From contig NZ_SWDE01000004.1 of the NCBI RefSeq assembly GCF_013337185.1, positions 310,001 to 374,000 on the forward strand: 64,000 bases of DNA, given 5' to 3'. Source of the DNA: Serratia proteamaculans. GTDB lineage: Bacteria > Pseudomonadota > Gammaproteobacteria > Enterobacterales > Enterobacteriaceae. The position numbers were made by a program, and so were the translations under genes. The number at the start of each line of letters is the position of its first letter. The first letter of the stretch is position 1. Shown here piece by piece: positions 1 through 64,000 of this stretch. The notes under the pieces were generated by a model. The model was not told the DNA's origin and searched no databases. It saw only the letters and a program-made list of their open reading frames with translations.

Positions 1-935
1 GAAAACAGACCGTTGCAGCCGCTGAAATCACGGCGGTAAAACTCGTGGCCCTTGCAGCTGGGCAGCTCCGGGTGATTGACCACCGCCACCTCCGGCCGTT
101 TGGCCAGCCAGTTGGCGACTTCGATGCTGCCTTGCTGATGTTGCTTCAGGCGTACGCCCAGCGTGCGCAGGCCACGGCTGGCCATATAGGCGGTATCGGC
201 GTCTACCATCTGGCCCATCAGATAAGAGTATTCACGCAGTTGATCCCAACAGCGCTGGTTTGCCACGGCGGTGCCGAGCATGTAATCGGAGTGGCCGATA
301 ATGTATTTGGTCCCAGCCTGAATCGAAATATCGATGTCGAAGTCCAGCGCCTTGAACAGCACACCGGCCGCCCAGGTATTATCGATCATGATCACCACTT
401 CCGGTGCCACCGCGCGAATTGCCTGCACCATGGCCGGGATATCCTGAACCTCCATGGTGATCGAACCGGGGGATTCAAGAAACACCACGCGGGTATTGGG
501 CTGAATAAGCCCGGCGATATCGGCACCGATCAACGGGTCGAAATAGGTGGTTGCCACGTTCATGCGGCTCAGAATATGGCTACAAAAATCCTGTGTGGGT
601 TCATACACCGAGCCGGTCATCAGCAGGTGGTCGCCAGCGCCGACAAAGGACAAAATGGCGTTGGAAACCGCCGCCGCGCCGCAAGGGTAAAGTACACAAC
701 CTGCGCCGCCTTCCAGCTCAACCATCGCATCCTGTAACGCGAAGTGGGTCAGGGTGCCGCGCCGGCCATAAAACAGTTCGCCATGTGCCCGTTTGGCGGT
801 GGCGTGCTTTTTGGCCGCCACCGAATCAAAGACCAGTGAAGAAGCGCGCTGGGTGACGGGATTGACGGAGCCCTGGGTGTAGCGCTTGCTGCGTCCTGCG
901 CCGATCAGGGTGGTTTCGATGTTTTTTGACGTCAT
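1..935 (-). CDS. metC: Cystathionine beta-lyase MetC, 5' part (gene runs off the left edge)
   Basis: The reading frame opens at an ATG at 933-935 and stays open to base 1, giving about 311 residues that begin [20 protein letters not shown]. It is a PLP-dependent Cys/Met-metabolism enzyme that would split cystathionine into homocysteine, pyruvate and ammonia in methionine synthesis. Visible family features are the [20 protein letters not shown] stretch, [12 protein letters not shown] in the cofactor-binding part, the [11 protein letters not shown] block, and [11 protein letters not shown], which carries the lysine that would bind PLP. E. coli MetC has 395 residues, so about 80 residues are missing beyond the window. 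A purine-rich AAAGGTGAG lies upstream of the start. It is divergent from exbB, which is also the enteric arrangement I recall. Identification is firm; only the C-terminus is unseen. Confidence 0.95.
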
Positions 936-1096
936 AGGAGCGGGCTCACCTTTGGCTTGGTCTTCACGGGGGATTTGCGATAGCCCTTAAGTTAGCATGA
1001 CATATGATAGCCATCCAGACGTTTTAACCGCTAAATGTAAAAGCAATGCCGATTTACCCGTTCGGGTGGCGTCGTTTTGCCGATTATTTGGTAAAT

Positions 1097-1115
1097 AATA
1101 ATGAGAACTACTATC
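1097..1115. promoter_or_regulatory. Candidate Fur box in the metC-exbB intergenic region
   Basis: The 19 bases AATAATGAGAACTACTATC match the Fur consensus GATAATGATAATCATTATC at 14 of 19 positions by hand alignment. It lies about 75 bases upstream of the exbB start. Fur-iron repression of exbBD is established in enteric bacteria, so the placement makes sense. Binding itself is inferred. Confidence 0.6.
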
Positions 1116-1190
1116 AATCCCTGATTGGTTTGATATGATCGCACGCTGAATTATTCCTCAATTTTGTTCGGTAACGGGTGGAGGCACAGC

Positions 1191-2162
1191 GTGAAAACGG
1201 CTGGCAAGCATTTAAATCAAGGATCGTTCGGTCAGGGCCGGGCGCAATGGGGCCAGGCATTTGGCCGTGGTCTGTTAGCTTCAATGGTATTGGTAGTGGG
1301 TCTGGCCGGTAGCGCTCAGGCTGCACCGGCGACTAATCCGGCCGTTACCCAGAGCGTTGCTCCGGCCTCTGCGCCCGCCGCAGCCACACCGGAAAGTATC
1401 ACCCCGCTGAATCCGCAACCGACCATCCAGCCGCCGGAAACTCGCGGTATGGACCTGTCCGTCTGGGGCATGTACCAGCATGCGGACATCGTGGTGAAAA
1501 TCGTGATGATCGGTTTGGTGCTGGCGTCCATCGTCACCTGGACCATCCTGTTTTCCAAGGGCAGCGAACTGTTCCGCGCCAAGCGCCGTCTGCGCCGCGA
1601 ACAGCTGGCGCTGGCCAATGTCCGCTCGCTGGATGAAGCCTCCGAGCTGGCACAGAATTTCTCGGACGAGAGCATCAGTTCCGTATTGCTCAGCGATGCG
1701 CAGAACGAACTGGAGCTGTCGGCGGAATCTAACGACAACAACGGCATCAAGGAACGTACCGGTTTCCGCCTGGAGCGTCGCGTTGCGGGCTACAGCCGTA
1801 ACATGGGCCGTGGCAATGGTTTCCTGGCGACCATCGGTGCCATCTCGCCGTTTGTCGGCCTGTTCGGCACCGTCTGGGGCATCATGAACAGCTTTATCGG
1901 CATCGCTCATTCGCAAACCACCAACCTGGCCGTGGTTGCACCCGGCATCGCTGAAGCGCTGCTGGCAACCGCATTGGGGCTGGTCGCCGCGATCCCGGCG
2001 GTGGTGATTTATAATATCTTTGCCCGTGTAATCAGCGGTCATCGCGCTCAGGTGGGCGACGTGGCTGCGCAGGTGCTGCTGCTGATGGGGCGCGACTTGG
2101 ATCTGGCCGCCACGGCACAAGCCAAACGTTCACAGCATTCACAGCAACTGCGGGTGGGGTGA
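1191..2162 (+). CDS. exbB: TonB-system energising protein ExbB
   Basis: ExbB forms the inner-membrane proton-driven motor with ExbD and TonB that powers uptake of siderophores and vitamin B12. I start it at GTG 1191, because GGGTGGAGG sits just upstream; the frame also opens at a TTG at 1164, which lacks such a site. This gives 323 residues, against about 244 in E. coli. The extra N-terminus carries a signal-peptide-like segment ([14 protein letters not shown]) and a Pro/Ala-rich linker, as in the long ExbB of Serratia and Pseudomonas. Three membrane segments follow: one near residues 90-110 and two in the C-terminal part. These include [18 protein letters not shown] and [20 protein letters not shown] with its conserved glutamate. 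exbD follows after 3 bases, so the pair is one operon, probably Fur-controlled. Confidence 0.95.
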
Positions 2163-2165
2163 GTT

Positions 2166-2588
2166 ATGGCGATGCGCTTAAATGAAGATCTGGACGACAG
2201 CGGCGAACTGCATGAAATCAACGTGACGCCGTTTATCGACGTCATGCTGGTGCTGTTGATCATCTTTATGGTGGCCGCGCCGCTGGCAACGGTAGATATC
2301 CGTGTCGATCTCCCGGCTTCCTCAGCCAAACCGCAGCCGCGCCCGGAAAAACCGGTGTTCCTGTCGGTGAAAGCGGATAAGCAGCTCTACGTTGGCGAAC
2401 AGGCGGTCAGTGCCGATCAACTGACGTCGGTGCTGGATCAGCGAACTCAGGCGAACAAAGAGACCACCATCTTCTTCCAGGCGGACAAGACCGTGGACTA
2501 CGAAACGCTGATGAGCGTGATGGATACGCTGCGTAAAGCCGGCTACCTGAAGGTGGGGCTGGTGGGGATGGAAGGCACCGCCAAGTAG
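2166..2588 (+). CDS. exbD: TonB-system energising protein ExbD
   Basis: This is the 140-residue partner of ExbB: a short cytoplasmic N-terminus, one membrane helix and a periplasmic domain. The helix starts in the family signature NVTPFIDVMLVLLIIFM. Its aspartate is residue 25, the position of the essential proton-carrying Asp25 in E. coli ExbD. The periplasmic part (from about residue 45) has the usual beta-rich pattern. The length equals the usual 141 or so. It is translated right after exbB and is followed by a strong hairpin terminator, so exbBD form a two-gene unit. tonB is not in the window. Confidence 0.96.
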   Translation: MAMRLNEDLDDSGELHEINVTPFIDVMLVLLIIFMVAAPLATVDIRVDLPASSAKPQPRPEKPVFLSVKADKQLYVGEQAVSADQLTSVLDQRTQANKETTIFFQADKTVDYETLMSVMDTLRKAGYLKVGLVGMEGTAK

Positions 2589-2614
2589 CGGGCTGACATC
2601 TGCAAGGTTAAGCA

Positions 2615-2636
2615 GGGCGCTCAGGCGCCCTTTTTT
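2615..2636 (+). terminator. Rho-independent terminator after exbD
   Basis: GGGCGC, a four-base loop TCAG, GCGCCC and then six Ts form a textbook intrinsic terminator about 27 bases after the exbD stop. Confidence 0.9.
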
Positions 2637-2660
2637 ATTGCCTGAATTTTGTACAATTGC

Positions 2661-2689
2661 TTGACGTACCCCCGGCAAATGAAAATACT
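2661..2689 (+). promoter_or_regulatory. Candidate sigma-70 promoter for the ParD-like gene
   Basis: A -35-like TTGACG and a -10-like AATACT are separated by 17 bases. They lie between the exbD terminator and the ParD-like gene, whose start is about 38 bases further on. This is a sequence match only. Confidence 0.45.
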
Positions 2690-2726
2690 AATAGATAGTA
2701 ACTAACACTACTTTCTGGAGTCGGCT

Positions 2727-2987
2727 ATGCCAACCAGCATTGCTTTAAGCCCTCATTTTGAGAAATTTGTTCATGAGCAAATTGACAGCGGGCGTTACGG
2801 CAACGTCAGCGAAGTAATACGGGCGGGTCTGCGTCTGCTCGAAGAACATGAGCAGGCGATGAAAATCGAACAACTGCGAGTGGCTATTGCACAGGGAATA
2901 GAAAGTGGTGAGGGAGTCCCGGCGGAGGAAGTTTTTGAACGTATGCGGGCTAAATACCAACGGATGGTAGATAACGGAAGTGACTAA
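2727..2987 (+). CDS. ParD-family antitoxin-like DNA-binding protein, no ParE partner
   Basis: The 86-residue product begins MPTSIALSPHFEKFVHEQI and continues SGRYGNVSEVIRAGLRLLEE. This is the ribbon-helix-helix N-terminus of type II ParD/CopG antitoxins. Residues 45-86 form a charged helical tail that would normally wrap the ParE toxin. TGGAG precedes the ATG. In ParDE loci the toxin gene usually overlaps or directly follows parD. Here only about 70 bases remain before the end of the converging gene, and no ParE-like frame is present. It may be an orphan antitoxin left after loss of the toxin, or a stand-alone repressor. Confidence 0.8.
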   Translation: MPTSIALSPHFEKFVHEQIDSGRYGNVSEVIRAGLRLLEEHEQAMKIEQLRVAIAQGIESGEGVPAEEVFERMRAKYQRMVDNGSD

Positions 2988-3009
2988 TGGGGCTAACAAT
3001 TCGTTAGGG

Positions 3010-3044
3010 CGTTGAGGGCTGGCTCATCTGCTCAGCCCCCAACG
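3010..3044. terminator. Inverted repeat between converging genes, possible terminator
   Basis: CGTTGAGGGCTG at 3010-3021 pairs with CAGCCCCCAACG at 3033-3044 with one mismatch, around an 11-base loop. It sits between two converging genes. There is no clear T-run on either side, so terminator function is only plausible. Confidence 0.4.
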
Positions 3045-3055
3045 TCCAGCCTTAT

Positions 3056-3874
3056 TCAGCCGCGAGCATGGGCTGCCGCGCGGGCGATCTGTTTGTCGGT
3101 AGGGCGCACGCCGGTATAAAGCACAAACTGTTCCAGCGCTTGCAGCGCAATCACTTCTGCACCGGTAATCACCCGTTTGCCTTGCTCACGTGCGTTGCGG
3201 ATCAGTGGGGTTTCCGCCGGCAGTGCCACCACGTCAAACACGATTTTCGCCGCAGCAATAGTCGCGGGTGCAAAGGCCAACTGCTCGGCTTCTGTTCCCC
3301 CAGCCATGCCGATGGGCGTCACATTGATGACCATATCTACGCTTAAATCACCGACCTCTGCCTGCCACTGATAGCCGTAGGCCTCTGCCAGCGCCTTACC
3401 TGCCTGTGGGTTACGGGCGATGATATGACCATTTTTGAAACCGGCATCACGCAGCGCGGCGGTGACCGCTTTCGCCATACCGCCGCTGCCGCGCAGGGCG
3501 AAGGAGGTTTCCGTTGGGATCTGATGCTGCACCAGCAGTTTGGCGATGGCGATATAATCGGTGTTGTAAGCCCGCAGGAAGCCTTCATCATTGACGATAG
3601 TATTGACCGATTCAATCGCGGTGGCGGAAGCATCCAGCTCGTCCAGGAAAGGAATGCAGCTCTCTTTGAACGGCATCGATACCGCGCAGCCGCGAATGCC
3701 CAGCGCACGCACGCCGCCCACCGCCGCCTGAATATCCTGGGTGGTGAAGGCCTTGTAGATAAAGTTGAGATCCAGCTCCTGGTACAGGTAGTTGTGGAAA
3801 CGGGTGCCAAAATTACCTGGGCGACCGGCCAGTGACATGCACAGCTGGGTATCTTTATTAATCTCACGACTCAT
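3056..3874 (-). CDS. Shikimate 5-dehydrogenase-like protein (AroE-like, SDH-L/HI0607 type)
   Basis: The 272 residues show the two-domain shikimate dehydrogenase fold. The N-terminal substrate domain contains VSMPFKES, whose lysine matches the catalytic lysine, and AYNTDYIAI, whose aspartate matches the second catalytic residue. The C-terminal Rossmann domain starts at the glycine loop FALRGSGGMAKAV and includes MVINVTPIGMAGG. The substrate loop near the N-terminus reads SLAGRPGNFGTRFHNYL instead of the usual AroE GxPIxHSxSP, as in the SDH-like class of Haemophilus HI0607. It is therefore unlikely to be the main AroE, and its substrate is uncertain. AAGGAA precedes the ATG. It begins 31 bases after scrR on the same strand, so it may be read through from the scr operon. 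Confidence 0.85.
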   Translation of the reverse strand: MSREINKDTQLCMSLAGRPGNFGTRFHNYLYQELDLNFIYKAFTTQDIQAAVGGVRALGIRGCAVSMPFKESCIPFLDELDASATAIESVNTIVNDEGFLRAYNTDYIAIAKLLVQHQIPTETSFALRGSGGMAKAVTAALRDAGFKNGHIIARNPQAGKALAEAYGYQWQAEVGDLSVDMVINVTPIGMAGGTEAEQLAFAPATIAAAKIVFDVVALPAETPLIRNAREQGKRVITGAEVIALQALEQFVLYTGVRPTDKQIARAAAHARG

Positions 3875-3905
3875 GATGAGTTCCTTAACCGGGAAAAAGA
3901 AAAGC

Positions 3906-4949
3906 CTAAGGCTGGCCGAGCAATGCCTTCGAACCGGCGTGGCGCCAATGGATGCTGCCCGGCAGGTATAACGCGTTCTGCTCTAATGGCCGCTCGTCAA
4001 TCAGCGCGCTAACCATGTCAAAACTGTGTTGGGCCAGGGCGCGGCAGTCCTGCGCCACGGTATCGATTTTTAACGTCAGGCCGTCGAACAGGTAGTGATC
4101 GTCAAAGCTGCACAGATGCAGGTCGCTTTCCATCAACTGGTGCTGATTCAGGTAACGCAGTACCCCTTCCAGCAGGCCGCAGGCGGCGGTAAACAGCGCC
4201 TTGGGCGGACGGCCAAGCTGCGCACAGAGTTGGGCGAACATCTCGTAGCCGGAGCTGGGATGATAATTACCGTTGATGATCCACTCTGGTTTACACACCA
4301 CCCCGGCCCGTTCCAGACCGAGCTGGAAACCGGCCAGCCGATCGCGCGTGGGTGAAATACGGGGTTGGCCGCCAAGGAAATAGAATTCGTCCGGATGCTG
4401 GCGCGCGACGTTTTCCACCAGCGTGGCGGTCGAAGTTAGCGAGTCGGTGATCACCAGCGGCAGGTCGGAGCCGATGATCAGCCGGTCCATCTGTACCACC
4501 GGCAGACCGGCGTTAATCTTTTGGTATTCCGCATCGTTAAGCTGGCTGGAGGCGACAATCAGGCCGTCGACCTGGCGTTGTACCAGACTGTTCACCGCCA
4601 TCATTTCCTGCGCCGGGTTTTCATCGGTGCAGGCGATCAGCAACTGCAAACCGGCCTCGCGGCACAGGGTTTCCAGCTCGCGTGAAATTACCGCAAAACC
4701 GTAGTTGGTCATTTCCGGCACTACCAGCCCAAGGGTATGGCTGCGGGAAGATCGCAGCGAACGGGCGTGGAAGCTGGGCTGGTAGTGGTGCTCGCCGGCC
4801 AGCGCCAGGATACGATCGCGGGTGTCGTCTGACACCCGATATTCCTTGCTGCGACCGTTAAGCACCAGGCTGGCGGTCGATTTTGACACGCCGGCCAGTG
4901 CGGCAATATCACTGATGGTAATGCGTTTATTTTTTTTCACTGACGGCAT
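3906..4949 (-). CDS. scrR: Sucrose operon repressor ScrR (LacI family)
   Basis: This is a 347-residue LacI/GalR-type repressor. The N-terminal helix-turn-helix is clear ([23 protein letters not shown]), followed by the hinge and a sugar-binding core. The motifs [28 protein letters not shown] and [18 protein letters not shown] agree closely with the ScrR proteins of enteric sucrose plasmids as I recall them. It would repress scrK and scrYAB, with fructose or fructose-1-phosphate as likely inducer. It starts 21 bases after scrB on the same strand, the usual scrYABR order. Its likely operators lie at 9269-9288 and 10413-10432. Confidence 0.93.
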
Positions 4950-4970
4950 CTGAATTCATGGAAGGATGCG

Positions 4971-6380
4971 TCATTCTAGCATGCATGGCGTCAGCGACCA
5001 GTGCTCGAGCGCCAATGGGTTTTCACCGCTCAACTGCAATTGTGGTTGCGGGTCGGGGAAGTAGCGTGCGCTCATCACCGCCTCGCCGTGGTTGATAAAA
5101 ATCTCCACGCTGGAGCGGTCAAACAAAATCTGCAAGTGAGTCAGGTTGCCGCGCCAGTAGCGATGTTCCGGCTGCCCGGTACGCAGATTATTACGCGTCA
5201 GTCGCAGCAGGGTGCCGTCCCACAGCAGCGTCATCGCCCCGCCAAAGTCGGCGCTGAATGCCCCTTCTGGCGTCAGCAGCAGTTCCGCGCTGCCGACTGG
5301 CCAACATGGCGCTTCGTCGGCGATCCCCTGCCATTGCCGGCTTTCACCACGCAATTGTTGCAGTTCGCGCGCCGGCTGTTGGTAAAGCTTGCCGTGATGC
5401 AGCGACAGTTCGCGCGGACAGGTCAGGATGTGGATCCAGCCGTACTGCAGCGTCGGGTGATCATCCTCGTCCTGTTCCGGCACGCCCATCCAGCCGACCA
5501 GCAACCGGCGGCCGTCTTCGGCCTGGGTGGTTTGTGGCGCATAGAATTCAAACCCGAGATCCAGCTCTTGGAAGGCGCCATGTTCGAACCTGGCCTGCCG
5601 ATAATCCAGCTTGCCGGTCAGATAGCCCGCCTGATAAAGGTTGAGATAACGCTCGGCCTGCGCTGCCAGCCCCTGTGGGCAGCAGATCAGCACCTCGGTA
5701 TCGTCCAGCGTGAACAGGTCCGGGCATTCCCACATATAGCCGAAGTCACCGATGCCGTTCAGCCGTGAACCGGCAATCTCGCCCAGCAGTTGCCAGTTGC
5801 GCAGATCGGCGGAGCGCAGCAGCAGCACTTTGCCACGGTCTTGCAGGTCACGAGCGCCGAGCACCATGTACCAGTCTTCCTGATGACGCCAGACTTTGGG
5901 ATCGCGCACGTGGCCGCTATAGCCCGGCGGCAGCGGCAACACCGGGCCGAGTTTGTCATAGCCACCCTGGGTATTTTCTTGCGCCAGGCACTGGTAAGCG
6001 GTGCGGGAGCCGTCGGGGTATTTGACGTTGCCGGTATACGCCAGCATGATTTTGCCCTCGGCCACCACTGCCGAACCGGAATAACAGCCGTGGCTGTCGT
6101 AGCAGGCTCCCGGCACCAGTGCCACTGGCTGATGCTGCCAGTTGACCAGATCCGTCGACTGCCAGTGGCCCCAACATTTGTTGCGGTGATCGCAACCCAG
6201 CGGGTTCCACTGATAGAACAGGTGGAAGACGCCGTTATGCTGAATAAAACCATTGGGATCGTTAAGTAGCCCAACGCTGGGCGCCAGGTGCCACGCCGGC
6301 CGGTGCGGATCGCGCAGCGCCTGTGGCATGCCGCTCATCAACGCCTGAGCGGCATGCTTCATTAAATTCAGTTCTTCCAT
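4971..6380 (-). CDS. scrB: Sucrose-6-phosphate hydrolase ScrB (GH32)
   Basis: ScrB cuts the sucrose-6-phosphate made by the ScrA phosphotransferase into glucose-6-phosphate and fructose in the cytoplasm. The 469-residue protein has the three acidic motifs of glycoside hydrolase family 32: LLNDPNGF with nucleophile Asp41, the HVRDPKVW block, and MWECPDLF with the acid/base glutamate. The C-terminal beta-sandwich ends with the DRSSVEIFINHGEAVMSARYFP pattern of the family. There is no signal peptide, as expected. Its ATG overlaps the scrA stop by one base, so the two genes are translationally coupled. Confidence 0.96.
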   Translation of the reverse strand: MEELNLMKHAAQALMSGMPQALRDPHRPAWHLAPSVGLLNDPNGFIQHNGVFHLFYQWNPLGCDHRNKCWGHWQSTDLVNWQHQPVALVPGACYDSHGCYSGSAVVAEGKIMLAYTGNVKYPDGSRTAYQCLAQENTQGGYDKLGPVLPLPPGYSGHVRDPKVWRHQEDWYMVLGARDLQDRGKVLLLRSADLRNWQLLGEIAGSRLNGIGDFGYMWECPDLFTLDDTEVLICCPQGLAAQAERYLNLYQAGYLTGKLDYRQARFEHGAFQELDLGFEFYAPQTTQAEDGRRLLVGWMGVPEQDEDDHPTLQYGWIHILTCPRELSLHHGKLYQQPARELQQLRGESRQWQGIADEAPCWPVGSAELLLTPEGAFSADFGGAMTLLWDGTLLRLTRNNLRTGQPEHRYWRGNLTHLQILFDRSSVEIFINHGEAVMSARYFPDPQPQLQLSGENPLALEHWSLTPCMLE

Positions 6381-7750
6381 TATTCGCTGTCCGTTTTGTA
6401 TTTCAGCAGCAACGAGATAATAAAGGCGCTGCCGAAGGCGATCACCAGACCAATAATATAGCTGACCAGAGAACTGGCCTGCACAATGGCCAGCCCCGGG
6501 ATCGCCGTCAGCCCGACCGCGTTCATGCCGACGTGATTGGCCACCACCCAGGCCCCGCCGAGCGCACCGCCTGCCAGCGCCGCCAGGAAGGGTTTCACAA
6601 AGCGCAGGTTAATGCCGAACAGCGCCGCCTCGGTAATACCGAGCATGGCGGAAAAGGCCGAAGGCACCGCGATGGCTTTGATCTTGGCGTCGCGGGTTTT
6701 GAAATAGACCGCCAGACAGGCACCGCCCTGAGCGATATTGGCCATCGACCAGATCGGCAGCAGGAAGTTAACGCCGATGTTCGGGTTGCCGAGCAGCCCG
6801 GCTTCGACGGCATGGAAGCTGTGGTGAATGCCGGTGATGACGATGGCGGAATACAGGCCACCGAACAGCAGGCCGGCAAACCAACCGGCGTGGGCGATCA
6901 GCGTGCTGAGCACCAGGGATATGCCATCACCCAGCGCGCGACCGGCCGGGCCGATAAACAGCATGGCGACGAACCCGGAGATCACCACCGTCAGGAACGG
7001 CGTCAGGATCAGATCCAGTGAGTTGGGGATCACTCTGCGCAGCTGTTTTTCCAGCATGCTCATAAACCACACCGTCAGTAGCACCGGGAACACCGTACCC
7101 TGATAGCCGATCATGGCAATCTGCAACCCAAAGAAATCCATGGTGTGAAAACCGCTGGCGACGCCCCAGGCATTGGTCAGCGCCGGATGAGTCAGAATGC
7201 CGCCGAGCGTAGCGCCCAGATAGGGGTTACCCCCAAATTCACGCGCGGCGGTGAAGCCGATCAGGATCGGTAAAATAATAAATGCCGCCGAACTGAACAT
7301 ATCCAGCATCACAAATATAGCGCTGCCGGCATCGACCCAGCCGTAGGTTTTCACCATGCCGAGCAGGCCCATCAGCAGGCCGGAGGCGACGATAGCCGGG
7401 ATGATCGGCACAAAGATATTCGACAGCAGGCGAGCAATACGCTGCAGTGGGTTGAGTTTTTTCGCCGCGATGTCGGCGGCCTCAGACTTGCTCGATTCGC
7501 TGACGCCAGCCGCCTTGATAAACTCCGCGTGTACCTTGTTGACCAGCCCGGTACCGAAAATCACCTGGATTTGCCCGGCGTTGCTAAAGCAGCCTTTCAC
7601 CCCCTCCAGCTTGCCGATTGCCACCTTGTCCACCTTGCTGTCGTCGATCAGCACCAGGCGCAGGCGCGTGGCACAGTGGGCGGCGCTGGCAATGTTGTCT
7701 TTGCCGCCGAGCAGCGGCAATAGCGCGTTAGCGGTTGCGGTAATGTCCAT
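6380..7750 (-). CDS. scrA: PTS sucrose transporter subunit IIBC ScrA
   Basis: ScrA imports sucrose and phosphorylates it to sucrose-6-phosphate, using the phosphoryl chain from a IIA(Glc)-type donor; no IIA domain is fused here. I start it at ATG 7750, where AAGGGAG stands just upstream. The frame runs on to 7810, but that extension passes through the hairpin region. The product has 456 residues. The IIB domain comes first, with phosphorylatable Cys26 in ASAAHCATRLRLVL. The IIC domain has about ten membrane helices from residue 100 on and includes GITAAxFG-type and GIHHSFHAVEAGLLG motifs. It agrees almost line by line with plasmid pUR400 ScrA as I recall it. Confidence 0.95.
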   Translation of the reverse strand: MDITATANALLPLLGGKDNIASAAHCATRLRLVLIDDSKVDKVAIGKLEGVKGCFSNAGQIQVIFGTGLVNKVHAEFIKAAGVSESSKSEAADIAAKKLNPLQRIARLLSNIFVPIIPAIVASGLLMGLLGMVKTYGWVDAGSAIFVMLDMFSSAAFIILPILIGFTAAREFGGNPYLGATLGGILTHPALTNAWGVASGFHTMDFFGLQIAMIGYQGTVFPVLLTVWFMSMLEKQLRRVIPNSLDLILTPFLTVVISGFVAMLFIGPAGRALGDGISLVLSTLIAHAGWFAGLLFGGLYSAIVITGIHHSFHAVEAGLLGNPNIGVNFLLPIWSMANIAQGGACLAVYFKTRDAKIKAIAVPSAFSAMLGITEAALFGINLRFVKPFLAALAGGALGGAWVVANHVGMNAVGLTAIPGLAIVQASSLVSYIIGLVIAFGSAFIISLLLKYKTDSE

Positions 7751-7776
7751 GTTCACTCCCTTAATAAATAAAAATG

Positions 7777-7798
7777 CCGCCGCTGTGTTTTGCGGCGG
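7777..7798 (-). terminator. Intercistronic hairpin between scrY and scrA (partial terminator or mRNA stabiliser)
   Basis: Read on the minus strand, CCGCCGC, an eight-base loop and GCGGCGG are followed by CATTTTTATTT. The hairpin sits in the 65-base gap after the porin gene and before scrA. It resembles a leaky terminator that would keep scrY more highly expressed than scrAB. Confidence 0.65.
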
Positions 7799-7815
7799 AA
7801 ATCTGCTCATCAGCG

Positions 7816-9225
7816 TCAGAAGAAGTACTTGAACCGGGCACGCACGCCGTAGCGCTGATCGTTGCTGGCGTTGGCAATTTTGTTATCTGCATTGGCCTCC
7901 AGCATCGAGACGTAGGCCCCGAGATACAGGTTAAAGTTCTTCATATTCATGATGTTTGGTATCTGGTACGAGGTATGAATGGTATGAATGTCATATTTGC
8001 CCGGCTCGCTGAGCGGGTTGCTGATGTCGGCGCTCATACCGGCGGTATTGAACTCTTTGATGTTGTTGTGGGCATAGATATAACCCACTTCAAAGCGACG
8101 CCACAGTACGTTGATACCGGCGGTCAGGTCCTGCTCGCCAGAGGCGTCCAGGTAGGCGGTGCTCAGGTTGGCGACCACGCCGTTGTCCGGGTTGGCGGCA
8201 GTGTTGTTCCAACTGAGGGTCATGCCGTAGCCGTTACGTTTGGACTGGTCGACGAATTGCCCCTGGCTGTCGTGATAGCCATAGGCATTGTTGACCACGT
8301 TGCTTTCCATCGCCACCGCCGCGCTGAGCTGGTCTTTTTTCCAGGCGATCACCGGTCGTAGATAGGCGACATTTTTCTTATTATCCAAGCTGTTGCCGTG
8401 GTAGGCCTGATCCTGGAACAGTGAGGTACCGTCTTCCACCAGCGTATTGAGCTCGAAGTAGAAGTTACCGGCGTACTTGCTCAGCATCAGGTTGCCGCCG
8501 CTGCTGCTACGGCCACGACCTTCTTTCATCATGTAGATATAGCCAAAACCGTCGGCATACAGATCGTTGGCGGTATTGCCGGAATACTGGATGAAGGTGT
8601 CCTGATTGAGCGGGAACATGTCGTAGGCTTCAAAACGGCCAATCTTGGTCTGCCAGTTCTTTTCGTTACCGAAGAAGAAGGCGGCATCGTCGAGATTCAT
8701 TTTACCGGTCATGTCGGCCAGCGGCTGCACGCTGAAACCGGAGAAGTTGCCGTCCGGGTTGCGTCGGTAGCCGTCTACACCGACCAGAATGCGGCCGTTG
8801 ATATCCCAGCGTTCTTTATTGCCCGGTTTCCAGTCTTTGTTGTCGCTGCTTTTCAGCGAGGTGAGCTGGCCGCTGCGGCTGGCACCGTCCAGGTTGAACT
8901 CGACGTCGCCGTACAGTTTCAGGTCGGTCAGGCCGGTGAGTTGCAGCTTGCCGGCCGGTGCGGCGTGGGTTTCCAGCGTCGCGGTGCGCTGAACAACCTG
9001 TTGAGTTTGTTGCTCGGTGTTGGCGGTGCGTAATTCCAACTGTTGTGCCTTGCGTTCCGCCGCCGTGGCACGCGTTTCAGCCTGCGTCGCGCGTTGTTCG
9101 GCTTGTTGCAGCCGTTGTTCCAACGCATTCAGACGGGCTTCGATACTGGTATTGGCACCCGTTGCTGCCGCAGAGGTAGAGATGAGAAGCCCTGTAGTGA
9201 CTGCCAGATAGCCTAGTTTTTTCAT
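7816..9225 (-). CDS. scrY: Sucrose-specific outer-membrane porin ScrY
   Basis: ScrY is a trimeric 18-stranded maltoporin-like channel that lets sucrose cross the outer membrane. The 469-residue product has a signal peptide (MKKLGYLAVTTGLLISTSAAATG). A heptad-type coiled coil follows at about residues 28-85 (ALEQRLQQAEQRATQAETRA). That is the N-terminal periplasmic extension that distinguishes ScrY from LamB. The barrel then ends in the aromatic terminus VRARFKYFF. The pUR400 protein is about 505 residues, so this one is slightly shorter. Two operator-like sites lie upstream, and the operon runs scrY-scrA-scrB-scrR. Confidence 0.94.
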   Translation of the reverse strand: MKKLGYLAVTTGLLISTSAAATGANTSIEARLNALEQRLQQAEQRATQAETRATAAERKAQQLELRTANTEQQTQQVVQRTATLETHAAPAGKLQLTGLTDLKLYGDVEFNLDGASRSGQLTSLKSSDNKDWKPGNKERWDINGRILVGVDGYRRNPDGNFSGFSVQPLADMTGKMNLDDAAFFFGNEKNWQTKIGRFEAYDMFPLNQDTFIQYSGNTANDLYADGFGYIYMMKEGRGRSSSGGNLMLSKYAGNFYFELNTLVEDGTSLFQDQAYHGNSLDNKKNVAYLRPVIAWKKDQLSAAVAMESNVVNNAYGYHDSQGQFVDQSKRNGYGMTLSWNNTAANPDNGVVANLSTAYLDASGEQDLTAGINVLWRRFEVGYIYAHNNIKEFNTAGMSADISNPLSEPGKYDIHTIHTSYQIPNIMNMKNFNLYLGAYVSMLEANADNKIANASNDQRYGVRARFKYFF

Positions 9226-9268
9226 GATTTTCTATCATCCGGGAAGGTTGTTATTATTTTTTGCTAAA

Positions 9269-9288
9269 TTGCTAAACCGGTTTTTCAC
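9269..9288. promoter_or_regulatory. Candidate ScrR operator upstream of scrY
   Basis: The core TTGCTAAACCGGTT is identical, in the opposite orientation, to the core upstream of scrK at 10413-10432. It has the central CG and partial dyad typical of LacI-family operators, and lies about 45-60 bases from the scrY start. Confidence 0.65.
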
Positions 9289-9328
9289 GGAGAAAGATAG
9301 AGAGTTGAACGACGACTGGCAATCAAGT

Positions 9329-9348
9329 TTGCTAACCCGATTCAGCTA
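9329..9348. promoter_or_regulatory. Second operator-like site upstream of scrY (ScrR or Cra/FruR)
   Basis: TTGCTAACCCGATTCAGC shares the TTGCTAA half and central CG with the site at 9269. Read on the other strand, GCTGAATCGGGTTAGC also resembles the Cra/FruR consensus GCTGAATCGTTTCA. A half CRP site (TGTGA, 9350-9354) adjoins it. Which protein binds is undecided. Confidence 0.5.
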
Positions 9349-9430
9349 TTGTGATCGAGTCCGCAAATTACGTACCGGAGATGAAAGTGGGGGAGACACC
9401 CAATACCCAGTGGCATTGGGTCAGACTCAC

Positions 9431-9446
9431 CGCTATCGGGTTAGCG
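9431..9446. promoter_or_regulatory. Operator-like palindrome overlapping the scrK stop codon
   Basis: CGCTATCGGGTTAGCG matches its own reverse complement at 12 of 16 positions and shares the GGTTAGC half with the site at 9329. It covers the scrK stop codon and could be an auxiliary repressor site for looping. This is inferred from sequence alone. Confidence 0.35.
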
Positions 9447-10370
9447 ACGCAGGAAGTCCTGTAACTCGTCGGCATGCGGCAGGGCGGTCATAGCGCCTTT
9501 GGCGGTGGTGGCCAGCGCCCCGCAGGCCTGGGCCTGGGCGATCACTGCCGGCCATTGCTCTTCCTGTGGCAAAGCGCCGATGTGTGCCAGCGCGGCCAGC
9601 AGACCGGCGACAAAGGCGTCACCCGCACCGGTGGTATCGACCGGGGTGATTGAAGGGGCGCGGAAGTGGCGGATCTGTTTGCCGTCATGCACGCAGACGC
9701 CGTCGCCGCCCAGCGTCACCAGCAACAAACGCAGTGGGTAGCGCTGCATCATCCAGTCGATACCGCTCTCCAACTCACCGATATTGCTGATAAAACTCAG
9801 TTCTTCCAGCGAGATCTTCACCACGTCAGCCAGCAATAACGCCTTTTGCAAGCAGGGGCGCAGCGCTTCCGGCTGGCGCCAAACGTCTTCACGAATGTTT
9901 GGGTCAAAGCTGACCCAGCCGCCGGCCGCCCTGATGTTCTCCATCGCGGTGAAGGTGGTGCTGCGGCTGGGTTCTTGCGACAGGGCGATAGAGCAGACGT
10001 GCAGCCATTCATCTGCTTTGAAATCAGGCAGATCCTCGGGTTGCAGGAACAGATCGGCGCTCGGGCTGACCATAAAGGTGAAGGAGCGTTCACCCATCAG
10101 ATCAAGATCCACCACCACGGTAGAGGTGTGGTGGTCTGGGTCCTGTGACATATGGCCGATGTCGACCTGTTCTTCGCTCAGTACCTGTTGCAGGAAAGCG
10201 CCGAAGCTGTCCTGACCCACCCGGCCGATAAAGCCGCTGTTGCCGCCCAGGCGGGCGATGCCGACGGCCACATTGGCCGGAGCACCGCCGGGGCATTTAA
10301 GATAACTGTTTGAATTTTCAGGCACCAGGTCGACGACTGCGTCACCCAGCACCCATACGCGATTAACCAT
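9441..10370 (-). CDS. scrK: Fructokinase ScrK (PfkB family)
   Basis: ScrK phosphorylates the fructose freed by ScrB to fructose-6-phosphate. The 309 residues carry the PfkB sugar-kinase signatures: N-terminal CPGGAPANVAVGIARLGG, and near the C-terminus DTTGAGDAFVAGLLAAL with the catalytic base aspartate in GAGD. GGGGAT precedes the ATG. The gene lies upstream of scrY in the same direction but is separated by 215 bases containing operators. It is thus probably transcribed from its own ScrR-controlled promoter, as on pUR400. Confidence 0.95.
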   Translation of the reverse strand: MVNRVWVLGDAVVDLVPENSNSYLKCPGGAPANVAVGIARLGGNSGFIGRVGQDSFGAFLQQVLSEEQVDIGHMSQDPDHHTSTVVVDLDLMGERSFTFMVSPSADLFLQPEDLPDFKADEWLHVCSIALSQEPSRSTTFTAMENIRAAGGWVSFDPNIREDVWRQPEALRPCLQKALLLADVVKISLEELSFISNIGELESGIDWMMQRYPLRLLLVTLGGDGVCVHDGKQIRHFRAPSITPVDTTGAGDAFVAGLLAALAHIGALPQEEQWPAVIAQAQACGALATTAKGAMTALPHADELQDFLRR

Positions 10371-10412
10371 GTTCGATCCCCGTGTTCATCGGTGTCTGAT
10401 GGCGAGCTAAAA

Positions 10413-10432
10413 TAGAAGAACCGGTTTAGCAA
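10413..10432. promoter_or_regulatory. Candidate ScrR operator upstream of scrK
   Basis: GAACCGGTTTAGCAA at 10418-10432 is the reverse complement of the core at 9269. It lies about 45-60 bases upstream of scrK, a placement matching the scrY site. Confidence 0.65.
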
Positions 10433-10623
10433 TGCAACGAAAGAATCAAAGAAAACTGACCAGGTTCGAACAGATGACGGGAGGGGTAAATAACAAAATG
10501 GAATAATTTATAGCGGTTTAAGATAAGTAACGCGTTGACAAATATAATTAAAAAAGCGAACTGATTTTAATAAAAACTGTAACTATTTAGAGTGATTAAT
10601 AAAGGTGGGGGAGGGGTTTTAAA

Positions 10624-10637
10624 TAGGAAATTTCCTA
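10624..10637. promoter_or_regulatory. Perfect 14-base palindrome resembling an RcsAB box
   Basis: TAGGAAATTTCCTA is its own reverse complement. It matches the RcsAB consensus TAAGAATATTCCTA at 11 of 14 positions. It lies about 315 bases upstream of cdiB. Rcs control of the related Serratia shlBA haemolysin operon is known, so this is a plausible but untested site. Confidence 0.45.
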
Positions 10638-10671
10638 AATTATGGTCGTTGCTCGGTATGATTCTTAAGTG

Positions 10672-10706
10672 ATGAATAAATGCATTTCTTGGATGCATTT
10701 ATTCAT
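10672..10706. repeat. Perfect 14-bp inverted repeat upstream of cdiB
   Basis: ATGAATAAATGCAT at 10672-10685 and ATGCATTTATTCAT at 10693-10706 are exact reverse complements around a 7-base loop. There is no T-run after it, so it looks more like a protein-binding dyad or a cruciform than a terminator. Confidence 0.85.
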
Positions 10707-10951
10707 AAAAGTAAATCGCCAATGAAATTGTTTTTTGTATTTTTGTTCTTAAAATACATTTGGTTATCTTTTTTATTTGTCGTGAGTTAGTGAGCGATAT
10801 ATTCGTATAGCAGAGGGCTCTTATTCTATTTTTTGTTATCCAGACCCCAGTTTGGCACAAAATTAAGTTGATTGTGGGCTATTCGTGCGCATAATGTTCG
10901 CGATTTTTTACAATTCTTTTCTTTTATTTGTCTTTCGACAGGGAAAAAGTC

Positions 10952-12667
10952 ATGTGCCATCCCGCTTTCTCTTCGCTCAGCTTTGCTGCGCGCAAGGGCT
11001 GTATTCCATTTAGCTCCGTTGTCTTGCCGCTGTTTATTTTCAGCCAGCCGCTGTTAGCGGCAACGCCAAACAACGAACAGCTGATCATACAGCAGCAGCG
11101 GCAAAAGGCGCTGGAACAGCAACTGACTCCGCCGACACCGGATGTACGTCTGTCGCCACCTTCATCCAGCTTTGGTCGCATTGCTTTCCCGCAGGAAAAA
11201 CCCTGCTTCCCTATTGATCAGGTGCAGTTGAGCGGGCAGGAAAAACTCCCCCACTGGCTGCCGTTGCAGCGTATCGCCAATCAGGCCCAGGGCCGTTGTC
11301 TGGGTGGGCAAGGCATTAACCTGCTGATGAGCACCCTGCAAAACCGGCTGGTGGATCACGGCTATATCACTACCCGCGTGCTGGCACCGACTCAGGATCT
11401 GAAAAGCGGCAAGCTGCGGTTGGTGGTGGTTCCGGGGTATGTACGGCAGGTAAAGCTGACGCCGGACAGCGGCCATTATATTCAGCCCTACAGCACATTC
11501 CCGGCCCATGCGGGCAACCTGCTGGATCTGCGCGGTATCGAACAGGGGCTGGAAAACCTGCAGCGCCTGCCGACGGTGCAGGCCAATATGGAAATCATCC
11601 CCGGCGAACAGCCTGGCGAAAGCGATATTGCCCTGAGCTGGAAGCAGGAACGCATGTGGCGCATTGGCGCCTCACTGGATGATTCCGGCACCAAGAGCAC
11701 CGGGCGTTATCAGGGCGGCCTGACGCTGTCGCTGGATAACCCATTCTCGCTCAGTGACCTTTTCTATATTTCCGGCTCCACCGATCTGCAAAACCAGGGC
11801 GGCAAAGGCACTAAAAACATCACCGGCCATTATTCAGTGCCGTTCGGCTATTGGATGGCCGGGGTGACCGCCAACAGCTATGACTACCACCAGACCATTG
11901 CCGGCCAGAATCAGGATTACCGCTATAGCGGCAAAAGCAAAAACCTGGATTTCCAACTCAGCCGGGTACTGCACCGCAACGGCAGCCAGAAAACCACGCT
12001 GACCTATGACGTACTGGCACGCGAATCCAGCAACTATATCAACGATACCGAAGTGGAAGTGCAGCGTCGGCGCACCTCCGGCTGGCGGCTGGGGTTACAG
12101 CACCGCCACTACATTCAACAGGCCACGCTGGACGCCGGTGTCAGCTATCAGCGCGGTACCCGCTGGTTCGGCGCATTGCCGGCCCCGGAAGAAACCTTTG
12201 GTGAAGCCACGGCGCTCAGCAAAATTGTGCAGCTCAACGCCCAGCTCGACGTGCCGTTCAGCCTGTTTAGCCAGAACTTCAGATACAACGTGCAGTACCA
12301 GCGCCAAATCAGCGATACACCGCTGACGCCGCAGGATCAGTTCGCTATCGGCAACCGCTGGACGGTGCGCGGTTTTGACGGCGAACGCACCCTGAATGCC
12401 AACCACGGTTGGTTCGTCCGTAACGATCTGGCGTGGCGCACACCGCTACAGGGGCAAGAGCTATACCTCGGCGCCGACTACGGCGAAGTCGGCGGCTACG
12501 GTTCCGATTATCTGGTGGGGCAACACCTGGCGGGCGGCGTGGTTGGCCTGCGCGGTTATGCCTTCAAGGTCGGTTACGACCTGTTCGCCGGTGTGCCGTT
12601 CTCCAAACCGGACGGTTTCAGCACCAGCCCGGTCACCCTGGGTTTTAACCTGAGCTGGAACTACTGA
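10952..12667 (+). CDS. cdiB: Two-partner secretion outer-membrane transporter CdiB (TpsB/ShlB family)
   Basis: CdiB is the Omp85-type beta-barrel that exports CdiA across the outer membrane. The frame opens at TTG 10928, but ATG 10952 has GGGAAAA just upstream and gives a proper signal peptide ([18 protein letters not shown]), so I use it (571 residues). After the plug helix region ([18 protein letters not shown]) come POTRA domains at about residues 65-210, beginning [12 protein letters not shown] barrel follows that ends in the aromatic terminus GFNLSWNY. The barrel contains [13 protein letters not shown], the VRGF-type motif of the lid loop. cdiC and cdiA follow with gaps of about ten bases, so all three form one operon. 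Confidence 0.94.
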
Positions 12668-12677
12668 GGACACGACA

Positions 12678-13208
12678 ATGCACACAGGCGAATACGACAT
12701 CAGAGCGCCGCTGATCCTCGGCGGTAACGACAGTGAGGCGGAAGCCTTTGGCGCCGCGGTCTGGCTGTGGATGCATTCGCCAATGCATCGTGATGCGCCG
12801 TTGCACACCTTGCCAACGCTGCTGCTGCCGATTATCAAACGCCAGCAATATGTGCTGGTATCGCAGCAAAATCAGCCGGTTTTCTTCCTCAGCTGGGCCT
12901 GGATGAGCCAGGAGGCAGAGGCACGCTATCTGACGCAGCCGGCGGTGAACATGCAGGAAAGTGACTGGAACAGTGGCGATCGTCTGTGGTTTTGCGACTG
13001 GATCGCCCCATTTGGCCATACGCGGGAAATGCGCAATCTGATTGCCAGGGAGATCTTCCCACACTTGTGCATGCGGGCGCTGTATCACCGGGGAGATCAA
13101 CGCGGCAAACGCGTGGTGAACTTTAAAGGTGCGCAGGTCAGCCATCAGCAAGCACAGCAATGGTGGGAAAGCCACCCGTTAGCCGTCGAGCCGTCAGAAA
13201 TTCAATAA
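12678..13208 (+). CDS. cdiC: HlyC-type toxin-activating lysine acyltransferase CdiC
   Basis: The 176-residue protein resembles HlyC, which transfers a fatty acyl chain from acyl carrier protein to lysines of a toxin. It has the SPMHR motif with His37 and the GDRLWFCDWIAPFG motif with Asp107. These match catalytic His23 and Asp92 of HlyC. Cytosolic; no signal peptide. Its place between cdiB and cdiA points to CdiA as substrate; such CdiC enzymes are known from a subset of CDI loci, where acylation helps target-cell recognition. GAGGA precedes the start. No RTX toxin gene is nearby, which strengthens CdiA as the partner. Confidence 0.9.
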   Translation: MHTGEYDIRAPLILGGNDSEAEAFGAAVWLWMHSPMHRDAPLHTLPTLLLPIIKRQQYVLVSQQNQPVFFLSWAWMSQEAEARYLTQPAVNMQESDWNSGDRLWFCDWIAPFGHTREMRNLIAREIFPHLCMRALYHRGDQRGKRVVNFKGAQVSHQQAQQWWESHPLAVEPSEIQ

Positions 13209-13218
13209 GGACATTGCC

Positions 13219-16200
13219 ATGAACAAGAACCTGTATCGTATTATTTTCAATAAAGCGCGTGGCATGCTGATGGTAGTGGCGGATATCGCCCGCTCCGGCC
13301 GGGCCGGATCTGCCCGTTCGCCGGGTTTGGGCCATACGCTGAGTCAGTGCATCGGTAAAATTAGCGCTATCAGCTTCAGTCTGCTGATAGCGCTGGGTGC
13401 CATACAGCCGGTGCAGGCGGCGATTATTGCCGACGGCAATGCGCCGGGCGGCCAGCAGCCGACCATTGTTAACAGCGCCAACGGTACGCCACAGGTCAAC
13501 ATTCAGACGCCAAGTGCCGGTGGGGTTTCCCGCAATACCTACAGCCAGTTTGACGTCGACAAGCAGGGCGCGATCCTCAACAACTCCCACAAAATGACCC
13601 AGACGCAGCAGGGCGGCTGGGTCGATGGCAACCCATGGCTGGCGAAGGGCGAAGCCAAGGTGATCCTTAATGAGGTTAACTCCCGCGATCCCAGCCGCCT
13701 GAACGGTTACATCGAAGTGGCCGGTCAGCGGGCGCAGGTGGTGATCGCCAACCCGTCCGGTATTACCTGTAACGGCTGCGGCTTTATCAATGCCAACCGC
13801 GCCACCCTGACCACCGGTCAGGCGCAAATGAACAACGGTAACCTGACCGGTTTTAACGTCGAACGCGGCGAAGTGGTGGTTGAAGGTGCCGGTATGGACA
13901 GTTCACGTCAGGATTACACCGAGATCATCGCCCGATCGACGAAGATCAATGCCGGACTTTGGGCTAACGATCTTAACGTGACCACCGGTCGTAACAAGGT
14001 GGATGCGGCGCACCAGCAGATCGACAAGCAGAGTGACGATCCTGCTACCCGCCCGCAACTGGCGGTAGACGTGGCGAAGCTGGGCGGTATGTATGCTGGC
14101 AAGATCCGTATGATCGGTACCGAAACCGGCGTCGGGGTGCGTAACGCCGGTAACATCGGTGCGCAGGCTGGCAGTGTGGTAGTGACTGCCGACGGCCGGA
14201 TTGAAAACAGCGGCAAAATCAGCAGCGGCGGCGATACGCAACTGGCTTCGAAGGGCGGCGTCAGCAACAGCGGTTCGGTGTTTGCGGCGGGCAATGCCGG
14301 GGTTAACAGCGACGGAGAGGTGCAAAATAGCGGCTCCATCGCTGCGCGTAACCATGTGCGCGTACAGGCAGCCAGCCTGAACAGCAGCAAAGGCAGCACG
14401 CTGGCGGCCGGTGTACAGCAGGATGGCAAGTTGGGCGGCAGCGGTGAACTGGCGCTGACCACCAGCGGTAAGCTTACCGCGCAGGGCCAGAACCTGGCGG
14501 CGGGCGATCTGCGTGCTAATGGGCAGGGCGCGGATTTCAGCGGCAGCAGAACTGCAGGCACCAATGTCATGCTGGACGCCGGACAGGGCGATTTGACCAC
14601 GGCCAATGCGCAGGTTGAGGCAACGCAACAACTGACCGCCAACAGCGGTAAGTTGCTGAACAACGACGGCGGCAAACTGGCCGCGAACAAGCTGGCGCTG
14701 AATGCGCATGATTTATCGAACCGTAAGGGCGAAATCACCCAGCTTGGCGGCGATGATTTAACGCTGAATCCACAGGGTAAATTGGATAATGCCGGTGGCC
14801 GTATCGCCAGCAACGGCAATGGCCTGACGCTGAAGGTCGGGGCGATCGACAACCAGAGCGGGGAAATCGTGCATGCCGGTAAAGGCGCGCTGACGGTGAA
14901 TACCGCTCGGCTGCAGGGCGATGGCGGCAAGCTGCTGTCCAACGGCCAGCTCAGTATGCTGGGCGGCGACTATGTATTGGACGGCGGTACCACGTCGGCA
15001 CAGCAAATCGCGTTGGATGCCGACAGCCTGTCTAACCGCAATGGCCAACTGGTGCAGAGCGGCAACGGTGAAATGCGTCTTAACACCCGCCGGGGTATTG
15101 ATAACCAGGGAGGCCAACTGGCCGCCAACGGCAACGTGACGCTAAACGCCGCACAGTTGAACAACCAGAATGGCAAAGTGATTGCCGCGCAGGACGGGAG
15201 CCTGAAGGCACAGGTCAGCGGGGCACTCGATAACCGCCAGGGGCAGCTGGCGGCCAGCCAGCATACCCGGCTGCAGGCGGATAAACTGGATAACCGTAAG
15301 GGGCTGGTTTCCGCTGCCACAGGCAGTGCCGAGATTGCGGCCCAACAGACATTGGACAACCGCGGCGGTCGTATTGAAGCTAAACAGGGCCTGCAACTGA
15401 GCGGTGGCGGGCTGGAAAATCAGGCTGGTCAGGTGGTGGGCGGCGAGCTTGCTCTGGCGCTCGGCAAGGGCGCACTGAACAACCAACAGGGCACTATCGC
15501 CGCTACCGGTGGCCTGAGTCTGAACAGCGGAGCGCTGACCAATGACGGCGGCCTGCTGCAATCCGCCGGCAACATGAACATGGACACCCAGGGCGCAGCC
15601 TTGAGTAACCGCCTGAGCGGCGAAACCGGCGGCATTCTCAGCCAGGGGACGCTGACGATCCACAGCGGCGCGCTGGACAACACTCAGGGCATGCTGGTGG
15701 GCGGCGGCACGACCGAACTGTTCACCGGCAGTCTGGATAACAGCAAAGGCACGTTGGTCGGCAAGCAAACGCTGAACATCGACAGCCTGGCGCTGACCAA
15801 TGACGGCGGTCTGTTGCAGGCGGGCGGCGATGCGACTCTCAATACCCAGGGGCAGACCTTAACCAACCGCGACAGCGGCAAGAATGGCGGCATCAGCAGC
15901 CTGGGTAAATTGACGATCGACAGCGGAGCGGTGGATAACCAGGCCGGCTTTATCGCCAGTTCCGGCGATCTGCAACTGCACGGTGAACAACTGGATAACC
16001 GCCAGGGTACGTTGGCCTCCGAGAAGCACTTATCGGCTGCGGTCAACACCCTCAACAACCAGGGCGGAGCAATTAAATCCGGTCAGGATATGGTGCTGAA
16101 CGCTAAAGACCTGTTGGATAACAGCAATCTTGGGGTGATTGGCGCAGGTAAAAAACTGCAGCTGGATAGCGACCATCTGGTGAATAACCAGGGCACCCTG

Positions 16201-19200
16201 GTCAGCGCCGATGCGGCGAAGCTCAACTTCGGTTTGCTGGAGAACCAGGGCGGCCAACTGGCGGCTCAGATGGTGCTGGAGTTGCACGGTAACAGCCTGA
16301 ATAACAACGACGGCGGTCTGATCCAGAGCGGCGATCGGCTGGAACTGGCGGTCGATCGACTGACTAATAACCACAGTGGCGATAAAGGCGGCATCACCAG
16401 CCAGGGGGCCATGAACCTTACCACTGGCGTGTTCGACAACGGCCAGGGCGTGGTGATTGCCGGTAAAGATCTCAAGCTCGACGCCGAAGCGCTGTTGAAC
16501 GGCGGTGGCAAACTGGTGGCGCAGCAAGCATTGGAGCTCAACACCACCGGCAGCCTGAGTAATCAGGGCGGGCTGGTGCAGTCGGGCGCGGATATGCAGA
16601 TCGACACCCATGGCCAGTTGCTGGATAACCAGAACGGCACCTTGCACAGCCTGGGGCAGCTGCAACTCAGCAGTGGCGACCTCAATAATCAGGGCGGCAC
16701 GCTGGGAGCCAAAGGCGATTTCACCCTGGCGGCGCTGAAACTGGACAACAGCAACGGTGGACGGATTATCGGCGAGAAGGCGGTGACGCTCACCAGCGCC
16801 GGTCTGGATAACCGTAATGGACAAATTCAGGCGGTCGGCAACCTGCTGCTGGACAGTGCTCAGGGAATTATCGATAACACTCTGGGGCTGATCCGCAGCG
16901 GTGCCAGCGTGACACTCAACGCTCTGCAGTTCACCAACGACAGCACTCAGGCGGAAAATAAAGGGCTGGAAGGCCAGTCAGTGGTGCTGAACACCGGCAC
17001 GCTGAGCAACCGCGGTGGCAACATTCTGGCTAACCAACAGTTGACCATCACCAACGCCGGCCTGCTTGATAACAGCGGCGGCCAACTGGCGGCTAGCGGA
17101 AATCTGCAGTTGCAGGGCGCAACGCTAAACATGCTGAACACTGCCGGTACCATTAAGGCTGGCAAGCTGCTGGACATCGATGCCGCAGCGGTCGGTGGCG
17201 ATGGGCAGTTGCTGTCGCTGGGTGATATTAATCTGGTCAGTGGGCAAGGTATCAATAACAGCGGCGAGATGATCGCCAACGGCAATTTCAACTTCACTAC
17301 GCCGGGCGATGTCACCAACAGCGGCAAACTGTTGGCAGGCTCCAAGCTTGATCTGCACGCCAACAACCTGTTCAACAATGCCAGCGGTGAGATCAATGCC
17401 GGGCAGGACTGGCTGACGGTGAATGGCACCCTGACCAACTACGGCCTGATCGACGGCAAGCACACCTTGCTGACTGCCAATACGCTGACCAACATCGGCA
17501 CTGGCCGCATTTATGGCGATGCGATTGGCGTGCAGACCGTCACCTTCAACAACCTGGCGGAAAACGGCACCGCCGCCACGCTGGCCGGGCGCGAGCGGGT
17601 GGATATTGGCACCCAGACGCTGAACAACTACGGGCACGGGTTGATCTACAGCGGTGGCGATATGGCGATTGGCGGTCAGCTTGATGCCAACTACCTGGTC
17701 AGCGGACAGGCGGGCACCCTCAACAACCACAGCTCGACCATTGAGTCTGCCGGTAACATGGCGCTGTCCGCCGGGCAGATCAATAACGTCAATGACCACT
17801 TCAGCACCGAGCTGGTGACGGTATCCAGCGACAAGCTGACCGAATACCAACTGAGCGGCTCCGACAAGCGTTATCAGCCGGACGAGATCCGCATCACCCA
17901 TGATGAGGTGAACTACCTCAACACGCCGGATGGGCGCAAAGACAACTATAACCAGTTCGATTTCAACCGCACGGTGCAGGAAACCCAGATCAAGGAAAGC
18001 GATCCGGCCAAGATAATCGCCGGTGGCGATATGGCGATCAATGCGGGTCATCTGCTCAATGACAAGAGTCAGGTGGTCGCGGGCGGTACGCTGGCGATTA
18101 ATGCCGGCAGCGTGGATAACGTGGCGGTGGCGGGCCAGCGCCTGACTACCGACGCCGGGGAAGTGACCAACTACTACCGCATCAAGAAGAAAGGCAAGGA
18201 CAAGCAGGGACATAACGCCACGGCCTACACGCCGCCGACCACCATTCAGACTATTGCACTGAAACCGAGCCAACTGATTGACCACGGGCAGGTTGCAGGC
18301 AACCCGATCGCCATCACGCCGCTGACGCCACAGGGTACCGATACCACCATCGGCGCGGCCGGTGGGGTGAATACGGTGGTGACCGGCAGTGATATCTCCG
18401 CCGGGATGCAGAGCATCGGCAGCGGTGCGATACCGGCGATCCTGGCCGTAGCCTTGCAACCGGGCCAGCAGTTTGAAGTCGCCAACAAGGTAAACAGCCA
18501 GCAGGGCGATGCGGTAGACAGCGTGGTACGCATTGTCGGGCCGGACACTCGCCTGCCGGACAACAGCCTGTTCAAAACCAATCCGGCACCGGGTGGGCAG
18601 TACCTGGTGGAAACCGATCCACGCTTCACCAACCAAAAATCCTGGCTGGGTTCGGACTATATGATTGCCAAGGCCACCAATAACCAGGACAACGTGTTGA
18701 AGCGTCTGGGCGATGGCTACTACGAGCAGCGGCTGATCCGCGAGCAGGTGATCAATCTGACCGGCCAGCGTTATCTGGACGGCTACAACAATGACGAAGA
18801 ACAGTTCAAGGCCCTGATGGATCAGGGGCTGACCTTTAGCCAGCAATATAACCTGAAGGTTGGTGTGGCGCTGACGCCAGAGCAGATGGGGTTGTTGACC
18901 AAAGACATCGTCTGGCTGGTGAATGCCAAGGTCACGCTGCCGGACGGCAGCCAGCAAAACGTGCTGGTGCCGCAGGTGTATGCCCGCATGCAACCGGGCG
19001 ATCTGGACGGTTCCGGCGCCTTGATTGCCGGGCGCAACGTCAACCTTAATCTGGGGGAAGGCCTGTTTAACAGCGGCCATATCGCCGGTCGCGAAGTGGT
19101 GAAACTGAGCGCGGCCAACATCACCAACGTGGCGGGCAATATTCAGGGTGCCGACGTAGGTCTGATCGCCCGTACCGACATCAACAATATCGGCGGCGTG

Positions 19201-22200
19201 ATCCAGGGCAACAACTCGCTGTTGGCCAGCGCCGGGCGTGACATAAATGCCATTAGCACCACCCGTACGGCGCAGAGCGTTAACGGCGCCAACAGCTTTG
19301 AGCGCACCAACATCGACAGCGTGGCGGGCATGTATGTACAGGGCGCCGACGGCAAGCTGATGCTGCAGGCCGGTCGCGACATCAAACTGGATGCGGCGCA
19401 GGTGGTTAACAGCGGTGAGAACGGCCAGACGGTGCTGAATGCCGGGCGCGATCTCAACCTGAATACGGTGACCACCGCCAGCCGTGACAACCTGATTTGG
19501 AACGGTGATAACAGCCTGAAACAGGGCAACAGCCAGCAGGTGGGCAGCGAAGTGGTCGGCAAGGGGGCTGTGACCCTCAACGCGGGCAACGATCTCAATG
19601 CCCGTGCGGCAACGGTTTCCGCCGGTGAGGCGCTTAACCTGAATGCCGGTCATGACATCAACATTCTCAACGGTGAGAACACTCGCGATCTGGACGAGCG
19701 TCATAAGGTGACCGGCGGCAACGGCCTGATGTCGAAAACCACCACCACCACCCGCGACAGCTTTGATCGTCAGACCGTCCAGGGCAGCACCCTCAGCGGT
19801 GACAGCATCAACGTGCTGGCAGGTAACGATCTGCGCGTGCAGGGCAGCAGCGTGGCCGGCACTCAGGATGTGAAACTGCTGGCGGGTAACGATCTGACCG
19901 TGACTGGCGCGACCGAGAGCAACCGTGAACTGCATCTCAAGCAGGAGAAAAAATCCGGCCTGATGAGCAGCGGCGGCATCGGCATCAGTTACGGCACCGA
20001 AAGCCTGAAAACCACCGATACCGCGCAGGGCCTGACCAATCAGGGCAGTACCCTCGGCAGCGTGAATGGCAACCTGACGCTGGGGGCCGGTAACAACCTG
20101 GCGGTGACCGGCTCCGAACTGGTGGCCGGTAAAGACATGGCACTGAGCGGCAAGAATGTGTCGGTGACGCAGGCACAGGACCAGAACAGCCAGACCCACA
20201 AGGTTGAACAGAAGAAATCCGGGCTGACGCTGGCGCTTTCCGGCACGGTCGGCAGCGCGTTGAACACCGCGGTGGAAACCTCACAGCAGGCAAAATCTAC
20301 CGACGACAGCCGTCTGGCGGCGTTGCAGGGCACCAAAGCGGCGTTAAGTGGCGTGCAGGCCGTTCAGGCGGCGCGCTTGGCCGAGGCGCAGGGTGCCGAT
20401 CCTGCCAACAATAATATGGTGGGGATCAGTATTTCCTACGGGACCCAGTCTTCGACCTCTACCCAGAACAGCGGGCAGAGCACCGCCCAGGGCAGCAGCT
20501 TGACGGCAGGCAACAACCTGAGCATCACCGCCAGCGGCAACGGCGTGAAGGGGCAGGATGGCGACATCACCGTGCAGGGCAGCCAATTGCAGGCGGGCAA
20601 AGACGTCAGCCTGAATGCCAATCGTGACGTGAACCTGCTGTCTGCCACCAACACCCAGTATCTGGACGGCAAGAACGAGAGCCAGGGCGGCACGCTCGGC
20701 GTGGGCATCGGCGTCGGTTCCGGTGGCATCGGGCTGAGCGTCTCCGCCAGCGTCAACAAAGGCAAAGGCAACGAGAAGGGCAACGGCACCACGCATACCG
20801 AAACCACGGTGAACGCCGGTAATCAGGTCAATATCACCAGCGGACGCGACACCAACCTGATCGGCGCGCAGGTCACCGGTGAAACGGTCAAGGCCGACGT
20901 CGGCCGCAACCTGCTGCTGGAGAGTCAGCAGGACAGCGATCGTTACGACTCGAAGCAGCAAAACGCCAGCGCCGGCGGCAGCTTCACCTTCGGCTCCATG
21001 ACCGGCTCCGGCAGCATCAGCCTGAGCAAAGACAAGATGCACAGCAACTACGACAGTGTGCAGGAGCAGACCGGTATCTTCGCCGGTAAAGGTGGCTTTG
21101 ATCTGACGGTGGGGGAACATACCCAGCTTAACGGCGCGGTAATCGGCAGCACCGCCACGGCGGACAAAAATAAACTCGACACCGGCACGCTGGGCTTTAA
21201 GGATATTCACAATCAGGCTGATTTCGAGGTAGAGCACCAGAGCGTGGGCATCAGTTCCGGCGGCAGCATCGGTAGCCAGTTCGCCGGTAACATGGCCAAC
21301 GGCCTGCTGGTGGGGGCCAACAACAGCGGACACGACAGCTCAACCACCCAATCGGCGGTGAGCGACGGCACCATCATCATCCGCGATCAGGACAAACAGA
21401 CGCAGAACGTCAGTGAGCTGAGCCGCGACGTAGAGCACGCCAACCAAACCCTGAGCCCGATCTTCGACAAAGAGAAAGAGCAGAAACGCCTGCAGCAGGC
21501 GCAGTTGATCGGCGAGATCGGCAATCAGGCGATGGACATTGCGCGGACCGAGGGAGCTATTACGGCCACCAAGGCTGCCAAAGAGAAGATGAATAACGTC
21601 ACCGATACCGATCGCAAGGCGGCGGCAGACAAGCTGGCGAAAGATAAGCCTGGTGAGGTGATCACCGCCGAGGATATCAACGCGCAGATTTATCAGACGG
21701 CCTATAACCAGGCGTTTAGCGAGTCGGGTTATGGCACGGGCGGTAAGGTACAGCGCGCGATGCAGGCTGCTACAGCGGCGGTTCAAGGATTATCTGGTGG
21801 TGATTTGACGGGCGCATTGGCTAATGGCGCCGCGCCTTATATCACCAACGTGATAGCAAACAGTATTGATGATCCTGCAGCCCGAGTCCTGGCACATGCA
21901 GCGGTTAATGGTGCGCTGGCGGCGGCTCAGGGCAACAACGCGTTAGTTGGTGCGGGTGGCGCTGCGACCGCTGAACTTATTGGTATGATTGCTACTGAAG
22001 CCTACGGTAAGCCGGTGAGTGAACTGAGCGAAACGGAGAAGCAGACAGTATCAGCATTGGCTACACTCGCAGCAGGTTTGGCCGGTGGGTTGATTGGTGA
22101 TAGCAGTGCCGACGCGATCGCTGGAGCGCAGACTGGTAAGACGGTAGTTGAGAATAACTGGTTGAGTGAGACGGAATCCCGTCAGCTTGATAAGGAGCTT

Positions 22201-23052
22201 TCAGCCTGTAAAGCCTCGGGAGGAGACTGTAAGCCGGTGCTTGAAAAGTACATTAAAATCAGTAATAAAAATAGCAAAGAACTGGCAGACGCTTGTACGG
22301 GGGGCGGTATTGCTTGTGTCACTTGGGAAGAGGTTATCCAGGCAAATACCAATGTTGCCAGGGATGCTGACCCGGCACAGTTCCGTTTGAGTGAAAAATT
22401 GAAGGATCCAGATGCCGCAGCACTGGTAAATTATCTCAATGGTTCGGATCTTAAGTTCCTGAAAGATAATATTACCACCGGAGATCGTGTACTGGCGGTT
22501 GCCATCGATCCTACCTCTTGGCCAGCACTTGTGATGGGAGGGAAAGCTATAATCACGAATGGCGTAACTAAAGGGAAAGAGCAGCTGATAGCGGTAGGGG
22601 TCTCCGGGGCGGCCAACGCAGCTATTCAATATGGGACGAGTAAAACCGGAGAGGTAAAATTGTCCGATGTAATCGGCGCAGGCATCATCGGAGCAATCAC
22701 TGCAGGCAAGGGGTATAATCCTACTGTTACATGGAATGCGGCAGGTGGCTATTATTCAGCAGAAATAAAAGGTGATGATCCATTCCTTGCAGCATTATTA
22801 GGAAAGGCTGGCGCATCTGTTGGTTATGTTTCTGGGAATATTATTAAAGTTCCTATGGATAAAATCCTTAACCCAGTATCTAAGCAGTATGAGTGGGTAC
22901 CAACTGGTATTTGGACCATAACAAAACCAGCACCGCAAAGTTCTCTTCCTTCTCTTAGCGGTAATATAGGGGACTCGACGGCGTCAGGACTGTTTGGTAG
23001 TGGTATGGAGGCAGCATTAAAAGAGCAAGGGGAAAAGAATGAAAAAAAGTAG
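13219..23052 (+). CDS. cdiA: Contact-dependent inhibition effector CdiA (filamentous haemagglutinin type, VENN-CT toxin)
   Basis: A 3277-residue TpsA exoprotein. The N-terminus has the extended signal peptide MNKNLYRIIFNKARG, with cleavage near residue 68. The TPS secretion domain carries NPSGI (178-182) and the cysteine pair CNGCG (184, 187). Long FHA-1 repeats (LDNxxGxL type) run to about residue 1530. A less repetitive stretch of about 1530-1940 is probably the receptor-binding and periplasmic-arrest part. FHA-2 repeats (AGRDIxL type) run from about 2000 to 2650, and the pretoxin region ends with VENNW at 2977-2981. The last ~297 residues are the toxin CT: a short Cys-containing entry part, then a glycine-rich hydrophobic domain (GVSGAANAAIQYG, DVIGAGIIGAITAGKG, AEIKGDDPFLAALLGK). 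This suggests a membrane-active rather than a nuclease toxin; that activity is inferred. Base composition drops from about 21,750 on. The 3' end overlaps the immunity gene by 14 bases. Confidence 0.94.
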   Translation: MNKNLYRIIFNKARGMLMVVADIARSGRAGSARSPGLGHTLSQCIGKISAISFSLLIALGAIQPVQAAIIADGNAPGGQQPTIVNSANGTPQVNIQTPSAGGVSRNTYSQFDVDKQGAILNNSHKMTQTQQGGWVDGNPWLAKGEAKVILNEVNSRDPSRLNGYIEVAGQRAQVVIANPSGITCNGCGFINANRATLTTGQAQMNNGNLTGFNVERGEVVVEGAGMDSSRQDYTEIIARSTKINAGLWANDLNVTTGRNKVDAAHQQIDKQSDDPATRPQLAVDVAKLGGMYAGKIRMIGTETGVGVRNAGNIGAQAGSVVVTADGRIENSGKISSGGDTQLASKGGVSNSGSVFAAGNAGVNSDGEVQNSGSIAARNHVRVQAASLNSSKGSTLAAGVQQDGKLGGSGELALTTSGKLTAQGQNLAAGDLRANGQGADFSGSRTAGTNVMLDAGQGDLTTANAQVEATQQLTANSGKLLNNDGGKLAANKLALNAHDLSNRKGEITQLGGDDLTLNPQGKLDNAGGRIASNGNGLTLKVGAIDNQSGEIVHAGKGALTVNTARLQGDGGKLLSNGQLSMLGGDYVLDGGTTSAQQIALDADSLSNRNGQLVQSGNGEMRLNTRRGIDNQGGQLAANGNVTLNAAQLNNQNGKVIAAQDGSLKAQVSGALDNRQGQLAASQHTRLQADKLDNRKGLVSAATGSAEIAAQQTLDNRGGRIEAKQGLQLSGGGLENQAGQVVGGELALALGKGALNNQQGTIAATGGLSLNSGALTNDGGLLQSAGNMNMDTQGAALSNRLSGETGGILSQGTLTIHSGALDNTQGMLVGGGTTELFTGSLDNSKGTLVGKQTLNIDSLALTNDGGLLQAGGDATLNTQGQTLTNRDSGKNGGISSLGKLTIDSGAVDNQAGFIASSGDLQLHGEQLDNRQGTLASEKHLSAAVNTLNNQGGAIKSGQDMVLNAKDLLDNSNLGVIGAGKKLQLDSDHLVNNQGTLVSADAAKLNFGLLENQGGQLAAQMVLELHGNSLNNNDGGLIQSGDRLELAVDRLTNNHSGDKGGITSQGAMNLTTGVFDNGQGVVIAGKDLKLDAEALLNGGGKLVAQQALELNTTGSLSNQGGLVQSGADMQIDTHGQLLDNQNGTLHSLGQLQLSSGDLNNQGGTLGAKGDFTLAALKLDNSNGGRIIGEKAVTLTSAGLDNRNGQIQAVGNLLLDSAQGIIDNTLGLIRSGASVTLNALQFTNDSTQAENKGLEGQSVVLNTGTLSNRGGNILANQQLTITNAGLLDNSGGQLAASGNLQLQGATLNMLNTAGTIKAGKLLDIDAAAVGGDGQLLSLGDINLVSGQGINNSGEMIANGNFNFTTPGDVTNSGKLLAGSKLDLHANNLFNNASGEINAGQDWLTVNGTLTNYGLIDGKHTLLTANTLTNIGTGRIYGDAIGVQTVTFNNLAENGTAATLAGRERVDIGTQTLNNYGHGLIYSGGDMAIGGQLDANYLVSGQAGTLNNHSSTIESAGNMALSAGQINNVNDHFSTELVTVSSDKLTEYQLSGSDKRYQPDEIRITHDEVNYLNTPDGRKDNYNQFDFNRTVQETQIKESDPAKIIAGGDMAINAGHLLNDKSQVVAGGTLAINAGSVDNVAVAGQRLTTDAGEVTNYYRIKKKGKDKQGHNATAYTPPTTIQTIALKPSQLIDHGQVAGNPIAITPLTPQGTDTTIGAAGGVNTVVTGSDISAGMQSIGSGAIPAILAVALQPGQQFEVANKVNSQQGDAVDSVVRIVGPDTRLPDNSLFKTNPAPGGQYLVETDPRFTNQKSWLGSDYMIAKATNNQDNVLKRLGDGYYEQRLIREQVINLTGQRYLDGYNNDEEQFKALMDQGLTFSQQYNLKVGVALTPEQMGLLTKDIVWLVNAKVTLPDGSQQNVLVPQVYARMQPGDLDGSGALIAGRNVNLNLGEGLFNSGHIAGREVVKLSAANITNVAGNIQGADVGLIARTDINNIGGVIQGNNSLLASAGRDINAISTTRTAQSVNGANSFERTNIDSVAGMYVQGADGKLMLQAGRDIKLDAAQVVNSGENGQTVLNAGRDLNLNTVTTASRDNLIWNGDNSLKQGNSQQVGSEVVGKGAVTLNAGNDLNARAATVSAGEALNLNAGHDINILNGENTRDLDERHKVTGGNGLMSKTTTTTRDSFDRQTVQGSTLSGDSINVLAGNDLRVQGSSVAGTQDVKLLAGNDLTVTGATESNRELHLKQEKKSGLMSSGGIGISYGTESLKTTDTAQGLTNQGSTLGSVNGNLTLGAGNNLAVTGSELVAGKDMALSGKNVSVTQAQDQNSQTHKVEQKKSGLTLALSGTVGSALNTAVETSQQAKSTDDSRLAALQGTKAALSGVQAVQAARLAEAQGADPANNNMVGISISYGTQSSTSTQNSGQSTAQGSSLTAGNNLSITASGNGVKGQDGDITVQGSQLQAGKDVSLNANRDVNLLSATNTQYLDGKNESQGGTLGVGIGVGSGGIGLSVSASVNKGKGNEKGNGTTHTETTVNAGNQVNITSGRDTNLIGAQVTGETVKADVGRNLLLESQQDSDRYDSKQQNASAGGSFTFGSMTGSGSISLSKDKMHSNYDSVQEQTGIFAGKGGFDLTVGEHTQLNGAVIGSTATADKNKLDTGTLGFKDIHNQADFEVEHQSVGISSGGSIGSQFAGNMANGLLVGANNSGHDSSTTQSAVSDGTIIIRDQDKQTQNVSELSRDVEHANQTLSPIFDKEKEQKRLQQAQLIGEIGNQAMDIARTEGAITATKAAKEKMNNVTDTDRKAAADKLAKDKPGEVITAEDINAQIYQTAYNQAFSESGYGTGGKVQRAMQAATAAVQGLSGGDLTGALANGAAPYITNVIANSIDDPAARVLAHAAVNGALAAAQGNNALVGAGGAATAELIGMIATEAYGKPVSELSETEKQTVSALATLAAGLAGGLIGDSSADAIAGAQTGKTVVENNWLSETESRQLDKELSACKASGGDCKPVLEKYIKISNKNSKELADACTGGGIACVTWEEVIQANTNVARDADPAQFRLSEKLKDPDAAALVNYLNGSDLKFLKDNITTGDRVLAVAIDPTSWPALVMGGKAIITNGVTKGKEQLIAVGVSGAANAAIQYGTSKTGEVKLSDVIGAGIIGAITAGKGYNPTVTWNAAGGYYSAEIKGDDPFLAALLGKAGASVGYVSGNIIKVPMDKILNPVSKQYEWVPTGIWTITKPAPQSSLPSLSGNIGDSTASGLFGSGMEAALKEQGEKNEKK

Positions 23053-23257
23053 ATCAGTTATTTTAATGTTATATTTAACGTGCTCGTTTTTTGTGCTTTT
23101 ATTCATCATGAGTCTATTATTTCAAACCCTTGGTTATTGGGTTAACGGAGGGGAGAACATAATATTTTTTGTAAAGGATAATTTTTACACCTACTTAAAA
23201 GTGGGGAGTGTTGGTTTTTTTGTTGGATTCGTGTTGTGGTTGTTTAATGTACGATGA
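23039..23257 (+). CDS. cdiI: CDI immunity protein CdiI (small two-helix membrane protein)
   Basis: The 72-residue product begins MKKSRSVILMLYLTCS and has two hydrophobic helices (about residues 8-30 and 52-70) joined by a loop (YWVNGGENIIFFVKDNF). It starts inside the cdiA 3' end and overlaps it by 14 bases, the classic cdiA-CT/cdiI arrangement. An inner-membrane immunity protein fits a toxin that acts on the membrane. It shares with the orphan immunity genes downstream the same size, topology and a glycine-rich second helix ending in Trp and hydrophobics (GFFVGFVLWLF). No individual family name is recognised. Confidence 0.85.
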   Translation: MKKSRSVILMLYLTCSFFVLLFIMSLLFQTLGYWVNGGENIIFFVKDNFYTYLKVGSVGFFVGFVLWLFNVR

Positions 23258-23372
23258 CACTGCTTTTAGCAAGCCAGCTCCACAGCATCCTTTGCCCCCT
23301 ATTATTGGAAATATGGGGGGCTCGGTAGTGTCAGAGATTGTACTGAAATGTTTAGGGGGAAATGGGTGGTAA
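23247..23372 (+). pseudogene. Relic of an orphan CdiA-CT tail
   Basis: The frame beginning ATG-TAC-GAT at 23247 encodes SKPAPQHPLPPIIGNMGGSV and a few more residues before the stop at 23370. The end of cdiA reads TKPAPQSSLPSLSGNIGDST, so this is the last ~40 codons of a related toxin C-terminus. Everything upstream of the tail has been lost. It overlaps the end of cdiI. The ATG is probably fortuitous. Confidence 0.75.
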
Positions 23373-23620
23373 ATGATAAAAATCCTGGGTGTTTTAATTA
23401 AGGTTTTTTCCTTATTGAACTTGCCATAAGCTCAGTTGTTCTGATTACCTTTGTTTTTCTTGAAGAGTTAACTTATATTTCAGAAGGCATTTTTAGCCTG
23501 GATAATTTGTGGTTAGGCTTGAGAGATGCTACTTTTGTGGCCATTCCAGCCAGTTTAATTATTTGGTTATTTTATTATGTAGTACCTGCGTTAAAAAATA
23601 ATTTGTATGTAAATTTATAA
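23373..23620 (+). pseudogene. Frameshifted orphan CDI immunity gene
   Basis: ATG 23373 directly follows the toxin-tail relic and reads MIKILGVLIK. It then runs into a T6 tract (aaggttttttcc), after which this frame stops within a few codons. In the neighbouring frame translation continues through FFLIELAISSVVLITFVFLE and a second hydrophobic helix (VAIPASLIIWLFYYVVP) to a stop at 23618. Joined, the two give a ~80-residue two-helix protein of the same pattern as the other immunity proteins here. The simplest reading is a slip in the T-run that broke an immunity gene. Confidence 0.75.
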
Positions 23621-23754
23621 TTTTAGACCATTAGACCTAGGCAGTTTCCTCTAAGCTATAAATCTACCATTTTCACACTGTTGTAGCCGGTTAATATTAG
23701 GTTCCCGGGGCACCGCAACCTGCGACCGAGTTTGTTAAGGCTTGGGGCAAGTTT

Positions 23755-24201
23755 ATGATAACTGCGGCATCATTGGGCTCAGGAACTGTTGTCGGCGGAA
23801 GTTCAATGGCCGTGGGGGGATTAATCGGTGGTTCGGCGAACGCAGGTGTACAGCTGCAAGGCAATAAACCCTTTAATTATACCGATTTGTTCATTGCCAC
23901 TGGGTCTGCTGCCCTGACTCAGGGTAAAGGTGTTGTTGCTACTGAAATTATTGGTGTGAGCGGAGCTTACGTCGGTAGTGAAATCAAAGGTGAAGACCCC
24001 AAGAATGCAATGATAGCTGCTGGCGTCGGTGGGGCCGTGGGTATTGTAGGGGGTAAGGTAATTACTGTTGGTAATCAGTTAAAACCTGTTGTATCGAGTA
24101 AAACAGCTGAGACTATGGGGAACGTTATAGGCTCAACGGCTTCTGAAATTACAAGTGGTTCAACACAAGATACGTTGGATGAAAAAGGTAAAGCAAAATG
24201 A
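23755..24201 (+). CDS. Orphan CdiA-CT toxin domain (second module), N-terminally incomplete
   Basis: This 148-residue frame starts at the first ATG but is open back to 23701, just after a TAG (VPGAPQPATEFVKAWGKF), with no start codon or ribosome site there. It is the glycine-rich part of a toxin related to the CT of the main cdiA. Shared landmarks are GGSANAGVQL, YTDLFIATGSAALTQGKGVV and GSEIKGEDPKNA, against AEIKGDDPFLAA in cdiA. The VENN junction and entry domain are missing, so it cannot be delivered as it stands. It could become active by recombination onto cdiA. Its stop overlaps the next immunity start as ATGA. Confidence 0.7.
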   Translation: MITAASLGSGTVVGGSSMAVGGLIGGSANAGVQLQGNKPFNYTDLFIATGSAALTQGKGVVATEIIGVSGAYVGSEIKGEDPKNAMIAAGVGGAVGIVGGKVITVGNQLKPVVSSKTAETMGNVIGSTASEITSGSTQDTLDEKGKAK

Positions 24202-24455
24202 AATTTATTAATTTCTTTATCCCAAAAACAATAGGTATTCATCTTCTTATTTTTCTGATTATCTATTGTATTATTTTTTCTGTACTTGCTGTATTACTGG
24301 CCAAAGGAGCTATCGCATTTATTGGGCATTTAGAGGGTGATGTTTCATCATTTAGCGTGGCCAAGGAATTTACGCACGCTTTAAAAGTGGGCATTGCGAG
24401 TGGAATTCCTCTGGGGATTGGTTGTTGGGTGTTATCTAAACTAGATGAAAACTAG
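24198..24455 (+). CDS. Orphan CDI immunity protein (second module)
   Basis: This 85-residue protein has two membrane helices (HLLIFLIIYCIIFSVLAVLL and VGIASGIPLGIGCWVLS). It starts in an ATGA overlap with the orphan toxin domain before it, as cognate immunity genes do. The C-terminus has been cut short by an 11-base tandem duplication. Without it the frame would read KLDEKKKSSPNK and stop at 24485, eight residues further on. Because the lost part is a charged tail, the protein may still work. Confidence 0.75.
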   Translation: MKFINFFIPKTIGIHLLIFLIIYCIIFSVLAVLLAKGAIAFIGHLEGDVSSFSVAKEFTHALKVGIASGIPLGIGCWVLSKLDEN

Positions 24456-24462
24456 ATGAAAA
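24441..24462 (+). repeat. 11-base tandem duplication at the end of the second immunity gene
   Basis: CTAGATGAAAA occurs twice head to tail (24441-24451 and 24452-24462). The first copy puts a TAG in the immunity frame. Removing one copy restores a longer lysine-rich C-terminus. Confidence 0.85.
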
Positions 24463-24499
24463 AAAGAAGTCCTCACCTAATAAATAGCCATATCAATTA

Positions 24500-25060
24500 T
24501 TGGCGGTTGCTGGGGCTATTTGGGGAGCCAAAGGCCTTGGTAAGGTGAGTAAAGATCATTACCAGGCGACTTCCGCATTGGTTACCGCTTGGGCACTATT
24601 TATGAGCGGTGTTGGAGGGGCTGTCATAGCACCTACTGCGGGTACTGCTGCCGTTATTGGGGGCGGGGCCTTAGGTGGCATTACAGATGCAACGAAACAA
24701 GCTATTACGATTAACTTTAAACCAAAAGAAAAATATAGTTATACCGATACATTGATTGCTATTGGTACCGGTGCGGTAACTCAGGGTAAAGGCCTTATTT
24801 TCTCTGGTGCTGTGAACTCGGGTGGTGCATATTTTGGCAGTAGGCTAAAAGGTGAAGATGCTACTGGTGCTGTGACTGGCGCAGTAGTTGGTACTTTAAT
24901 CGGTTATAAAGGCGGAGAGAAAATTACAGAGAAAATAATCTCTCATGGTGTTTCTCCTGTATCGGCTGAAGTTATTGGTACTGTAAGTGGTGGTGTAGTA
25001 GGAACTGCCATCGGCACCGGTGTAGAGAGTGGTCTGAAAAAGGATGATAGTAAAAAATGA
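24500..25060 (+). CDS. Orphan CdiA-CT toxin domain (third module), N-terminally incomplete
   Basis: The 186-residue frame begins at a TTG without a ribosome site and is open only back to the TAG at 24485-24487. The next ATG is at 24602. It aligns with the second module: VTAWALFM against VKAWGKFM, YTDTLIAIGTGAVTQGKG against YTDLFIATGSAALTQGKG, and RLKGEDATGAV against EIKGEDPKNAM. Upstream it keeps more of the entry region (GAIWGAKGLGKVSKDHYQ). It is a toxin domain without export parts, kept as a cassette next to its immunity gene, which overlaps its stop codon. Confidence 0.7.
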   Translation: MAVAGAIWGAKGLGKVSKDHYQATSALVTAWALFMSGVGGAVIAPTAGTAAVIGGGALGGITDATKQAITINFKPKEKYSYTDTLIAIGTGAVTQGKGLIFSGAVNSGGAYFGSRLKGEDATGAVTGAVVGTLIGYKGGEKITEKIISHGVSPVSAEVIGTVSGGVVGTAIGTGVESGLKKDDSKK

Positions 25061-25323
25061 AAAAGAAGCATGTTGGATTGTCTCTATTTTTGTATTTGCT
25101 GTGCTCTTGTACAATTTTGATACTAATGGGGGCATTAGTAGGAAGTGTTATTGGGCCTGTAATTACCTACTTTCGTGGTGGAGAGTTCCTCTATCAATGG
25201 AGTGAGTTGCTCTACATATCTTCAATGGGGGCTGGTGTTGGCGCTGTTCTTGGTGTGGGTATTTGGGTTCTTGCGAAAATAGAAGAAGTCAGAAAGCGGA
25301 ACGCAAGTTGGAAAGAGAAGTAA
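25057..25323 (+). CDS. Orphan CDI immunity protein (third module)
   Basis: An 88-residue protein with two hydrophobic segments (LFLYLLCSCTILILMGALVG and GAGVGAVLGVGIWVLAK) and a charged C-terminal tail (KIEEVRKRNASWKEK). The start overlaps the stop of the third toxin module as ATGA. Closest relative in the window is the fourth immunity gene, which shares FLYLLxSC and GVGIWVxAKIEE. Confidence 0.78.
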   Translation: MKKKHVGLSLFLYLLCSCTILILMGALVGSVIGPVITYFRGGEFLYQWSELLYISSMGAGVGAVLGVGIWVLAKIEEVRKRNASWKEK

Positions 25324-25349
25324 TTCCCTTGTAGATGTTTTTAAAGTAA

Positions 25350-25439
25350 TTATTTTATAGAGTGTTAGGGGGTGGTGGTGTCGCTGGGACAGTGATAGTG
25401 GTAGGCATGAAAATTGAGGTAAAAAGTAATGAAAAATAA
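25350..25439 (+). pseudogene. Relic of a fourth orphan CdiA-CT tail
   Basis: The frame from 25350 to a stop at 25437 reads VLGGGGVAGTVIVVGMKIEV and KSNEK. The end of the third toxin module reads VSGGVVGTAIGTGVESGLKK and DDSKK, so this is a leftover toxin terminus. It overlaps the following immunity gene by 11 bases, as a functional pair would. No start codon context; about 25 codons survive. Confidence 0.65.
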
Positions 25440-25677
25440 GAATGTAGATTTCTCGATGTTTTTATACTTATTGTTTTCATGTGTATTGTTGATAGTTGGA
25501 ATAGCTATTTTAGCCAGTTTTATCGCGCCAATAATATTCTTTTTCCGTAATGGGGTTTTTGATTATCGGTTAGATACGTTTATTTTTTCTTGTAAAGCTG
25601 GGATCGGAGCTGGTATTCCATTGGGTGTTGGTATTTGGGTGTTTGCGAAAATAGAAGAGTTCAAAAAGAAAAAATGA
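25429..25677 (+). CDS. Orphan CDI immunity protein (fourth module)
   Basis: An 82-residue two-helix protein (SMFLYLLFSCVLLIVGIAIL and GAGIPLGVGIWVFAK), clearly paralogous to the third immunity protein. The DNA encoding GIWVxAKIEE is nearly identical in the two genes (25258-25287 and 25630-25659). Its toxin partner survives only as the tail just upstream, so it is now an immunity gene without a local toxin. It could protect against siblings that carry the matching CdiA-CT. Its stop overlaps the next gene as ATGA. Confidence 0.78.
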   Translation: MKNKNVDFSMFLYLLFSCVLLIVGIAILASFIAPIIFFFRNGVFDYRLDTFIFSCKAGIGAGIPLGVGIWVFAKIEEFKKKK

Positions 25678-26207
25678 AACGGACTTACATGACCATTCTG
25701 CTATCGGTTAGCCTCGGTATTGCATTGCTTAACCCTCTGAATGCTGGGGCCATAACACGGGAAGGAATGCAGCAACTCGATGCAGCTTATCCTCCGGGTA
25801 GCTTTACGATTTGCGAATCTCAGTTTGAGGGGAACGGCAAGGATCTAATACCGATGCTTGTAAAAATCCGTGGGCATACTATAGACCGTTCAGAAAATGT
25901 GAGTCATTCCGATGTCCACGTAATGTTCATTCCCCATGGATCCTCAACGGCAACAATTACCCTGAGTTATCGGCAGACAGTGACTAAGGAAGCTAATGGT
26001 CAGTGGGCTCATATTGATCCGGATAGCCTTAAAGTTTCAATGCCAACCAATCCGTCCAGTGAGGATATTGTAGCCCAAGGATTTCGCGATCGACTCCCTT
26101 CAGGAAAAGAACTGCAGCCTTATGAGACGACAGAAATCACCGATTTTCCGTCTTATGTGGTCAGGGTTCCAGGTGAGTCCCCTCTTTACTGCCATAAGGA
26201 CGAGTAG
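25674..26207 (+). CDS. Secreted or periplasmic protein of unknown function coupled to the immunity array
   Basis: I start it at ATG 25674, which overlaps the stop of the fourth immunity gene (ATGA), giving 177 residues. A frame open further upstream runs through the immunity gene and is not needed. The N-terminus is a signal peptide (MTILLSVSLGIALLNPLNAG). The mature part has two cysteines (ICESQFEG and LYCHKDE near the end), perhaps a disulphide, and alternates beta-like segments (VHVMFIPHGSSTATITLSYR). I do not recognise the family. Its position suggests a role within or beside the CDI locus, for example a periplasmic factor, but it may only be a neighbour. Confidence 0.7.
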   Translation: MKRTYMTILLSVSLGIALLNPLNAGAITREGMQQLDAAYPPGSFTICESQFEGNGKDLIPMLVKIRGHTIDRSENVSHSDVHVMFIPHGSSTATITLSYRQTVTKEANGQWAHIDPDSLKVSMPTNPSSEDIVAQGFRDRLPSGKELQPYETTEITDFPSYVVRVPGESPLYCHKDE

Positions 26208-26380
26208 GGGGCAGAGTTTGAGTGAAATAGATATCACGTAGCACCTGAGAATTGGCAGGAATTGTTATTGATGCGTAGCTACTCGCAAATTACCGGTTCT
26301 ACTGATTAATTATAATGCCGGATTTGCTACGATCTAACCTTATCTATCAGTAGGGTTTAATCATATCCAACAAATAATTT

Positions 26381-26398
26381 ATGCCGTCAATACGGCAT
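26381..26398 (+). promoter_or_regulatory. Hairpin in the leader of the Ail/OmpX-type gene
   Basis: ATGCCGT and ACGGCAT are exact complements around the loop CAAT, about 50-70 bases before the start codon. A T7 run follows nine bases later. A -10-like TATAAT lies at 26311-26316. It could be a stabilising leader hairpin or an attenuator. Confidence 0.45.
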
Positions 26399-26450
26399 GG
26401 ATAGCTATTTTTTTACCTAAGTTGTTCCACTTACTATTAAGGACGATTTT

Positions 26451-27026
26451 ATGAAAAAGTTAGTCATCACCACTCTGGTTGTTTCCACTTTAGGCTTCGG
26501 CGCGGTGGCGCAGGCCGGGCAAAGCACTATCACCGCCGGTTATGCGCAGAGCAAGGTGCAGGACTTCAAGAATATCAACGGTGTGAATATTAAGTACCGC
26601 TACGAGTGGGATTCACCAGTCAGCGTTATCAGCTCATTCACCTATATGAGCGGTGACAAGAACGAGTCTTACAATCTCTATCGCGACGTCATTGATAACC
26701 GCGCTGAAGTGAAATACTACTCACTGTCTGTGGGGCCGGCGTACCGCTTTAACCAATTTGTCAGCGTCTACGGCTTGCTGGGCTTGAATTATAACAAGGT
26801 TGATTACAAGTCATCCTGGAATAACTACGCAAACGACTCTTACGAATATATGGGTGAAGAGAGCGGTAACCAGAAGAAAACCTCCTTTATGTACGGCGTC
26901 GGTTTCCAGGTTAACCCAATGGATAATCTGGCGGTGGATATCGGTTACGAAGGCTCCAGCCTGGATGCCGGTGGTAAAAACCGTGCTATCAATGGCTTCA
27001 ACATCGGTGTTGGCTATCGTTTCTGA
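26451..27026 (+). CDS. Ail/OmpX-family eight-stranded outer-membrane protein
   Basis: The 191-residue product has a signal peptide (MKKLVITTLVVSTLGFGAVA, cut after AQA) and then the Ail/OmpX pattern. Visible elements are QSTITAGYAQSKVQDF, the RYEWDSPVSVISSFTYMSGD strand-loop, LSVGPAYRFNQFVSVYGLLG, and a C-terminal GFNIGVGYRF with terminal Phe. Members contribute to adhesion, complement resistance or envelope integrity; which applies here cannot be told. E. coli OmpX has 171 residues, so the loops are slightly longer. Single gene with its own leader; a hairpin follows. Confidence 0.9.
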   Translation: MKKLVITTLVVSTLGFGAVAQAGQSTITAGYAQSKVQDFKNINGVNIKYRYEWDSPVSVISSFTYMSGDKNESYNLYRDVIDNRAEVKYYSLSVGPAYRFNQFVSVYGLLGLNYNKVDYKSSWNNYANDSYEYMGEESGNQKKTSFMYGVGFQVNPMDNLAVDIGYEGSSLDAGGKNRAINGFNIGVGYRF

Positions 27027-27040
27027 TGAGTTGAACGCTT

Positions 27041-27066
27041 CCGGCCTCCCGATACAAGGAGGCCGG
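27041..27066. terminator. Hairpin between the converging Ail/OmpX gene and abgT
   Basis: CCGGCCTCC (27041-27049) and GGAGGCCGG (27058-27066) are exact complements around an 8-base loop. The T-run is weak on both strands, but the position between two gene ends suggests a shared terminator. Confidence 0.6.
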
Positions 27067-27072
27067 CAACCT

Positions 27073-28599
27073 TTACCCCATCTTCGGATAGACCCCTGGG
27101 CCAATCGGCAGGCCGAGCGCGTACCAGGCCAGTAGCAGCAAAATCCACACGGCAAAGAACACCAAAGGATACGGTAGGATCAGCACGTAATAGGTGCCGA
27201 GCTGGGCGTCTTTGCGGTAACGCTGCAGGAAGCCGAGGAACAGCGGCAGGAAGGGCGACATCGGCGCCAGCGGCAGCACCGAAGAGTCGGCGATGCGGAA
27301 AATCATCTGGGCGAATGCCGGATGAAAGCCCAGCAGCATAAACATTGGCACAAAAATCGGCGCCAGAATCGACCAGATGGCGGAGCCGCTGGCGATAAAC
27401 ATGCACAGGAAGGCAGAGAGGAACATCAGCCCGAGAAACGCCGGTGCGCCGCTCATACCGGCGGCCTCCAGCATATCGGTCAGACCGATGGCCATAAACT
27501 TGCCCATGTTGCTCCAGTTAAAGAACGCCACGAACTGCGACAGCGGGAACACCATCACGATAAAGCCGGCCATGCTTTTCATCGGCTCTATCAGGTGGTT
27601 GGGAATATCGTCCGGTCGCTTGATCTGTTTGGTGACCACGCCGTAGGTAATGCCGACGGTGAAAAAGAACAGGATGATGATCGGCACAATGCCTTTAATA
27701 AACGGTGATGGGATCACCGAGCCGGTTTTCGGATCGCGTAGCGGGGCTGCTTCCGGCACCACCAGGGCGGCGATAATCGCGATGAATATCAGCGCGGCGA
27801 TACCGCTCATCATCAGCCCACGGTTCTGTAGCGGGGTCAGCGCCTCGATTTTGTCCTCGGCGCTGCCCTGCCATTTGGGCAGGCGCGGTTCGATAAACTT
27901 ATCGGTCAACAGTGCCCCGGCGAAGGTCAGTACCACCACCGAGGTGGCCATAAAGTACCAGTTGTCGATCACGCTGACGTGAACGGCGGCGTCCACCGCC
28001 TTGGTGGCCTCGGTGCTGATGCCGGAGAGCAGTACGTCGGTAGTCACGATCAACAGGTTGGCGGTAAAACCGGAGGCGACCCCGGCAATAGCGGCCAGCA
28101 GCCCGGCTATCGGATTACGGCCCACCGCCAGAAACATCAGCGCGCCGAGCGGCGGCATCACCACCAGGGCGGCGTCGGAAGAGATATGGCTGAAAAAGGC
28201 GATAAACAGCACCAGATAGCTGGCATAGCGGGCGCTAACGCGCGAGGCCATCTTGTACATCAAGGCCTGTAGCAGCCCGACCTTTTCGGCCAGCCCGGCA
28301 CCGATCACCAGCGCCAAAATCGCGCCCAGCGGGGCAAAGCTGCTGAAGTTATGAATGATATTCGGGAAGATCCACTGCATGCCCGCCACGCTCATCAGGT
28401 TATTCACCTTGATCAACTCGCCGGTGGCCGGGTTTTTTACCGCCATATCGAGCCAGGAGAACAGCGCGGTGGCCAGCATTAAAACCACGATTAAATAGAC
28501 GAACAGTAAAAATGGATTGGGGATTTTATTCCCGATGCGTTCTACCCAGTAAAAAACGCGACCGGGGCTTTTATTGGCTGAAGTTGTGACCTCACTCAT
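27073..28599 (-). CDS. abgT: p-Aminobenzoyl-glutamate transporter AbgT
   Basis: AbgT imports the folate breakdown product p-aminobenzoyl-glutamate. The 508-residue membrane protein has about a dozen helices. Family landmarks are GNKIPNPFLLFVYLIVVLML, HISSDAALVVMPPLGALMFL and the later FLGLMFLSAFLCMFIASGSA. Its size equals that of E. coli AbgT (508). It is the last gene of abgA-abgB-abgT, separated from abgB by about 100 AT-rich bases with a small hairpin. Confidence 0.94.
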   Translation of the reverse strand: MSEVTTSANKSPGRVFYWVERIGNKIPNPFLLFVYLIVVLMLATALFSWLDMAVKNPATGELIKVNNLMSVAGMQWIFPNIIHNFSSFAPLGAILALVIGAGLAEKVGLLQALMYKMASRVSARYASYLVLFIAFFSHISSDAALVVMPPLGALMFLAVGRNPIAGLLAAIAGVASGFTANLLIVTTDVLLSGISTEATKAVDAAVHVSVIDNWYFMATSVVVLTFAGALLTDKFIEPRLPKWQGSAEDKIEALTPLQNRGLMMSGIAALIFIAIIAALVVPEAAPLRDPKTGSVIPSPFIKGIVPIIILFFFTVGITYGVVTKQIKRPDDIPNHLIEPMKSMAGFIVMVFPLSQFVAFFNWSNMGKFMAIGLTDMLEAAGMSGAPAFLGLMFLSAFLCMFIASGSAIWSILAPIFVPMFMLLGFHPAFAQMIFRIADSSVLPLAPMSPFLPLFLGFLQRYRKDAQLGTYYVLILPYPLVFFAVWILLLLAWYALGLPIGPGVYPKMG

Positions 28600-28668
28600 T
28601 GTGCTACCCTCTGTGTTTGTCCTGTTGTGTTTATTTTTTATTATTTGATTTAATTATAATTTTTTACT

Positions 28669-28686
28669 GGCCCGATGTTTCGGGCC
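28669..28686 (-). terminator. Hairpin in the abgB-abgT gap
   Basis: GGCCCGA, a four-base loop and TCGGGCC form a 7-bp stem between the end of abgB and the start of abgT. On the minus strand no T-run follows, so it is more likely to tune message stability than to terminate. Confidence 0.45.
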
Positions 28687-28701
28687 TTTGCAGCCTGGTG
28701 G

Positions 28702-30153
28702 TTACTTTAACGGTGAAGGCTTGATGTCTTTAGGGATCGGGCAACTATAAGGCTGTTCGGCGCGCTGGCGTTCGAACTCGCGGCGGCAGTCTGCCAGCAG
28801 GGCGCTGTCACTCAGCAGTTCGACGGCGGTGGCCGCCATCACCTTACCGGCCAGGCACATCCCTTTGTGGGCGATGGAAGTGCGACCCTGTGCCACCAGT
28901 TGCCAGGTGTGCAGCGGAGTTCCGAACGCGAAGCACGGACTGAAGCACTGGGCGGTCGGCGCGACCCAACTGACATCACCGACGTCGGTGGAGCCGTACA
29001 GCAGATCTTCGGATGCGACATAGGGGGCGACCTGGTCCATCAACACCTTGTCGCCCAAATTCTGCACCCACTCGCGGCCAGCCGCGCCGCCGGTACGGGC
29101 GACATTCAGTCTGGCATTACGCAGCTCGTCTTTATTCAGCGTTTGGCGGATCTCGCCGGCGAATTTGCGTTCCGCCTCGCTGTATTCCGGCAGGCCGAAG
29201 TCGCAGACATAGCGATACATCACCTGTTCCATGCTGCGGTTTGGCACGTAGTTGGAACACGCCTTGTCGAAGCGTACCGTCATCTGGGTATCGGTCATCA
29301 GCGCCGCACCCCTGGCGATGTTGATCACCCGTTGGTAAATATCCTGCGCCTGATCGAGCTGCGGCGCGCGGATCAGGTACAGTACCTCGGCATCGGCTTG
29401 CACCACATTGGGCGAACTGCCGCCGGTATTGGTGACGGCATAGTGCAGCCGCGCTTCCTGCACAATGTGCTCGCGCAGGAAATTGGCGCCGGTGTTCATC
29501 AGCGTTACCGCATCCAGCGCGCTGCGGCCAAGGTGCGGTGAGTTGGCGGCATGAGCGGCGATACCCTTGAACTGAAATGCCGCCTGAATGTTGGCCAAAG
29601 TGCTGGTATTGAACATGCCGCTGAAGCCTTCCGGATGCCAGGTGAGGGCGGCATCAACGTCATCGAACAGGCCTTCGCGCACCATAAAGGTTTTGCCGGA
29701 GCCGCCTTCTTCGCCAGGGCAGCCGTAGAAACGCACGGTGCCGGTCAGGTGCTGCTGTTGCATCCAGGCCTTCACTGCGAATGCTCCCGCCAGCGCGGCG
29801 GTGCCCAGCAGGTTGTGGCCGCAGCCGTGGCCGTTGCCGTTTTCCACCAGCGGCTGCGGGGTGGCACAGCCGGCCTGTTGGCTCAGTCCGGCGAGCGCGT
29901 CGTACTCGCCCAGCAGTGCAATCACCGGCTGGCCGCTGCCGTAGCTGGCGATAAACGCGGTTTCAATGCCGCCAACGCCACGCTCAAGCCTAAAGCCTTC
30001 CTGCTCCAGCGCGTCGGCCAGCAGATTAGCGGAATAGGTTTCGGTAAAGCGCGTCTCCGGGTGATCCCAGATGCTGTCACTCAGTGCGCTGAACTGCGGC
30101 TGGTGTTGGTCAATGTACTGATTGATAAAGGCTAACAGTTGCGGCTGACTCAT
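28702..30153 (-). CDS. abgB: p-Aminobenzoyl-glutamate hydrolase subunit AbgB (M20 peptidase)
   Basis: With AbgA it forms the heterodimeric zinc hydrolase that splits p-aminobenzoyl-glutamate into p-aminobenzoate and glutamate. The 483-residue protein (E. coli 481) shows the M20 metal-site motifs [20 protein letters not shown] and [16 protein letters not shown], with the glutamate general base, and TWHPEGF. A dimerisation domain lies in the middle. Its start overlaps the abgA stop by four bases, so both subunits are made together. Confidence 0.94.
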
Positions 30154-31466
30154 GCTTTGCTCCCAAAGGTCGGCAGGTTCAGTGCCAGCGACGCCAGCGT
30201 TTTTACCGCTACTGCCATCACCTGTTCGTTAAAATCAAACTTCTCGTTGTGGTGCCCGGCGCTCAGCTCGGTACCGAAAATCACGTAAGAGGCCTGCCCG
30301 CCGTGGGATTTCACCCTCTCCATCATATAAGTGGCGTCTTCTGAACCGGCGGCTTGCTCACGGCGATCGACTACCGAAGTCAGTTCGTCTATCTCCAGCG
30401 CCTGGCGGTGAATGTAGTCCACCCACGGCTGGGTTGGTTTACTGCTCTGCGCTGCCCCCATCAGGGCGATGTCGTATTCCACGCCGTGCATTTTGGCTGC
30501 GCCTTCGATCACGTTCAGGGCTTGCTGGTAAACAAACTGGTTGATGGCGTTGGTGGCCCCGCGGGTTTCCACCTTCATAAACGCCCGATCGGCAATCACG
30601 TTGCGGCCGGTTCCGCCCTGCAGCACGCCGACGTTGATGCGTGAGCTGCCCTCGCTGTGACGTGGAATGGCGTACAGTCCCACTGTAGCCTGTGCTGCGG
30701 CCAGCAGGGCGTTGCGACCGTCCTCCGGTTTGGCTCCGGCGTGAGAGGCAACACCACGGAAGGTGACGTCCAGCTTGCTGGTGGCCATAAAGCTGTCGCT
30801 GCCGCACACCAGTTCCCCGGCCGGTACGCCGGTGCCGATGTGTACGGCGGTGAAGAAATCAACGTCGTCCACCACGCCAGCTTCCACCATGGATTTTGCG
30901 CCACGGGTGCCTTCTTCTGCCGGTTGGAAAATCAGTTTGATGGTGCCGCTCAACTGCGCTTCCAGGCTCTTGAACACCCGTGCCAGCCCCAGACCAATGG
31001 TGGTGTGGCCGTCATGACCGCATGCATGCATCATGCCGCTGTTGCAGGAGGCGAAGCCTTCACGGAACGGCAGGTGATCCGGCTGCAGCTTTTCGTTGAG
31101 ATCGAGTGCATCCATGTCAACGCGATAGGCGATCACCGGGCCGGGGCGACCGGTGTCCAACGTGGCGACAATACCGGCGAAGCCGCCGGAAAAGTGCGGT
31201 AACCACTTCTCCAGTGCCCCCTGCTCGCGGGCGCGCTGCTCCTGTTGTTGCAGAGCTTCGGCGGAAGGCAACCCCATGCGGGCATCGGCATTAATGACTT
31301 CGCGCCCCAGCTGCAGGCGGTAGCCCAGCCGATCCAACTCTTCCGCCACCAGCGTGGCGGTGCGGAACTCAAACCAGCCGGATTCGGCATAGCGGTGAAA
31401 ATCGCGGCGCCAGGCCTGCAGTTGCGGAGATAAATCTGACACCAACATCGAAAGCGGATTATTCAT
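30150..31466 (-). CDS. abgA: p-Aminobenzoyl-glutamate hydrolase subunit AbgA (M20 peptidase)
   Basis: The 438 residues (E. coli AbgA 436) carry M20 motifs: [51 protein letters not shown] and, near the C-terminus, [14 protein letters not shown]. It is the partner of AbgB and the first gene of the operon. GAGAT precedes its ATG. The 271-base gap to abgR, transcribed the other way, would hold the promoter and the AbgR site; I cannot point to a specific dyad there. Confidence 0.94.
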
Positions 31467-31737
31467 TGGGAGATCTCATTGGTTATCGCGCCCAGGCAAA
31501 CGCCGGGCAGCAGTGGTGCGCTGAACAGAAGTCAGACGGTGGAACTGTTTAATGAAAAAGACGTATTTAGTGACTAACTGCCGTGAAATGCGCTTATTGG
31601 CGCAGAAAATGCGTTTAATTAAGCGAAATAAGAATTTGGTTATTTATTATGTTTTTTTCGAATGTACACAATGGAATCGGGCTAAATAAGATGCCAATAT
31701 CTTGCTATTGATAAACAACGGTTATCACCTTTCGCCT

Positions 31738-32634
31738 ATGCCCGCCTCAATAAAATTGCACCAATTACGTGCGTTTGTAGAAGTCAGTCGTCAGGGCAGC
31801 ATTCGCGCCGCCAGCCGGACCTCACAGCTTTCGCAGCCTGCGCTGACCAAGTCGATTCAGGAGCTGGAGACGGTGCTGGGGGCCAAGCTGTTTATCCGCC
31901 GTAGCCAGGGCGTAGTGCTGACCGACTGCGGCGATAACTTTTTCCAGCATGCCAGTCTGATCCTCGAAGAGCTGCGGGTGGCGCAGGAGGATATCCAGCA
32001 ACGGCTGGGGCTGGCGGGCGGCTCAGTGAATATCGGCGTCGGCGGCAGCATTGCGCGCACCGTGATGCCGCAGGTGATCAATCAGTTCCACCGTGAATAC
32101 CCAAAGGTCAAAGTGCGGATTGTCGAAGGGCAACTGGTGTCAATGATCCCGGAACTGCGCCAGGGGGAACTGGATTTCACCGTCAATACCTATTACCCCA
32201 GCAGCCTGGACAATGAATTGCAGTACGAGCGGTTGATGGAGAAAGAGTACAAGGTGGTGGTGCGCAAGGGGCACCCGATGGAGGGGGCGACGTCACTCAG
32301 GCAGTTGCAGCACTGCGACTGGACCATGCCGACGCCCAAAGGCAGCTACTACCGGCTGTTGCACGACTTGTTCGGGGATTTGGGAATGGCGCCGTCTATC
32401 AGCGTCACCTGCGAGACTTTTATGGCCTGCACCAGCCTGGTGGCGCAGAGCGACTTTGTCAGCATTCTGTCGGTGGACGTGATTTCCGATCCGATATTGG
32501 GTAAACATCTGGTGCCGCTGGCGCTGGAGGAGAGCCTGCCCAAGGCGACGTTTTATCTGATCCAGCGTAAAGACACTACGCTGACGCCGATGGGCGCACA
32601 CCTGGCGCGCCTGTTCCGCTTGTATTGCCGATAA
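31738..32634 (+). CDS. abgR: LysR-type regulator AbgR
   Basis: I start at ATG 31738 (MPASIKLHQLRAFVEVSRQG), which aligns with the N-terminus of E. coli AbgR. The frame runs back to a TTG at 31702. The product has 298 residues: an N-terminal winged helix-turn-helix (RAASRTSQLSQPALTKSIQE) and a C-terminal ligand-binding domain with MPTPKGSYYRLLHDL and LPKATFYLIQRKD. It is divergent from abgA, the usual place of the activator of abgABT. Confidence 0.92.
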   Translation: MPASIKLHQLRAFVEVSRQGSIRAASRTSQLSQPALTKSIQELETVLGAKLFIRRSQGVVLTDCGDNFFQHASLILEELRVAQEDIQQRLGLAGGSVNIGVGGSIARTVMPQVINQFHREYPKVKVRIVEGQLVSMIPELRQGELDFTVNTYYPSSLDNELQYERLMEKEYKVVVRKGHPMEGATSLRQLQHCDWTMPTPKGSYYRLLHDLFGDLGMAPSISVTCETFMACTSLVAQSDFVSILSVDVISDPILGKHLVPLALEESLPKATFYLIQRKDTTLTPMGAHLARLFRLYCR

Positions 32635-32686
32635 AAGGGCGCCCTGTTACAGAGCATCCCCCTTTGAGCGTTCCTGCGCGGCTATC

Positions 32687-34834
32687 TCAGGCTTTGCCCA
32701 TCAACGGATCGCTGACGCTGTGGTTGCCGTTCTCCAGCCGACCTGCCAGTCGGCGTTGCCAGCCATGTGAGTCCTGTAGAGACAAATCGTACCAGCCACC
32801 GCTGGCCTGGGTAGCAAAGGCCTGCTGATGGCGGCCACCCGCCGGCAGTTCAATCTGCCAGGGGCCTTGTTGCGTATAAGGACAGCGGGCGAGGGTCACC
32901 GTTGTCGCCTGGCTACCCGCGTTGGTTAGCGTTAGCGATAAATAGTCGCCGTGCGGGGTGAGTTGCGCTTCCGGCTGCGGCTGCAGAACGCTGCCACCCA
33001 GCTCACGATGGAAACCGTTGGGGCCGAGCAACCACAGGTGGTAACGATCTGCCGTTAGCCAGTGATCGCTGACCGCTTTACCCGCCTCGACGGTATAGCG
33101 CCGTGGGATTTGCTCAAGACTCAGCAGGTCATACACATGAAAGACCGCGCCCTGTTCGCCAGTGTTGTACAGGTTGAGCGTCAGCATTTTTTGCTCGGGG
33201 TTGCTGCTGGCCTCAACGTGCAGCTGGTAAGGCAGCGCACGCGATGGGCGCGCCAGTCGCGACTGATGCGGTAACTGTTGCTTGTCTACCGGCGGCAAGG
33301 GCACCTGCGGTAACTGTTCCTGTCGCTGGCGCAGGTTATCGGCGGCGTGGCGGCTGGTGGCGGGTAGACGTGGCAAGGTTTCCTCATTGGGGTCGACAAA
33401 GTTGAAGGCCGAAGTGAGGTCACCACAGACCGCCCGTCGCCAGGCGCTGATGTTCGGTTCATGCACCTGGAAGCGTTTCTCCAAAAATTGCAGTACCGAG
33501 GTGTGGTCGAATACCTGTGAATTGACCCAGCCGCCACGGCTCCAGGGCGATAGCACCAACATCGGTACCCGTGGCCCAGGGCCGTAAATGCGGCCATCCG
33601 GTGGGGGTTGCTCCTGAGAACCGGGTGGGGCAACGTGCTGGAAGATTTCACTGTCGAACGGCACCGTCGATTTACCGGCGAAACTGCCATCTTCGCGCAG
33701 TGACGGCGCCGAGGGCGAAGGCATATGGTCGAAGAAACCGTCGTTTTCGTCGTAATTGACCAGCAGCACGGTCTTGCTCCACACCTCTGGGTTATCCGTC
33801 AGCGCATTGAGGATTTCCTGGGTAAACCAGCCGCCCTGCACCGGGCTGGAGGGCCCGGGGTGTTCCGAGTAGGCCGCCGGGGCGATAATCCAGCTCACCT
33901 GCGGCAGTTTGCCCTGCTGAACGTCATTGCGAAAGCCGTTCAGCATCGCGTCCAGATCGTTGCCGTCGGCTGCCGGCAGCGTATTGCCATTGCCCTTGTA
34001 CAGTGGGGCTTCAGCGTTCAGCTCATCGCGATAGGGGACAAAGGCGGTGAAGTCCTTTGGTGGCTGTGCCGGGTTGCCGACCTTGACGCTGGCGGCACGG
34101 TACTGGCGGAATCCCGCCAGTGGGTTGTCGGTGAAGTTATCAGGTAAAAACTGATAGACCTTCCAACTGACGCCGCTGGCCTCCAGCCGCTCCGGAAAGG
34201 TCTGCCACTGGTAGCCGACTTCCGCCGGGCCGGGGCTGTCCCACTCGTTGACCACCACCGCGACCTCGGCCGCCGTCGGGCCATTGGTGCCGGTCCAGTG
34301 GAACAGGCGGTTGGTGTTGGTCCCGGCGTGGATCGAGCAATGATAGGCGTCGCATAGGGTGAAGGTTTCGGCCAGCGCAAACTGGAACGGCAGTTCGTGC
34401 CGACGGTAATAGCCCATTGAGGTGGGCGTTTTGTAGGTCGGCCAGGCGCTCATACGGCCGTTATCCCAGGCAGATTGTTCATCGACCCACGAATGCGGCG
34501 TGCCGCTGACCCGTTGGGCATTGCCGCGCTTGCTGTCGAGATGATAGGGCAGTACCAGCCGATTTTCCCCTTGCTGCTGCCAGACGTGACGGCCGCCGGG
34601 CAAAGGAATGGTTATGCGATCGCTAAAGCCGCGCACGCCGGGCAAGGTGCCGAAGTAATGGTCGAAAGAGCGGTTTTCCTGCATCAGGATCACCACGTGT
34701 TCGACATCGTTAAGGGTGCCGGTGCGGTTATTGGCGGGGATGGCCAGCGCTTTGCGGATCGAGGCGGGTAACAGTGAAAAAGCCGATCCGATGGCGGCAG
34801 CCCGCAGTATTTCTCTGCGCGAAAAATCAGGCAT
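32687..34834 (-). CDS. Tat-exported phospholipase C (non-haemolytic PlcN type)
   Basis: The 715-residue enzyme would hydrolyse phospholipids such as phosphatidylcholine outside the cytoplasm. It starts with a twin-arginine signal (SRREILRAAAIGSAFSLLPA). The catalytic domain belongs to the alkaline-phosphatase-like PLC/acid phosphatase family, with VILMQENRSFDHYFGTLPGV, the SIHAGTNTNRLFHWTG block and LVNYDENDGFFDHMPSP. From about residue 490 two beta-sandwich modules of the bacterial PLC C-terminal type follow (LPYQLHVEASSN and ELGGSVLQPQPEAQLTPHGD). The usual length is about 690-730. Haemolytic or not cannot be judged from sequence. AGGGAGA precedes the ATG. Single gene converging on abgR. 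Confidence 0.9.
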   Translation of the reverse strand: MPDFSRREILRAAAIGSAFSLLPASIRKALAIPANNRTGTLNDVEHVVILMQENRSFDHYFGTLPGVRGFSDRITIPLPGGRHVWQQQGENRLVLPYHLDSKRGNAQRVSGTPHSWVDEQSAWDNGRMSAWPTYKTPTSMGYYRRHELPFQFALAETFTLCDAYHCSIHAGTNTNRLFHWTGTNGPTAAEVAVVVNEWDSPGPAEVGYQWQTFPERLEASGVSWKVYQFLPDNFTDNPLAGFRQYRAASVKVGNPAQPPKDFTAFVPYRDELNAEAPLYKGNGNTLPAADGNDLDAMLNGFRNDVQQGKLPQVSWIIAPAAYSEHPGPSSPVQGGWFTQEILNALTDNPEVWSKTVLLVNYDENDGFFDHMPSPSAPSLREDGSFAGKSTVPFDSEIFQHVAPPGSQEQPPPDGRIYGPGPRVPMLVLSPWSRGGWVNSQVFDHTSVLQFLEKRFQVHEPNISAWRRAVCGDLTSAFNFVDPNEETLPRLPATSRHAADNLRQRQEQLPQVPLPPVDKQQLPHQSRLARPSRALPYQLHVEASSNPEQKMLTLNLYNTGEQGAVFHVYDLLSLEQIPRRYTVEAGKAVSDHWLTADRYHLWLLGPNGFHRELGGSVLQPQPEAQLTPHGDYLSLTLTNAGSQATTVTLARCPYTQQGPWQIELPAGGRHQQAFATQASGGWYDLSLQDSHGWQRRLAGRLENGNHSVSDPLMGKA

Positions 34835-34915
34835 GCGTCGTTAATCTCCCTGAGGGTTGTTTTGAAGATAGTTGTTAACGACGGTAATGGCGAAAAATAA
34901 CAAAGAGATGACGGA

Positions 34916-34942
34916 GAAAATAATGCCCCCGGGCGGGGGCAT
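34916..34942 (-). terminator. Terminator after queF
   Basis: On the minus strand ATGCCCCC, a four-base loop, GGGGGCAT and then TATTTTC follow the queF stop by about 15 bases. The strong 8-bp GC stem with a short T-rich tail looks like an intrinsic terminator. Confidence 0.8.
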
Positions 34943-34956
34943 GACAAGATGAATGC

Positions 34957-35805
34957 TTATTGCCTGATCAAACGACCCAGGGTCGGCGCCGTTTCGAAAT
35001 CACTGCGGAACGGGTTGATGTCCAGACCGCCGCGACGCGTATAGCGGGCGAACACGCTGAGTTTCTCCGGTTGGCAGCTTTGTTTGATGTCGTTGAAAAT
35101 ACGCTCGACACACTGCTCGTGGAACTCATTATGCTGGCGGAAGGAGATCAGGTAGCGCAGCAGGCGCTCGCGATCGATTTTACGGCCCTGATAGTGGATC
35201 ACCACGCTGCCCCAGTCCGGCTGATTGGTCACCAGACAGTTGGATTTCAGCAGGTTGGACGACAGCGTCTCCGTCACCATTTCCGCCTGTTCGCTGGTGG
35301 CACCAATCAGATATTCCGGTTTGAAATCAAAGTCATCCACGGCGATATCCAGGTCATCGATATTGATGCCCGGCAGGGCGTCGATCTGCGCTGAATAACC
35401 GTCTAACCCCGGATACAGCTTCACCCCAACCTGACCATTGGCGGCCTGCGACAGATCTTTTTGCATCGCGGCTCTGACCTGTTCCACGCTGTCGAAGCGC
35501 GTCTGGTTAAAGCTGTTGAGATACAGCTTGAAGGACTTGGACTCGATCAGGTTGGTGGACGAATGGGGCAGGGTAAATTCACCAATGCCCACCACCGGCT
35601 TGCCTTTGGCGTTGAGCCAGGAAAGTTCGAAGGCGGTCCACAGGTCAAAACCGTGGAACGGCAGTTGCTGTTCATCCACGCCGATCAAATCGCGACCGCG
35701 TGCGCGCGGCAGGGCTTCGAGCAATTCGGGAGCATACTGGTCCGGGTAATCGGAGTTGGCGCCAAGATGGGTGATTTTATCTTGTTTTTTGATATGCATA
35801 TTCAT
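34957..35805 (-). CDS. queF: NADPH-dependent 7-cyano-7-deazaguanine reductase QueF
   Basis: QueF reduces preQ0 to preQ1 in queuosine tRNA modification. I start at ATG 35805 ([15 protein letters not shown]), where AAGGAG is well placed, giving 282 residues, exactly the length of E. coli QueF (long, two-domain class). The signature [17 protein letters not shown] is near residue 95, and the catalytic cysteine lies in [15 protein letters not shown] near residue 190. Its start lies inside the end of the transporter gene upstream (29-base overlap), so both belong to one message. Confidence 0.95.
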
Positions 35806-36673
35806 TGCTCCTTGCAAGATCGGTATTGATATAACGGTTAAACAGGCTCCGGGCGGCGTATATCGGCCCGACACCCACCAGGGCGTAGACCACCTTAATC
35901 AGGAACTGCGACAGGATCATGATTTTGATGATGTCCCAGCTCAAAACGTTGTAGAACGCCAGGGTACAGAACACCACGCTGTCGATGGCCGAGGCCACCA
36001 CGGTGCTGGTGATCACCCTTACAAATAGATAGCGAGAGTTGGTCAGCTCTTTGATTTTGCACAGCAGGTAGGAGTTGACGTTCTCGGAGATTAAATAGGC
36101 GGCAGATGAGGCCACCAGCACCGCCATGATGCTGTGGACGATACCGTCATAAGTCTTGCTGAACTCCCACTGTGGAATGCTCGGTACCAACGTGGTTGCC
36201 CAAACGCCCAGCACAAAAATCAGGTTGGCCATAAACGAGATGATAATGGTGCGCCTGGCTAGCCGCAGCCCATAAAATTCGTTCAGAATATCCACCAGGA
36301 TAAAGGTCAGGGGATAAATAAATATCGCCGGGGGAGTGATGATGTTCAACGCTGCAATTTCAATCGGCTTGACGCCACACAGGGTTGAGAAGATATAAAT
36401 TACGCTGAGCGCCACGGTAATGATCAGATAGGCGTACCAGGATCTTTCATGGCGATCGCTGAGCTCATAGGCGGTTTGCTGCTGGTTGTTGCCGTAGATT
36501 TTGCGATACAGCGCCTGTAGCTCATGTCGGCTCAAATCTTCCGATATGTCGCTGTCGGCCAGCTCATTGAGCCCCATGGTAATGGTTTTGCCGGTGGCTA
36601 ATACCATGACATTGGCAGCCAGAGTGCCATGCCGGGTAAAGCCCAATAGCTTGAACTTTTGATTCGGTTCCAT
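35777..36673 (-). CDS. Queuosine precursor transporter (YhhQ/QPTR family) with N-terminal extension
   Basis: The C-terminal ~220 of 298 residues form the six-helix YhhQ/DUF165 family, which imports preQ0 or preQ1. Landmarks are the helix [40 protein letters not shown] with the family's charged DxxxExYG motif, and [16 protein letters not shown]. Before it lies a soluble ~80-residue N-terminal part ([37 protein letters not shown]) that ordinary YhhQ lacks; I do not recognise it. The ATG abuts the stop of the regulator gene and the 3' end overlaps queF, so uptake and reduction of preQ0 appear coupled. Confidence 0.88.
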
Positions 36674-37288
36674 TTATAGCCTTTCTCCAATGATATAACC
36701 CAGGAATTGCACGGTATCCTGATGATTTTTCTCCATGCTATTTTCTTCTTTGTCATTAACCACAAAGAAGCCGTATTTTCCCGAGTGATACAATAAAGGC
36801 GAATCGCAAACTAATACCGGCGGGCGTTTTATAATAATGACCTCGCCTGGAATAAATGAACCTTTTATTTCGGTCTCTATTCGCATTGCTACCATATTTG
36901 ACTCATCGCCGAAGAAATAAGTCAAAGGGAACTCTGTGACCAGTTGGCCGATCTTCTTGTCGGCAGTTGCTAAATAACGCGACTGCGGAATAACAGGAAT
37001 TGCGGAAGGGTTTTTATTGCCTTCGGTGGACAGGGTTTCATTGAGCAGCTCCAGCTTTTCCAGATCATAGTCTTCGATTTCTTCGCAGGAAACGCCAAAG
37101 AAATCTGATATCCGGTTAACCGTGGCTTGCTGCACGTTGTTGACCCGTCCATCGAGGATCTTGTAGATAGTGGTGCGTGTCAGGCCAGTACGGTTAGAGA
37201 AGGATGCCTTGGTTTCGCCGCGGGTGCGCATCAGATATTCAATATTCTTAATGATGTTGCTTTTGCGCTGGGCGTTAGTGGTCTTCAT
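36674..37288 (-). CDS. XRE-family regulator heading the queuosine-precursor operon
   Basis: I start at the second ATG (37288) because AAGGA lies at good distance from it; ATG 37294 would touch the AAGGA. The ~204 residues have an N-terminal Cro/CI helix-turn-helix (TKASFSNRTGLTRTTIYKIL). The C-terminal part (residues ~110-204) resembles the sensor-like half of S24/phage-repressor proteins (FIPGEVIIIKRPPVLVCDSP). No catalytic Ser-Lys pair can be assigned with confidence. It is directly followed by the transporter and queF. A natural guess is control of that operon in response to queuine-pathway need, but the ligand is unknown. Confidence 0.8.
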   Translation of the reverse strand: MKTTNAQRKSNIIKNIEYLMRTRGETKASFSNRTGLTRTTIYKILDGRVNNVQQATVNRISDFFGVSCEEIEDYDLEKLELLNETLSTEGNKNPSAIPVIPQSRYLATADKKIGQLVTEFPLTYFFGDESNMVAMRIETEIKGSFIPGEVIIIKRPPVLVCDSPLLYHSGKYGFFVVNDKEENSMEKNHQDTVQFLGYIIGERL

Positions 37289-37835
37289 AAGCATTCCTTA
37301 CAATATTCTGGCCGGCTTTACTATATCGCACGCGCTGATATTGTCCAGAACTGACACCGGAAGCGGGGCGGTAACCGGCTGATTAATCTTTGAAAACGTA
37401 TGTTCAACTGCCGGGTATTACACCCAATGATGCTTCCACCCTGTTAGGAGCAAAGTGGAATAAAGGTAACTGAATACAAATCAATCGCTTAGATGGTCAG
37501 CTCCTAAAAGTGAACACAAAAGTGGGTTTTGTGTCTACTTTTGTGTTGACCACGGTGGATTTTGTGAGCTACTGTTCACTCATACTGAAGTGTTTCTTGA
37601 CGGTCAAAACGGTTAATAAACGATTGTCTGACAACTTCTATAATAAAAAGCTCAGGGAGGGAGGCGTTTCCATTCTCTGGGTATTAAAGGATGTTTTAGC
37701 TACCGACACCAGGGAATTCCAATTAGGTCTCAGTTTTAAAACCGCAGTTTTCAGTCCGCCAGATCCCCATTTTATCGTATTACCACTCACCTTTTGCAGG
37801 AGAGTGGTAATCGCATTTCGTCGCTTGCAGCCGGA
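37289..37835. other. Intergenic region upstream of the XRE-transporter-queF operon
   Basis: This 547-base stretch lies between the cytosine-permease-like gene and the XRE regulator, both on the minus strand. A plus-strand frame across part of it has no family resemblance and runs into the permease 3' end, so I do not call a gene. It contains the inverted repeat listed next and should hold the operon promoter. Confidence 0.6.
37513..37547. promoter_or_regulatory. Perfect 11-bp inverted repeat upstream of the XRE operon
   Basis: AACACAAAAGT (37513-37523) and ACTTTTGTGTT (37537-37547) are exact complements. The loop itself contains another TTTTGTGT, giving three copies of the same half-site within 35 bases. 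This looks like a repressor operator, possibly for the XRE protein. Confidence 0.55.
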
Positions 37836-39131
37836 TCAGCTTTGCGCTGGGGCCGGTTTCTGAGCACGATTCAGCGCCAACTTGAATACCCAATACAACA
37901 GGCTGGCGGCCAGCAATGAGTTGATGGTCGGCACGCCCCATTCGGTCACCAACCCGACGATGCTGCCGGCAATGCTGGCGACGATCGCTGCCCAGCCAAT
38001 GGTCGGCGTCTGGTCGGGCAGTTTGCCTTCCCGGCGGCTGTCATCGAGAATTTTACGGTGAGTGCGCAGCAAGTAATAATCCACCAGCATCACGCCGATA
38101 ATCGGCGGGAACACCACGCCCAGCACCGTCAGGAAGTCGACGAACCGATCCAGGATCCCCAATACCGAAAGCGTGGTGCCCAACACGCCAATCACCAGCG
38201 TGGTGGCGGTGTATTTCAGCCTTTTCCCGGTCATGCCTTCAACCGCGTTGACGATGCCCAGTGAAGATGAGTACAGGTTAAGGTCATTGACCCTTAAGGT
38301 GGAGAACACTACCACCAGCAGGCCTGCCCCCCCGGCGACCTGTGACATGATGGTCACGACGTCTGCCGTGCCGAGCGTTTTGGCGATCAGCAGCGCCAGA
38401 CCGTTAACCACGAACTCCCCGGCGACAATGGTGAGAATGGTTACGCCAAGTACGTGCTTGCCGTTTTTGGAATAACGCGTCAGATCGGGGGTCATCAGGC
38501 TGGCAACGATGGCGCCACCGACCACGATGGTGATGCCGGCACTGATCGACAGCGGATCGCCTGGCGGCATTAATTTAATAATCTCCGGCAGATTATGGCC
38601 GGTGAGGGTGATGTAAGAGATATAGGCTACCAGCATAATAAACATCGGTACCGCAATTCGGGCGGCGATACGCAATGCCTTAAAGCCAAAGGCCACCAGT
38701 ATGGTCAGCAGGGTACCGGACAGACCGGCCGCCAGGCCAAAGCCCAGCTTATTGCCCAGTGCGAAATCCAGCGACTTGGCGAAGATGGCGTTCTGTATGC
38801 CAAACCAGCCCAGCAGGCTGACGGCCACCACCACGCCGATCAGTACCGAACCCAGTCGGCCAAAACCGCACCAGCGGGCCAGCAGGCTGCCGGAGATCCC
38901 TTCGCGCATCCCCGCCAGCCCCAGGCCGTAGGTCACTACGCCAAAGATCAGGCTGCCGACGAAAATGGCGGTAAAGGCATCGAACAGTGTCATTGAGTGG
39001 CCCAATACGGCGCCCAGCATAAACTGATCCAGCGCGGTCAGCATGCCCATATGCACAATGGCCACGCTTAAAAACGAGACTCTTTTATCCTGAGGTACCC
39101 GGGTTAACGGATAGTCTTCAATTTTGATCAC
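37836..39131 (-). CDS. NCS1-family permease, cytosine permease (CodB)-like
   Basis: The 431-residue protein has about twelve membrane helices and the nucleobase-cation-symport-1 pattern of CodB. It starts with a short tail (YPLTRVPQDKRVSFLSVAIV) and includes GISGSLLARWCGFGRLGSVL, LLGWFGIQNAIFAKSLDFAL and MTPDLTRYSKNGKHV. It is expected to import a pyrimidine or purine base with a cation. No cytosine deaminase gene is adjacent, so the substrate is uncertain. Start is GTG 39131, with AAGGA about ten bases upstream. It follows the LuxR-type gene by 19 bases, suggesting co-transcription. Confidence 0.87.
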   Translation of the reverse strand: MIKIEDYPLTRVPQDKRVSFLSVAIVHMGMLTALDQFMLGAVLGHSMTLFDAFTAIFVGSLIFGVVTYGLGLAGMREGISGSLLARWCGFGRLGSVLIGVVVAVSLLGWFGIQNAIFAKSLDFALGNKLGFGLAAGLSGTLLTILVAFGFKALRIAARIAVPMFIMLVAYISYITLTGHNLPEIIKLMPPGDPLSISAGITIVVGGAIVASLMTPDLTRYSKNGKHVLGVTILTIVAGEFVVNGLALLIAKTLGTADVVTIMSQVAGGAGLLVVVFSTLRVNDLNLYSSSLGIVNAVEGMTGKRLKYTATTLVIGVLGTTLSVLGILDRFVDFLTVLGVVFPPIIGVMLVDYYLLRTHRKILDDSRREGKLPDQTPTIGWAAIVASIAGSIVGLVTEWGVPTINSLLAASLLYWVFKLALNRAQKPAPAQS

Positions 39132-39150
39132 GGTGAGGTATTCCTTGCTA

Positions 39151-39840
39151 TTAAATAAACTGAATGCCCTTAGCTATCAGGCGATCGGGAATGTAATTGT
39201 CCAGATGCGCATATTTGCAAAATTCTTCAAACTGCTGCTGTGTATGGACGTCAGATTTTTGATAGATGTTATATATTCTGTTTTCTATGGTTTTATTGCT
39301 GATGTTGTATATTTTGGCGATCTCTTTCACCGACAGCCGTTGCAACATTAAAAATATCACGTCAAGTTCGGCCCGGGTGAAAATAGTGCTATTGGTTTCT
39401 GTGGTCAGCACGCTGGGTTTTTGTTGATTGATAAATTTCAGCGGAGATAGGGTGTTGAGCGGTTTGGCGTTCCACATCACCCCAACCACTTCTTTTTTAT
39501 CGTTGTAGATCGGCAGTTTTTCGCTGATAAACGGGGTCAGACTGTCTTTCCCGTACCAATAATGCGTTTCTATCACCGCAACCCGTTCTCGCGAGACCTC
39601 TGTCATTTTGTCGTGTTCTACAAAATCGGCCGCGCACTCGGCCCAGTCGGCGGGAAACTCGTCGTCCAGCTTACCGGCCACATCAAAATCAAGTGGCGTG
39701 TTGGTATAGAGGTAGGCGGCATGGTTCATGTAAATATGACGGGATGCCAGATCCTTAATGCCCCATGGCTCACTCAAGTGCTCCATCATGGCAATCAGAC
39801 CTTTCAAATAGAATTCATTATTTTTATCGGGCGAATCCAT
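39151..39840 (-). CDS. LuxR-type regulator with PAS-like sensor domain
   Basis: I start at ATG 39840 (MDSPDKNNEFYLKGLIAMME), which has GAGGT at ideal distance; the frame is open back to 39987 but that part lies inside the acetyltransferase gene. The 229 residues have an N-terminal PAS-like domain (IKDLASRHIYMNHAAYLYTN) and a C-terminal LuxR helix-turn-helix (FTRAELDVIFLMLQRLSVKE, IYNISNKTIENRIYNIYQK). Similar proteins occur beside transport genes in enteric bacteria. It lies between an acetyltransferase and the permease and may regulate the latter. Confidence 0.82.
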   Translation of the reverse strand: MDSPDKNNEFYLKGLIAMMEHLSEPWGIKDLASRHIYMNHAAYLYTNTPLDFDVAGKLDDEFPADWAECAADFVEHDKMTEVSRERVAVIETHYWYGKDSLTPFISEKLPIYNDKKEVVGVMWNAKPLNTLSPLKFINQQKPSVLTTETNSTIFTRAELDVIFLMLQRLSVKEIAKIYNISNKTIENRIYNIYQKSDVHTQQQFEEFCKYAHLDNYIPDRLIAKGIQFI

Positions 39841-39865
39841 TCTGACCTCACCGGTGACAACCGGA

Positions 39866-40276
39866 TTAAATCTCTTTTGCCAGGTAGTGGCGCGTATGCT
39901 TTTTGGCATAGCCGCCCAGGTTGCCGTACAGCTGATAGCCCAGTTTTTCGTAAAAGCCGCGGGCCTGGAAGTCGAAGGTATCGACATAGGCCATGTGGCA
40001 GCCGCGCTTCCTGGCTTCTTCTTCTGCCTGGAGCATCAGTTGGCGGCCATAGCCGTTTTTACGATGCTGGTCGCTGACCCAAAGATATTGCACTTCAAGC
40101 CCGCCCCACCAGGTTCTGGCAACCAGTCCGGCAACGATTTTACCTTCATCATCGGTCACGGTCAGGAACAAGGGGTGGATATCAACGTGTTCGGTTTTTT
40201 CATTATGAGCCCAAAGGCTGTCGATAACGAACTCTTCATCTTGCGGATTTGGCTGGTCGGTAATATTGATTTTCAT
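39866..40276 (-). CDS. GNAT-family N-acetyltransferase
   Basis: This 136-residue single-domain GNAT carries the acetyl-CoA loop VSDQHRKNGYGRQLMLQAEE (the Q/RxxGxG/A pattern reads RKNGYG) and the C-terminal TFDFQARGFYEKLGYQLYGN block. The substrate cannot be told. It comes 25 bases before the LuxR-type gene on the same strand and is probably the first gene of a three-gene unit. No strong ribosome site is visible. Confidence 0.87.
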   Translation of the reverse strand: MKINITDQPNPQDEEFVIDSLWAHNEKTEHVDIHPLFLTVTDDEGKIVAGLVARTWWGGLEVQYLWVSDQHRKNGYGRQLMLQAEEEARKRGCHMAYVDTFDFQARGFYEKLGYQLYGNLGGYAKKHTRHYLAKEI

Positions 40277-41220
40277 GGATGTGATATAATTCCCTGTGAT
40301 AATAATGTCTTATGGCAATCAATTCGGGCCTTGCCAACGGGTTTAACTATCACTTTTCGTAATGTATTACAAGGGTGTTTTTCACCCGTTCCCGTCAGGG
40401 GGCCAAACGTTTATATTAACTGTGACGAGGCTAGAAAATAGCGTAATACGCGGTAATAAATAGCGGTTAGCCTTGCTCAGTCAATCTATTCCTATTGTGC
40501 CTCACCAGGGCCTCATCCAGGAAATACATTAGCTATTCAGGCTCCACCGGTAGAGCAAGTCAACTTGCCAAAGGGGAGCCGCTATCTTCAGCCTTCTGGT
40601 CAATCCGTGTGAAAATCTGCCGTCGGTCTTCGACGGAAAAAGAGCAGGCCTTATCGGCGACTTGTCAGAGGGGGGATGCTATTTTGTTGTTTTAATGCGG
40701 GGAGAACATCAACGGCTTAATGCAGTTTGTCGTATTTAAATTAACCAGTATGGCTTTATCGATTAGGGCCTAAAGGCTGTATGATCCCATTCTTTGATTT
40801 TCCGCCACGCCTTCCAGTTTAAAACTCATCTCAATAGCCATATCGCACTATATTATTATTTTGAATATAACGGATTGACGCTTATTAGTAATAGAAGCTA
40901 CTTTTGATTAATGCAAAAAAATAGCAGGAAAACATCACTAATTAAGAATAATCTTAATTTCAAAGATTACCGTGCCATCACTAGCGCCCAGGGCCGAAAG
41001 CCAGAGAACGCCAGCCCTGCTGGCGCTTGGGCTGGGAAGGAAGAGGTTCACCCACCCTGAATGACTTATTGTAATAAATATCTTTTATTATCTGGTCCAG
41101 GGGAATAATCATTCCTGGCTCCATCTTGCACTCATTCGGTTAATGAGATAGAAAACTAGGCAGATGTATTATCCCTTTTTTTAATCGCGTTCATTAACTG
41201 GCTGCCTAAAGGCGCATTAT
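40277..41220. other. Long non-coding stretch before the T6SS accessory island
   Basis: In 944 bases I find no supported gene. A short plus-strand frame at 40495-40695 has no family features. There are hairpins at 40620-40636 (CCGTCG/CGACGG) and 41009-41025 (CGCCAG/CTGGCG), and an RcsAB-box-like palindrome listed next. The final 300 bases are AT-rich, as expected for a promoter and possibly an H-NS-bound zone. Confidence 0.6.
40943..40956. promoter_or_regulatory. RcsAB-box-like palindrome upstream of the T6SS island
   Basis: TAAGAATAATCTTA matches the RcsAB consensus TAAGAATATTCCTA at 12 of 14 positions and is the centre of the exact inverted repeat ATTAAGA/TCTTAAT (40941-40958). It lies about 265 bases upstream of the first T6SS gene. 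Binding is inferred. Confidence 0.45.
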
Positions 41221-43755
41221 ATGAAGATTATTAAGCCGCTGCGTCTGAGCGTATTAAATCGACCTTTTCGCCAGCAGGGTAAAAATTATCTGGGCGTCTC
41301 AGTGATGGCACTGCTGGATATGGGCGCAACGCCCCAGCTGCGTCCGGAAGTGGAATTATGGCAACTGGCGGCGGAAGAACTGCAAACCAGCGGCGGCGTC
41401 ATTGATGTGGCCATCCCGAAAGTCCGGGCTGAATTTCTGGCGACGGGGAATGCTTATACCCATCATCAGAAGGAAAAAAACAGCTGCGCAGTGCGTATTG
41501 ACGTGGGGAGTCTCAGCAAGACCCTGTTGGCTTTTGGCGATCGTTTCTGGTCTGGTTCGCAGCCGACCCCGCCACGCCATTTTGAGTCGATGCGCCTCGA
41601 CTGGAGCCGGGCTTTTGGCGGCGCAGGACACGAAGAAAATCCTCATGGTATTGGCGCCGTGGAAGAGCAGCACAACGGCGTGGCTTATCGTCGCCTGCCG
41701 AATATCGAACCGCCACATCAGCGTATGACCTCCCAGCGGCAGCAGCCTGAACCGGTAAGCTTTGGGCCGCTGGACATGAGCTGGCCGCGTCGTTTTAAGC
41801 GCATGGGCAAAGCCTATGATGCCAACTGGCTGAATAATGATTTTCCAGGCCTGGCCCGCGACGCCGACTGGCGTGTATTCAATGCTGCCAGCCCGGATCA
41901 ATGGTGGCCGGAACAAGATGAGCTGCCGTCCGAGGCCGAGTGGCGCATCTGGAATATGCATCCGGAGAAAGCGCTACAGTCGGGCAAATTGCCGCCATGG
42001 CGGGCGCGCTGTTTTATCAATCGTCAGCGCGGGGACGAAACGCTGTTTGAAGAGATTGCGCTGCGTGCCACCACGGTCTGGTTCTTCCCGCATCGGGAAC
42101 AGATGATGCTGATCTGGCAGGGCAGTTGCCGCATTAACGAGGATGATGCGGCGGATGTGCTGCATCTCATGCCGGCGCTGGAGAAAAACGGCGCGACTCG
42201 TTCGGCCAACCACTATCGCAAGGTGCTGGCCCAGCGGCTGGATAAAGGGAAGGGCGCGCTGTTTGCCTTCCGTGAAAAAGATTTGTTGCCGGAAGAGCTG
42301 ATCGGTTCCTGGATTGACAGCGAAATGCAGCAAACAGACAGCCCGATGCAAAACAATATGCAAAACCGGGTAAGTCAAATACGCGAACAGCACCGCGCCA
42401 GGCTTGAGGCTGAAGGGCGGGATGTTAATGAGTTACTGGCGGAGACTTCGCTGCCAAAGATGCCGAAGCTGGATGAACTGCCGGAGTTTGTCGAACGACT
42501 GGAGCGCCAGGCTGAGGAGATGAAAGCGCAGGCCGAGGCGCGTCAGGCTGAGGTGGAAGCCCGCCAGGGGGCCAAACCAGATAATCGGCCGCGTGGCCCG
42601 GAATCCATGCACCGTATGCAGGAAATGCTGCATCAACATGCGGACAGCATGACGGCGAAGAAACTGGCGCAGAGCCGCGAATCGCTGCACCAGATGTATC
42701 TGATGGCAGTCCAGCATCAACCGCCGGCGAAACGCATGACGGGTGACATTGCCCGAATTATTCGCCAGCGTGCTTCGAACACCATGGCGTGCGGAGGGGA
42801 CTTTAGCGAGTTGGATTTCACCGGCGCGGATCTCTCCGGCATGGATTTTCGTGGCGCTAATTTCCGTAAGGCGTTGCTGGAAAGCGCCGATCTCAGCGGT
42901 TGTCAGCTGGACGGCGCTGATTTTAGCGAGGCGATGCTGGCGCGGGCCGATTTGTGCAACAGTTCGCTGCGTGAATGTAATCTGACCAAAGCCAGTCTGG
43001 CGTTGGCACAGTGTCGGCAGACCGATTTTAGCGGTGCCAACCTGACGGAAACCCAACTGGAAGACGCCCTGTTTGAAGACTGTGACTTCAGCCGTGCCAG
43101 ACTAAAAACGCTGTTGCTGCCCCAGGTCGGTATCAGCCACTGCCGTTTCCATCGTGCCGAGCTGGAGGAGTGTATCGTTATGAATTTAACGCTGCCGCAG
43201 CTCGATTTCAGCGAGGCCAGGTTGCATAAGACCGTATTCCAACAGTGCGAGTTGCAGGCGGCGGTCTTCAACGGTGCGTGGCTGGAGAGCTGTAACTGGG
43301 TGGAGAGCAAACTGCCGTACGCCCAGTTTAAAGCGGCCAGCCTGCTGACTTGCGCAGCCGTCATGGAGAGTGACTTAAGCGGCGCGGACTTTAGCGAAGC
43401 GACGCTGAAAGAAAGCAACCTGCGCCAGGCTTTACTCACGCAGGCGAACTTTACGTTGGCGAAGGTGGAGAACAGCGATCTCAGCGAGGCGGACTGTCAG
43501 AGGGCGAACTTCACCCGTGCCAACCTGATCGGGAGCCTGTTGATCCGCACTGATTTCCGCCAGGTCAATTTCACCGGAGCCAACCTGATGGGCGCACTGA
43601 TGCAGAAAACTCAGTTGGGCGGCGCGGACTTTACCGGTGCCAATCTGTTCCGCGCTGACCTGTCACAATCCTTTATTAACAGGGAGACACGGCTGGACAA
43701 CGCCTATACCAGCCGGGTGAAAACGCTGCCGAAGCGCGATGAGGAACTGACATGA
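41221..43755 (+). CDS. T6SS-associated DUF2169 plus pentapeptide-repeat protein
   Basis: An 844-residue cytoplasmic protein. Residues 1 to about 340 match DUF2169, a family found next to VgrG/PAAR genes and thought to help load effectors on the T6SS tip (MRLDWSRAFGGAGHEENPHG, VSFGPLDMSWPRRFKRMGKA). Residues about 380-515 form a charged coiled-coil linker (LERQAEEMKAQAEARQAEVE). From about 520 to 830 runs a pentapeptide-repeat right-handed beta-helix (FTGADLSGMDFRGANFRKAL and many A(D/N)LxX units). AAAGGCG precedes the ATG. The next gene overlaps its stop by four bases. I infer an adaptor role; enzymatic activity is not suggested by any motif. Confidence 0.88.
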   Translation: MKIIKPLRLSVLNRPFRQQGKNYLGVSVMALLDMGATPQLRPEVELWQLAAEELQTSGGVIDVAIPKVRAEFLATGNAYTHHQKEKNSCAVRIDVGSLSKTLLAFGDRFWSGSQPTPPRHFESMRLDWSRAFGGAGHEENPHGIGAVEEQHNGVAYRRLPNIEPPHQRMTSQRQQPEPVSFGPLDMSWPRRFKRMGKAYDANWLNNDFPGLARDADWRVFNAASPDQWWPEQDELPSEAEWRIWNMHPEKALQSGKLPPWRARCFINRQRGDETLFEEIALRATTVWFFPHREQMMLIWQGSCRINEDDAADVLHLMPALEKNGATRSANHYRKVLAQRLDKGKGALFAFREKDLLPEELIGSWIDSEMQQTDSPMQNNMQNRVSQIREQHRARLEAEGRDVNELLAETSLPKMPKLDELPEFVERLERQAEEMKAQAEARQAEVEARQGAKPDNRPRGPESMHRMQEMLHQHADSMTAKKLAQSRESLHQMYLMAVQHQPPAKRMTGDIARIIRQRASNTMACGGDFSELDFTGADLSGMDFRGANFRKALLESADLSGCQLDGADFSEAMLARADLCNSSLRECNLTKASLALAQCRQTDFSGANLTETQLEDALFEDCDFSRARLKTLLLPQVGISHCRFHRAELEECIVMNLTLPQLDFSEARLHKTVFQQCELQAAVFNGAWLESCNWVESKLPYAQFKAASLLTCAAVMESDLSGADFSEATLKESNLRQALLTQANFTLAKVENSDLSEADCQRANFTRANLIGSLLIRTDFRQVNFTGANLMGALMQKTQLGGADFTGANLFRADLSQSFINRETRLDNAYTSRVKTLPKRDEELT

Positions 43756-44822
43756 CGACGCTGAGCGCGGCAGAGCTACAGCAGAAAATAAAAAATGGCG
43801 AGCTGATTAACGCCTGCCACCTCGATGGTCTCGATCTGCAAGGGTGCGACCTGTCCGGCGGAATTTTTCAGGAGGTCTCACTGCAGGGGGCGAACCTGCA
43901 GGCGGCCAATTTGCATGAAACGGTGTTTAATGAGTGCCTGTTGAATGGGGTGAAGCTGAGCGGCGCGCACATGCAGCAGAGCGTGTTTAACGACTGTGAA
44001 ATGACGGCCATCAGCGCCTGCGACACGTTAATGGCGCAGTGCATTTTTAATCATTGTGAGCTGGGCAACGGCGATTTTTCCCGCAGCAGGTTCGACGCTT
44101 GTCAATTTATGCGCAGCCCACTTTTCGGCAGCACCTTCAACCAGTCCACGCTGGAACGCACCACTTTCTTCGAGTGCTCGCTGGATGAGGTGCAGCTGGA
44201 ACAGTGCCAGTGCCTGCTGACGACCTTTTTCAATATCGATCTGCGCACGACCCGTTTGGGCCACAGTCAATTCGACCGGGCCGTCTTCTTCAACTGCGAT
44301 CAGCGTGGAAAAAGCTATGCCCAGCAGCGCTTTAGCGGCTGTCAGTTTACTGATAATCAGCTCGATGCGGTGGACTTCAACGGGGCGCAGCTGACGCAGT
44401 GCAATTTCAAAGGCGCTTCGCTGAGAAAAGCCCAATTCCGTAAGGTGAACGCCAGCCAGGCGCTGTTTATGAGTGCAGACCTTACCGGGGCCAACTGCCA
44501 GGGCAGTGTGTTTGATCAGGCGTTGTTCATCGGCGCCAGGTTACAACAGGCCGATTTTAGCCACAGCCGCCTGTTCCAGAGCATTTTGCAGCAGGTGAAG
44601 GCTGAAGACAGCAACTTTGCCCTGTGCGACCTGACCTACAGCGACTTTACCCATGCGGATTTGCGCCGGGCAGATTTCCGCAGTGCCACATTTTCCCGCA
44701 CCCGATTCCACCGGGCGCAGCAGGAGGGGGCCCATTTTTCCGATCGCCGGGGCATCCTTGAATATGACGAAGAGTTACTGGCTGCCGAGGCCTGGAGCCT
44801 TCAGCATCAGAGCCGCCGTTAA
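43752..44822 (+). CDS. Pentapeptide-repeat protein of the T6SS island
   Basis: The 356 residues consist almost entirely of pentapeptide repeats (LDLQGCDLSGGIFQEVSLQG, FSHSRLFQSILQQVKAEDSN), with many Cys and Phe at the turn positions. That predicts a quadrilateral beta-helix of about 65 five-residue steps. There is no signal or membrane segment. ATG overlaps the stop of the DUF2169 gene (ATGA). Together with it, the protein probably forms a scaffold or chaperone for tip loading; the exact role is unknown. Confidence 0.87.
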   Translation: MTTLSAAELQQKIKNGELINACHLDGLDLQGCDLSGGIFQEVSLQGANLQAANLHETVFNECLLNGVKLSGAHMQQSVFNDCEMTAISACDTLMAQCIFNHCELGNGDFSRSRFDACQFMRSPLFGSTFNQSTLERTTFFECSLDEVQLEQCQCLLTTFFNIDLRTTRLGHSQFDRAVFFNCDQRGKSYAQQRFSGCQFTDNQLDAVDFNGAQLTQCNFKGASLRKAQFRKVNASQALFMSADLTGANCQGSVFDQALFIGARLQQADFSHSRLFQSILQQVKAEDSNFALCDLTYSDFTHADLRRADFRSATFSRTRFHRAQQEGAHFSDRRGILEYDEELLAAEAWSLQHQSRR

Positions 44823-44831
44823 GGAGAGAAG

Positions 44832-45437
44832 ATGAACAATATCAATCACAAATTGCTACAGGCGGCAGCACCGCCACTGCAGAGTGCGGGGGTGGTGACA
44901 CACTGCTTTTCCAACGGCAGCCTGAGCGTGGAGAGTGAAGGGCGCGGCTGGCACTGTCGGCGTGCCGCCAGCTGCGTTATTGCTCCTCAGACCGGGGATC
45001 TGGTGCTTATCACCAGCGTGGATAATCAGGTGTGGCTGCTGGCGGTGCTGGAGCGCGCCAACCCGGAAACGGCAGAACTGAGCGTACCGGGCGATCTGCA
45101 TATCCGCAGCAGAGGCGAAATCAGCCTCAGCAGCGAAGCGCTGCGCATCAGCGCCAGCCAGGGCGACTGCCATATCAGCGAAATGCAGTACAGCGGCGAC
45201 AAGCTTTCCGCCTGGGTAAGCCTTTCGCGCATGGTGGGCAAGCACACCGAGTCAATCTGGCAAACCATCACCCAGGTGAGCCATAACCTGTTACGCACTA
45301 CGCGCCAGACGGAGCAGGTACGTGCCGGTCAACTGGATATGCAGGCCGAAGATTACGCGCGTCTGCATGCGCAAAATACCGTTATTACTTCGAAGGCAAT
45401 CACCAAAGTGGATGCCGAACAGATCCATATGGGCTGA
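44832..45437 (+). CDS. DUF3540 protein of the T6SS island
   Basis: The 201-residue protein has a beta-rich N-terminal half (SVESEGRGWHCRRAASCVIA, QTGDLVLITSVDNQVWLLAV) and then a helical half (HTESIWQTITQVSHNLLRTT). It ends in a repeat-like segment (LHAQNTVITSKAITKVDAEQ) that resembles the VgrG needle repeats. This matches DUF3540, regularly found between pentapeptide and PAAR-like genes of T6SS islands. GGAGAGAAG precedes the ATG. Function is unproven. Confidence 0.82.
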   Translation: MNNINHKLLQAAAPPLQSAGVVTHCFSNGSLSVESEGRGWHCRRAASCVIAPQTGDLVLITSVDNQVWLLAVLERANPETAELSVPGDLHIRSRGEISLSSEALRISASQGDCHISEMQYSGDKLSAWVSLSRMVGKHTESIWQTITQVSHNLLRTTRQTEQVRAGQLDMQAEDYARLHAQNTVITSKAITKVDAEQIHMG

Positions 45438-45447
45438 GGAGGCCGCG

Positions 45448-45840
45448 ATGTTTGCCAACTGTCAACTGATGGGCACCGATTTGGCCTTTCCCGATGTCTG
45501 TATGACGCCGATGCCGACCCCAACGCCGATACCTTATCCGGATATCGCGCTTGGGCCAACGGCCGTCCCCAATGCGCTGAATATTCTGTTTATGGGCATG
45601 CCTGCTCATAACATGGCTACGGTGACACCGCTGACCAACGGGGATAATCCCGGTGTCGCCACCGGCGTGGCGTCAGGCACCGTGATGGGGCCGTCGCGTC
45701 ATCTCACCGGTTCCTTTACCGTGCTGCTCAAAGGCACGCCGGCGACGCGCCTGACCAGCGTCAGCCTGCAGAATTCAACCAATGCCGTGGGGATACGTGC
45801 GGTACCCAGCCAATTCAAAGTACTGATGCTGGCGCCATGA
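45448..45840 (+). CDS. PAAR-like tip protein (DUF4150)
   Basis: I start at ATG 45448 (MFANCQLMGTDLAFPDVCMT), preceded by TGAGGAGG; the frame open from 45322 overlaps the DUF3540 gene and has no ribosome site. The 130 residues carry the DUF4150/PAAR-like pattern: a proline run (TPMPTPTPIPYPDIALGPTA), NILFMGMPAHNMATVTPLTN and LKGTPATRLTSVSLQNSTNA. Such proteins cap the VgrG spike. No toxin domain is fused to it. Confidence 0.86.
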   Translation: MFANCQLMGTDLAFPDVCMTPMPTPTPIPYPDIALGPTAVPNALNILFMGMPAHNMATVTPLTNGDNPGVATGVASGTVMGPSRHLTGSFTVLLKGTPATRLTSVSLQNSTNAVGIRAVPSQFKVLMLAP

Positions 45841-45886
45841 GTGGCAGAGCGGCATAACGCAGTCTCAGTTATAGGGGTAAGAAGCT

Positions 45887-48196
45887 ATGCTTGACCGTAT
45901 CACGGCAACAACGCCTGCGGGTGAGGGAACGCTGAAGTTCTGGAAACTTGGCGGAGAGGAAGTGGTTTCGCGCTCATTTGAATTGAGCGTGACGATGCTC
46001 AGTACCAACGCCCGTCTGGACCGCAGGGCCATGCTGGGCCAGCCGATTACCCTGACTATCCCTACTCAGGGGCTGCTCGCTACGCCACGCTATCTCAACG
46101 GAAAAATCACCAGGGTCAACGTACACAGCGCGGATATTAATGGTGAGCGTTACGTGGTTTACACGCTGACCATGGAGTCGGATCTGTGGCCGCTGAAGCG
46201 GGACCGCAACCAGCGTATTTTCCAGAATCAGCGGGTGCCGGACATCATCAAAACGGTGCTCGACGAATATGGCGTGCAGATGGAAAACCAGCTCACCGGC
46301 AACTACCGCAATTGGGAATATTGCGTGCAGTACCAGGAGAGCAGCTATGACTTTATTTCGCGCCTGATGGAGCTGGAAGGCATTTATTTCTTTTTCCGCC
46401 ACGAGTCGGATAAACACACCATGGTGCTGTACGACGCCGCTCAGCAGCATCAGCCGTTTAGCGGTTATGAGGCTATTCCTTACCATGCCACGCCTTCCGG
46501 CGGCAGCACCAGCGAAGAGGGGATCGGCCAGTGGGCGATATCCGAGCGGGTGACGCCGGGGATCTACAGCATCGACGATTACGATTTCCGCAAGCCCAAC
46601 GCATGGCTGTTCCAGGCGCGACAAAACCCAACCTCACCCTCACCGGGCCAGATTGACTACTACGATTGGCCGGGGCACTTCGTGGAGCACAGCCACGGCG
46701 AAACTTACGCCCGGGTGCGCCAGGAGGAGTGGCAGGCGGAGCATCAGCGCATCGACGCCACGGCTACCGCGCTGGGCATCGTACCGGGGTGCACCTTTGC
46801 CCTGCTTAACCCGCCGTTTGCCAGTGACGGCGGAGAGTATCTGGTACTGAGTGCGCGTTACGATTTTGAAGAAAACAGCTACGCCAGCGGGGGAGAAGAG
46901 GCGGTGCACCGCACCGATTTTGTGGTGATCCCGGCGAGCACGCCGTTCCGCTCAGCGCAGCGTACCCCGTGGCCGCGGACCCATGGTCCGCAGACCGCGC
47001 GGGTGGTGGGGCCGCAGGGGGAGTCAATCTGGACCGATAAGTACGGCCGGGTGAAGGTGAAGTTCCACTGGGATCGTCTGGCGAAAGGGGACGAAAGCAG
47101 TTCCTGCTGGGTGCGAGTCTCCAGTGCCTGGGCAGGTCAGGGCTTTGGCGGCGTACAGATCCCGCGTGTAGGGGATGAAGTGGTGATTGACTTTATCAAT
47201 GGCGATCCGGACCGCCCGATGGTCACCGGCCGGGTGTATAACGAAGCCTGCATGCCGCCGTGGACGCTGCCCGCCGGTGCTACCATGATGGGCTTTATGA
47301 CGCGGTCCAAAGATGGCCACAGTGATAATTCCAGCCACCTGTTCTTCGAAGATAAGGCGGGCTCGGAGATGGTGCAGCTGCATGCCGAAAAAGATATGAA
47401 TATTTCGGTGGAGAACGATAAAACGGTGACCGTGGACGGCAATCGCACCACCACCATCCAAAAAGACCAGAAGGATGAGGTGTTCGGCAACGCTATCTTC
47501 CAATTCCACGGCACGCGCACCACCACGGTCGACAAACTGGAAACCAAAACCTTTAAAGACGGCGAAAAGGTCACTATCACCAATGGCCGGACGTCGGATA
47601 TTACCAGCGGCGGGGAAACGCTAACCATTAAGGGAAATCGGAGTATTACGACGGAGGGTACAGAAAATCAACATGTTACCGGCAAGGTGACCCGCACCTA
47701 TGACGCAGGCATGGACTCCTTCCTCAAGGGGGACCGCTATGACAAGGTCACGGGCAAACGCCATAATATCGTCACCCAGGACGTGACTGACGAAATCCTG
47801 GGGGGACGGGTACAAACCATCACCAAGGATGCCAAGACGGATATTCAGGGCAGTTGGACCCAGACGGTGCAAGGCGGGGTATCCATCACCTCACCGAAAA
47901 TGATCACCATCGACAGTGCGGAAAAAGTGAGCATCAAGACGCCGCATGCTTTTGAATACAAAGATCATAAAGAGTCTGCTTCCATGTTTTCCTTTGATTT
48001 CACGGCGGCGAAAATCGTTACGGAAGGCTATTCTATGAGCGTGACTGCGAGCGGCAAGCTCGGGTTGACCAATATGAAATTTGATAAGACAGCCTTTGAT
48101 CTTACCTCCACCACAGGGCGTGCAGCTTTTATCGATGCGATGGCTCATGTCGGGAAGATAATGTCATCATTTAACGGTCTGACCATGTTCGGCTAA
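45887..48196 (+). CDS. vgrG: T6SS spike protein VgrG (TssI)
   Basis: The 769-residue protein has the gp27/gp5-like core: VVSRSFELSVTMLSTNARLD near the N-terminus, and YCVQYQESSYDFISRLMELE followed by GIYFFFRHE, the VgrG signature. The OB-fold region has WTDKYGRVKVKFHWDRLAKG, and GFGGVQIPRVGDEVVIDFIN follows. From about residue 500 to 700 a beta-helical needle of short repeats follows (NISVENDKTVTVDGNRTTTI). The last ~70 residues (YSMSVTASGKLGLTNMKFDK) form a short end without a recognisable toxin. It is the last tip component of the operon and would puncture target cells with the PAAR-like cap. Confidence 0.93.
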   Translation: MLDRITATTPAGEGTLKFWKLGGEEVVSRSFELSVTMLSTNARLDRRAMLGQPITLTIPTQGLLATPRYLNGKITRVNVHSADINGERYVVYTLTMESDLWPLKRDRNQRIFQNQRVPDIIKTVLDEYGVQMENQLTGNYRNWEYCVQYQESSYDFISRLMELEGIYFFFRHESDKHTMVLYDAAQQHQPFSGYEAIPYHATPSGGSTSEEGIGQWAISERVTPGIYSIDDYDFRKPNAWLFQARQNPTSPSPGQIDYYDWPGHFVEHSHGETYARVRQEEWQAEHQRIDATATALGIVPGCTFALLNPPFASDGGEYLVLSARYDFEENSYASGGEEAVHRTDFVVIPASTPFRSAQRTPWPRTHGPQTARVVGPQGESIWTDKYGRVKVKFHWDRLAKGDESSSCWVRVSSAWAGQGFGGVQIPRVGDEVVIDFINGDPDRPMVTGRVYNEACMPPWTLPAGATMMGFMTRSKDGHSDNSSHLFFEDKAGSEMVQLHAEKDMNISVENDKTVTVDGNRTTTIQKDQKDEVFGNAIFQFHGTRTTTVDKLETKTFKDGEKVTITNGRTSDITSGGETLTIKGNRSITTEGTENQHVTGKVTRTYDAGMDSFLKGDRYDKVTGKRHNIVTQDVTDEILGGRVQTITKDAKTDIQGSWTQTVQGGVSITSPKMITIDSAEKVSIKTPHAFEYKDHKESASMFSFDFTAAKIVTEGYSMSVTASGKLGLTNMKFDKTAFDLTSTTGRAAFIDAMAHVGKIMSSFNGLTMFG

Positions 48197-48207
48197 GGGA
48201 CGAATCG

Positions 48208-48537
48208 ATGAAGTTTGCGATCATTATTTCAGTGATTCTTACAGTAGGCGTCATTGCCTATATTGTTTATCTGTTTAACCGTGACCATAAAATCCAGACA
48301 CAGGGGCGGGATATTCAGGCTCGGGTGGAGGAGGTCCATTACATCAGTTCAAATGATAACGGGACCACCAACATAAAATACCGCCTGTCATGGCATGAAA
48401 AGGGGATGACCAAGCAGGTAGAAGGCAAGGAGACCATTCCTGCCTTTTACTCTTCAAAGGTCCAGCAAGGCTGTGAGGTTGAGATCAAGTATCTGGACGA
48501 TGACCATATTTCGTTTGTTTTCGACAAAAGCAGATAA
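48208..48537 (+). CDS. Small membrane-anchored protein after VgrG
   Basis: The 109-residue product has one N-terminal membrane helix (FAIIISVILTVGVIAYIVYL) and a soluble beta-rich domain (RDIQARVEEVHYISSNDNGT, CEVEIKYLDDDHISFVF). It resembles DUF3592-type proteins loosely. It starts 11 bases after vgrG and is likely co-transcribed. Position would suit an immunity protein, but the operon shows no toxin, so the role is open. Confidence 0.72.
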   Translation: MKFAIIISVILTVGVIAYIVYLFNRDHKIQTQGRDIQARVEEVHYISSNDNGTTNIKYRLSWHEKGMTKQVEGKETIPAFYSSKVQQGCEVEIKYLDDDHISFVFDKSR

Positions 48538-48597
48538 CAGGGTGACTGGCGTAAACAGCCATTTGAGATTATCGCCAGAGTATCGGCATGCTGTTAT

Positions 48598-49500
48598 TCA
48601 GTCGCCTTTGGCAATCTCATCCAATGCCGGCGCGATGGCCGCACTGAACATGGCGCCGTGATCCAGGCCTGGCCATTCCCGGAAATTGACCGCCAGCCCG
48701 TTTAGCGTCGCCAGCCGTTCGGCCAGACGCTGAGCGGCGTCGGCGGGGAGCGGTTTGATATTGGGCGGCGCACTACGCATTTTCTCACCGCCGCCGGTCC
48801 ACAGCCACAGATGGGCGGACATGGCGGGATGCCGTTCAATAACCCGCTGTGCTTCCTGCAGAATAAAGCCCTTTCCCCACCAAAGTGAAGGTTCTACGGC
48901 GACGTAATTTTGGAATGCGGTTGGCTGGGTTAACAGCGTATGCAGCACGAACAGGCCGCCGTAAGAGTGCCCCCACAGCGTTTGCCGTTGAGGGTCAATG
49001 GCCACCTTAGTCGCCACTGCCGGTTTAATCTGGCTTTCGATCAGTTTCAAAAAGGCATCTGCGCCACCATTGGCCCGCATCTCACCGGTTTGTAATGGCG
49101 CCGGTGTGTAATCGTAGCTGCGGCCATTGGCATCGATACGCAAATCATTGTCATAACTGAGCAGTACCAATACCGGCGGCTGTTTTTGCGCTGCAAGCCG
49201 GGCCAATAAGCTGGCATTCAATTCCATCAGCACCGCATTCCCATCCAGCAGGTAGACCACCGGATAGCCGGCCGCTGGCGGGGCAATGCGTGGTTGCGCT
49301 ATGCGGATGCGGTAATGGCGCTGGCCATCGGCTGAATTGAAGCGTAAATCACTGAACTGATAATCAGGTGATGGGTTATCGGCGACGGTCACGCCAATTT
49401 TACGCTCCAGATCGGGCCTGGCCTGCGCCAGCAGGGGGGAGCCAACGCCGACAATCAGCGTGAAAACCAAGGTAAGACAGCGAAGATAATAAGATGGCAT
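48598..49500 (-). CDS. Periplasmic alpha/beta-hydrolase of the IroE/esterase-D type
   Basis: The 300-residue enzyme has a signal peptide (LRCLTLVFTLIVGVGSPLLA) and an alpha/beta-hydrolase core. Motifs are YPVVYLLDGNAVLMELNASL, the nucleophile elbow LWGHSYGGLFVLH with its serine, and GLDHGAMF with the likely catalytic histidine. The family includes IroE, which hydrolyses enterobactin-type trilactones in the periplasm, and related esterases. No siderophore genes are adjacent and I see no Fur box, so the natural substrate is uncertain. Confidence 0.87.
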   Translation of the reverse strand: MPSYYLRCLTLVFTLIVGVGSPLLAQARPDLERKIGVTVADNPSPDYQFSDLRFNSADGQRHYRIRIAQPRIAPPAAGYPVVYLLDGNAVLMELNASLLARLAAQKQPPVLVLLSYDNDLRIDANGRSYDYTPAPLQTGEMRANGGADAFLKLIESQIKPAVATKVAIDPQRQTLWGHSYGGLFVLHTLLTQPTAFQNYVAVEPSLWWGKGFILQEAQRVIERHPAMSAHLWLWTGGGEKMRSAPPNIKPLPADAAQRLAERLATLNGLAVNFREWPGLDHGAMFSAAIAPALDEIAKGD

Positions 49501-49651
49501 GCTCGGCCTATTTACCTGAAAAACGTCGATATTAACATCTCATCGGCAAATGGGTGATAGGGCTATCGGGCTCAGAAGTGAGTTTTCGCGCTTGGGGGCA
49601 GGGTGCATTCGTTGAATGCCGCCCTGTATCTATTCCCCCGTTGCCAAAAGC

Positions 49652-50152
49652 TTAAAAATAGTCGACCAGCATCGTGGCACCACTGGTAAAGTCGCCGTCC
49701 TTCAGGGCAAGCGCGGAACTTTTAACCGGTACGGCGTCCAGGGTTGGCGGCTTGGTGTAATCAATACTCAAGGGGGTATTGATATTGAATGCCTTACCGT
49801 CCGCCAGCAACTTTATGCCCAATCCGCTAATGTTGCTGTTTAAGACATTGGCATCAAAAGCCGCCCCACTGCCCATAATTTTCATCTTTAGCTGTCTGGT
49901 GTTGTCCAGAAACTCGCATTTAATGCTGTAGTCCACTCGTTGCATATAGCGAGTGCCGTCAATTCTATTTACCCCGACCTTACCGAAGTCGACATCAATA
50001 GTCCGCCCCTCGTTGATCACACAGGGAGGAGGGGCTACCACGGTCGCCGTGATGTTTACCTTGGTACCCTGATCTACGGCCGATGCAGCGAAGCTGAGCA
50101 TCGACAAGACAAAAATAAGGCGGTGAGGGTGCCTTTTTTTCATGGTGATCAT
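49652..50152 (-). CDS. Minor fimbrial subunit next to the tip adhesin
   Basis: I start at ATG 50152 (MITMKKRHPHRLIFVLSM), where GAGGCAGA is well placed, giving 166 residues. A signal peptide ends near AASA. The pilin-type domain has the first-half cysteine (PPPCVINEGRTIDVDFGKVG), the second cysteine (YSIKCEFLDN) and a C-terminal TSGATMLVDYF with the conserved penultimate Tyr. This is the chaperone-binding pattern. It follows the adhesin gene by 13 bases and probably joins the adhesin to the shaft. Confidence 0.86.
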   Translation of the reverse strand: MITMKKRHPHRLIFVLSMLSFAASAVDQGTKVNITATVVAPPPCVINEGRTIDVDFGKVGVNRIDGTRYMQRVDYSIKCEFLDNTRQLKMKIMGSGAAFDANVLNSNISGLGIKLLADGKAFNINTPLSIDYTKPPTLDAVPVKSSALALKDGDFTSGATMLVDYF

Positions 50153-50165
50153 ATCTGCCTCTGCC

Positions 50166-51137
50166 TCAAGGTGCGCTGAAAATAAGCGTGGCTGAACCTG
50201 ATAAGGGCCCGGTGGCAATACTGGTATAAGGGACATTGTTTTTTACCGGAACAAAGGTGATGGTGTCGCTCCCCATGCCATTAACGATGCGGGTTCTAAA
50301 GCTGTTGTTGGGTTTAACGACCGCATTTTTATAAACCATGGCAACACCGACGTTTGGGTTGCTGGTTTTAATAAAATCGCTAGAGAATCCGGTGGCGTCG
50401 CTGACCATGCGAATCAGAATATCCTGGGTGGCACTTTGGTCATCACATTGATAACTCAGCGCCTTGTCCTGTTTTATTTGTGCGTCGCTGACGTTTTGCG
50501 TCAGGTAATCCTGCCTGATTTGGTCAAAAGCGACGTTAATTTGTTGCCCATTGTTGATGGTGCAACTGGTTGTCACAAAATAGGCGTCGTTGTCGGCAAT
50601 CAGGCGCCAGCGATAAGGGCCGCATTGTGGACAGCCTGATTGGTTGTTCGTCTGACGAAAGTTGATTTGACCGATGACGTCACCTTTATTGACCTTGATA
50701 TCTGGCGTAGGGAAACGGTTCAATACGATAAACACCCTGATAGCGACACTGCTGGTCTGCAGGCCAGTCAAATCCAATACGCTGATATTAGAAGAGACTG
50801 GGGAGTTATAATCTATCCCATTAATAGTCATACCGCTGCCAATGGCCCCAAAAATGGCGGTATTCATTGTCAGTGCCGGAGCATCGGTTTTTAAGTAATC
50901 CCACCAGCTGGCAACGTCGTTTTTACAGGTTACCTGACTTACGTTAACAATTTCATTTTTCCCGTAGGACAGCTGCGGGCCGATTCGCACCCTGACATCA
51001 ACCGGCGTGTTGGAGCCGCCCGGAGGGATTAGTCCGCCATCTGAGGTTCTGCAGGTAAATGCGTTGGCATTGCCAACCAGTAAAAAGAAGGAGGCGGCCA
51101 AACAGCAACGCAATAATAAAACGGATGTCTTTCTCAC
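50166..51137 (-). CDS. Two-domain fimbrial tip adhesin
   Basis: The 323-residue protein has a signal peptide (LLLRCCLAASFFLLVGNANA). A lectin-like N-terminal domain follows (about residues 26-180, with a CPQCGPYRW cysteine pair). The C-terminal pilin domain (SCTINNGQQINVAFDQIRQD, ALSYQCDDQ) ends in GSATLIFSAP. This is the FimH/MrpH-type layout. The ligand is unknown. Start is GTG. It is transcribed away from the rest of the fimbrial operon, with a PapI-like gene upstream and the minor subunit downstream. Confidence 0.84.
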   Translation of the reverse strand: MRKTSVLLLRCCLAASFFLLVGNANAFTCRTSDGGLIPPGGSNTPVDVRVRIGPQLSYGKNEIVNVSQVTCKNDVASWWDYLKTDAPALTMNTAIFGAIGSGMTINGIDYNSPVSSNISVLDLTGLQTSSVAIRVFIVLNRFPTPDIKVNKGDVIGQINFRQTNNQSGCPQCGPYRWRLIADNDAYFVTTSCTINNGQQINVAFDQIRQDYLTQNVSDAQIKQDKALSYQCDDQSATQDILIRMVSDATGFSSDFIKTSNPNVGVAMVYKNAVVKPNNSFRTRIVNGMGSDTITFVPVKNNVPYTSIATGPLSGSATLIFSAP

Positions 51138-51263
51138 TATAATATTCCAATAATCTGTGGCTAACGATTTTGCTGAGCTCTTGGTGTTATCCAGATGAAA
51201 ATAGGCCGCCCGGTACGGGAGGTTTTATTTTTTCATTTTGATAAACATAAGGTTAGCGGCGGT

Positions 51264-51557
51264 TTAAATCGTGACGCCATGGCTGGAGAAAATGGCCGCC
51301 GGGTACCATCTAAGGGAGTTTTTTATCGAGCCAGAGGAGACCACAACTTCACCTTTTGCGACCATTTCCAGCAGCAGGTTTCTGGCCCGATAAACCCCGA
51401 CATCGATGGTGTCTGCCAGTTGCCTGGTTGACAGCCATTCATGCTGAGGCGGTACCCCTTTGAAAGGGCTGGGTTGAGGGGACTGCGTTAATAACGCTTG
51501 TAGCAGAGCTTGCTGCAACTGCCGGACTTCCTTTTGTTTCGGGGATAACGCTTCCAT
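51264..51557 (-). CDS. PapI/FaeA-like fimbrial regulator
   Basis: The 97-residue protein has a winged helix-turn-helix in the second half (WLSTRQLADTIDVGVYRARN, LLLEMVAKGEVVVSSGS, LRWYP). It is laid out like PapI/FaeA, which work with Lrp and Dam methylation in pili phase switching. The N-terminal 35 residues are extra compared with PapI (77 residues). GAGGAAG precedes the ATG. It is divergent from the main fimbrial operon across a region with two GATC sites, the same layout as papI-papB. Confidence 0.82.
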   Translation of the reverse strand: MEALSPKQKEVRQLQQALLQALLTQSPQPSPFKGVPPQHEWLSTRQLADTIDVGVYRARNLLLEMVAKGEVVVSSGSIKNSLRWYPAAIFSSHGVTI

Positions 51558-52218
51558 AGCACTTCCTCTGTATTTCTATTGCTGTTTACTTTGAAAAAAC
51601 AAACTTTCTCTATTCGCAGACCTGCTTTAATTCCTATAGAAAGCAAACGCCTATCTGTTTTTTTAGGCTGAAAAATAGATTGCTTGCTATCCATTTTTCG
51701 CCGGGCGGTATAACGGGGTGATGTCATACTTAAACCCAATAATTTGGTTTATTATATTCATAAAATGCCGGTTTGCGATCTCATTGGTTGGCAGATTATA
51801 AAAAACAGGATTTTATTCCAAGAAAGAATATTTTACGATCTATGAGGCTAAAAATAACAATAAATTAACCTGATACAGGGAATAAATGGCGAATATTAAA
51901 GGTGCTCAAGAAAACTCTTTTTTTAATGGGAGGCTTTTGCAAGAATATTAATCGCCAACCAAGAGAGGGAGTTAAAGGTTTTGCGGTTTTAATATTCAAT
52001 GCGTTTGCTTATTTGTTATATGTTAATTCATTGGTTTTTTTAAACCTCATCACCTGGCTAGAATTGGTGATTATATTGCTGTTCGCTCCTGAGTACGGTG
52101 GGCTTAATTACTCTCAAGATGCTAAGGAATTAGAGCGTTGAATTTGCGCGTGTTCGGCACGCTGATGCTCTGTTCTTTATTGGGATATGCATTTTTTCTT
52201 ATAAGGAATATAGGTTCT
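51558..52218. promoter_or_regulatory. Divergent fimbrial switch region with two GATC sites
   Basis: This 661-base AT-rich region separates the PapI-like gene from the fimbrial operon. By eye it contains only two GATC sites, at 51777-51780 and 51837-51840, 60 bases apart. In pap-type switches two Dam sites flank competing Lrp clusters, so this may be a phase-variable control region. A plus-strand frame at 51902-52141 has a hydrophobic stretch but no ribosome site or family, so I do not call it. Confidence 0.6.
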
Positions 52219-52740
52219 ATGAAACTTAACAAAATCATGATGGCTGCAGTGATTGCATTTGGCGCAACTTCTTTTGCACACGCAGCCGATCAGGGACACG
52301 GTAAAGTTACTTTCACAGGTTCAATCATTGATGCGCCATGCTCGATTGCCCCTGAGTCGATTGACCAGACAGTAGACCTGGGTCAGGTTTCCAACGTGGC
52401 ACTGAATGGCGGCGGCAAATCTAATCCTCGTCCATTCGAAATCAAGCTGGAACAGTGCGACATCACTACTCTGAAAACGGTTAAAACCACTTTCAGCGGC
52501 GTAGCTTCTGCAACCAACAAAGATCTGTTGGGTATCGCAGGTACGGCCAGCGGCGCGGGTGTCGCCATTTCTTATGGTGGTCAGCCTATCAAGTTGGGTG
52601 AAGCGACAACGGCTCAGACTCTGAACGCCGGCAACAACACCCTGCATTTTGCTGCTTATCTCCAGGGTGAAGGGGCTTCTGCCGCTGTCGTCCCAGGTGA
52701 TTTTACTTCTGTAGCCGATTTCACCCTGGCTTATCAGTAA
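52219..52740 (+). CDS. Major fimbrial subunit (type 1-like pilin)
   Basis: I start at ATG 52219 (MKLNKIMMAAVIAFGATSFA); the frame is open to 52138 but the upstream part has no ribosome site. The 173-residue protein has a signal peptide cut after FAHA. The mature pilin has GKVTFTGSIIDAPCSIAPES with the first conserved Cys, EIKLEQCDITTL with the second, and the C-terminal DFTSVADFTLAYQ. Place (first gene, followed by a strong hairpin) and size mark it as the shaft subunit. Confidence 0.92.
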   Translation: MKLNKIMMAAVIAFGATSFAHAADQGHGKVTFTGSIIDAPCSIAPESIDQTVDLGQVSNVALNGGGKSNPRPFEIKLEQCDITTLKTVKTTFSGVASATNKDLLGIAGTASGAGVAISYGGQPIKLGEATTAQTLNAGNNTLHFAAYLQGEGASAAVVPGDFTSVADFTLAYQ

Positions 52741-52761
52741 GTAACCCCGCAGGTTTAATAG

Positions 52762-52791
52762 ACCAGGCATGTGAGTTATCGCATGCCTGGT
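52762..52791 (+). terminator. Hairpin after the major pilin gene
   Basis: ACCAGGCATG and CATGCCTGGT are exact complements around a 10-base loop. No T-run follows. Such hairpins after the shaft pilin gene protect the pilin message or cause partial termination, raising pilin over usher expression. Confidence 0.75.
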
Positions 52792-52818
52792 TGATCCCCC
52801 TGTCAAAGGAATGTCGCG

Positions 52819-53364
52819 ATGTTTTCACAAGGGAATCAGGCCGGTGTAATACTTTTGATATTACTCTCGGTATTGGCCGCCGGGCCCAGTTATGCCTCCC
52901 AAACCCTACAGGGATGGGGCCGGGTCAATATGCACGGCGCTATTATTGATACCGCCTGCGCCATTGCGGCTGGCAGTCGGGACCAAACCATAGATATGGA
53001 AACTATTCCTTTAGGACAAATCGTCCGTGACGGTCAGGGGATGACTAAACCTTTCAGTATCGAATTGGTTAACTGCATCCTGGAACGACCGGGGAATAAA
53101 TCTGACTGGAAATTTTTTCAGGTTACTTTTGACGGCTCTGCAGAAGGAACACTGTTTGGTGTTCAAGGCGATGCCCGCGGTGTTGCACTGAAAATTAATG
53201 ACAGTAACGGGAATGTTGTTATTCCTGGTGAGCCATTGCCGATGGAAGAAATAATTCCTGGAAATAGAATGCTGAATTACTCCATGACGCTGATGGCCAA
53301 TCATCAGCCGTTGAAAGCGGGAGCTTATTTTTCCACAGTGCGTTTTAAACTGGATTATTTTTGA
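52819..53364 (+). CDS. Minor fimbrial subunit (PapH/MrpB position)
   Basis: The 181-residue protein has a signal peptide (GVILLILLSVLAAGPSYA) and a pilin domain (GWGRVNMHGAIIDTACAIAA, SIELVNCILERPGNK, YFSTVRFKLDYF). It sits between the shaft pilin and the usher, the place of the anchoring terminator subunit PapH or MrpB. Subunit order alone suggests that role. AAAGGA precedes the ATG. Confidence 0.86.
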   Translation: MFSQGNQAGVILLILLSVLAAGPSYASQTLQGWGRVNMHGAIIDTACAIAAGSRDQTIDMETIPLGQIVRDGQGMTKPFSIELVNCILERPGNKSDWKFFQVTFDGSAEGTLFGVQGDARGVALKINDSNGNVVIPGEPLPMEEIIPGNRMLNYSMTLMANHQPLKAGAYFSTVRFKLDYF

Positions 53365-53410
53365 ATTATCTCGTGCTGACGGTTAATTCGTTTTTGAAGG
53401 GACTTTTATT

Positions 53411-55987
53411 ATGCTTTCACCGGCAGGGAAGTTATTTCGTCTTCAGGTCCTGGGACTCTGTGTAGCACTTTCGCTGGGCAACCCAGTTGCGTTGGTTTAC
53501 GCCGCCGCCGAAATCCAGTTCAACACGGATGTATTAGATATTAATGATCGTAAGAATATCGATCTGAGCCAGTTTACGCGTAGCGGCTACATTATGCCGG
53601 GCGTCTATACCATGGTGGTACACGTCAATAAAAACGATCTGCCGGAGCAGACGGTGACTTTTTTAGCCCCGCCCGAGGATCCTAAAGGCAGCGAAGCCTG
53701 CCTGTCGCCGGCATTGGTCAAGCAATTAGGGTTCAAAGAAAAACTGCAAAATTCCCTGAGCTGGACACATGACGGCCAGTGCCTTGATTTGCAGCATCTG
53801 GCAGGAATGGAAGCGCGTGGCGATCTAAGCACTTCATCCCTGTATCTCAATATTCCTCAGGCCTACCTCGAATACAGCTCAGAAAGCTGGGACCCCCCAT
53901 CACGGTGGGACGAAGGTATTCCGGGTTTGCTGTTCGATTACAACGTCAACGCCCAAACGCAAAAGAATCTGAAAGGGGGCGGCAGCAGCTACAACCTGAG
54001 CGGGAATGGTACCAGTGGCGCCAATCTGGGGGCCTGGCGCCTGCGTGCTGACTGGCAAGCCAATCTCAACCACCAGACGGGTTCTAATCAGCCGACCGAT
54101 AAACAGTTCGATTGGAGCCGCTATTACGCCTACCGGGCTATCCCGGCACTGCGCTCCCGGTTGACGATGGGCGAAGATTATTTGAATTCCGATATCTTCG
54201 ACAGCCTGCGTTTCTCCGGCGCCAGTTTGCGCTCGGATGACAGCATGCTGCCGCCTAACCTGCGCGGCTATGCGCCTGAAGTGAGCGGTGTGGCAAAAAC
54301 CAACGCCAAGGTGGTGGTGAGTCAGCAGGGGCGAGTGTTGTATGAAACCCAGGTTGCTGCCGGGCCATTCCGCATTCAGGACATTAACGATGCGGTGTCT
54401 GGCGAACTGGATGTGCGTGTTGAAGAGCAGGATGGCAGCGTGCAGGAGTTCAAGATGAACACCGCCAGCATTCCTTATCTGACGCGTCCAGGCACCGTTC
54501 GCTACAAGCTGGCTGCGGGCAAACCGTCTGAATGGGGCCACCATCTGCGCGGGCCATTGTTTGGTACCGGGGAGTTTTCATGGGGCATCAGCAATGGCTG
54601 GTCACTGTATGGCGGGGCCATCAGCGGCGGGGACTACAACGCACTGTCGGTGGGGTTGGGGCGTGATCTGTTGGCGCTGGGCGCATTGTCGTTCGATGCC
54701 ACGCAGTCACGCGCAAAATTGCCGGAAGACGGCGTACTGACCGGCGGTTCCTACCGTTTGAGTTATTCGAAAAACTTTGACGACTATGACAGCCAGGTCA
54801 CCTTCGCGGGCTATCGCTTCTCCCAGGAAGATTTTATGAGCATGGGGGAATATCTCGATTCGCGTTATGAAGGCGGACGCAGCGGAAAAAGCAAGGAGAT
54901 GTACACCATCACCTTCAACAAACAGTTCCGTGAACTGGGGTTGAGCACCTATCTCAACTACAGCCACCAAACCTACTGGGACCGTGCGGCCAACGATCGC
55001 TACAACCTGATGGTATCGCGTTATTTCGATATCGGCACTTTCAAGAATGTCAGCGCGTCGCTGTCTGCTTATCGCAACCGCTACAACGAACGTAACGACG
55101 ACGGGATGTACCTGTCCTTGTCGATCCCCTGGGGCAACACGGGGACGCTTAGCTACAACATGACGGTCAATCGTGATGATAACGCGCATCGCGTGGGTTA
55201 CTACGACCGGATTGATGAACACAACAACTATCAGATCAGTGCGGGTGCCGCTCGCAGCGGAGCGACAACCAGTGGCTATTACAGCCATGAGGGCGATATG
55301 GCCCAGATTAACGCCAACGCCAGCTACCAGTCGGGCCGTTACAGCGCCATTGGGTTGGGGGCACAAGGTGGGGTGACGTTGGCACAGGAAGGCGTGGTGT
55401 TGCACCGGATAAATACACCGGGCGGAACCCGATTAATGCTGGATACCGACGGCGTTGCCGATGTGCCGGTACGGGGTTACGGCAGTACGGTGCTGACCAA
55501 TCGCTATGGCAAGGCGGTGGTGACTGATGTGAACAGCTACTACCGCAACAAGGCCAGCATCGATCTCAACCGCCTTGGGGATAACGTTGAAGCGACCCGA
55601 TCGGTGGTGCAAGCGACCTTGACTGAAGGAGCCATTGGTTATCGCAAGTTTGATGTGATTTCCGGTGAGAAAGCGATGGCCATCATCAAACTGGCCGATG
55701 GCAGTGAACCGCCATTTGGCGCGACGGTGATGAACCGACGCAAGCAGGACACGGGGATCGTCAATGATGGCGGCAGTGTCTACCTGTCGGGCATTAATCC
55801 GGGGGAAGTGATGACGGTGCATTGGAATAGCGGCCCGCAGTGCGAGATCCAGCTACCGACATTGCTGCCTGATGAGGTGCTGATGAACACGCTGTTGCTG
55901 CCTTGTCATCCTTTGGGAACCAGTAAACCGGCTTTGCCTTCGCCACCTGAAGGAATCAAGGCTGCGCAGGTTACGCCTGTTACCTGA
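53411..55987 (+). CDS. Fimbrial outer-membrane usher
   Basis: The 858-residue usher (FimD/PapC family) assembles and exports the subunits. It has a signal peptide, then the N-terminal chaperone-binding domain (EIQFNTDVLDINDRKNIDLS, SGYIMPGVYTMVVHVNKNDL). The barrel with plug contains PNLRGYAPEVSGVAKTNAKV. The C-terminal domains contain FGATVMNRRKQDTGIVNDGG and the cysteine pair in GPQCEIQLP and LLLPCHPLG. Length is usual (830-880). It is followed by the chaperone gene after about 80 bases. Confidence 0.95.
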   Translation: MLSPAGKLFRLQVLGLCVALSLGNPVALVYAAAEIQFNTDVLDINDRKNIDLSQFTRSGYIMPGVYTMVVHVNKNDLPEQTVTFLAPPEDPKGSEACLSPALVKQLGFKEKLQNSLSWTHDGQCLDLQHLAGMEARGDLSTSSLYLNIPQAYLEYSSESWDPPSRWDEGIPGLLFDYNVNAQTQKNLKGGGSSYNLSGNGTSGANLGAWRLRADWQANLNHQTGSNQPTDKQFDWSRYYAYRAIPALRSRLTMGEDYLNSDIFDSLRFSGASLRSDDSMLPPNLRGYAPEVSGVAKTNAKVVVSQQGRVLYETQVAAGPFRIQDINDAVSGELDVRVEEQDGSVQEFKMNTASIPYLTRPGTVRYKLAAGKPSEWGHHLRGPLFGTGEFSWGISNGWSLYGGAISGGDYNALSVGLGRDLLALGALSFDATQSRAKLPEDGVLTGGSYRLSYSKNFDDYDSQVTFAGYRFSQEDFMSMGEYLDSRYEGGRSGKSKEMYTITFNKQFRELGLSTYLNYSHQTYWDRAANDRYNLMVSRYFDIGTFKNVSASLSAYRNRYNERNDDGMYLSLSIPWGNTGTLSYNMTVNRDDNAHRVGYYDRIDEHNNYQISAGAARSGATTSGYYSHEGDMAQINANASYQSGRYSAIGLGAQGGVTLAQEGVVLHRINTPGGTRLMLDTDGVADVPVRGYGSTVLTNRYGKAVVTDVNSYYRNKASIDLNRLGDNVEATRSVVQATLTEGAIGYRKFDVISGEKAMAIIKLADGSEPPFGATVMNRRKQDTGIVNDGGSVYLSGINPGEVMTVHWNSGPQCEIQLPTLLPDEVLMNTLLLPCHPLGTSKPALPSPPEGIKAAQVTPVT

Positions 55988-56069
55988 CCACACTCAGGGT
56001 GAGGCCTGCCTCACCGTTTAACCGCCGGTCAGCCAGCTGCACTGGGGCTGGCTGATAATTGCGAAGAAA

Positions 56070-56840
56070 ATGATGAATCAGACTATGACCAAACAAAAAA
56101 TCTCACTTTTTGGCACGTTCGCCACCGTTGCAGTTCTGTCAGCCGGCACGGTTGTCATGCCCGCTGATGCGGCCATTGCCCTGGATCGCACTCGTGTGAT
56201 CTTTGACGGTGACCTTAAGACCATGAGCCTCAACATCAGCAACCAGAACAAGCAATTGCCTTATCTGGCACAGGGTTGGATTGAGGATGAGCAGGGGAAC
56301 AAGATCCAAAGTCCGTTCACCGTGCTGCCACCGGTACAGCGGCTGGAACCCGGTAAACCGAGCCAGGTGAAAATTCAGGCGTTGCCTGCCGCGCGCCAAC
56401 TGCCGCAGGACCGGGAAACGCTTTATTACTTCAACCTGCGTGAAATTCCGCCGCGTAGCGATAAGCCAAACACCTTGCAGATAGCGCTACAGACACGCAT
56501 CAAGATGTTTTATCGGCCGGGGTCAATAGCGCCGCAAAAAAATGCGGCTCCCTGGCAGGAAAAACTGACATTGACCCGGCAGGGTGACAAGTACGCGGTG
56601 AATAACCCGACGCCTTATTACGTCACGATTGTTGAGGCCAATGCTCGTAAGGAAGGAAAGGGGATCGCTGCTTTTGAACCCATGATGGTGGCGCCGAAAG
56701 CCAGTGCTTCCTTGAACCTGACTACCGCGGCGTTGGGGGAAAGCCCGGTGCTGACTTACATCAACGATTACGGCGGCCGGCCGCAACTGACGTTCCGCTG
56801 CACCGGTAGCACCTGTCAGGTTGTGCCCGCCAAAAAGTAA
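56070..56840 (+). CDS. Periplasmic fimbrial chaperone
   Basis: The 256-residue PapD-type chaperone has a signal peptide (FGTFATVAVLSAGTVVMPAD) and two Ig-like domains. Domain 1 has IALDRTRVIFDGDLKTMSLN and YYFNLREIPPRSDKPNTLQI, the edge-strand signature with the exposed hydrophobics that donate the strand. Domain 2 runs from about residue 155 and ends with a disulphide-like pair (FRCTGSTCQVV). It would cap all subunits of this locus, including those transcribed divergently. Confidence 0.94.
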   Translation: MMNQTMTKQKISLFGTFATVAVLSAGTVVMPADAAIALDRTRVIFDGDLKTMSLNISNQNKQLPYLAQGWIEDEQGNKIQSPFTVLPPVQRLEPGKPSQVKIQALPAARQLPQDRETLYYFNLREIPPRSDKPNTLQIALQTRIKMFYRPGSIAPQKNAAPWQEKLTLTRQGDKYAVNNPTPYYVTIVEANARKEGKGIAAFEPMMVAPKASASLNLTTAALGESPVLTYINDYGGRPQLTFRCTGSTCQVVPAKK

Positions 56841-56872
56841 CCGGTATCAAACACAGCGGAGTGAAATAAACC

Positions 56873-57529
56873 ATGCAAGGAAAGAGCCCAGTGTTGTCAG
56901 GAAAGGCCTATGACCGCTACCAACGCCGCACTATTGGCCTGACGGTACTCGCCGCGCTGATGCTCCCGCTGACGGCGGGGATGATTTTAATGCTGATGCC
57001 ACAGGCGCGTGCGGTGGATAACTGGGACGTGGAAGGGGCCAATGGCACTTTGCATGTCTACGGATCGCTGACCGAGAGCGCCTGCAGTTTGGAGATGGCT
57101 ACCGCTCGGCAGGAGGTGTGGCTCGGTGAAAGCGGAACGGCGCAGTTTCAGCATCCTGGCGATCACGGCACGCCGGTGGCGTTTGAACTGAGATTGAAAG
57201 ATTGCCTGCGAGCACCGGCGAGCAACCGGGATGCCTGGACCGGCGCTTTAGCCTGGAGCAGCAGTCAGCCTGCGGTGTCGTTGGCCTTTATGGCGCCCGC
57301 CGACAGTAACTTACCGGGCCTGATCAAGGTGTCGGGCGTAACGGGATTAGGGTTGCAGTTGGCGGATGCTTCCGGGTTGCCGGTACGGCTTGGCGCTCGT
57401 AATAAACCCGTCCTGCTGACGCCGGGACAAAACACCCTGACGTACACAGTGACGCCAGTACGCACCCCGGCAACGCTGGGGGCGGGGGCTTATCGCGCGG
57501 TGATCGATTTTCGCCTGTATTACGACTAA
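56873..57529 (+). CDS. Minor fimbrial subunit
   Basis: The 218-residue protein has a long N-terminal leader with a hydrophobic segment (LTVLAALMLPLTAGMILMLM) and cleavage after ARA. The pilin domain shows LHVYGSLTESACSLEMATAR, FELRLKDCLRAPASNR and the C-terminal GAYRAVIDFRLYYD. It begins 33 bases after the chaperone stop. The role within the fibre (adaptor or anchor) is not clear. Confidence 0.84.
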   Translation: MQGKSPVLSGKAYDRYQRRTIGLTVLAALMLPLTAGMILMLMPQARAVDNWDVEGANGTLHVYGSLTESACSLEMATARQEVWLGESGTAQFQHPGDHGTPVAFELRLKDCLRAPASNRDAWTGALAWSSSQPAVSLAFMAPADSNLPGLIKVSGVTGLGLQLADASGLPVRLGARNKPVLLTPGQNTLTYTVTPVRTPATLGAGAYRAVIDFRLYYD

Positions 57530-57589
57530 AACGTTTGAAAACTGTGTGGCTTAAGGGCAAGCGCAACACCGAAAAAAGGGAGTGTCATC

Positions 57590-58144
57590 ATGGGCGTGAG
57601 AGAAAGGTACTGGTGCAGGGCCGTCAGGTTGAGCATTGCAGGAGCGATGTTGGCAGGGGTTATCGGCCAACCGGCGGCGGCAGAAGAAAATATGCGTTTT
57701 CACGGCACCCTGGTGGCGGAGCCCTGCGTGATCCCGCCGGGTGAAGAGGAAATACAGCTCGATTTCGGCACCATTGTCGACAAATACCTGTACCTGAATA
57801 CCCGCACCCATAGCCAGCCTTTTGCCCTGCATCTGGCCGAGTGCGATCTCAGCCTGGGTAATACGGTTTCGATCACCTTTAGCGGCACGGAAAACACCAA
57901 GCTGCCCGGCCTGTTGGCACTGGACGGCGGCAGTAGTGCATCGGGGGTGGGGATCGGACTGGAAACCCAGGAGGGCAAAGCGTTGCCGCTCAACAGCGCC
58001 AGTGAAAAATTCCGGCTGTCGGCGGGGAGCAACATGATCAACCTGCAGGCCTATGTAAAGGGAGAGCCTGAGGCGATCCAAAACAAATCAATCGGGCGTG
58101 GGACATTCAGTGCGGTAACTACGTTTACCCTGGAATACGAGTAG
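57590..58144 (+). CDS. Minor fimbrial subunit
   Basis: A 184-residue pilin-type protein with signal peptide (LSIAGAMLAGVIGQPAAA). The pilin domain has MRFHGTLVAEPCVIPPGEEE, HLAECDLSLGNTVSI with the second Cys, and the C-terminal GTFSAVTTFTLEYE. AAAAGGGAG precedes the start region. Like the gene before it, it is a second-tier subunit; a tip adaptor is a reasonable guess. Confidence 0.85.
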   Translation: MGVRERYWCRAVRLSIAGAMLAGVIGQPAAAEENMRFHGTLVAEPCVIPPGEEEIQLDFGTIVDKYLYLNTRTHSQPFALHLAECDLSLGNTVSITFSGTENTKLPGLLALDGGSSASGVGIGLETQEGKALPLNSASEKFRLSAGSNMINLQAYVKGEPEAIQNKSIGRGTFSAVTTFTLEYE

Positions 58145-58186
58145 CGATACCTGCGGGTTTTTATTTGCTTTTAGGGTGCGGTTGAC

Positions 58187-59914
58187 GTGTTGCGAAGAAA
58201 TAAAGGATTAGTCGCCTGTTTCATCGGCTTGCCACTAGTGTCGTGGTGTTACTTCCCCAATATGGGCGGCGTTGGGTTGAGCCTGCCTTTTAATCCGCTG
58301 GTTTATGCCGTCATGGCCGTGATGGTGCTGTTGATTTGGTGTGGCAAGCCACGTTGTCGCGCTCTCGTTTTCACGCCGACGGCCGGGTATTTAACCCTCG
58401 GCGTGGTTTTGTTATCTGTGCCGCTGGCCTATGGCCCCGAAGCGGGGTTTTCCTCTGCGGCATGGCGTGTTACGGGTCTGCTGGCCGGTTGGATTTTTTA
58501 TTGCAGCGGGTTGCAGGTGAGCCTGCCTTTTCGTCTGCGCCAACGGGTGCTGATGCTGCTGTTGGTCACCATTGCCGGTCAGGCTGTTATCGCAGTCTTA
58601 CAGCTGTTTTTGCCGGCCTGGAACTGGGTGCCGCTTCGAGGGGCCAGGGTTTACGGCATCTTTCAGCAACCCAACGTGTTAGGCAGTTTTATCGCCACCG
58701 GGCTGGCTTTGACCCTGATGCAATGGGTATTGCCGGGCTATGCCCTGGTGGCTTCACACCGGGAGGCCGTCCGCCGCATCGCTCTTTCCCTGCTGTTGGT
58801 GCTGTTCTCTGCCGTGCTGGTCTGGATACAGTCCCGCGCTGCCTGGCTGGGGACTTTGTTGGCCGTACTGGGATTTTGGATGTGTTTCCGCCATCACTTT
58901 GCCCAGGGATTACTGACAGCCACTTTGTTGATAGTGCTGGGCGCGGCATTGGGCGGGGTTGTCATGCTGTGGCCGGATAGCGCAGGCGGCGTGCGTTATA
59001 TCTCCCACGAAATGTCGAATCAGGCGCGCCTGGCGATGCTGCAGGACACGCTGAAGATGATCGCTGCGCATCCGTTCTCCGGCTGGGGATACGGTAGTTT
59101 TGAATACGCTTTTCAGCACTTCCGTATCGAACAGGTGCCACCCACGCAGGTGCTGGAAATTGCGCGCCATCCGCACAATGAGGTCTTGTACTGGTGGGTG
59201 GAAGGTGGACTGGTTGCGCTGATGGGCATGGGTTTGCTGATCCTGAGCGGTGGGCGGCTGCTCTTACGGGCGATTGGGCATGATCGCCGTGCTTTTGCGG
59301 CCGGAGCCGGTAACGCCGGTGAGCCCACCGCGCTATGCCTGGCTCTGCTGCCAATGTTGGTACATACCCAGCTGGAATACCCTTTCTATCTGTCGGCCAT
59401 GCACTGGATGGTCTTTTTGGTGCTGTTGGCGATGGCCGACCGTCTTTCTTGCCGGAAAGTGGGCGTCGTTATTCTTCCTGTAAGGGGAAGATTACTACTG
59501 CGCTGTGGCATTGGGGGGCTGTGCATGGCGGCGGTTGTGATGATGGTGGCAATTTTCCGCGGAGGCCTTTCGCTGACGCAGGTAGAGCGTAATGGGCTGC
59601 GCGATATACAGAGCCTGGACTCGATGTCCCCGCTTGCGCGATGGGGGCTGCAGGACAGGGTCGATTTTGATTTACAGACGCATCGCTTACTGGCCTACAA
59701 CACCCGGCGAGATGACAGTGAACTTTCGCGCTATGCCCTATGGGCTCGCCATTACCTGACGACGCGAGTTGACGCCAATGTGTACGCCAGTTTGATTGCC
59801 ATATTGCGTTATCAGCAGCAAACGGCAGAGGCCGAAAAATATGGTTTTGACGCTGCGTTGTTGTTTCCCGCCGACCCGCGTTTTCGCCGGTCAACGGCAA
59901 CCACGGGCGAGTAG
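58187..59914 (+). CDS. PglL/Wzy-type O-oligosaccharyltransferase-like membrane protein in the fimbrial operon
   Basis: The 575-residue protein has about 12 membrane helices and the family landmarks of the Wzy/WaaL/PglL superfamily. These are GARVYGIFQQPNVLGSFIAT with the QPN motif, AVLVWIQSRAAWLGTLLAVL, HPFSGWGYGSFEYAF and the large periplasmic loop motif ARHPHNEVLYWWVEGGLVAL with HxHN. The C-terminal ~110 residues form a soluble helical domain, as in PglL ligases that transfer glycans to proteins. I read it as a protein (pilin) glycosylation ligase; an O-antigen polymerase or ligase is the alternative, but no sugar genes are near. It lies 42 bases after a subunit gene on the same strand. Start is GTG with AGGGTG upstream. 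Confidence 0.82.
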   Translation: MLRRNKGLVACFIGLPLVSWCYFPNMGGVGLSLPFNPLVYAVMAVMVLLIWCGKPRCRALVFTPTAGYLTLGVVLLSVPLAYGPEAGFSSAAWRVTGLLAGWIFYCSGLQVSLPFRLRQRVLMLLLVTIAGQAVIAVLQLFLPAWNWVPLRGARVYGIFQQPNVLGSFIATGLALTLMQWVLPGYALVASHREAVRRIALSLLLVLFSAVLVWIQSRAAWLGTLLAVLGFWMCFRHHFAQGLLTATLLIVLGAALGGVVMLWPDSAGGVRYISHEMSNQARLAMLQDTLKMIAAHPFSGWGYGSFEYAFQHFRIEQVPPTQVLEIARHPHNEVLYWWVEGGLVALMGMGLLILSGGRLLLRAIGHDRRAFAAGAGNAGEPTALCLALLPMLVHTQLEYPFYLSAMHWMVFLVLLAMADRLSCRKVGVVILPVRGRLLLRCGIGGLCMAAVVMMVAIFRGGLSLTQVERNGLRDIQSLDSMSPLARWGLQDRVDFDLQTHRLLAYNTRRDDSELSRYALWARHYLTTRVDANVYASLIAILRYQQQTAEAEKYGFDAALLFPADPRFRRSTATTGE

Positions 59915-59972
59915 TCACGGCTGGCTATGGCCGTGCTGGACAGAAATACATCTAAAAAAGGAAGCCGGAAAG

Positions 59973-60395
59973 ATGATGGTGAAGCATATAAATCTTAGTG
60001 TCCGAGTGGGGATCTTGTGTCTGCTGGTGATGGGGGCCGCAGGGTGCCAAAACCCGAAGTCGACTAAACCCTTGGCCGCCGGAAAAACCAGTGCCGCCAA
60101 GGAGATATCGGAGGAAACCTTACGCAAACAGCGTGAGGCTGAGCGGCTACAGCAGTGCCAGGAACAACTGGGCGCATTGCGTAATATCAATGCCAAACAG
60201 TTTCAACAGTATAAGCAGGCTTTCGACAGTTTGATGAGCGGGGCTTCGCAGTACGCCGGGGTGCGAACCAAAGTTAATGGCGATACCCAGGAGACCGTGG
60301 ATGCGCTGTATCGCTATAAAGTTAATTTCCTGTGCGCCGGAGTGAATCAGGCGGTACTGACGGGCCTGGCGGAACGCGGGGAGCTGGTTAAATGA
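59973..60395 (+). CDS. Small lipoprotein of the fimbrial operon, unknown function
   Basis: I start at ATG 59973 (MMVKHINLSVRVGILCLLVM); AAGGAAG and GGAAAG lie just upstream. A lipobox-like MGAAGC at about residue 25 predicts a lipoprotein. The mature part is a charged helix (ETLRKQREAERLQQCQEQLG) followed by a compact segment (YKVNFLCAGVNQAVLTGLAE); 140 residues in all. I do not recognise the family. Its stop overlaps the start of the FKBP-type gene (ATGA), which ties the two functions together. Confidence 0.75.
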   Translation: MMVKHINLSVRVGILCLLVMGAAGCQNPKSTKPLAAGKTSAAKEISEETLRKQREAERLQQCQEQLGALRNINAKQFQQYKQAFDSLMSGASQYAGVRTKVNGDTQETVDALYRYKVNFLCAGVNQAVLTGLAERGELVK

Positions 60396-61705
60396 TGCGG
60401 GTGTCCCGGCTGGCTTTTTTGGGGCTTGCGGCACTGATGGTCGTGGGTAAGGCACAGGCAGAGGAGGGCGTGCCCGCGCTGCTGCAATTTGCCGAACAAT
60501 ACCAGCGTCAGAATGTTAAGCCGGAGACGCCAGCGAGCGATAAAGCGCGCAACGACGAGAAAGCGGCTGCACCGAAAAAGAAAGATAACAGTCCCCGCCA
60601 GACAGCAAAGCAGGCAGAACCCTCGAAAGCCGGGGCTTCGACGGCCTTTACGCTTCGCCGGTCGCTGGTGGAAAGTGAGCAACAGCTGACCCGCCAACGG
60701 GCAGAGCTGGATGCGTTGCGCCAGGAAATTACCGCGTTGCGTGCCGAGAAACCGCCCGTTAGTGCTTCACCGGTGCCACCCGATCTGTCGCTGTTGCAGC
60801 AGTCCTTGGCGGGGCTGAGTCAGGCCTGGCGTGGTTCGCCGGATGCGCAACGAACGGCTTCTTTACTGCAGCAAGCCCAACAGGATACGCAGCAGGCCAA
60901 AGAGGCGCAGGCTCTGGCCGAGAGCCAATTAGCCAGCCTGACGGCGAAATTGTCCGCGACAGAACAAGCGAATCAGGAGTATGGGCAGAAGCTGGCGGGG
61001 CAGCAGAAGCAGCTGGTGCAAGCGCAGAGCGAGGCAACGGAATTACGCAAACGCCAGCAGTGGGAAGTCACGGCTGAACAGTTAAAGGATGAAAAGACTC
61101 GGTTGTCCTATGCGGCAGGCAGTGCGCTGGGGCGGGATATTGATGGGTTAATGGCTGAACGCCAGAGCTGGGGCGTGCCGGTAGACCGCAATAGTCTGCT
61201 GGCTGGCGTAGTGGATGCGGTTGCCGGTCATTTATTGTTGCCCCCGGCTGAGCTGACCAGGCTGATGGAAAAGGCAGATAGTGCCGCTGGCGCCGCGCGA
61301 GAAAAACGGGTCAAAGCGCAGGTGCAACAAGATCAGGATTATCTTGCCCGTTTCAGTAAACAAAAGGGCGTAAAACAATCGGCGATGGGCTTCTGGTACC
61401 GGGTGGATTACGCCGGCGATCACGAGTTGGCCAAGGATGCGGTGATTGATGTGGTGGTCAAGGAGAGGCTGACCGATGGCACCGTCATCCAGGATATGGA
61501 ACTCAGCGGAAAAGTCCTTTCGCAACAGCTCGCCGCGTATCCGCCTTTATTCCGGGAAGCAATTGGTCATCTTCGCAATCACGGTTCATTGACCATGGTG
61601 GTGCCACCGGAATTTGCCTATGGCGAGGCGGGCTATCCGCCAAAAGTACCGCCGAATGCCACCATGGTTTACGAATTGCGTATCGACAATAGCCAGACAC
61701 CCTAA
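60392..61705 (+). CDS. Periplasmic FKBP-type protein with coiled coil, altered active site
   Basis: The 437-residue protein has a signal peptide (LAFLGLAALMVVGKAQA), a Lys/Pro-rich linker and a coiled coil (about residues 85-230; LVESEQQLTRQRAELDALRQ). An FkpA/Mip-like dimerisation part follows (LSYAAGSALGRDIDGLMAER), then an FKBP domain from about residue 330. The FKBP core keeps VVPPEFAYGEAGYPPKVPPN and ATMVYELRI. Where active FKBPs have DGTxFDSS it reads DGTVIQDM, so the Phe-Asp of the active site is lost. It may act as a chaperone rather than a proline isomerase, probably on the fimbrial subunits of the same operon. Confidence 0.83.
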   Translation: MMRVSRLAFLGLAALMVVGKAQAEEGVPALLQFAEQYQRQNVKPETPASDKARNDEKAAAPKKKDNSPRQTAKQAEPSKAGASTAFTLRRSLVESEQQLTRQRAELDALRQEITALRAEKPPVSASPVPPDLSLLQQSLAGLSQAWRGSPDAQRTASLLQQAQQDTQQAKEAQALAESQLASLTAKLSATEQANQEYGQKLAGQQKQLVQAQSEATELRKRQQWEVTAEQLKDEKTRLSYAAGSALGRDIDGLMAERQSWGVPVDRNSLLAGVVDAVAGHLLLPPAELTRLMEKADSAAGAAREKRVKAQVQQDQDYLARFSKQKGVKQSAMGFWYRVDYAGDHELAKDAVIDVVVKERLTDGTVIQDMELSGKVLSQQLAAYPPLFREAIGHLRNHGSLTMVVPPEFAYGEAGYPPKVPPNATMVYELRIDNSQTP

Positions 61706-61752
61706 GGGGGAATACGGCAGTGGTTTGGCTTAATAAAGGCAGGAGAGCCGAC

Positions 61753-62361
61753 ATGAGTTCCATAATGACAATAGCCTTATCCGATAAGAACACTTTTTTC
61801 ATCAAGGGATTACAGGATGTTTTAGTACAGCACTTCAATTCGTGCGGTGTGTTGGTGCGTATCGTGGATATTGATCAGGCCAGTGAGGCAGATTTGGTTT
61901 TTCGCTATTTCTCCCCCGGCAATTTGAGCTGTTTTTGTCAATATGAGTTACCGTCAACGGGGCGGAAACCCCTGTATTTCGCATTGCGCCAACCGGATAA
62001 GCGACGCTCTGGGGCCGTCAGTGTCAAATGCGTGCTTGAGTCTGGGGTGATCCATCACGATATGCCGGTTTCATCGGTATTACAGGTGGTTATCGCCGGG
62101 TTGGAGCGTCAGCGATTATGGCCATTGGACAGCCGTAGCCATAAACGTTCTTGCGCCTGTCAAAGGATCCTGACGCTGCGAGAACAAGAAATCATGAGAT
62201 GCATGAAGTGGGAGTTGGGCGTTACACAAATTGCCCATATGCTGGAGATCAGCGTGAAAACGGTCAGTAACCACAAGATGAGCGTAATGCGGAAAATGGG
62301 TTTTCGCCGCAATGCGGAACTCTATGGCTGGCTGCGTCGCAGCACCCGAGCTCAGCTCTAA
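61753..62361 (+). CDS. LuxR-type regulator with degenerate receiver (RcsA/YjjQ-like)
   Basis: I start at ATG 61753 (MSSIMTIALSDKNTFFIKGL), preceded by AGGAGA at 7 bases; the GTG at 61720 lacks a site. The 202 residues comprise a receiver-like N-terminal domain without a recognisable phospho-acceptor context and a LuxR/NarL helix-turn-helix (TLREQEIMRCMKWELGVTQI, ISVKTVSNHKMSVMRKMGFR). This build is that of RcsA, BglJ and YjjQ, which pair with RcsB. It is the last gene of the fimbrial operon, 47 bases after the FKBP gene, and could provide feedback or fimbria-motility cross-control; that is inferred. Confidence 0.82.
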   Translation: MSSIMTIALSDKNTFFIKGLQDVLVQHFNSCGVLVRIVDIDQASEADLVFRYFSPGNLSCFCQYELPSTGRKPLYFALRQPDKRRSGAVSVKCVLESGVIHHDMPVSSVLQVVIAGLERQRLWPLDSRSHKRSCACQRILTLREQEIMRCMKWELGVTQIAHMLEISVKTVSNHKMSVMRKMGFRRNAELYGWLRRSTRAQL

Positions 62362-62814
62362 TCATTGGGTGTCGATGTTCAATGATTGCCGGTCTTGCTC
62401 CGTACGTGGATACCATAAAAGCGAAATAGCCCGGTGATGTGCTCACTGGGCTGTTATGAGGATATATTTCTGGCTCGAAAGGTTGAGGTGCTCCGTTACC
62501 GGATGTACCGGTCATTACCGAGCGTAAGTCCGGAGTCGAATGACCATAAGGCCATAATGTGAGTTGCGTATGGAGCTAAGTGGTTAATTATATTTCTGTT
62601 TACACTAATATCTGCAACAGCACAGCGAAGGGAATAATGTTGGCGAACACTATGGCCCAACCACTCTAGGTCATGTATTTCCAATGGGTAAACTGTGCCA
62701 ACCCAATTGGGTCAAACCTATGTAGGCTGAGATGATTACCCTGGCCAGCACGGAGTGCGTAGTTGGCCAGCGATGAGATTTTCTTTCTGATTACCCTATC
62801 TAATGCGAAGTAAT
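62362..62814. other. Intergenic region between the fimbrial operon and the tetR-FUSC unit
   Basis: In 453 bases I see no gene. An imperfect 10-bp hairpin at 62428-62452 (AGCCCGGTGA/TCACTGGGCT) about 65 bases after the LuxR stop may end the fimbrial message, although no T-run follows. The rest separates two converging units. Confidence 0.55.
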
Positions 62815-63351
62815 TCAGTGCGTACTGATGAAGTCGATCACCGTCTTTAAACTGTGGTTATCTTTTTCATGCTGATGCAGTGCCAATATGGCGCCCCAGA
62901 ACAGCAGCCGGTACGGTATAAGGTGTTCGGGGAATGTCTCCCACGAATCGACGCCAAAGAATACCAGAGAGCGTTGTTCGAACACGGCTCTAACTGACTC
63001 TTCAAGCCGTTTGTCAGCCGAGGTGGCTAGCCAAATCTCCATCAGCAATACCAAGGGGTTATGCTGTGGGTTTTGGTGCATATAGGTGATCAGCTCAATG
63101 ATGCGCGCTTTGATGTCATTGGTGTCGCCAGTGGGAACCTGATCCATAAATGATTGCGTCAATTCCCGGATGAGATCGTAGCGACCGGCAGGAAAGTGGT
63201 ACCTCAATGCGCCACGGGTGACACCGACCAGCTCACAGATTTTATTTTCGCTGAAGGCGATATATCCTTCATCGGCAAGCACATTTTTTGCCGCGAGCAG
63301 GAGTTTTTTTCTGGTCTCATCAGCGTTTCTCTGAATCACATCTTTCTTCAT
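62815..63351 (-). CDS. TetR-family repressor
   Basis: The 178-residue protein has the TetR N-terminal helix-turn-helix (TRKKLLLAAKNVLADEGYIA, ICELVGVTRGALRYHFPAGR) and a helical ligand-binding C-terminal part. Its start overlaps the stop of the FUSC-family gene by four bases (ATGA). Regulator and transporter are thus one unit, and it probably represses that unit in response to a transported compound. Confidence 0.9.
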   Translation of the reverse strand: MKKDVIQRNADETRKKLLLAAKNVLADEGYIAFSENKICELVGVTRGALRYHFPAGRYDLIRELTQSFMDQVPTGDTNDIKARIIELITYMHQNPQHNPLVLLMEIWLATSADKRLEESVRAVFEQRSLVFFGVDSWETFPEHLIPYRLLFWGAILALHQHEKDNHSLKTVIDFISTH

Positions 63352-64000
63352 GGCCAGGCCCTGGATAAAATCACTTCACCATCCGCACACCATGTGGGAA
63401 TAGAACGACATATTGTAATAACCTCTTGAGCATGAATCAAAAGTAGCTTCTCCCAAGGCTCAAGTGTTTCACCTGACGTTAGCAACGTCGTCTGTATATC
63501 GTTATGCAATGTGCTGCCAATAGCGATAGTGGTTGGCGGTTCATTTTGTAATCCTTCACCGTAGGTTTTCATATCTGTCGCGAGAACTTGCATGCAGCGC
63601 TCGATCAATGCAAACAACTCACTACGTTTATTCTCGGTGATGGCTAATGCATATTCTGTTTCAAGATTGTACAGTGCAACGTGTAATTCACGTAGTTTAC
63701 CAAGTAAAATCTGACAGTTAAGTGTTAGCTGTTCATTGTCGTTACTACGCCAGTTAGGCTCCAGTGCCACCTGGGCCAGCAGTTTTTGCGTGGTATCCAG
63801 TTTTGACCAGCCCGCGACTTGCTTACCTTTGTCCAGCGCCAATGGGCTGATTTTTTCGGAGAAGTAGGCTAATAAACCGGATAGCGACAGGCGCAGCTTT
63901 TTCCCTTCGGTTTCCGGCCAGATCAGGCCATGCACCAGTGTTCCAACCACGATACCCAGAAGGATGCCGATGACTCGGTCACGAATTTCTGACAGCTCAG
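63348..64000 (-). CDS. FUSC-family efflux membrane protein, 3' part (gene runs off the right edge)
   Basis: The frame is open from the right edge of the window to the stop at 63348, about 217 residues. It begins inside a membrane region (ELSEIRDRVIGILLGIVVGT, LVHGLIWPETEG) typical of the second membrane block of aromatic-acid/FUSC-type exporters such as MdtO, YccS and AaeB. A long helical cytoplasmic tail follows (LRELHVALYNLETEYALAIT). MdtO-like is the closest fit I can name, without certainty. A GTG at 63950 is internal, not the start. Its partner genes would lie beyond the window. Confidence 0.78.
   Translation of the reverse strand, partial: ELSEIRDRVIGILLGIVVGTLVHGLIWPETEGKKLRLSLSGLLAYFSEKISPLALDKGKQVAGWSKLDTTQKLLAQVALEPNWRSNDNEQLTLNCQILLGKLRELHVALYNLETEYALAITENKRSELFALIERCMQVLATDMKTYGEGLQNEPPTTIAIGSTLHNDIQTTLLTSGETLEPWEKLLLIHAQEVITICRSIPTWCADGEVILSRAWP

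What the first reader, a model, noticed from the sequence alone, without database searches (positions are those of the whole stretch)
23039..25677. Ladder of five related toxin-tail/immunity modules behind cdiA
Downstream of cdiA-cdiI I see four more units. All encode the same glycine-rich toxin family (EIKGEDP-type motif, YTDxxIAxGxxAxTQGKG) and all are paired with two-helix immunity proteins whose second helix ends in IWV or LWLF. Two are long toxin fragments with overlapping intact immunity genes; two are only tails. Orphan CT/immunity cassettes are known in CDI loci. A run of one membrane-active-looking family suggests diversification by repeated replacement of the cdiA 3' end.
Basis: partly seen in the sequence, partly recalled or inferred. 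Interest (0 to 1): 0.8.

Follow-up and report, generated by a model that had tools for sequence, protein, structure and literature searches.

The report
Ladder of spare bacterial toxin-immunity tails
Behind one gene for a contact-delivered bacterial toxin lies a row of leftover toxin ends, most with an intact antidote gene, and comparison with relatives suggests that these bacteria can change toxin-antidote pairs by swapping only the last forty or so codons together with the antidote gene.

Summary
Behind cdiA-cdiI (13219-23257) lie four more toxin-end/immunity units: two long fragments and two tails; one immunity gene (23373-23620) is broken. The toxins belong to the known alpha-helical CDI ionophores of the CdiA-CT-EC93 family: CT3 is 50% identical, CT2 35%, CT1 28%. 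Orphan CDI modules are known (Poole 2011). In S. grimesii related units lie at the same place in another order: the window's last unit is the active toxin end, and the window's active one survives as a tail. The window's toxins do not form one clade, which favours replacement over tandem duplication. What my searches did not find in print: the piece exchanged is often smaller than the toxin. Like toxin bodies (85-98% DNA identity) change abruptly, mostly about 40 codons before the stop, and the immunity gene differs too (11 of 11 Serratia or Photorhabdus pairs; separate E. coli contrasts). Tails-only units resemble that cassette. A second copy of its own toxin type lies behind 4 of 9 Serratia cdiA genes of this type and 0 of 18 others. 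Function is inferred, not shown.

The parts
10928..12667 (+). cdiB, outer-membrane transporter (true start may lie a little downstream of the listed TTG)
   Evidence: Pfam ShlB 1.1e-108, POTRA_2, POTRA_3
12678..13208 (+). cdiC-like lysine acyltransferase, as in class IV (lipidated) CDI systems
   Evidence: Pfam HlyC 4.6e-37; class IV described in PMC8510554 (abstract and outline seen)
13219..23052 (+). cdiA, 3277 aa; VENN motif at 22147; active toxin end CT1 from about 22573
   Evidence: TPS domain, haemagglutinin repeats, PT-VENN
22147..22572 (+). entry domain of CT1; its first part matches the CdiA-CT of PDB 4g6u, E 3.6e-8 (that this chain is the YciB-dependent TA271-type DNase is my recollection)
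   Evidence: residues 52-142 alone do not find 4g6u up to E 10
22573..23052 (+). CT1 ionophore domain with glycine zipper GASVGYVSG
   Evidence: 28% to CT-EC93 over 112 aa, pairwise E 4e-8
23039..23257 (+). I1, cognate immunity gene, 72 aa, hydrophobic
   Evidence: 94% identical orphan copy in S. grimesii
23262..23372 (+). tailA: about the last 35 codons of a CT1-like toxin
   Evidence: z 7.9 against CT1
23373..23620 (+). Ix: broken immunity gene behind tailA (two frames; pieces read apart)
   Evidence: weak similarity to I4 only
23701..24201 (+). CT2: toxin fragment without VENN or start region; begins with a conserved block (GAPQPATEFVKAW); mosaic with a break near 24113
   Evidence: 87% aa to S. 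quinivorans and S. plymuthica cdiA ends; MaxChi break, 0 of 500 shuffles
24114..24455 (+). tail+immunity cassette of unit CT2/I2 (inferred swap unit)
   Evidence: tail and I2 match the G017 orphan tail/I2 (pS 0.26 and 0.24) and not S. quinivorans (pS 0.56 and 0.71)
24198..24455 (+). I2 immunity gene, 85 aa
24488..25060 (+). CT3: toxin fragment without VENN
   Evidence: 50% to CT-EC93 over 161 aa, pairwise E 8e-52
25057..25323 (+). I3 immunity gene, 88 aa
   Evidence: two-helix model, mean pLDDT 72
25350..25439 (+). tailB: about the last 23 codons of the CT4-type toxin that ends a full-length cdiA in S. grimesii
25429..25677 (+). I4 immunity gene, 82 aa
   Evidence: 78-90% to I4 of S. grimesii, PL17 and G017; dN/dS 0.10-0.27
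25674..26207 (+). g177: exported-looking protein (my reading of its first residues) of unknown family; start overlaps the I4 stop; follows I4 in S. grimesii too
   Evidence: 6 of 30 genus genomes; no convincing Pfam, NCBIfam or PHROG family
26377..26402 (+). possible transcription terminator after the ladder (weak)
   Evidence: 3 sites found in the region, 3.8 expected by chance
26451..27026 (+). Ail/OmpX-like gene, right border of the locus
   Evidence: shared flank in relatives

Best explanation
This is a CDI locus whose toxin end has been exchanged repeatedly within one toxin family, the EC93-type alpha-helical ionophores. CT1 is the toxin now delivered: after contact it would enter the inner membrane of a neighbour and collapse its membrane potential, and I1, a two-helix membrane protein, would protect the cell and its siblings. 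The four units behind it are displaced or acquired pieces: they have no VENN, secretion or receptor-binding parts and cannot be delivered, but three keep an intact immunity gene. New specificity arrives by recombination in DNA shared by the toxins. The swapped piece can be the whole ionophore domain plus immunity gene, or only the last helix (about 40 codons) plus immunity gene; the old piece may stay behind as a rung. Retained immunity genes would protect against neighbours that use the matching toxin. Shown here: family membership, anatomy, synteny, changed order, mosaic breaks. Inferred: depolarisation, immunity, expression of the rungs, the direction and mechanics of exchange.
For: Homology to the published ionophore CT-EC93: CT3 50% (pairwise E 8e-52), CT4 of S. 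grimesii 50% (8e-57), CT2 35% (5e-25), CT1 28% (4e-8), glycine zipper in each. Same locus, other order: S. grimesii has CT4/I4/g177 in the active place and the CT1 tail (80%) with I1 (94%) behind. Each window toxin groups with other genomes' toxins; one clade rejected, AU p 1e-33. Exchange of cdiA 3' DNA between species: S. grimesii and S. quinivorans are 95.5% identical over the 939 bases before the ionophore domain, against 85.6% in the cdiA body and 87.2% in the flank, and drop to 33-57% per 60 bases behind it. Swap inside the toxin: of 70 pairs (38 units) with bodies at least 65% identical and alignable immunity proteins, 11 share tail and immunity, 59 share neither, none only one; the 11 of those 59 with body DNA identity of 0.85 or more all show a sharp break, 9 of them 29-47 codons before the stop. 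E. coli: 35 genomes match CT-EC93 with its immunity gene; 2 throughout, and the best match of the other 33 ends at the same base, 40 codons before the stop. Nuclease controls: in one, 39 of 40 rows listed (210 records) match up to the toxin's last base and lose only the immunity gene, 1 matches throughout; in the other, 23 of 40 rows listed (116 records) match through the immunity gene. Immunity dN/dS 0.10-0.28.
Against: No activity was tested. The CT3 model is poor (pLDDT 49), so the five-helix fold and the helix border at the break rest mainly on published models. Pairs and genomes are not independent; the four of the 33 E. coli genomes examined share one other tail, so they are one contrast. 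The rejection of one clade carries a long-branch warning for CT1. Low dN/dS also covers time before the units became orphans. tailA and tailB (about 35 and 23 codons) may be trimmed remnants. Two of the 11 breaks lie 57-66 codons before the stop. In the second nuclease control 3 of 40 rows listed also end 39 codons before the stop, 2 end 15 and 11 end about 3 codons before it, all at 69-70% identity. Of three pairs tested for the opposite pattern (tail more alike than body) one was clear, one marginal, one not. Ix is broken, so one rung cannot protect. The promoter and terminator scan showed nothing above chance.
Confidence: 0.8

Rival explanations
1. Decay only: whole toxin/immunity modules were displaced one after another and lost their 5' parts gradually; the tails are what is left because the immunity gene is kept or because the toxin has eroded from the front.
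For: Orphan arrays of whole modules are known (PMC3150448). Remaining toxin lengths vary: about 23, 28-30, 35, 45 and 54 codons in five tails from the window, S. grimesii, G006 and G017. Ix is already broken.
Against: Near-identical toxin bodies with foreign tails and foreign immunity genes exist in full-length toxins too, which decay does not explain. Decay is not ordered by distance from cdiA: tailA, the nearest, is the second shortest.
Confidence: 0.3
2. Fast amino-acid evolution of the last helix and of the immunity protein, by mutation and selection for new specificity, without DNA exchange.
For: Published view: polymorphism lies in helices 1, 4 and 5 that are predicted to touch immunity, and the pairs are robust to mutational change (PMC11630599, sections read).
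Against: Silent sites jump as well: pS 0.17 before and 0.56 after the break between the window CT2 and S. quinivorans, 0.71 in the immunity gene. A body of 97.6% DNA identity next to a tail of 54% leaves little time for mutation. The replaced tail has a close match elsewhere (G017).
Confidence: 0.08
3. Tandem duplication of one module inside this genome followed by divergence.
For: The units are of one family and lie head to tail; I3 and I4 are 49% identical.
Against: Each window toxin is nearer to a toxin of another genome than to its neighbours; a single clade is rejected.
Confidence: 0.04
4. The rungs are selected mainly as an immunity bank against other strains, and the toxin remnants play no part in switching. 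(Not exclusive of the best explanation.)
For: Immunity genes are open in 3 of 4 orphan units while no orphan toxin is complete; the window carries a relative of the immunity gene of the active S. grimesii toxin (I4 84%) and S. grimesii one of the window's (I1 94%); dN/dS 0.10-0.28.
Against: Expression of the orphan immunity genes is unknown, and no promoter excess was found. Whether 84% identity suffices for protection is unknown; in E. coli about 60% identity gave partial protection in one pair (PMC11630599).
Confidence: 0.45

Closest known systems
Type 10 alpha-helical CDI ionophores (CdiA-CT-EC93 family; Halvorsen et al. 2024, PMC11630599)
   Same: Sequence homology, glycine zipper, two-helix immunity protein of 72-100 residues, very polymorphic pairs, exchangeable entry domains
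   Different: The paper surveys E. coli toxins by group. The word orphan does not occur in its main text and its four uses of recombin- concern laboratory methods or an IS5 deletion. In the parts I read it does not describe ladders of one family or a break about 40 codons before the stop
Orphan cdiA-CT/cdiI modules (Poole et al. 2011, PMC3150448)
   Same: Arrays of toxin fragment plus immunity gene behind cdiBAI; the same module active in one strain and orphan in another; order differs between strains
   Different: There modules usually keep VENN, and in the Y. pseudotuberculosis array described the toxins are unrelated to one another (passages); here no VENN, one toxin family, and units as small as a last helix plus immunity gene
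Class IV CDI systems with CdiC acyltransferase (PMC8510554, abstract and outline)
   Same: A HlyC-family gene in the cdi locus
   Different: LPS binding and lipidation not testable here
Exchangeable Rhs effector/immunity pairs of Serratia (PMC10539506; seen in search listings only)
   Same: By its title, exchange of toxin/immunity pairs in the same genus
   Different: Type VI delivery, NADase toxins

Membership tests
Type 10 alpha-helical CDI ionophore | Sequence homology to CT-EC93 | tested here: met
   CT1, CT2, CT3 and CT4 each with 0 of 1000 shuffles reaching the score. That L075 holds the ionophore CT of EC93 follows from its PEGQDPARGLL motif and zipper at residues 168-176 from VENN, as published
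Type 10 alpha-helical CDI ionophore | Glycine zipper GxxxGxxxG in the fourth helix | tested here: met
   Motif in all four toxins, shifted by four residues in CT1 and CT2; in CT3 it falls in the fourth of five predicted helices of a low-confidence model
Type 10 alpha-helical CDI ionophore | Five-helix ionophore domain | tested here: inconclusive
   All-helical CT3 model with five helices after two entry helices, mean pLDDT 49
Type 10 alpha-helical CDI ionophore | Small hydrophobic two-helix immunity protein encoded next to the toxin | tested here: met
   I1-I4 are 72-88 aa; hairpin model of I3; I2-I4 related to EC93 immunity (0 of 1000 shuffles each), I1 weakly (16 of 1000)
Type 10 alpha-helical CDI ionophore | Depolarises target cells; cognate immunity protects | not testable with these tools
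   Needs a bench assay
Group 4 (YciB-dependent) entry domain for CT1 | Homology to the TA271 entry domain | tested here: inconclusive
   The entry region matches 4g6u overall (E 3.6e-8), but residues 52-142 alone do not
Orphan cdiA-CT/cdiI module | Lies behind cdiBAI and pairs a cdiA-CT fragment with an immunity gene | tested here: met
   Four units, three with an open immunity gene
Orphan cdiA-CT/cdiI module | VENN motif at the start of the fragment (usual, not universal, in Poole 2011) | tested here: not met
   No literal VENN in the 8,148 bases behind the window's cdiA
Orphan cdiA-CT/cdiI module | Same module serves as a cdiA end elsewhere | tested here: met
   tailB/I4 type ends cdiA in S. 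grimesii; CT2 body in S. quinivorans and S. plymuthica. Not found elsewhere for Ix
Class IV CDI | cdiC acyltransferase gene in the locus | tested here: met
   Pfam HlyC 4.6e-37
Class IV CDI | LPS-core receptor and lipidated receptor-binding domain | not tested
   -

The most novel reading that the evidence does not exclude
Ionophore CDI toxins carry a separable specificity cassette, the last helix of the toxin plus the immunity gene, which is exchanged as one piece onto a conserved pore body, even between genera. Ladders like this one are stores of such cassettes: they let a lineage change its toxin-immunity type by one short recombination event while keeping immunity to its former types, and so give strains with swapped orders reciprocal immunity.
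Probability: 0.5. Interest if true: 0.75.

Novelty: new variant of a known kind. Interest (0 to 1): 0.58.

Why it matters
Ionophore CDI toxins are said to be far more diverse than nuclease CDI toxins, and robustness to mutation was offered as the reason (PMC11630599). A swappable end of about 40 codons plus immunity gene is a different and testable reason. It would also explain why these orphan units are of one family, and it predicts which strains should tolerate each other.

Tried and rejected
Pfam, NCBIfam, PHROGs and PADLOC gave no convincing toxin or immunity family (for cdiA itself PT-VENN and the secretion domains); the family was identified through the EC93 plasmid hit and the literature. 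A PDB profile search with the toxin family found only two hits at E 0.2 and 0.83. The CT3 structure model is too poor for a fold search, so none was run. Assigning CT1 to the YciB group stayed open. A first thought that g177 is a CDI accessory gene is weakened: in 3 of 29 plasmid records inspected its relatives lie near an AAA ATPase gene with no annotated cdi gene within 4 kb, although all 7 genus places lie within 6 kb of a PT-VENN match. Tandem duplication and fast mutation were rejected as main causes. A correlation of tail with immunity identity given body (partial 0.40; body given tail 0.19) is only support because the pairs are not independent. Of 9 E. coli units set up, two dropped out (toxin frame not found) and one had no immunity gene found. 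In one search unit pairs with under 50 body or 15 tail codons aligned, and five loci that repeat others (L062-L065, L070), were left out beforehand.

Literature: PMC11630599 was read in Results parts 1 and 2 of 4, its modularity section, the Discussion and search passages; PMC3150448 in one section and passages; PMC8510554 abstract and outline; PMC8190604 passages; others only as search listings. That the tail swap or the one-family ladders are not in print rests on these searches of an open-licence library only.


Full report
What is there. The locus reads cdiB (10928-12667), a HlyC-family acyltransferase gene (12678-13208), cdiA (13219-23052, VENN at 22147) and the immunity gene I1 (23039-23257). 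Behind it, before an Ail/OmpX-like gene at 26451, lie four more units: tailA with a broken immunity gene Ix; CT2 (23701-24201) with I2; CT3 (24488-25060) with I3; tailB with I4, followed by a gene g177 (25674-26207) whose start overlaps the I4 stop. G+C falls from about 0.6 in most of cdiA to 0.36-0.46 in the ladder. The three long toxin ends are related beyond chance, and so are most pairs of I1-I4.

What it is. The toxin ends belong to the EC93 ionophore family. I took CdiA-CT-EC93 from the plasmid record of strain EC93 (accession confirmed in passages of PMC8190604). That it is the ionophore of EC93's two CDI systems follows from its PEGQDPARGLL motif and its zipper at residues 168-176 counted from VENN, both as published. 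CT3 is 50% identical over 161 residues (pairwise E 8e-52), the S. grimesii toxin CT4 50% over 174 (8e-57), CT2 35% (5e-25), CT1 28% (4e-8); all keep a GxxxGxxxG zipper, and I2-I4 resemble the EC93 immunity protein (I1 weakly, 16 of 1000 shuffles). Halvorsen et al. 2024 (PMC11630599; parts read) showed that such toxins depolarise target cells and are blocked by cognate immunity proteins, with no or partial cross-protection in the pairs they tested; they predict a five-helix ionophore domain behind exchangeable entry domains and two-helix immunity proteins. My model of I3 is a two-helix hairpin (pLDDT 72); that of CT3 is all-helical but poor (pLDDT 49).

Where else. A profile of the three window toxins finds relatives in 11 of 30 genomes searched in the genus, the window's own among them, and the immunity profile in 13 of 30. 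A scan of public genomes gave 18 loci, 14 of them outside Serratia: Photorhabdus, Edwardsiella, Brenneria, Cedecea, Paraburkholderia. In 9 of those 14 the fetched DNA holds two or more toxin hits of the family at E 0.001 (some second hits are partial or weak, and several contigs are short). Among 27 full-length cdiA genes (open frame of 3,000 aa or more, out of 49 PT-VENN places) of the 30 genomes, 9 carry this toxin type. A second copy of the gene's own toxin end lies within about 8.5 kb downstream in 4 of 9, against 0 of 18 for other toxin types (one-sided Fisher p 0.007), although 8 of those 18 have a VENN motif downstream and so probably orphan units. Loci are not independent, and two have a short downstream stretch (G016, G005b). 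Toxins of this type diverge fast, which should make the test conservative for them.

Exchange between strains. The right flank is shared by several relatives, but the ladder is not. S. grimesii (G004): full-length cdiA ending in CT4, I4 (84% to I4), then g177 (69%), then about the last 30 codons of CT1 (80%) with I1 (94%). S. quinivorans and S. plymuthica: full-length cdiA ending in a toxin 87% like CT2, with an immunity protein only 41% like I2. G017: a CT4 fragment with I4 (90%), then a CT2 tail with I2 (88%). G018, at the same place, and G012, where the flank was not found, have CT1-like active toxins (72-74%) with immunity 33-41% like I1. So what is active in one is remnant in another. On a tree of 34 rows each window toxin groups with other genomes' toxins: CT1 with G012 and G018, CT2 with S. 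quinivorans and S. plymuthica, CT3 with the CT4 toxins; holding the three together is rejected (AU p 1e-33; the program warns of long branches, above all for CT1). DNA exchange is direct to see between S. grimesii and S. quinivorans: 95.5% identity in the 939 bases before the ionophore domain, against 85.6% in the cdiA body and 87.2% in the flank, then 33-57% per 60 bases in the ionophore domain and immunity gene. This puts one break at the border of entry and ionophore domain.

A smaller swap unit. The window CT2 fragment is a mosaic. Codons 1-132 are 93.9% identical in DNA to S. quinivorans (pS 0.17); codons 133 to the end 62.5% (pS 0.56); the immunity gene pS 0.71. Its tail and I2 instead match G017 (pS 0.26 and 0.24). 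The break lies near base 24113 (MaxChi, 0 of 500 shuffles). The pattern is general in the sample. Of 697 usable pairs among 38 units, 70 have toxin bodies at least 65% identical and alignable immunity proteins; 11 share both tail (76% or more) and immunity (73% or more), 59 share neither (tail up to 59%, immunity up to 52%), and none shares only one. The 11 of those 59 with body DNA identity of 0.85 or more, all Serratia or Photorhabdus, each show a sharp break (0 of 200 shuffles each), 9 of them 29-47 codons before the stop and 2 at 57-66; the most extreme has 97.6% DNA identity before and 54% after. Of three pairs tested for the reverse, tail more alike than body, one is clear (Edwardsiella against Serratia G015, 0.92 against 0.80, p 0.002); the others give p 0.03 and 0.14. 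In E. coli, 35 of 5,426 genomes match CT-EC93 with its immunity gene; 2 match throughout, and the best match of each of the other 33 ends at the same base, 40 codons before the toxin's stop. Four of the 33 were examined and share one other tail, so this is one contrast, not 33. A second E. coli toxin body (the M15 orphan) gives another: of 45 matching genomes 8 match throughout and 6 match at 95-97% only up to 38 or 26 codons before the stop, the rest more weakly; against one of those 6 the body is 95.4%, the tail 60.7% and the immunity protein 42% identical. Two nuclease toxins served as controls. For one, 39 of 40 rows listed (of 210 records) match up to the toxin's last base at about 78% and lose only the immunity gene, and 1 matches throughout. 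For the other, 23 of 40 rows listed (of 116 records) match through the immunity gene; at 69-70% identity 3 rows end 39 codons, 2 rows 15 and 11 rows about 3 codons before the stop; 1 row is a short 5' match. So neither control shows a high-identity body with a foreign last 40 codons in the rows seen.

How it probably works. CT1 is the only unit that can be delivered. The rungs lack VENN and everything before it. Three of the four keep an open immunity gene; dN/dS of immunity genes against relatives is 0.10-0.28, which fits continued use but also reflects time before displacement. The most alike of I1-I4 are I3 and I4 at 49%, in the range of the 59 pairs that share neither, so I expect different specificities. 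The tails-only units (about 23 to 54 codons of toxin plus immunity gene) resemble the swap unit found above. I infer that recombination in the shared toxin body brings in a new last helix with its immunity gene, and that the old one can remain downstream. The window and S. grimesii might then be mutually immune: each carries a relative of the other's immunity gene (I4 84%, I1 94%).

Limits. No activity, expression or immunity was tested. Homology to a shown ionophore is strong for CT3 and CT4 and weaker for CT1, the unit that is active here. The entry route of CT1 is open. The reading of the rungs as stores rather than relics is an inference, at about even odds.

Noticed in passing
12678-13208: A HlyC-family acyltransferase gene between cdiB and cdiA marks this as a class IV-like (lipidated) CDI system.
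   Followed up: partly
G000:C14:126411-126563, outside the window: The same genome has a second full-length cdiA (open frame 3308 aa) whose toxin end is not of this family by the profile used.
   Followed up: no
25674-26207: g177, an exported-looking protein of unknown family, overlaps I4 by stop and start. All 7 places in 6 of 30 genus genomes lie within 6 kb of a PT-VENN match, but its relatives on the three plasmids inspected (Pantoea, Klebsiella, Lelliottia; of 29 records) have no annotated cdi gene nearby.
   Followed up: partly
23705-23746: A block of about 42 bases (GAPQPATEFVKAW) is 90-98% identical to cdiA ends of five other Serratia loci of two toxin types; it marks the border of entry and ionophore domain.
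   Followed up: yes
24437-24469: A short direct repeat at the end of I2 seems to have shortened its C-terminus by about seven residues relative to G017 (read by eye).
   Followed up: no
L071 (G006), 7392-13331 on the reversed strand: G006 has g177 twice (one partial) with several immunity remnants around the OmpX-like gene, a more rearranged ladder.
   Followed up: no
L061 (E. coli MSI001): An E. coli cdi locus where an EC93-type unit is followed by units annotated with other CDI immunity proteins; those were not typed here, but it looks like a mixed array in contrast to the window.
   Followed up: no
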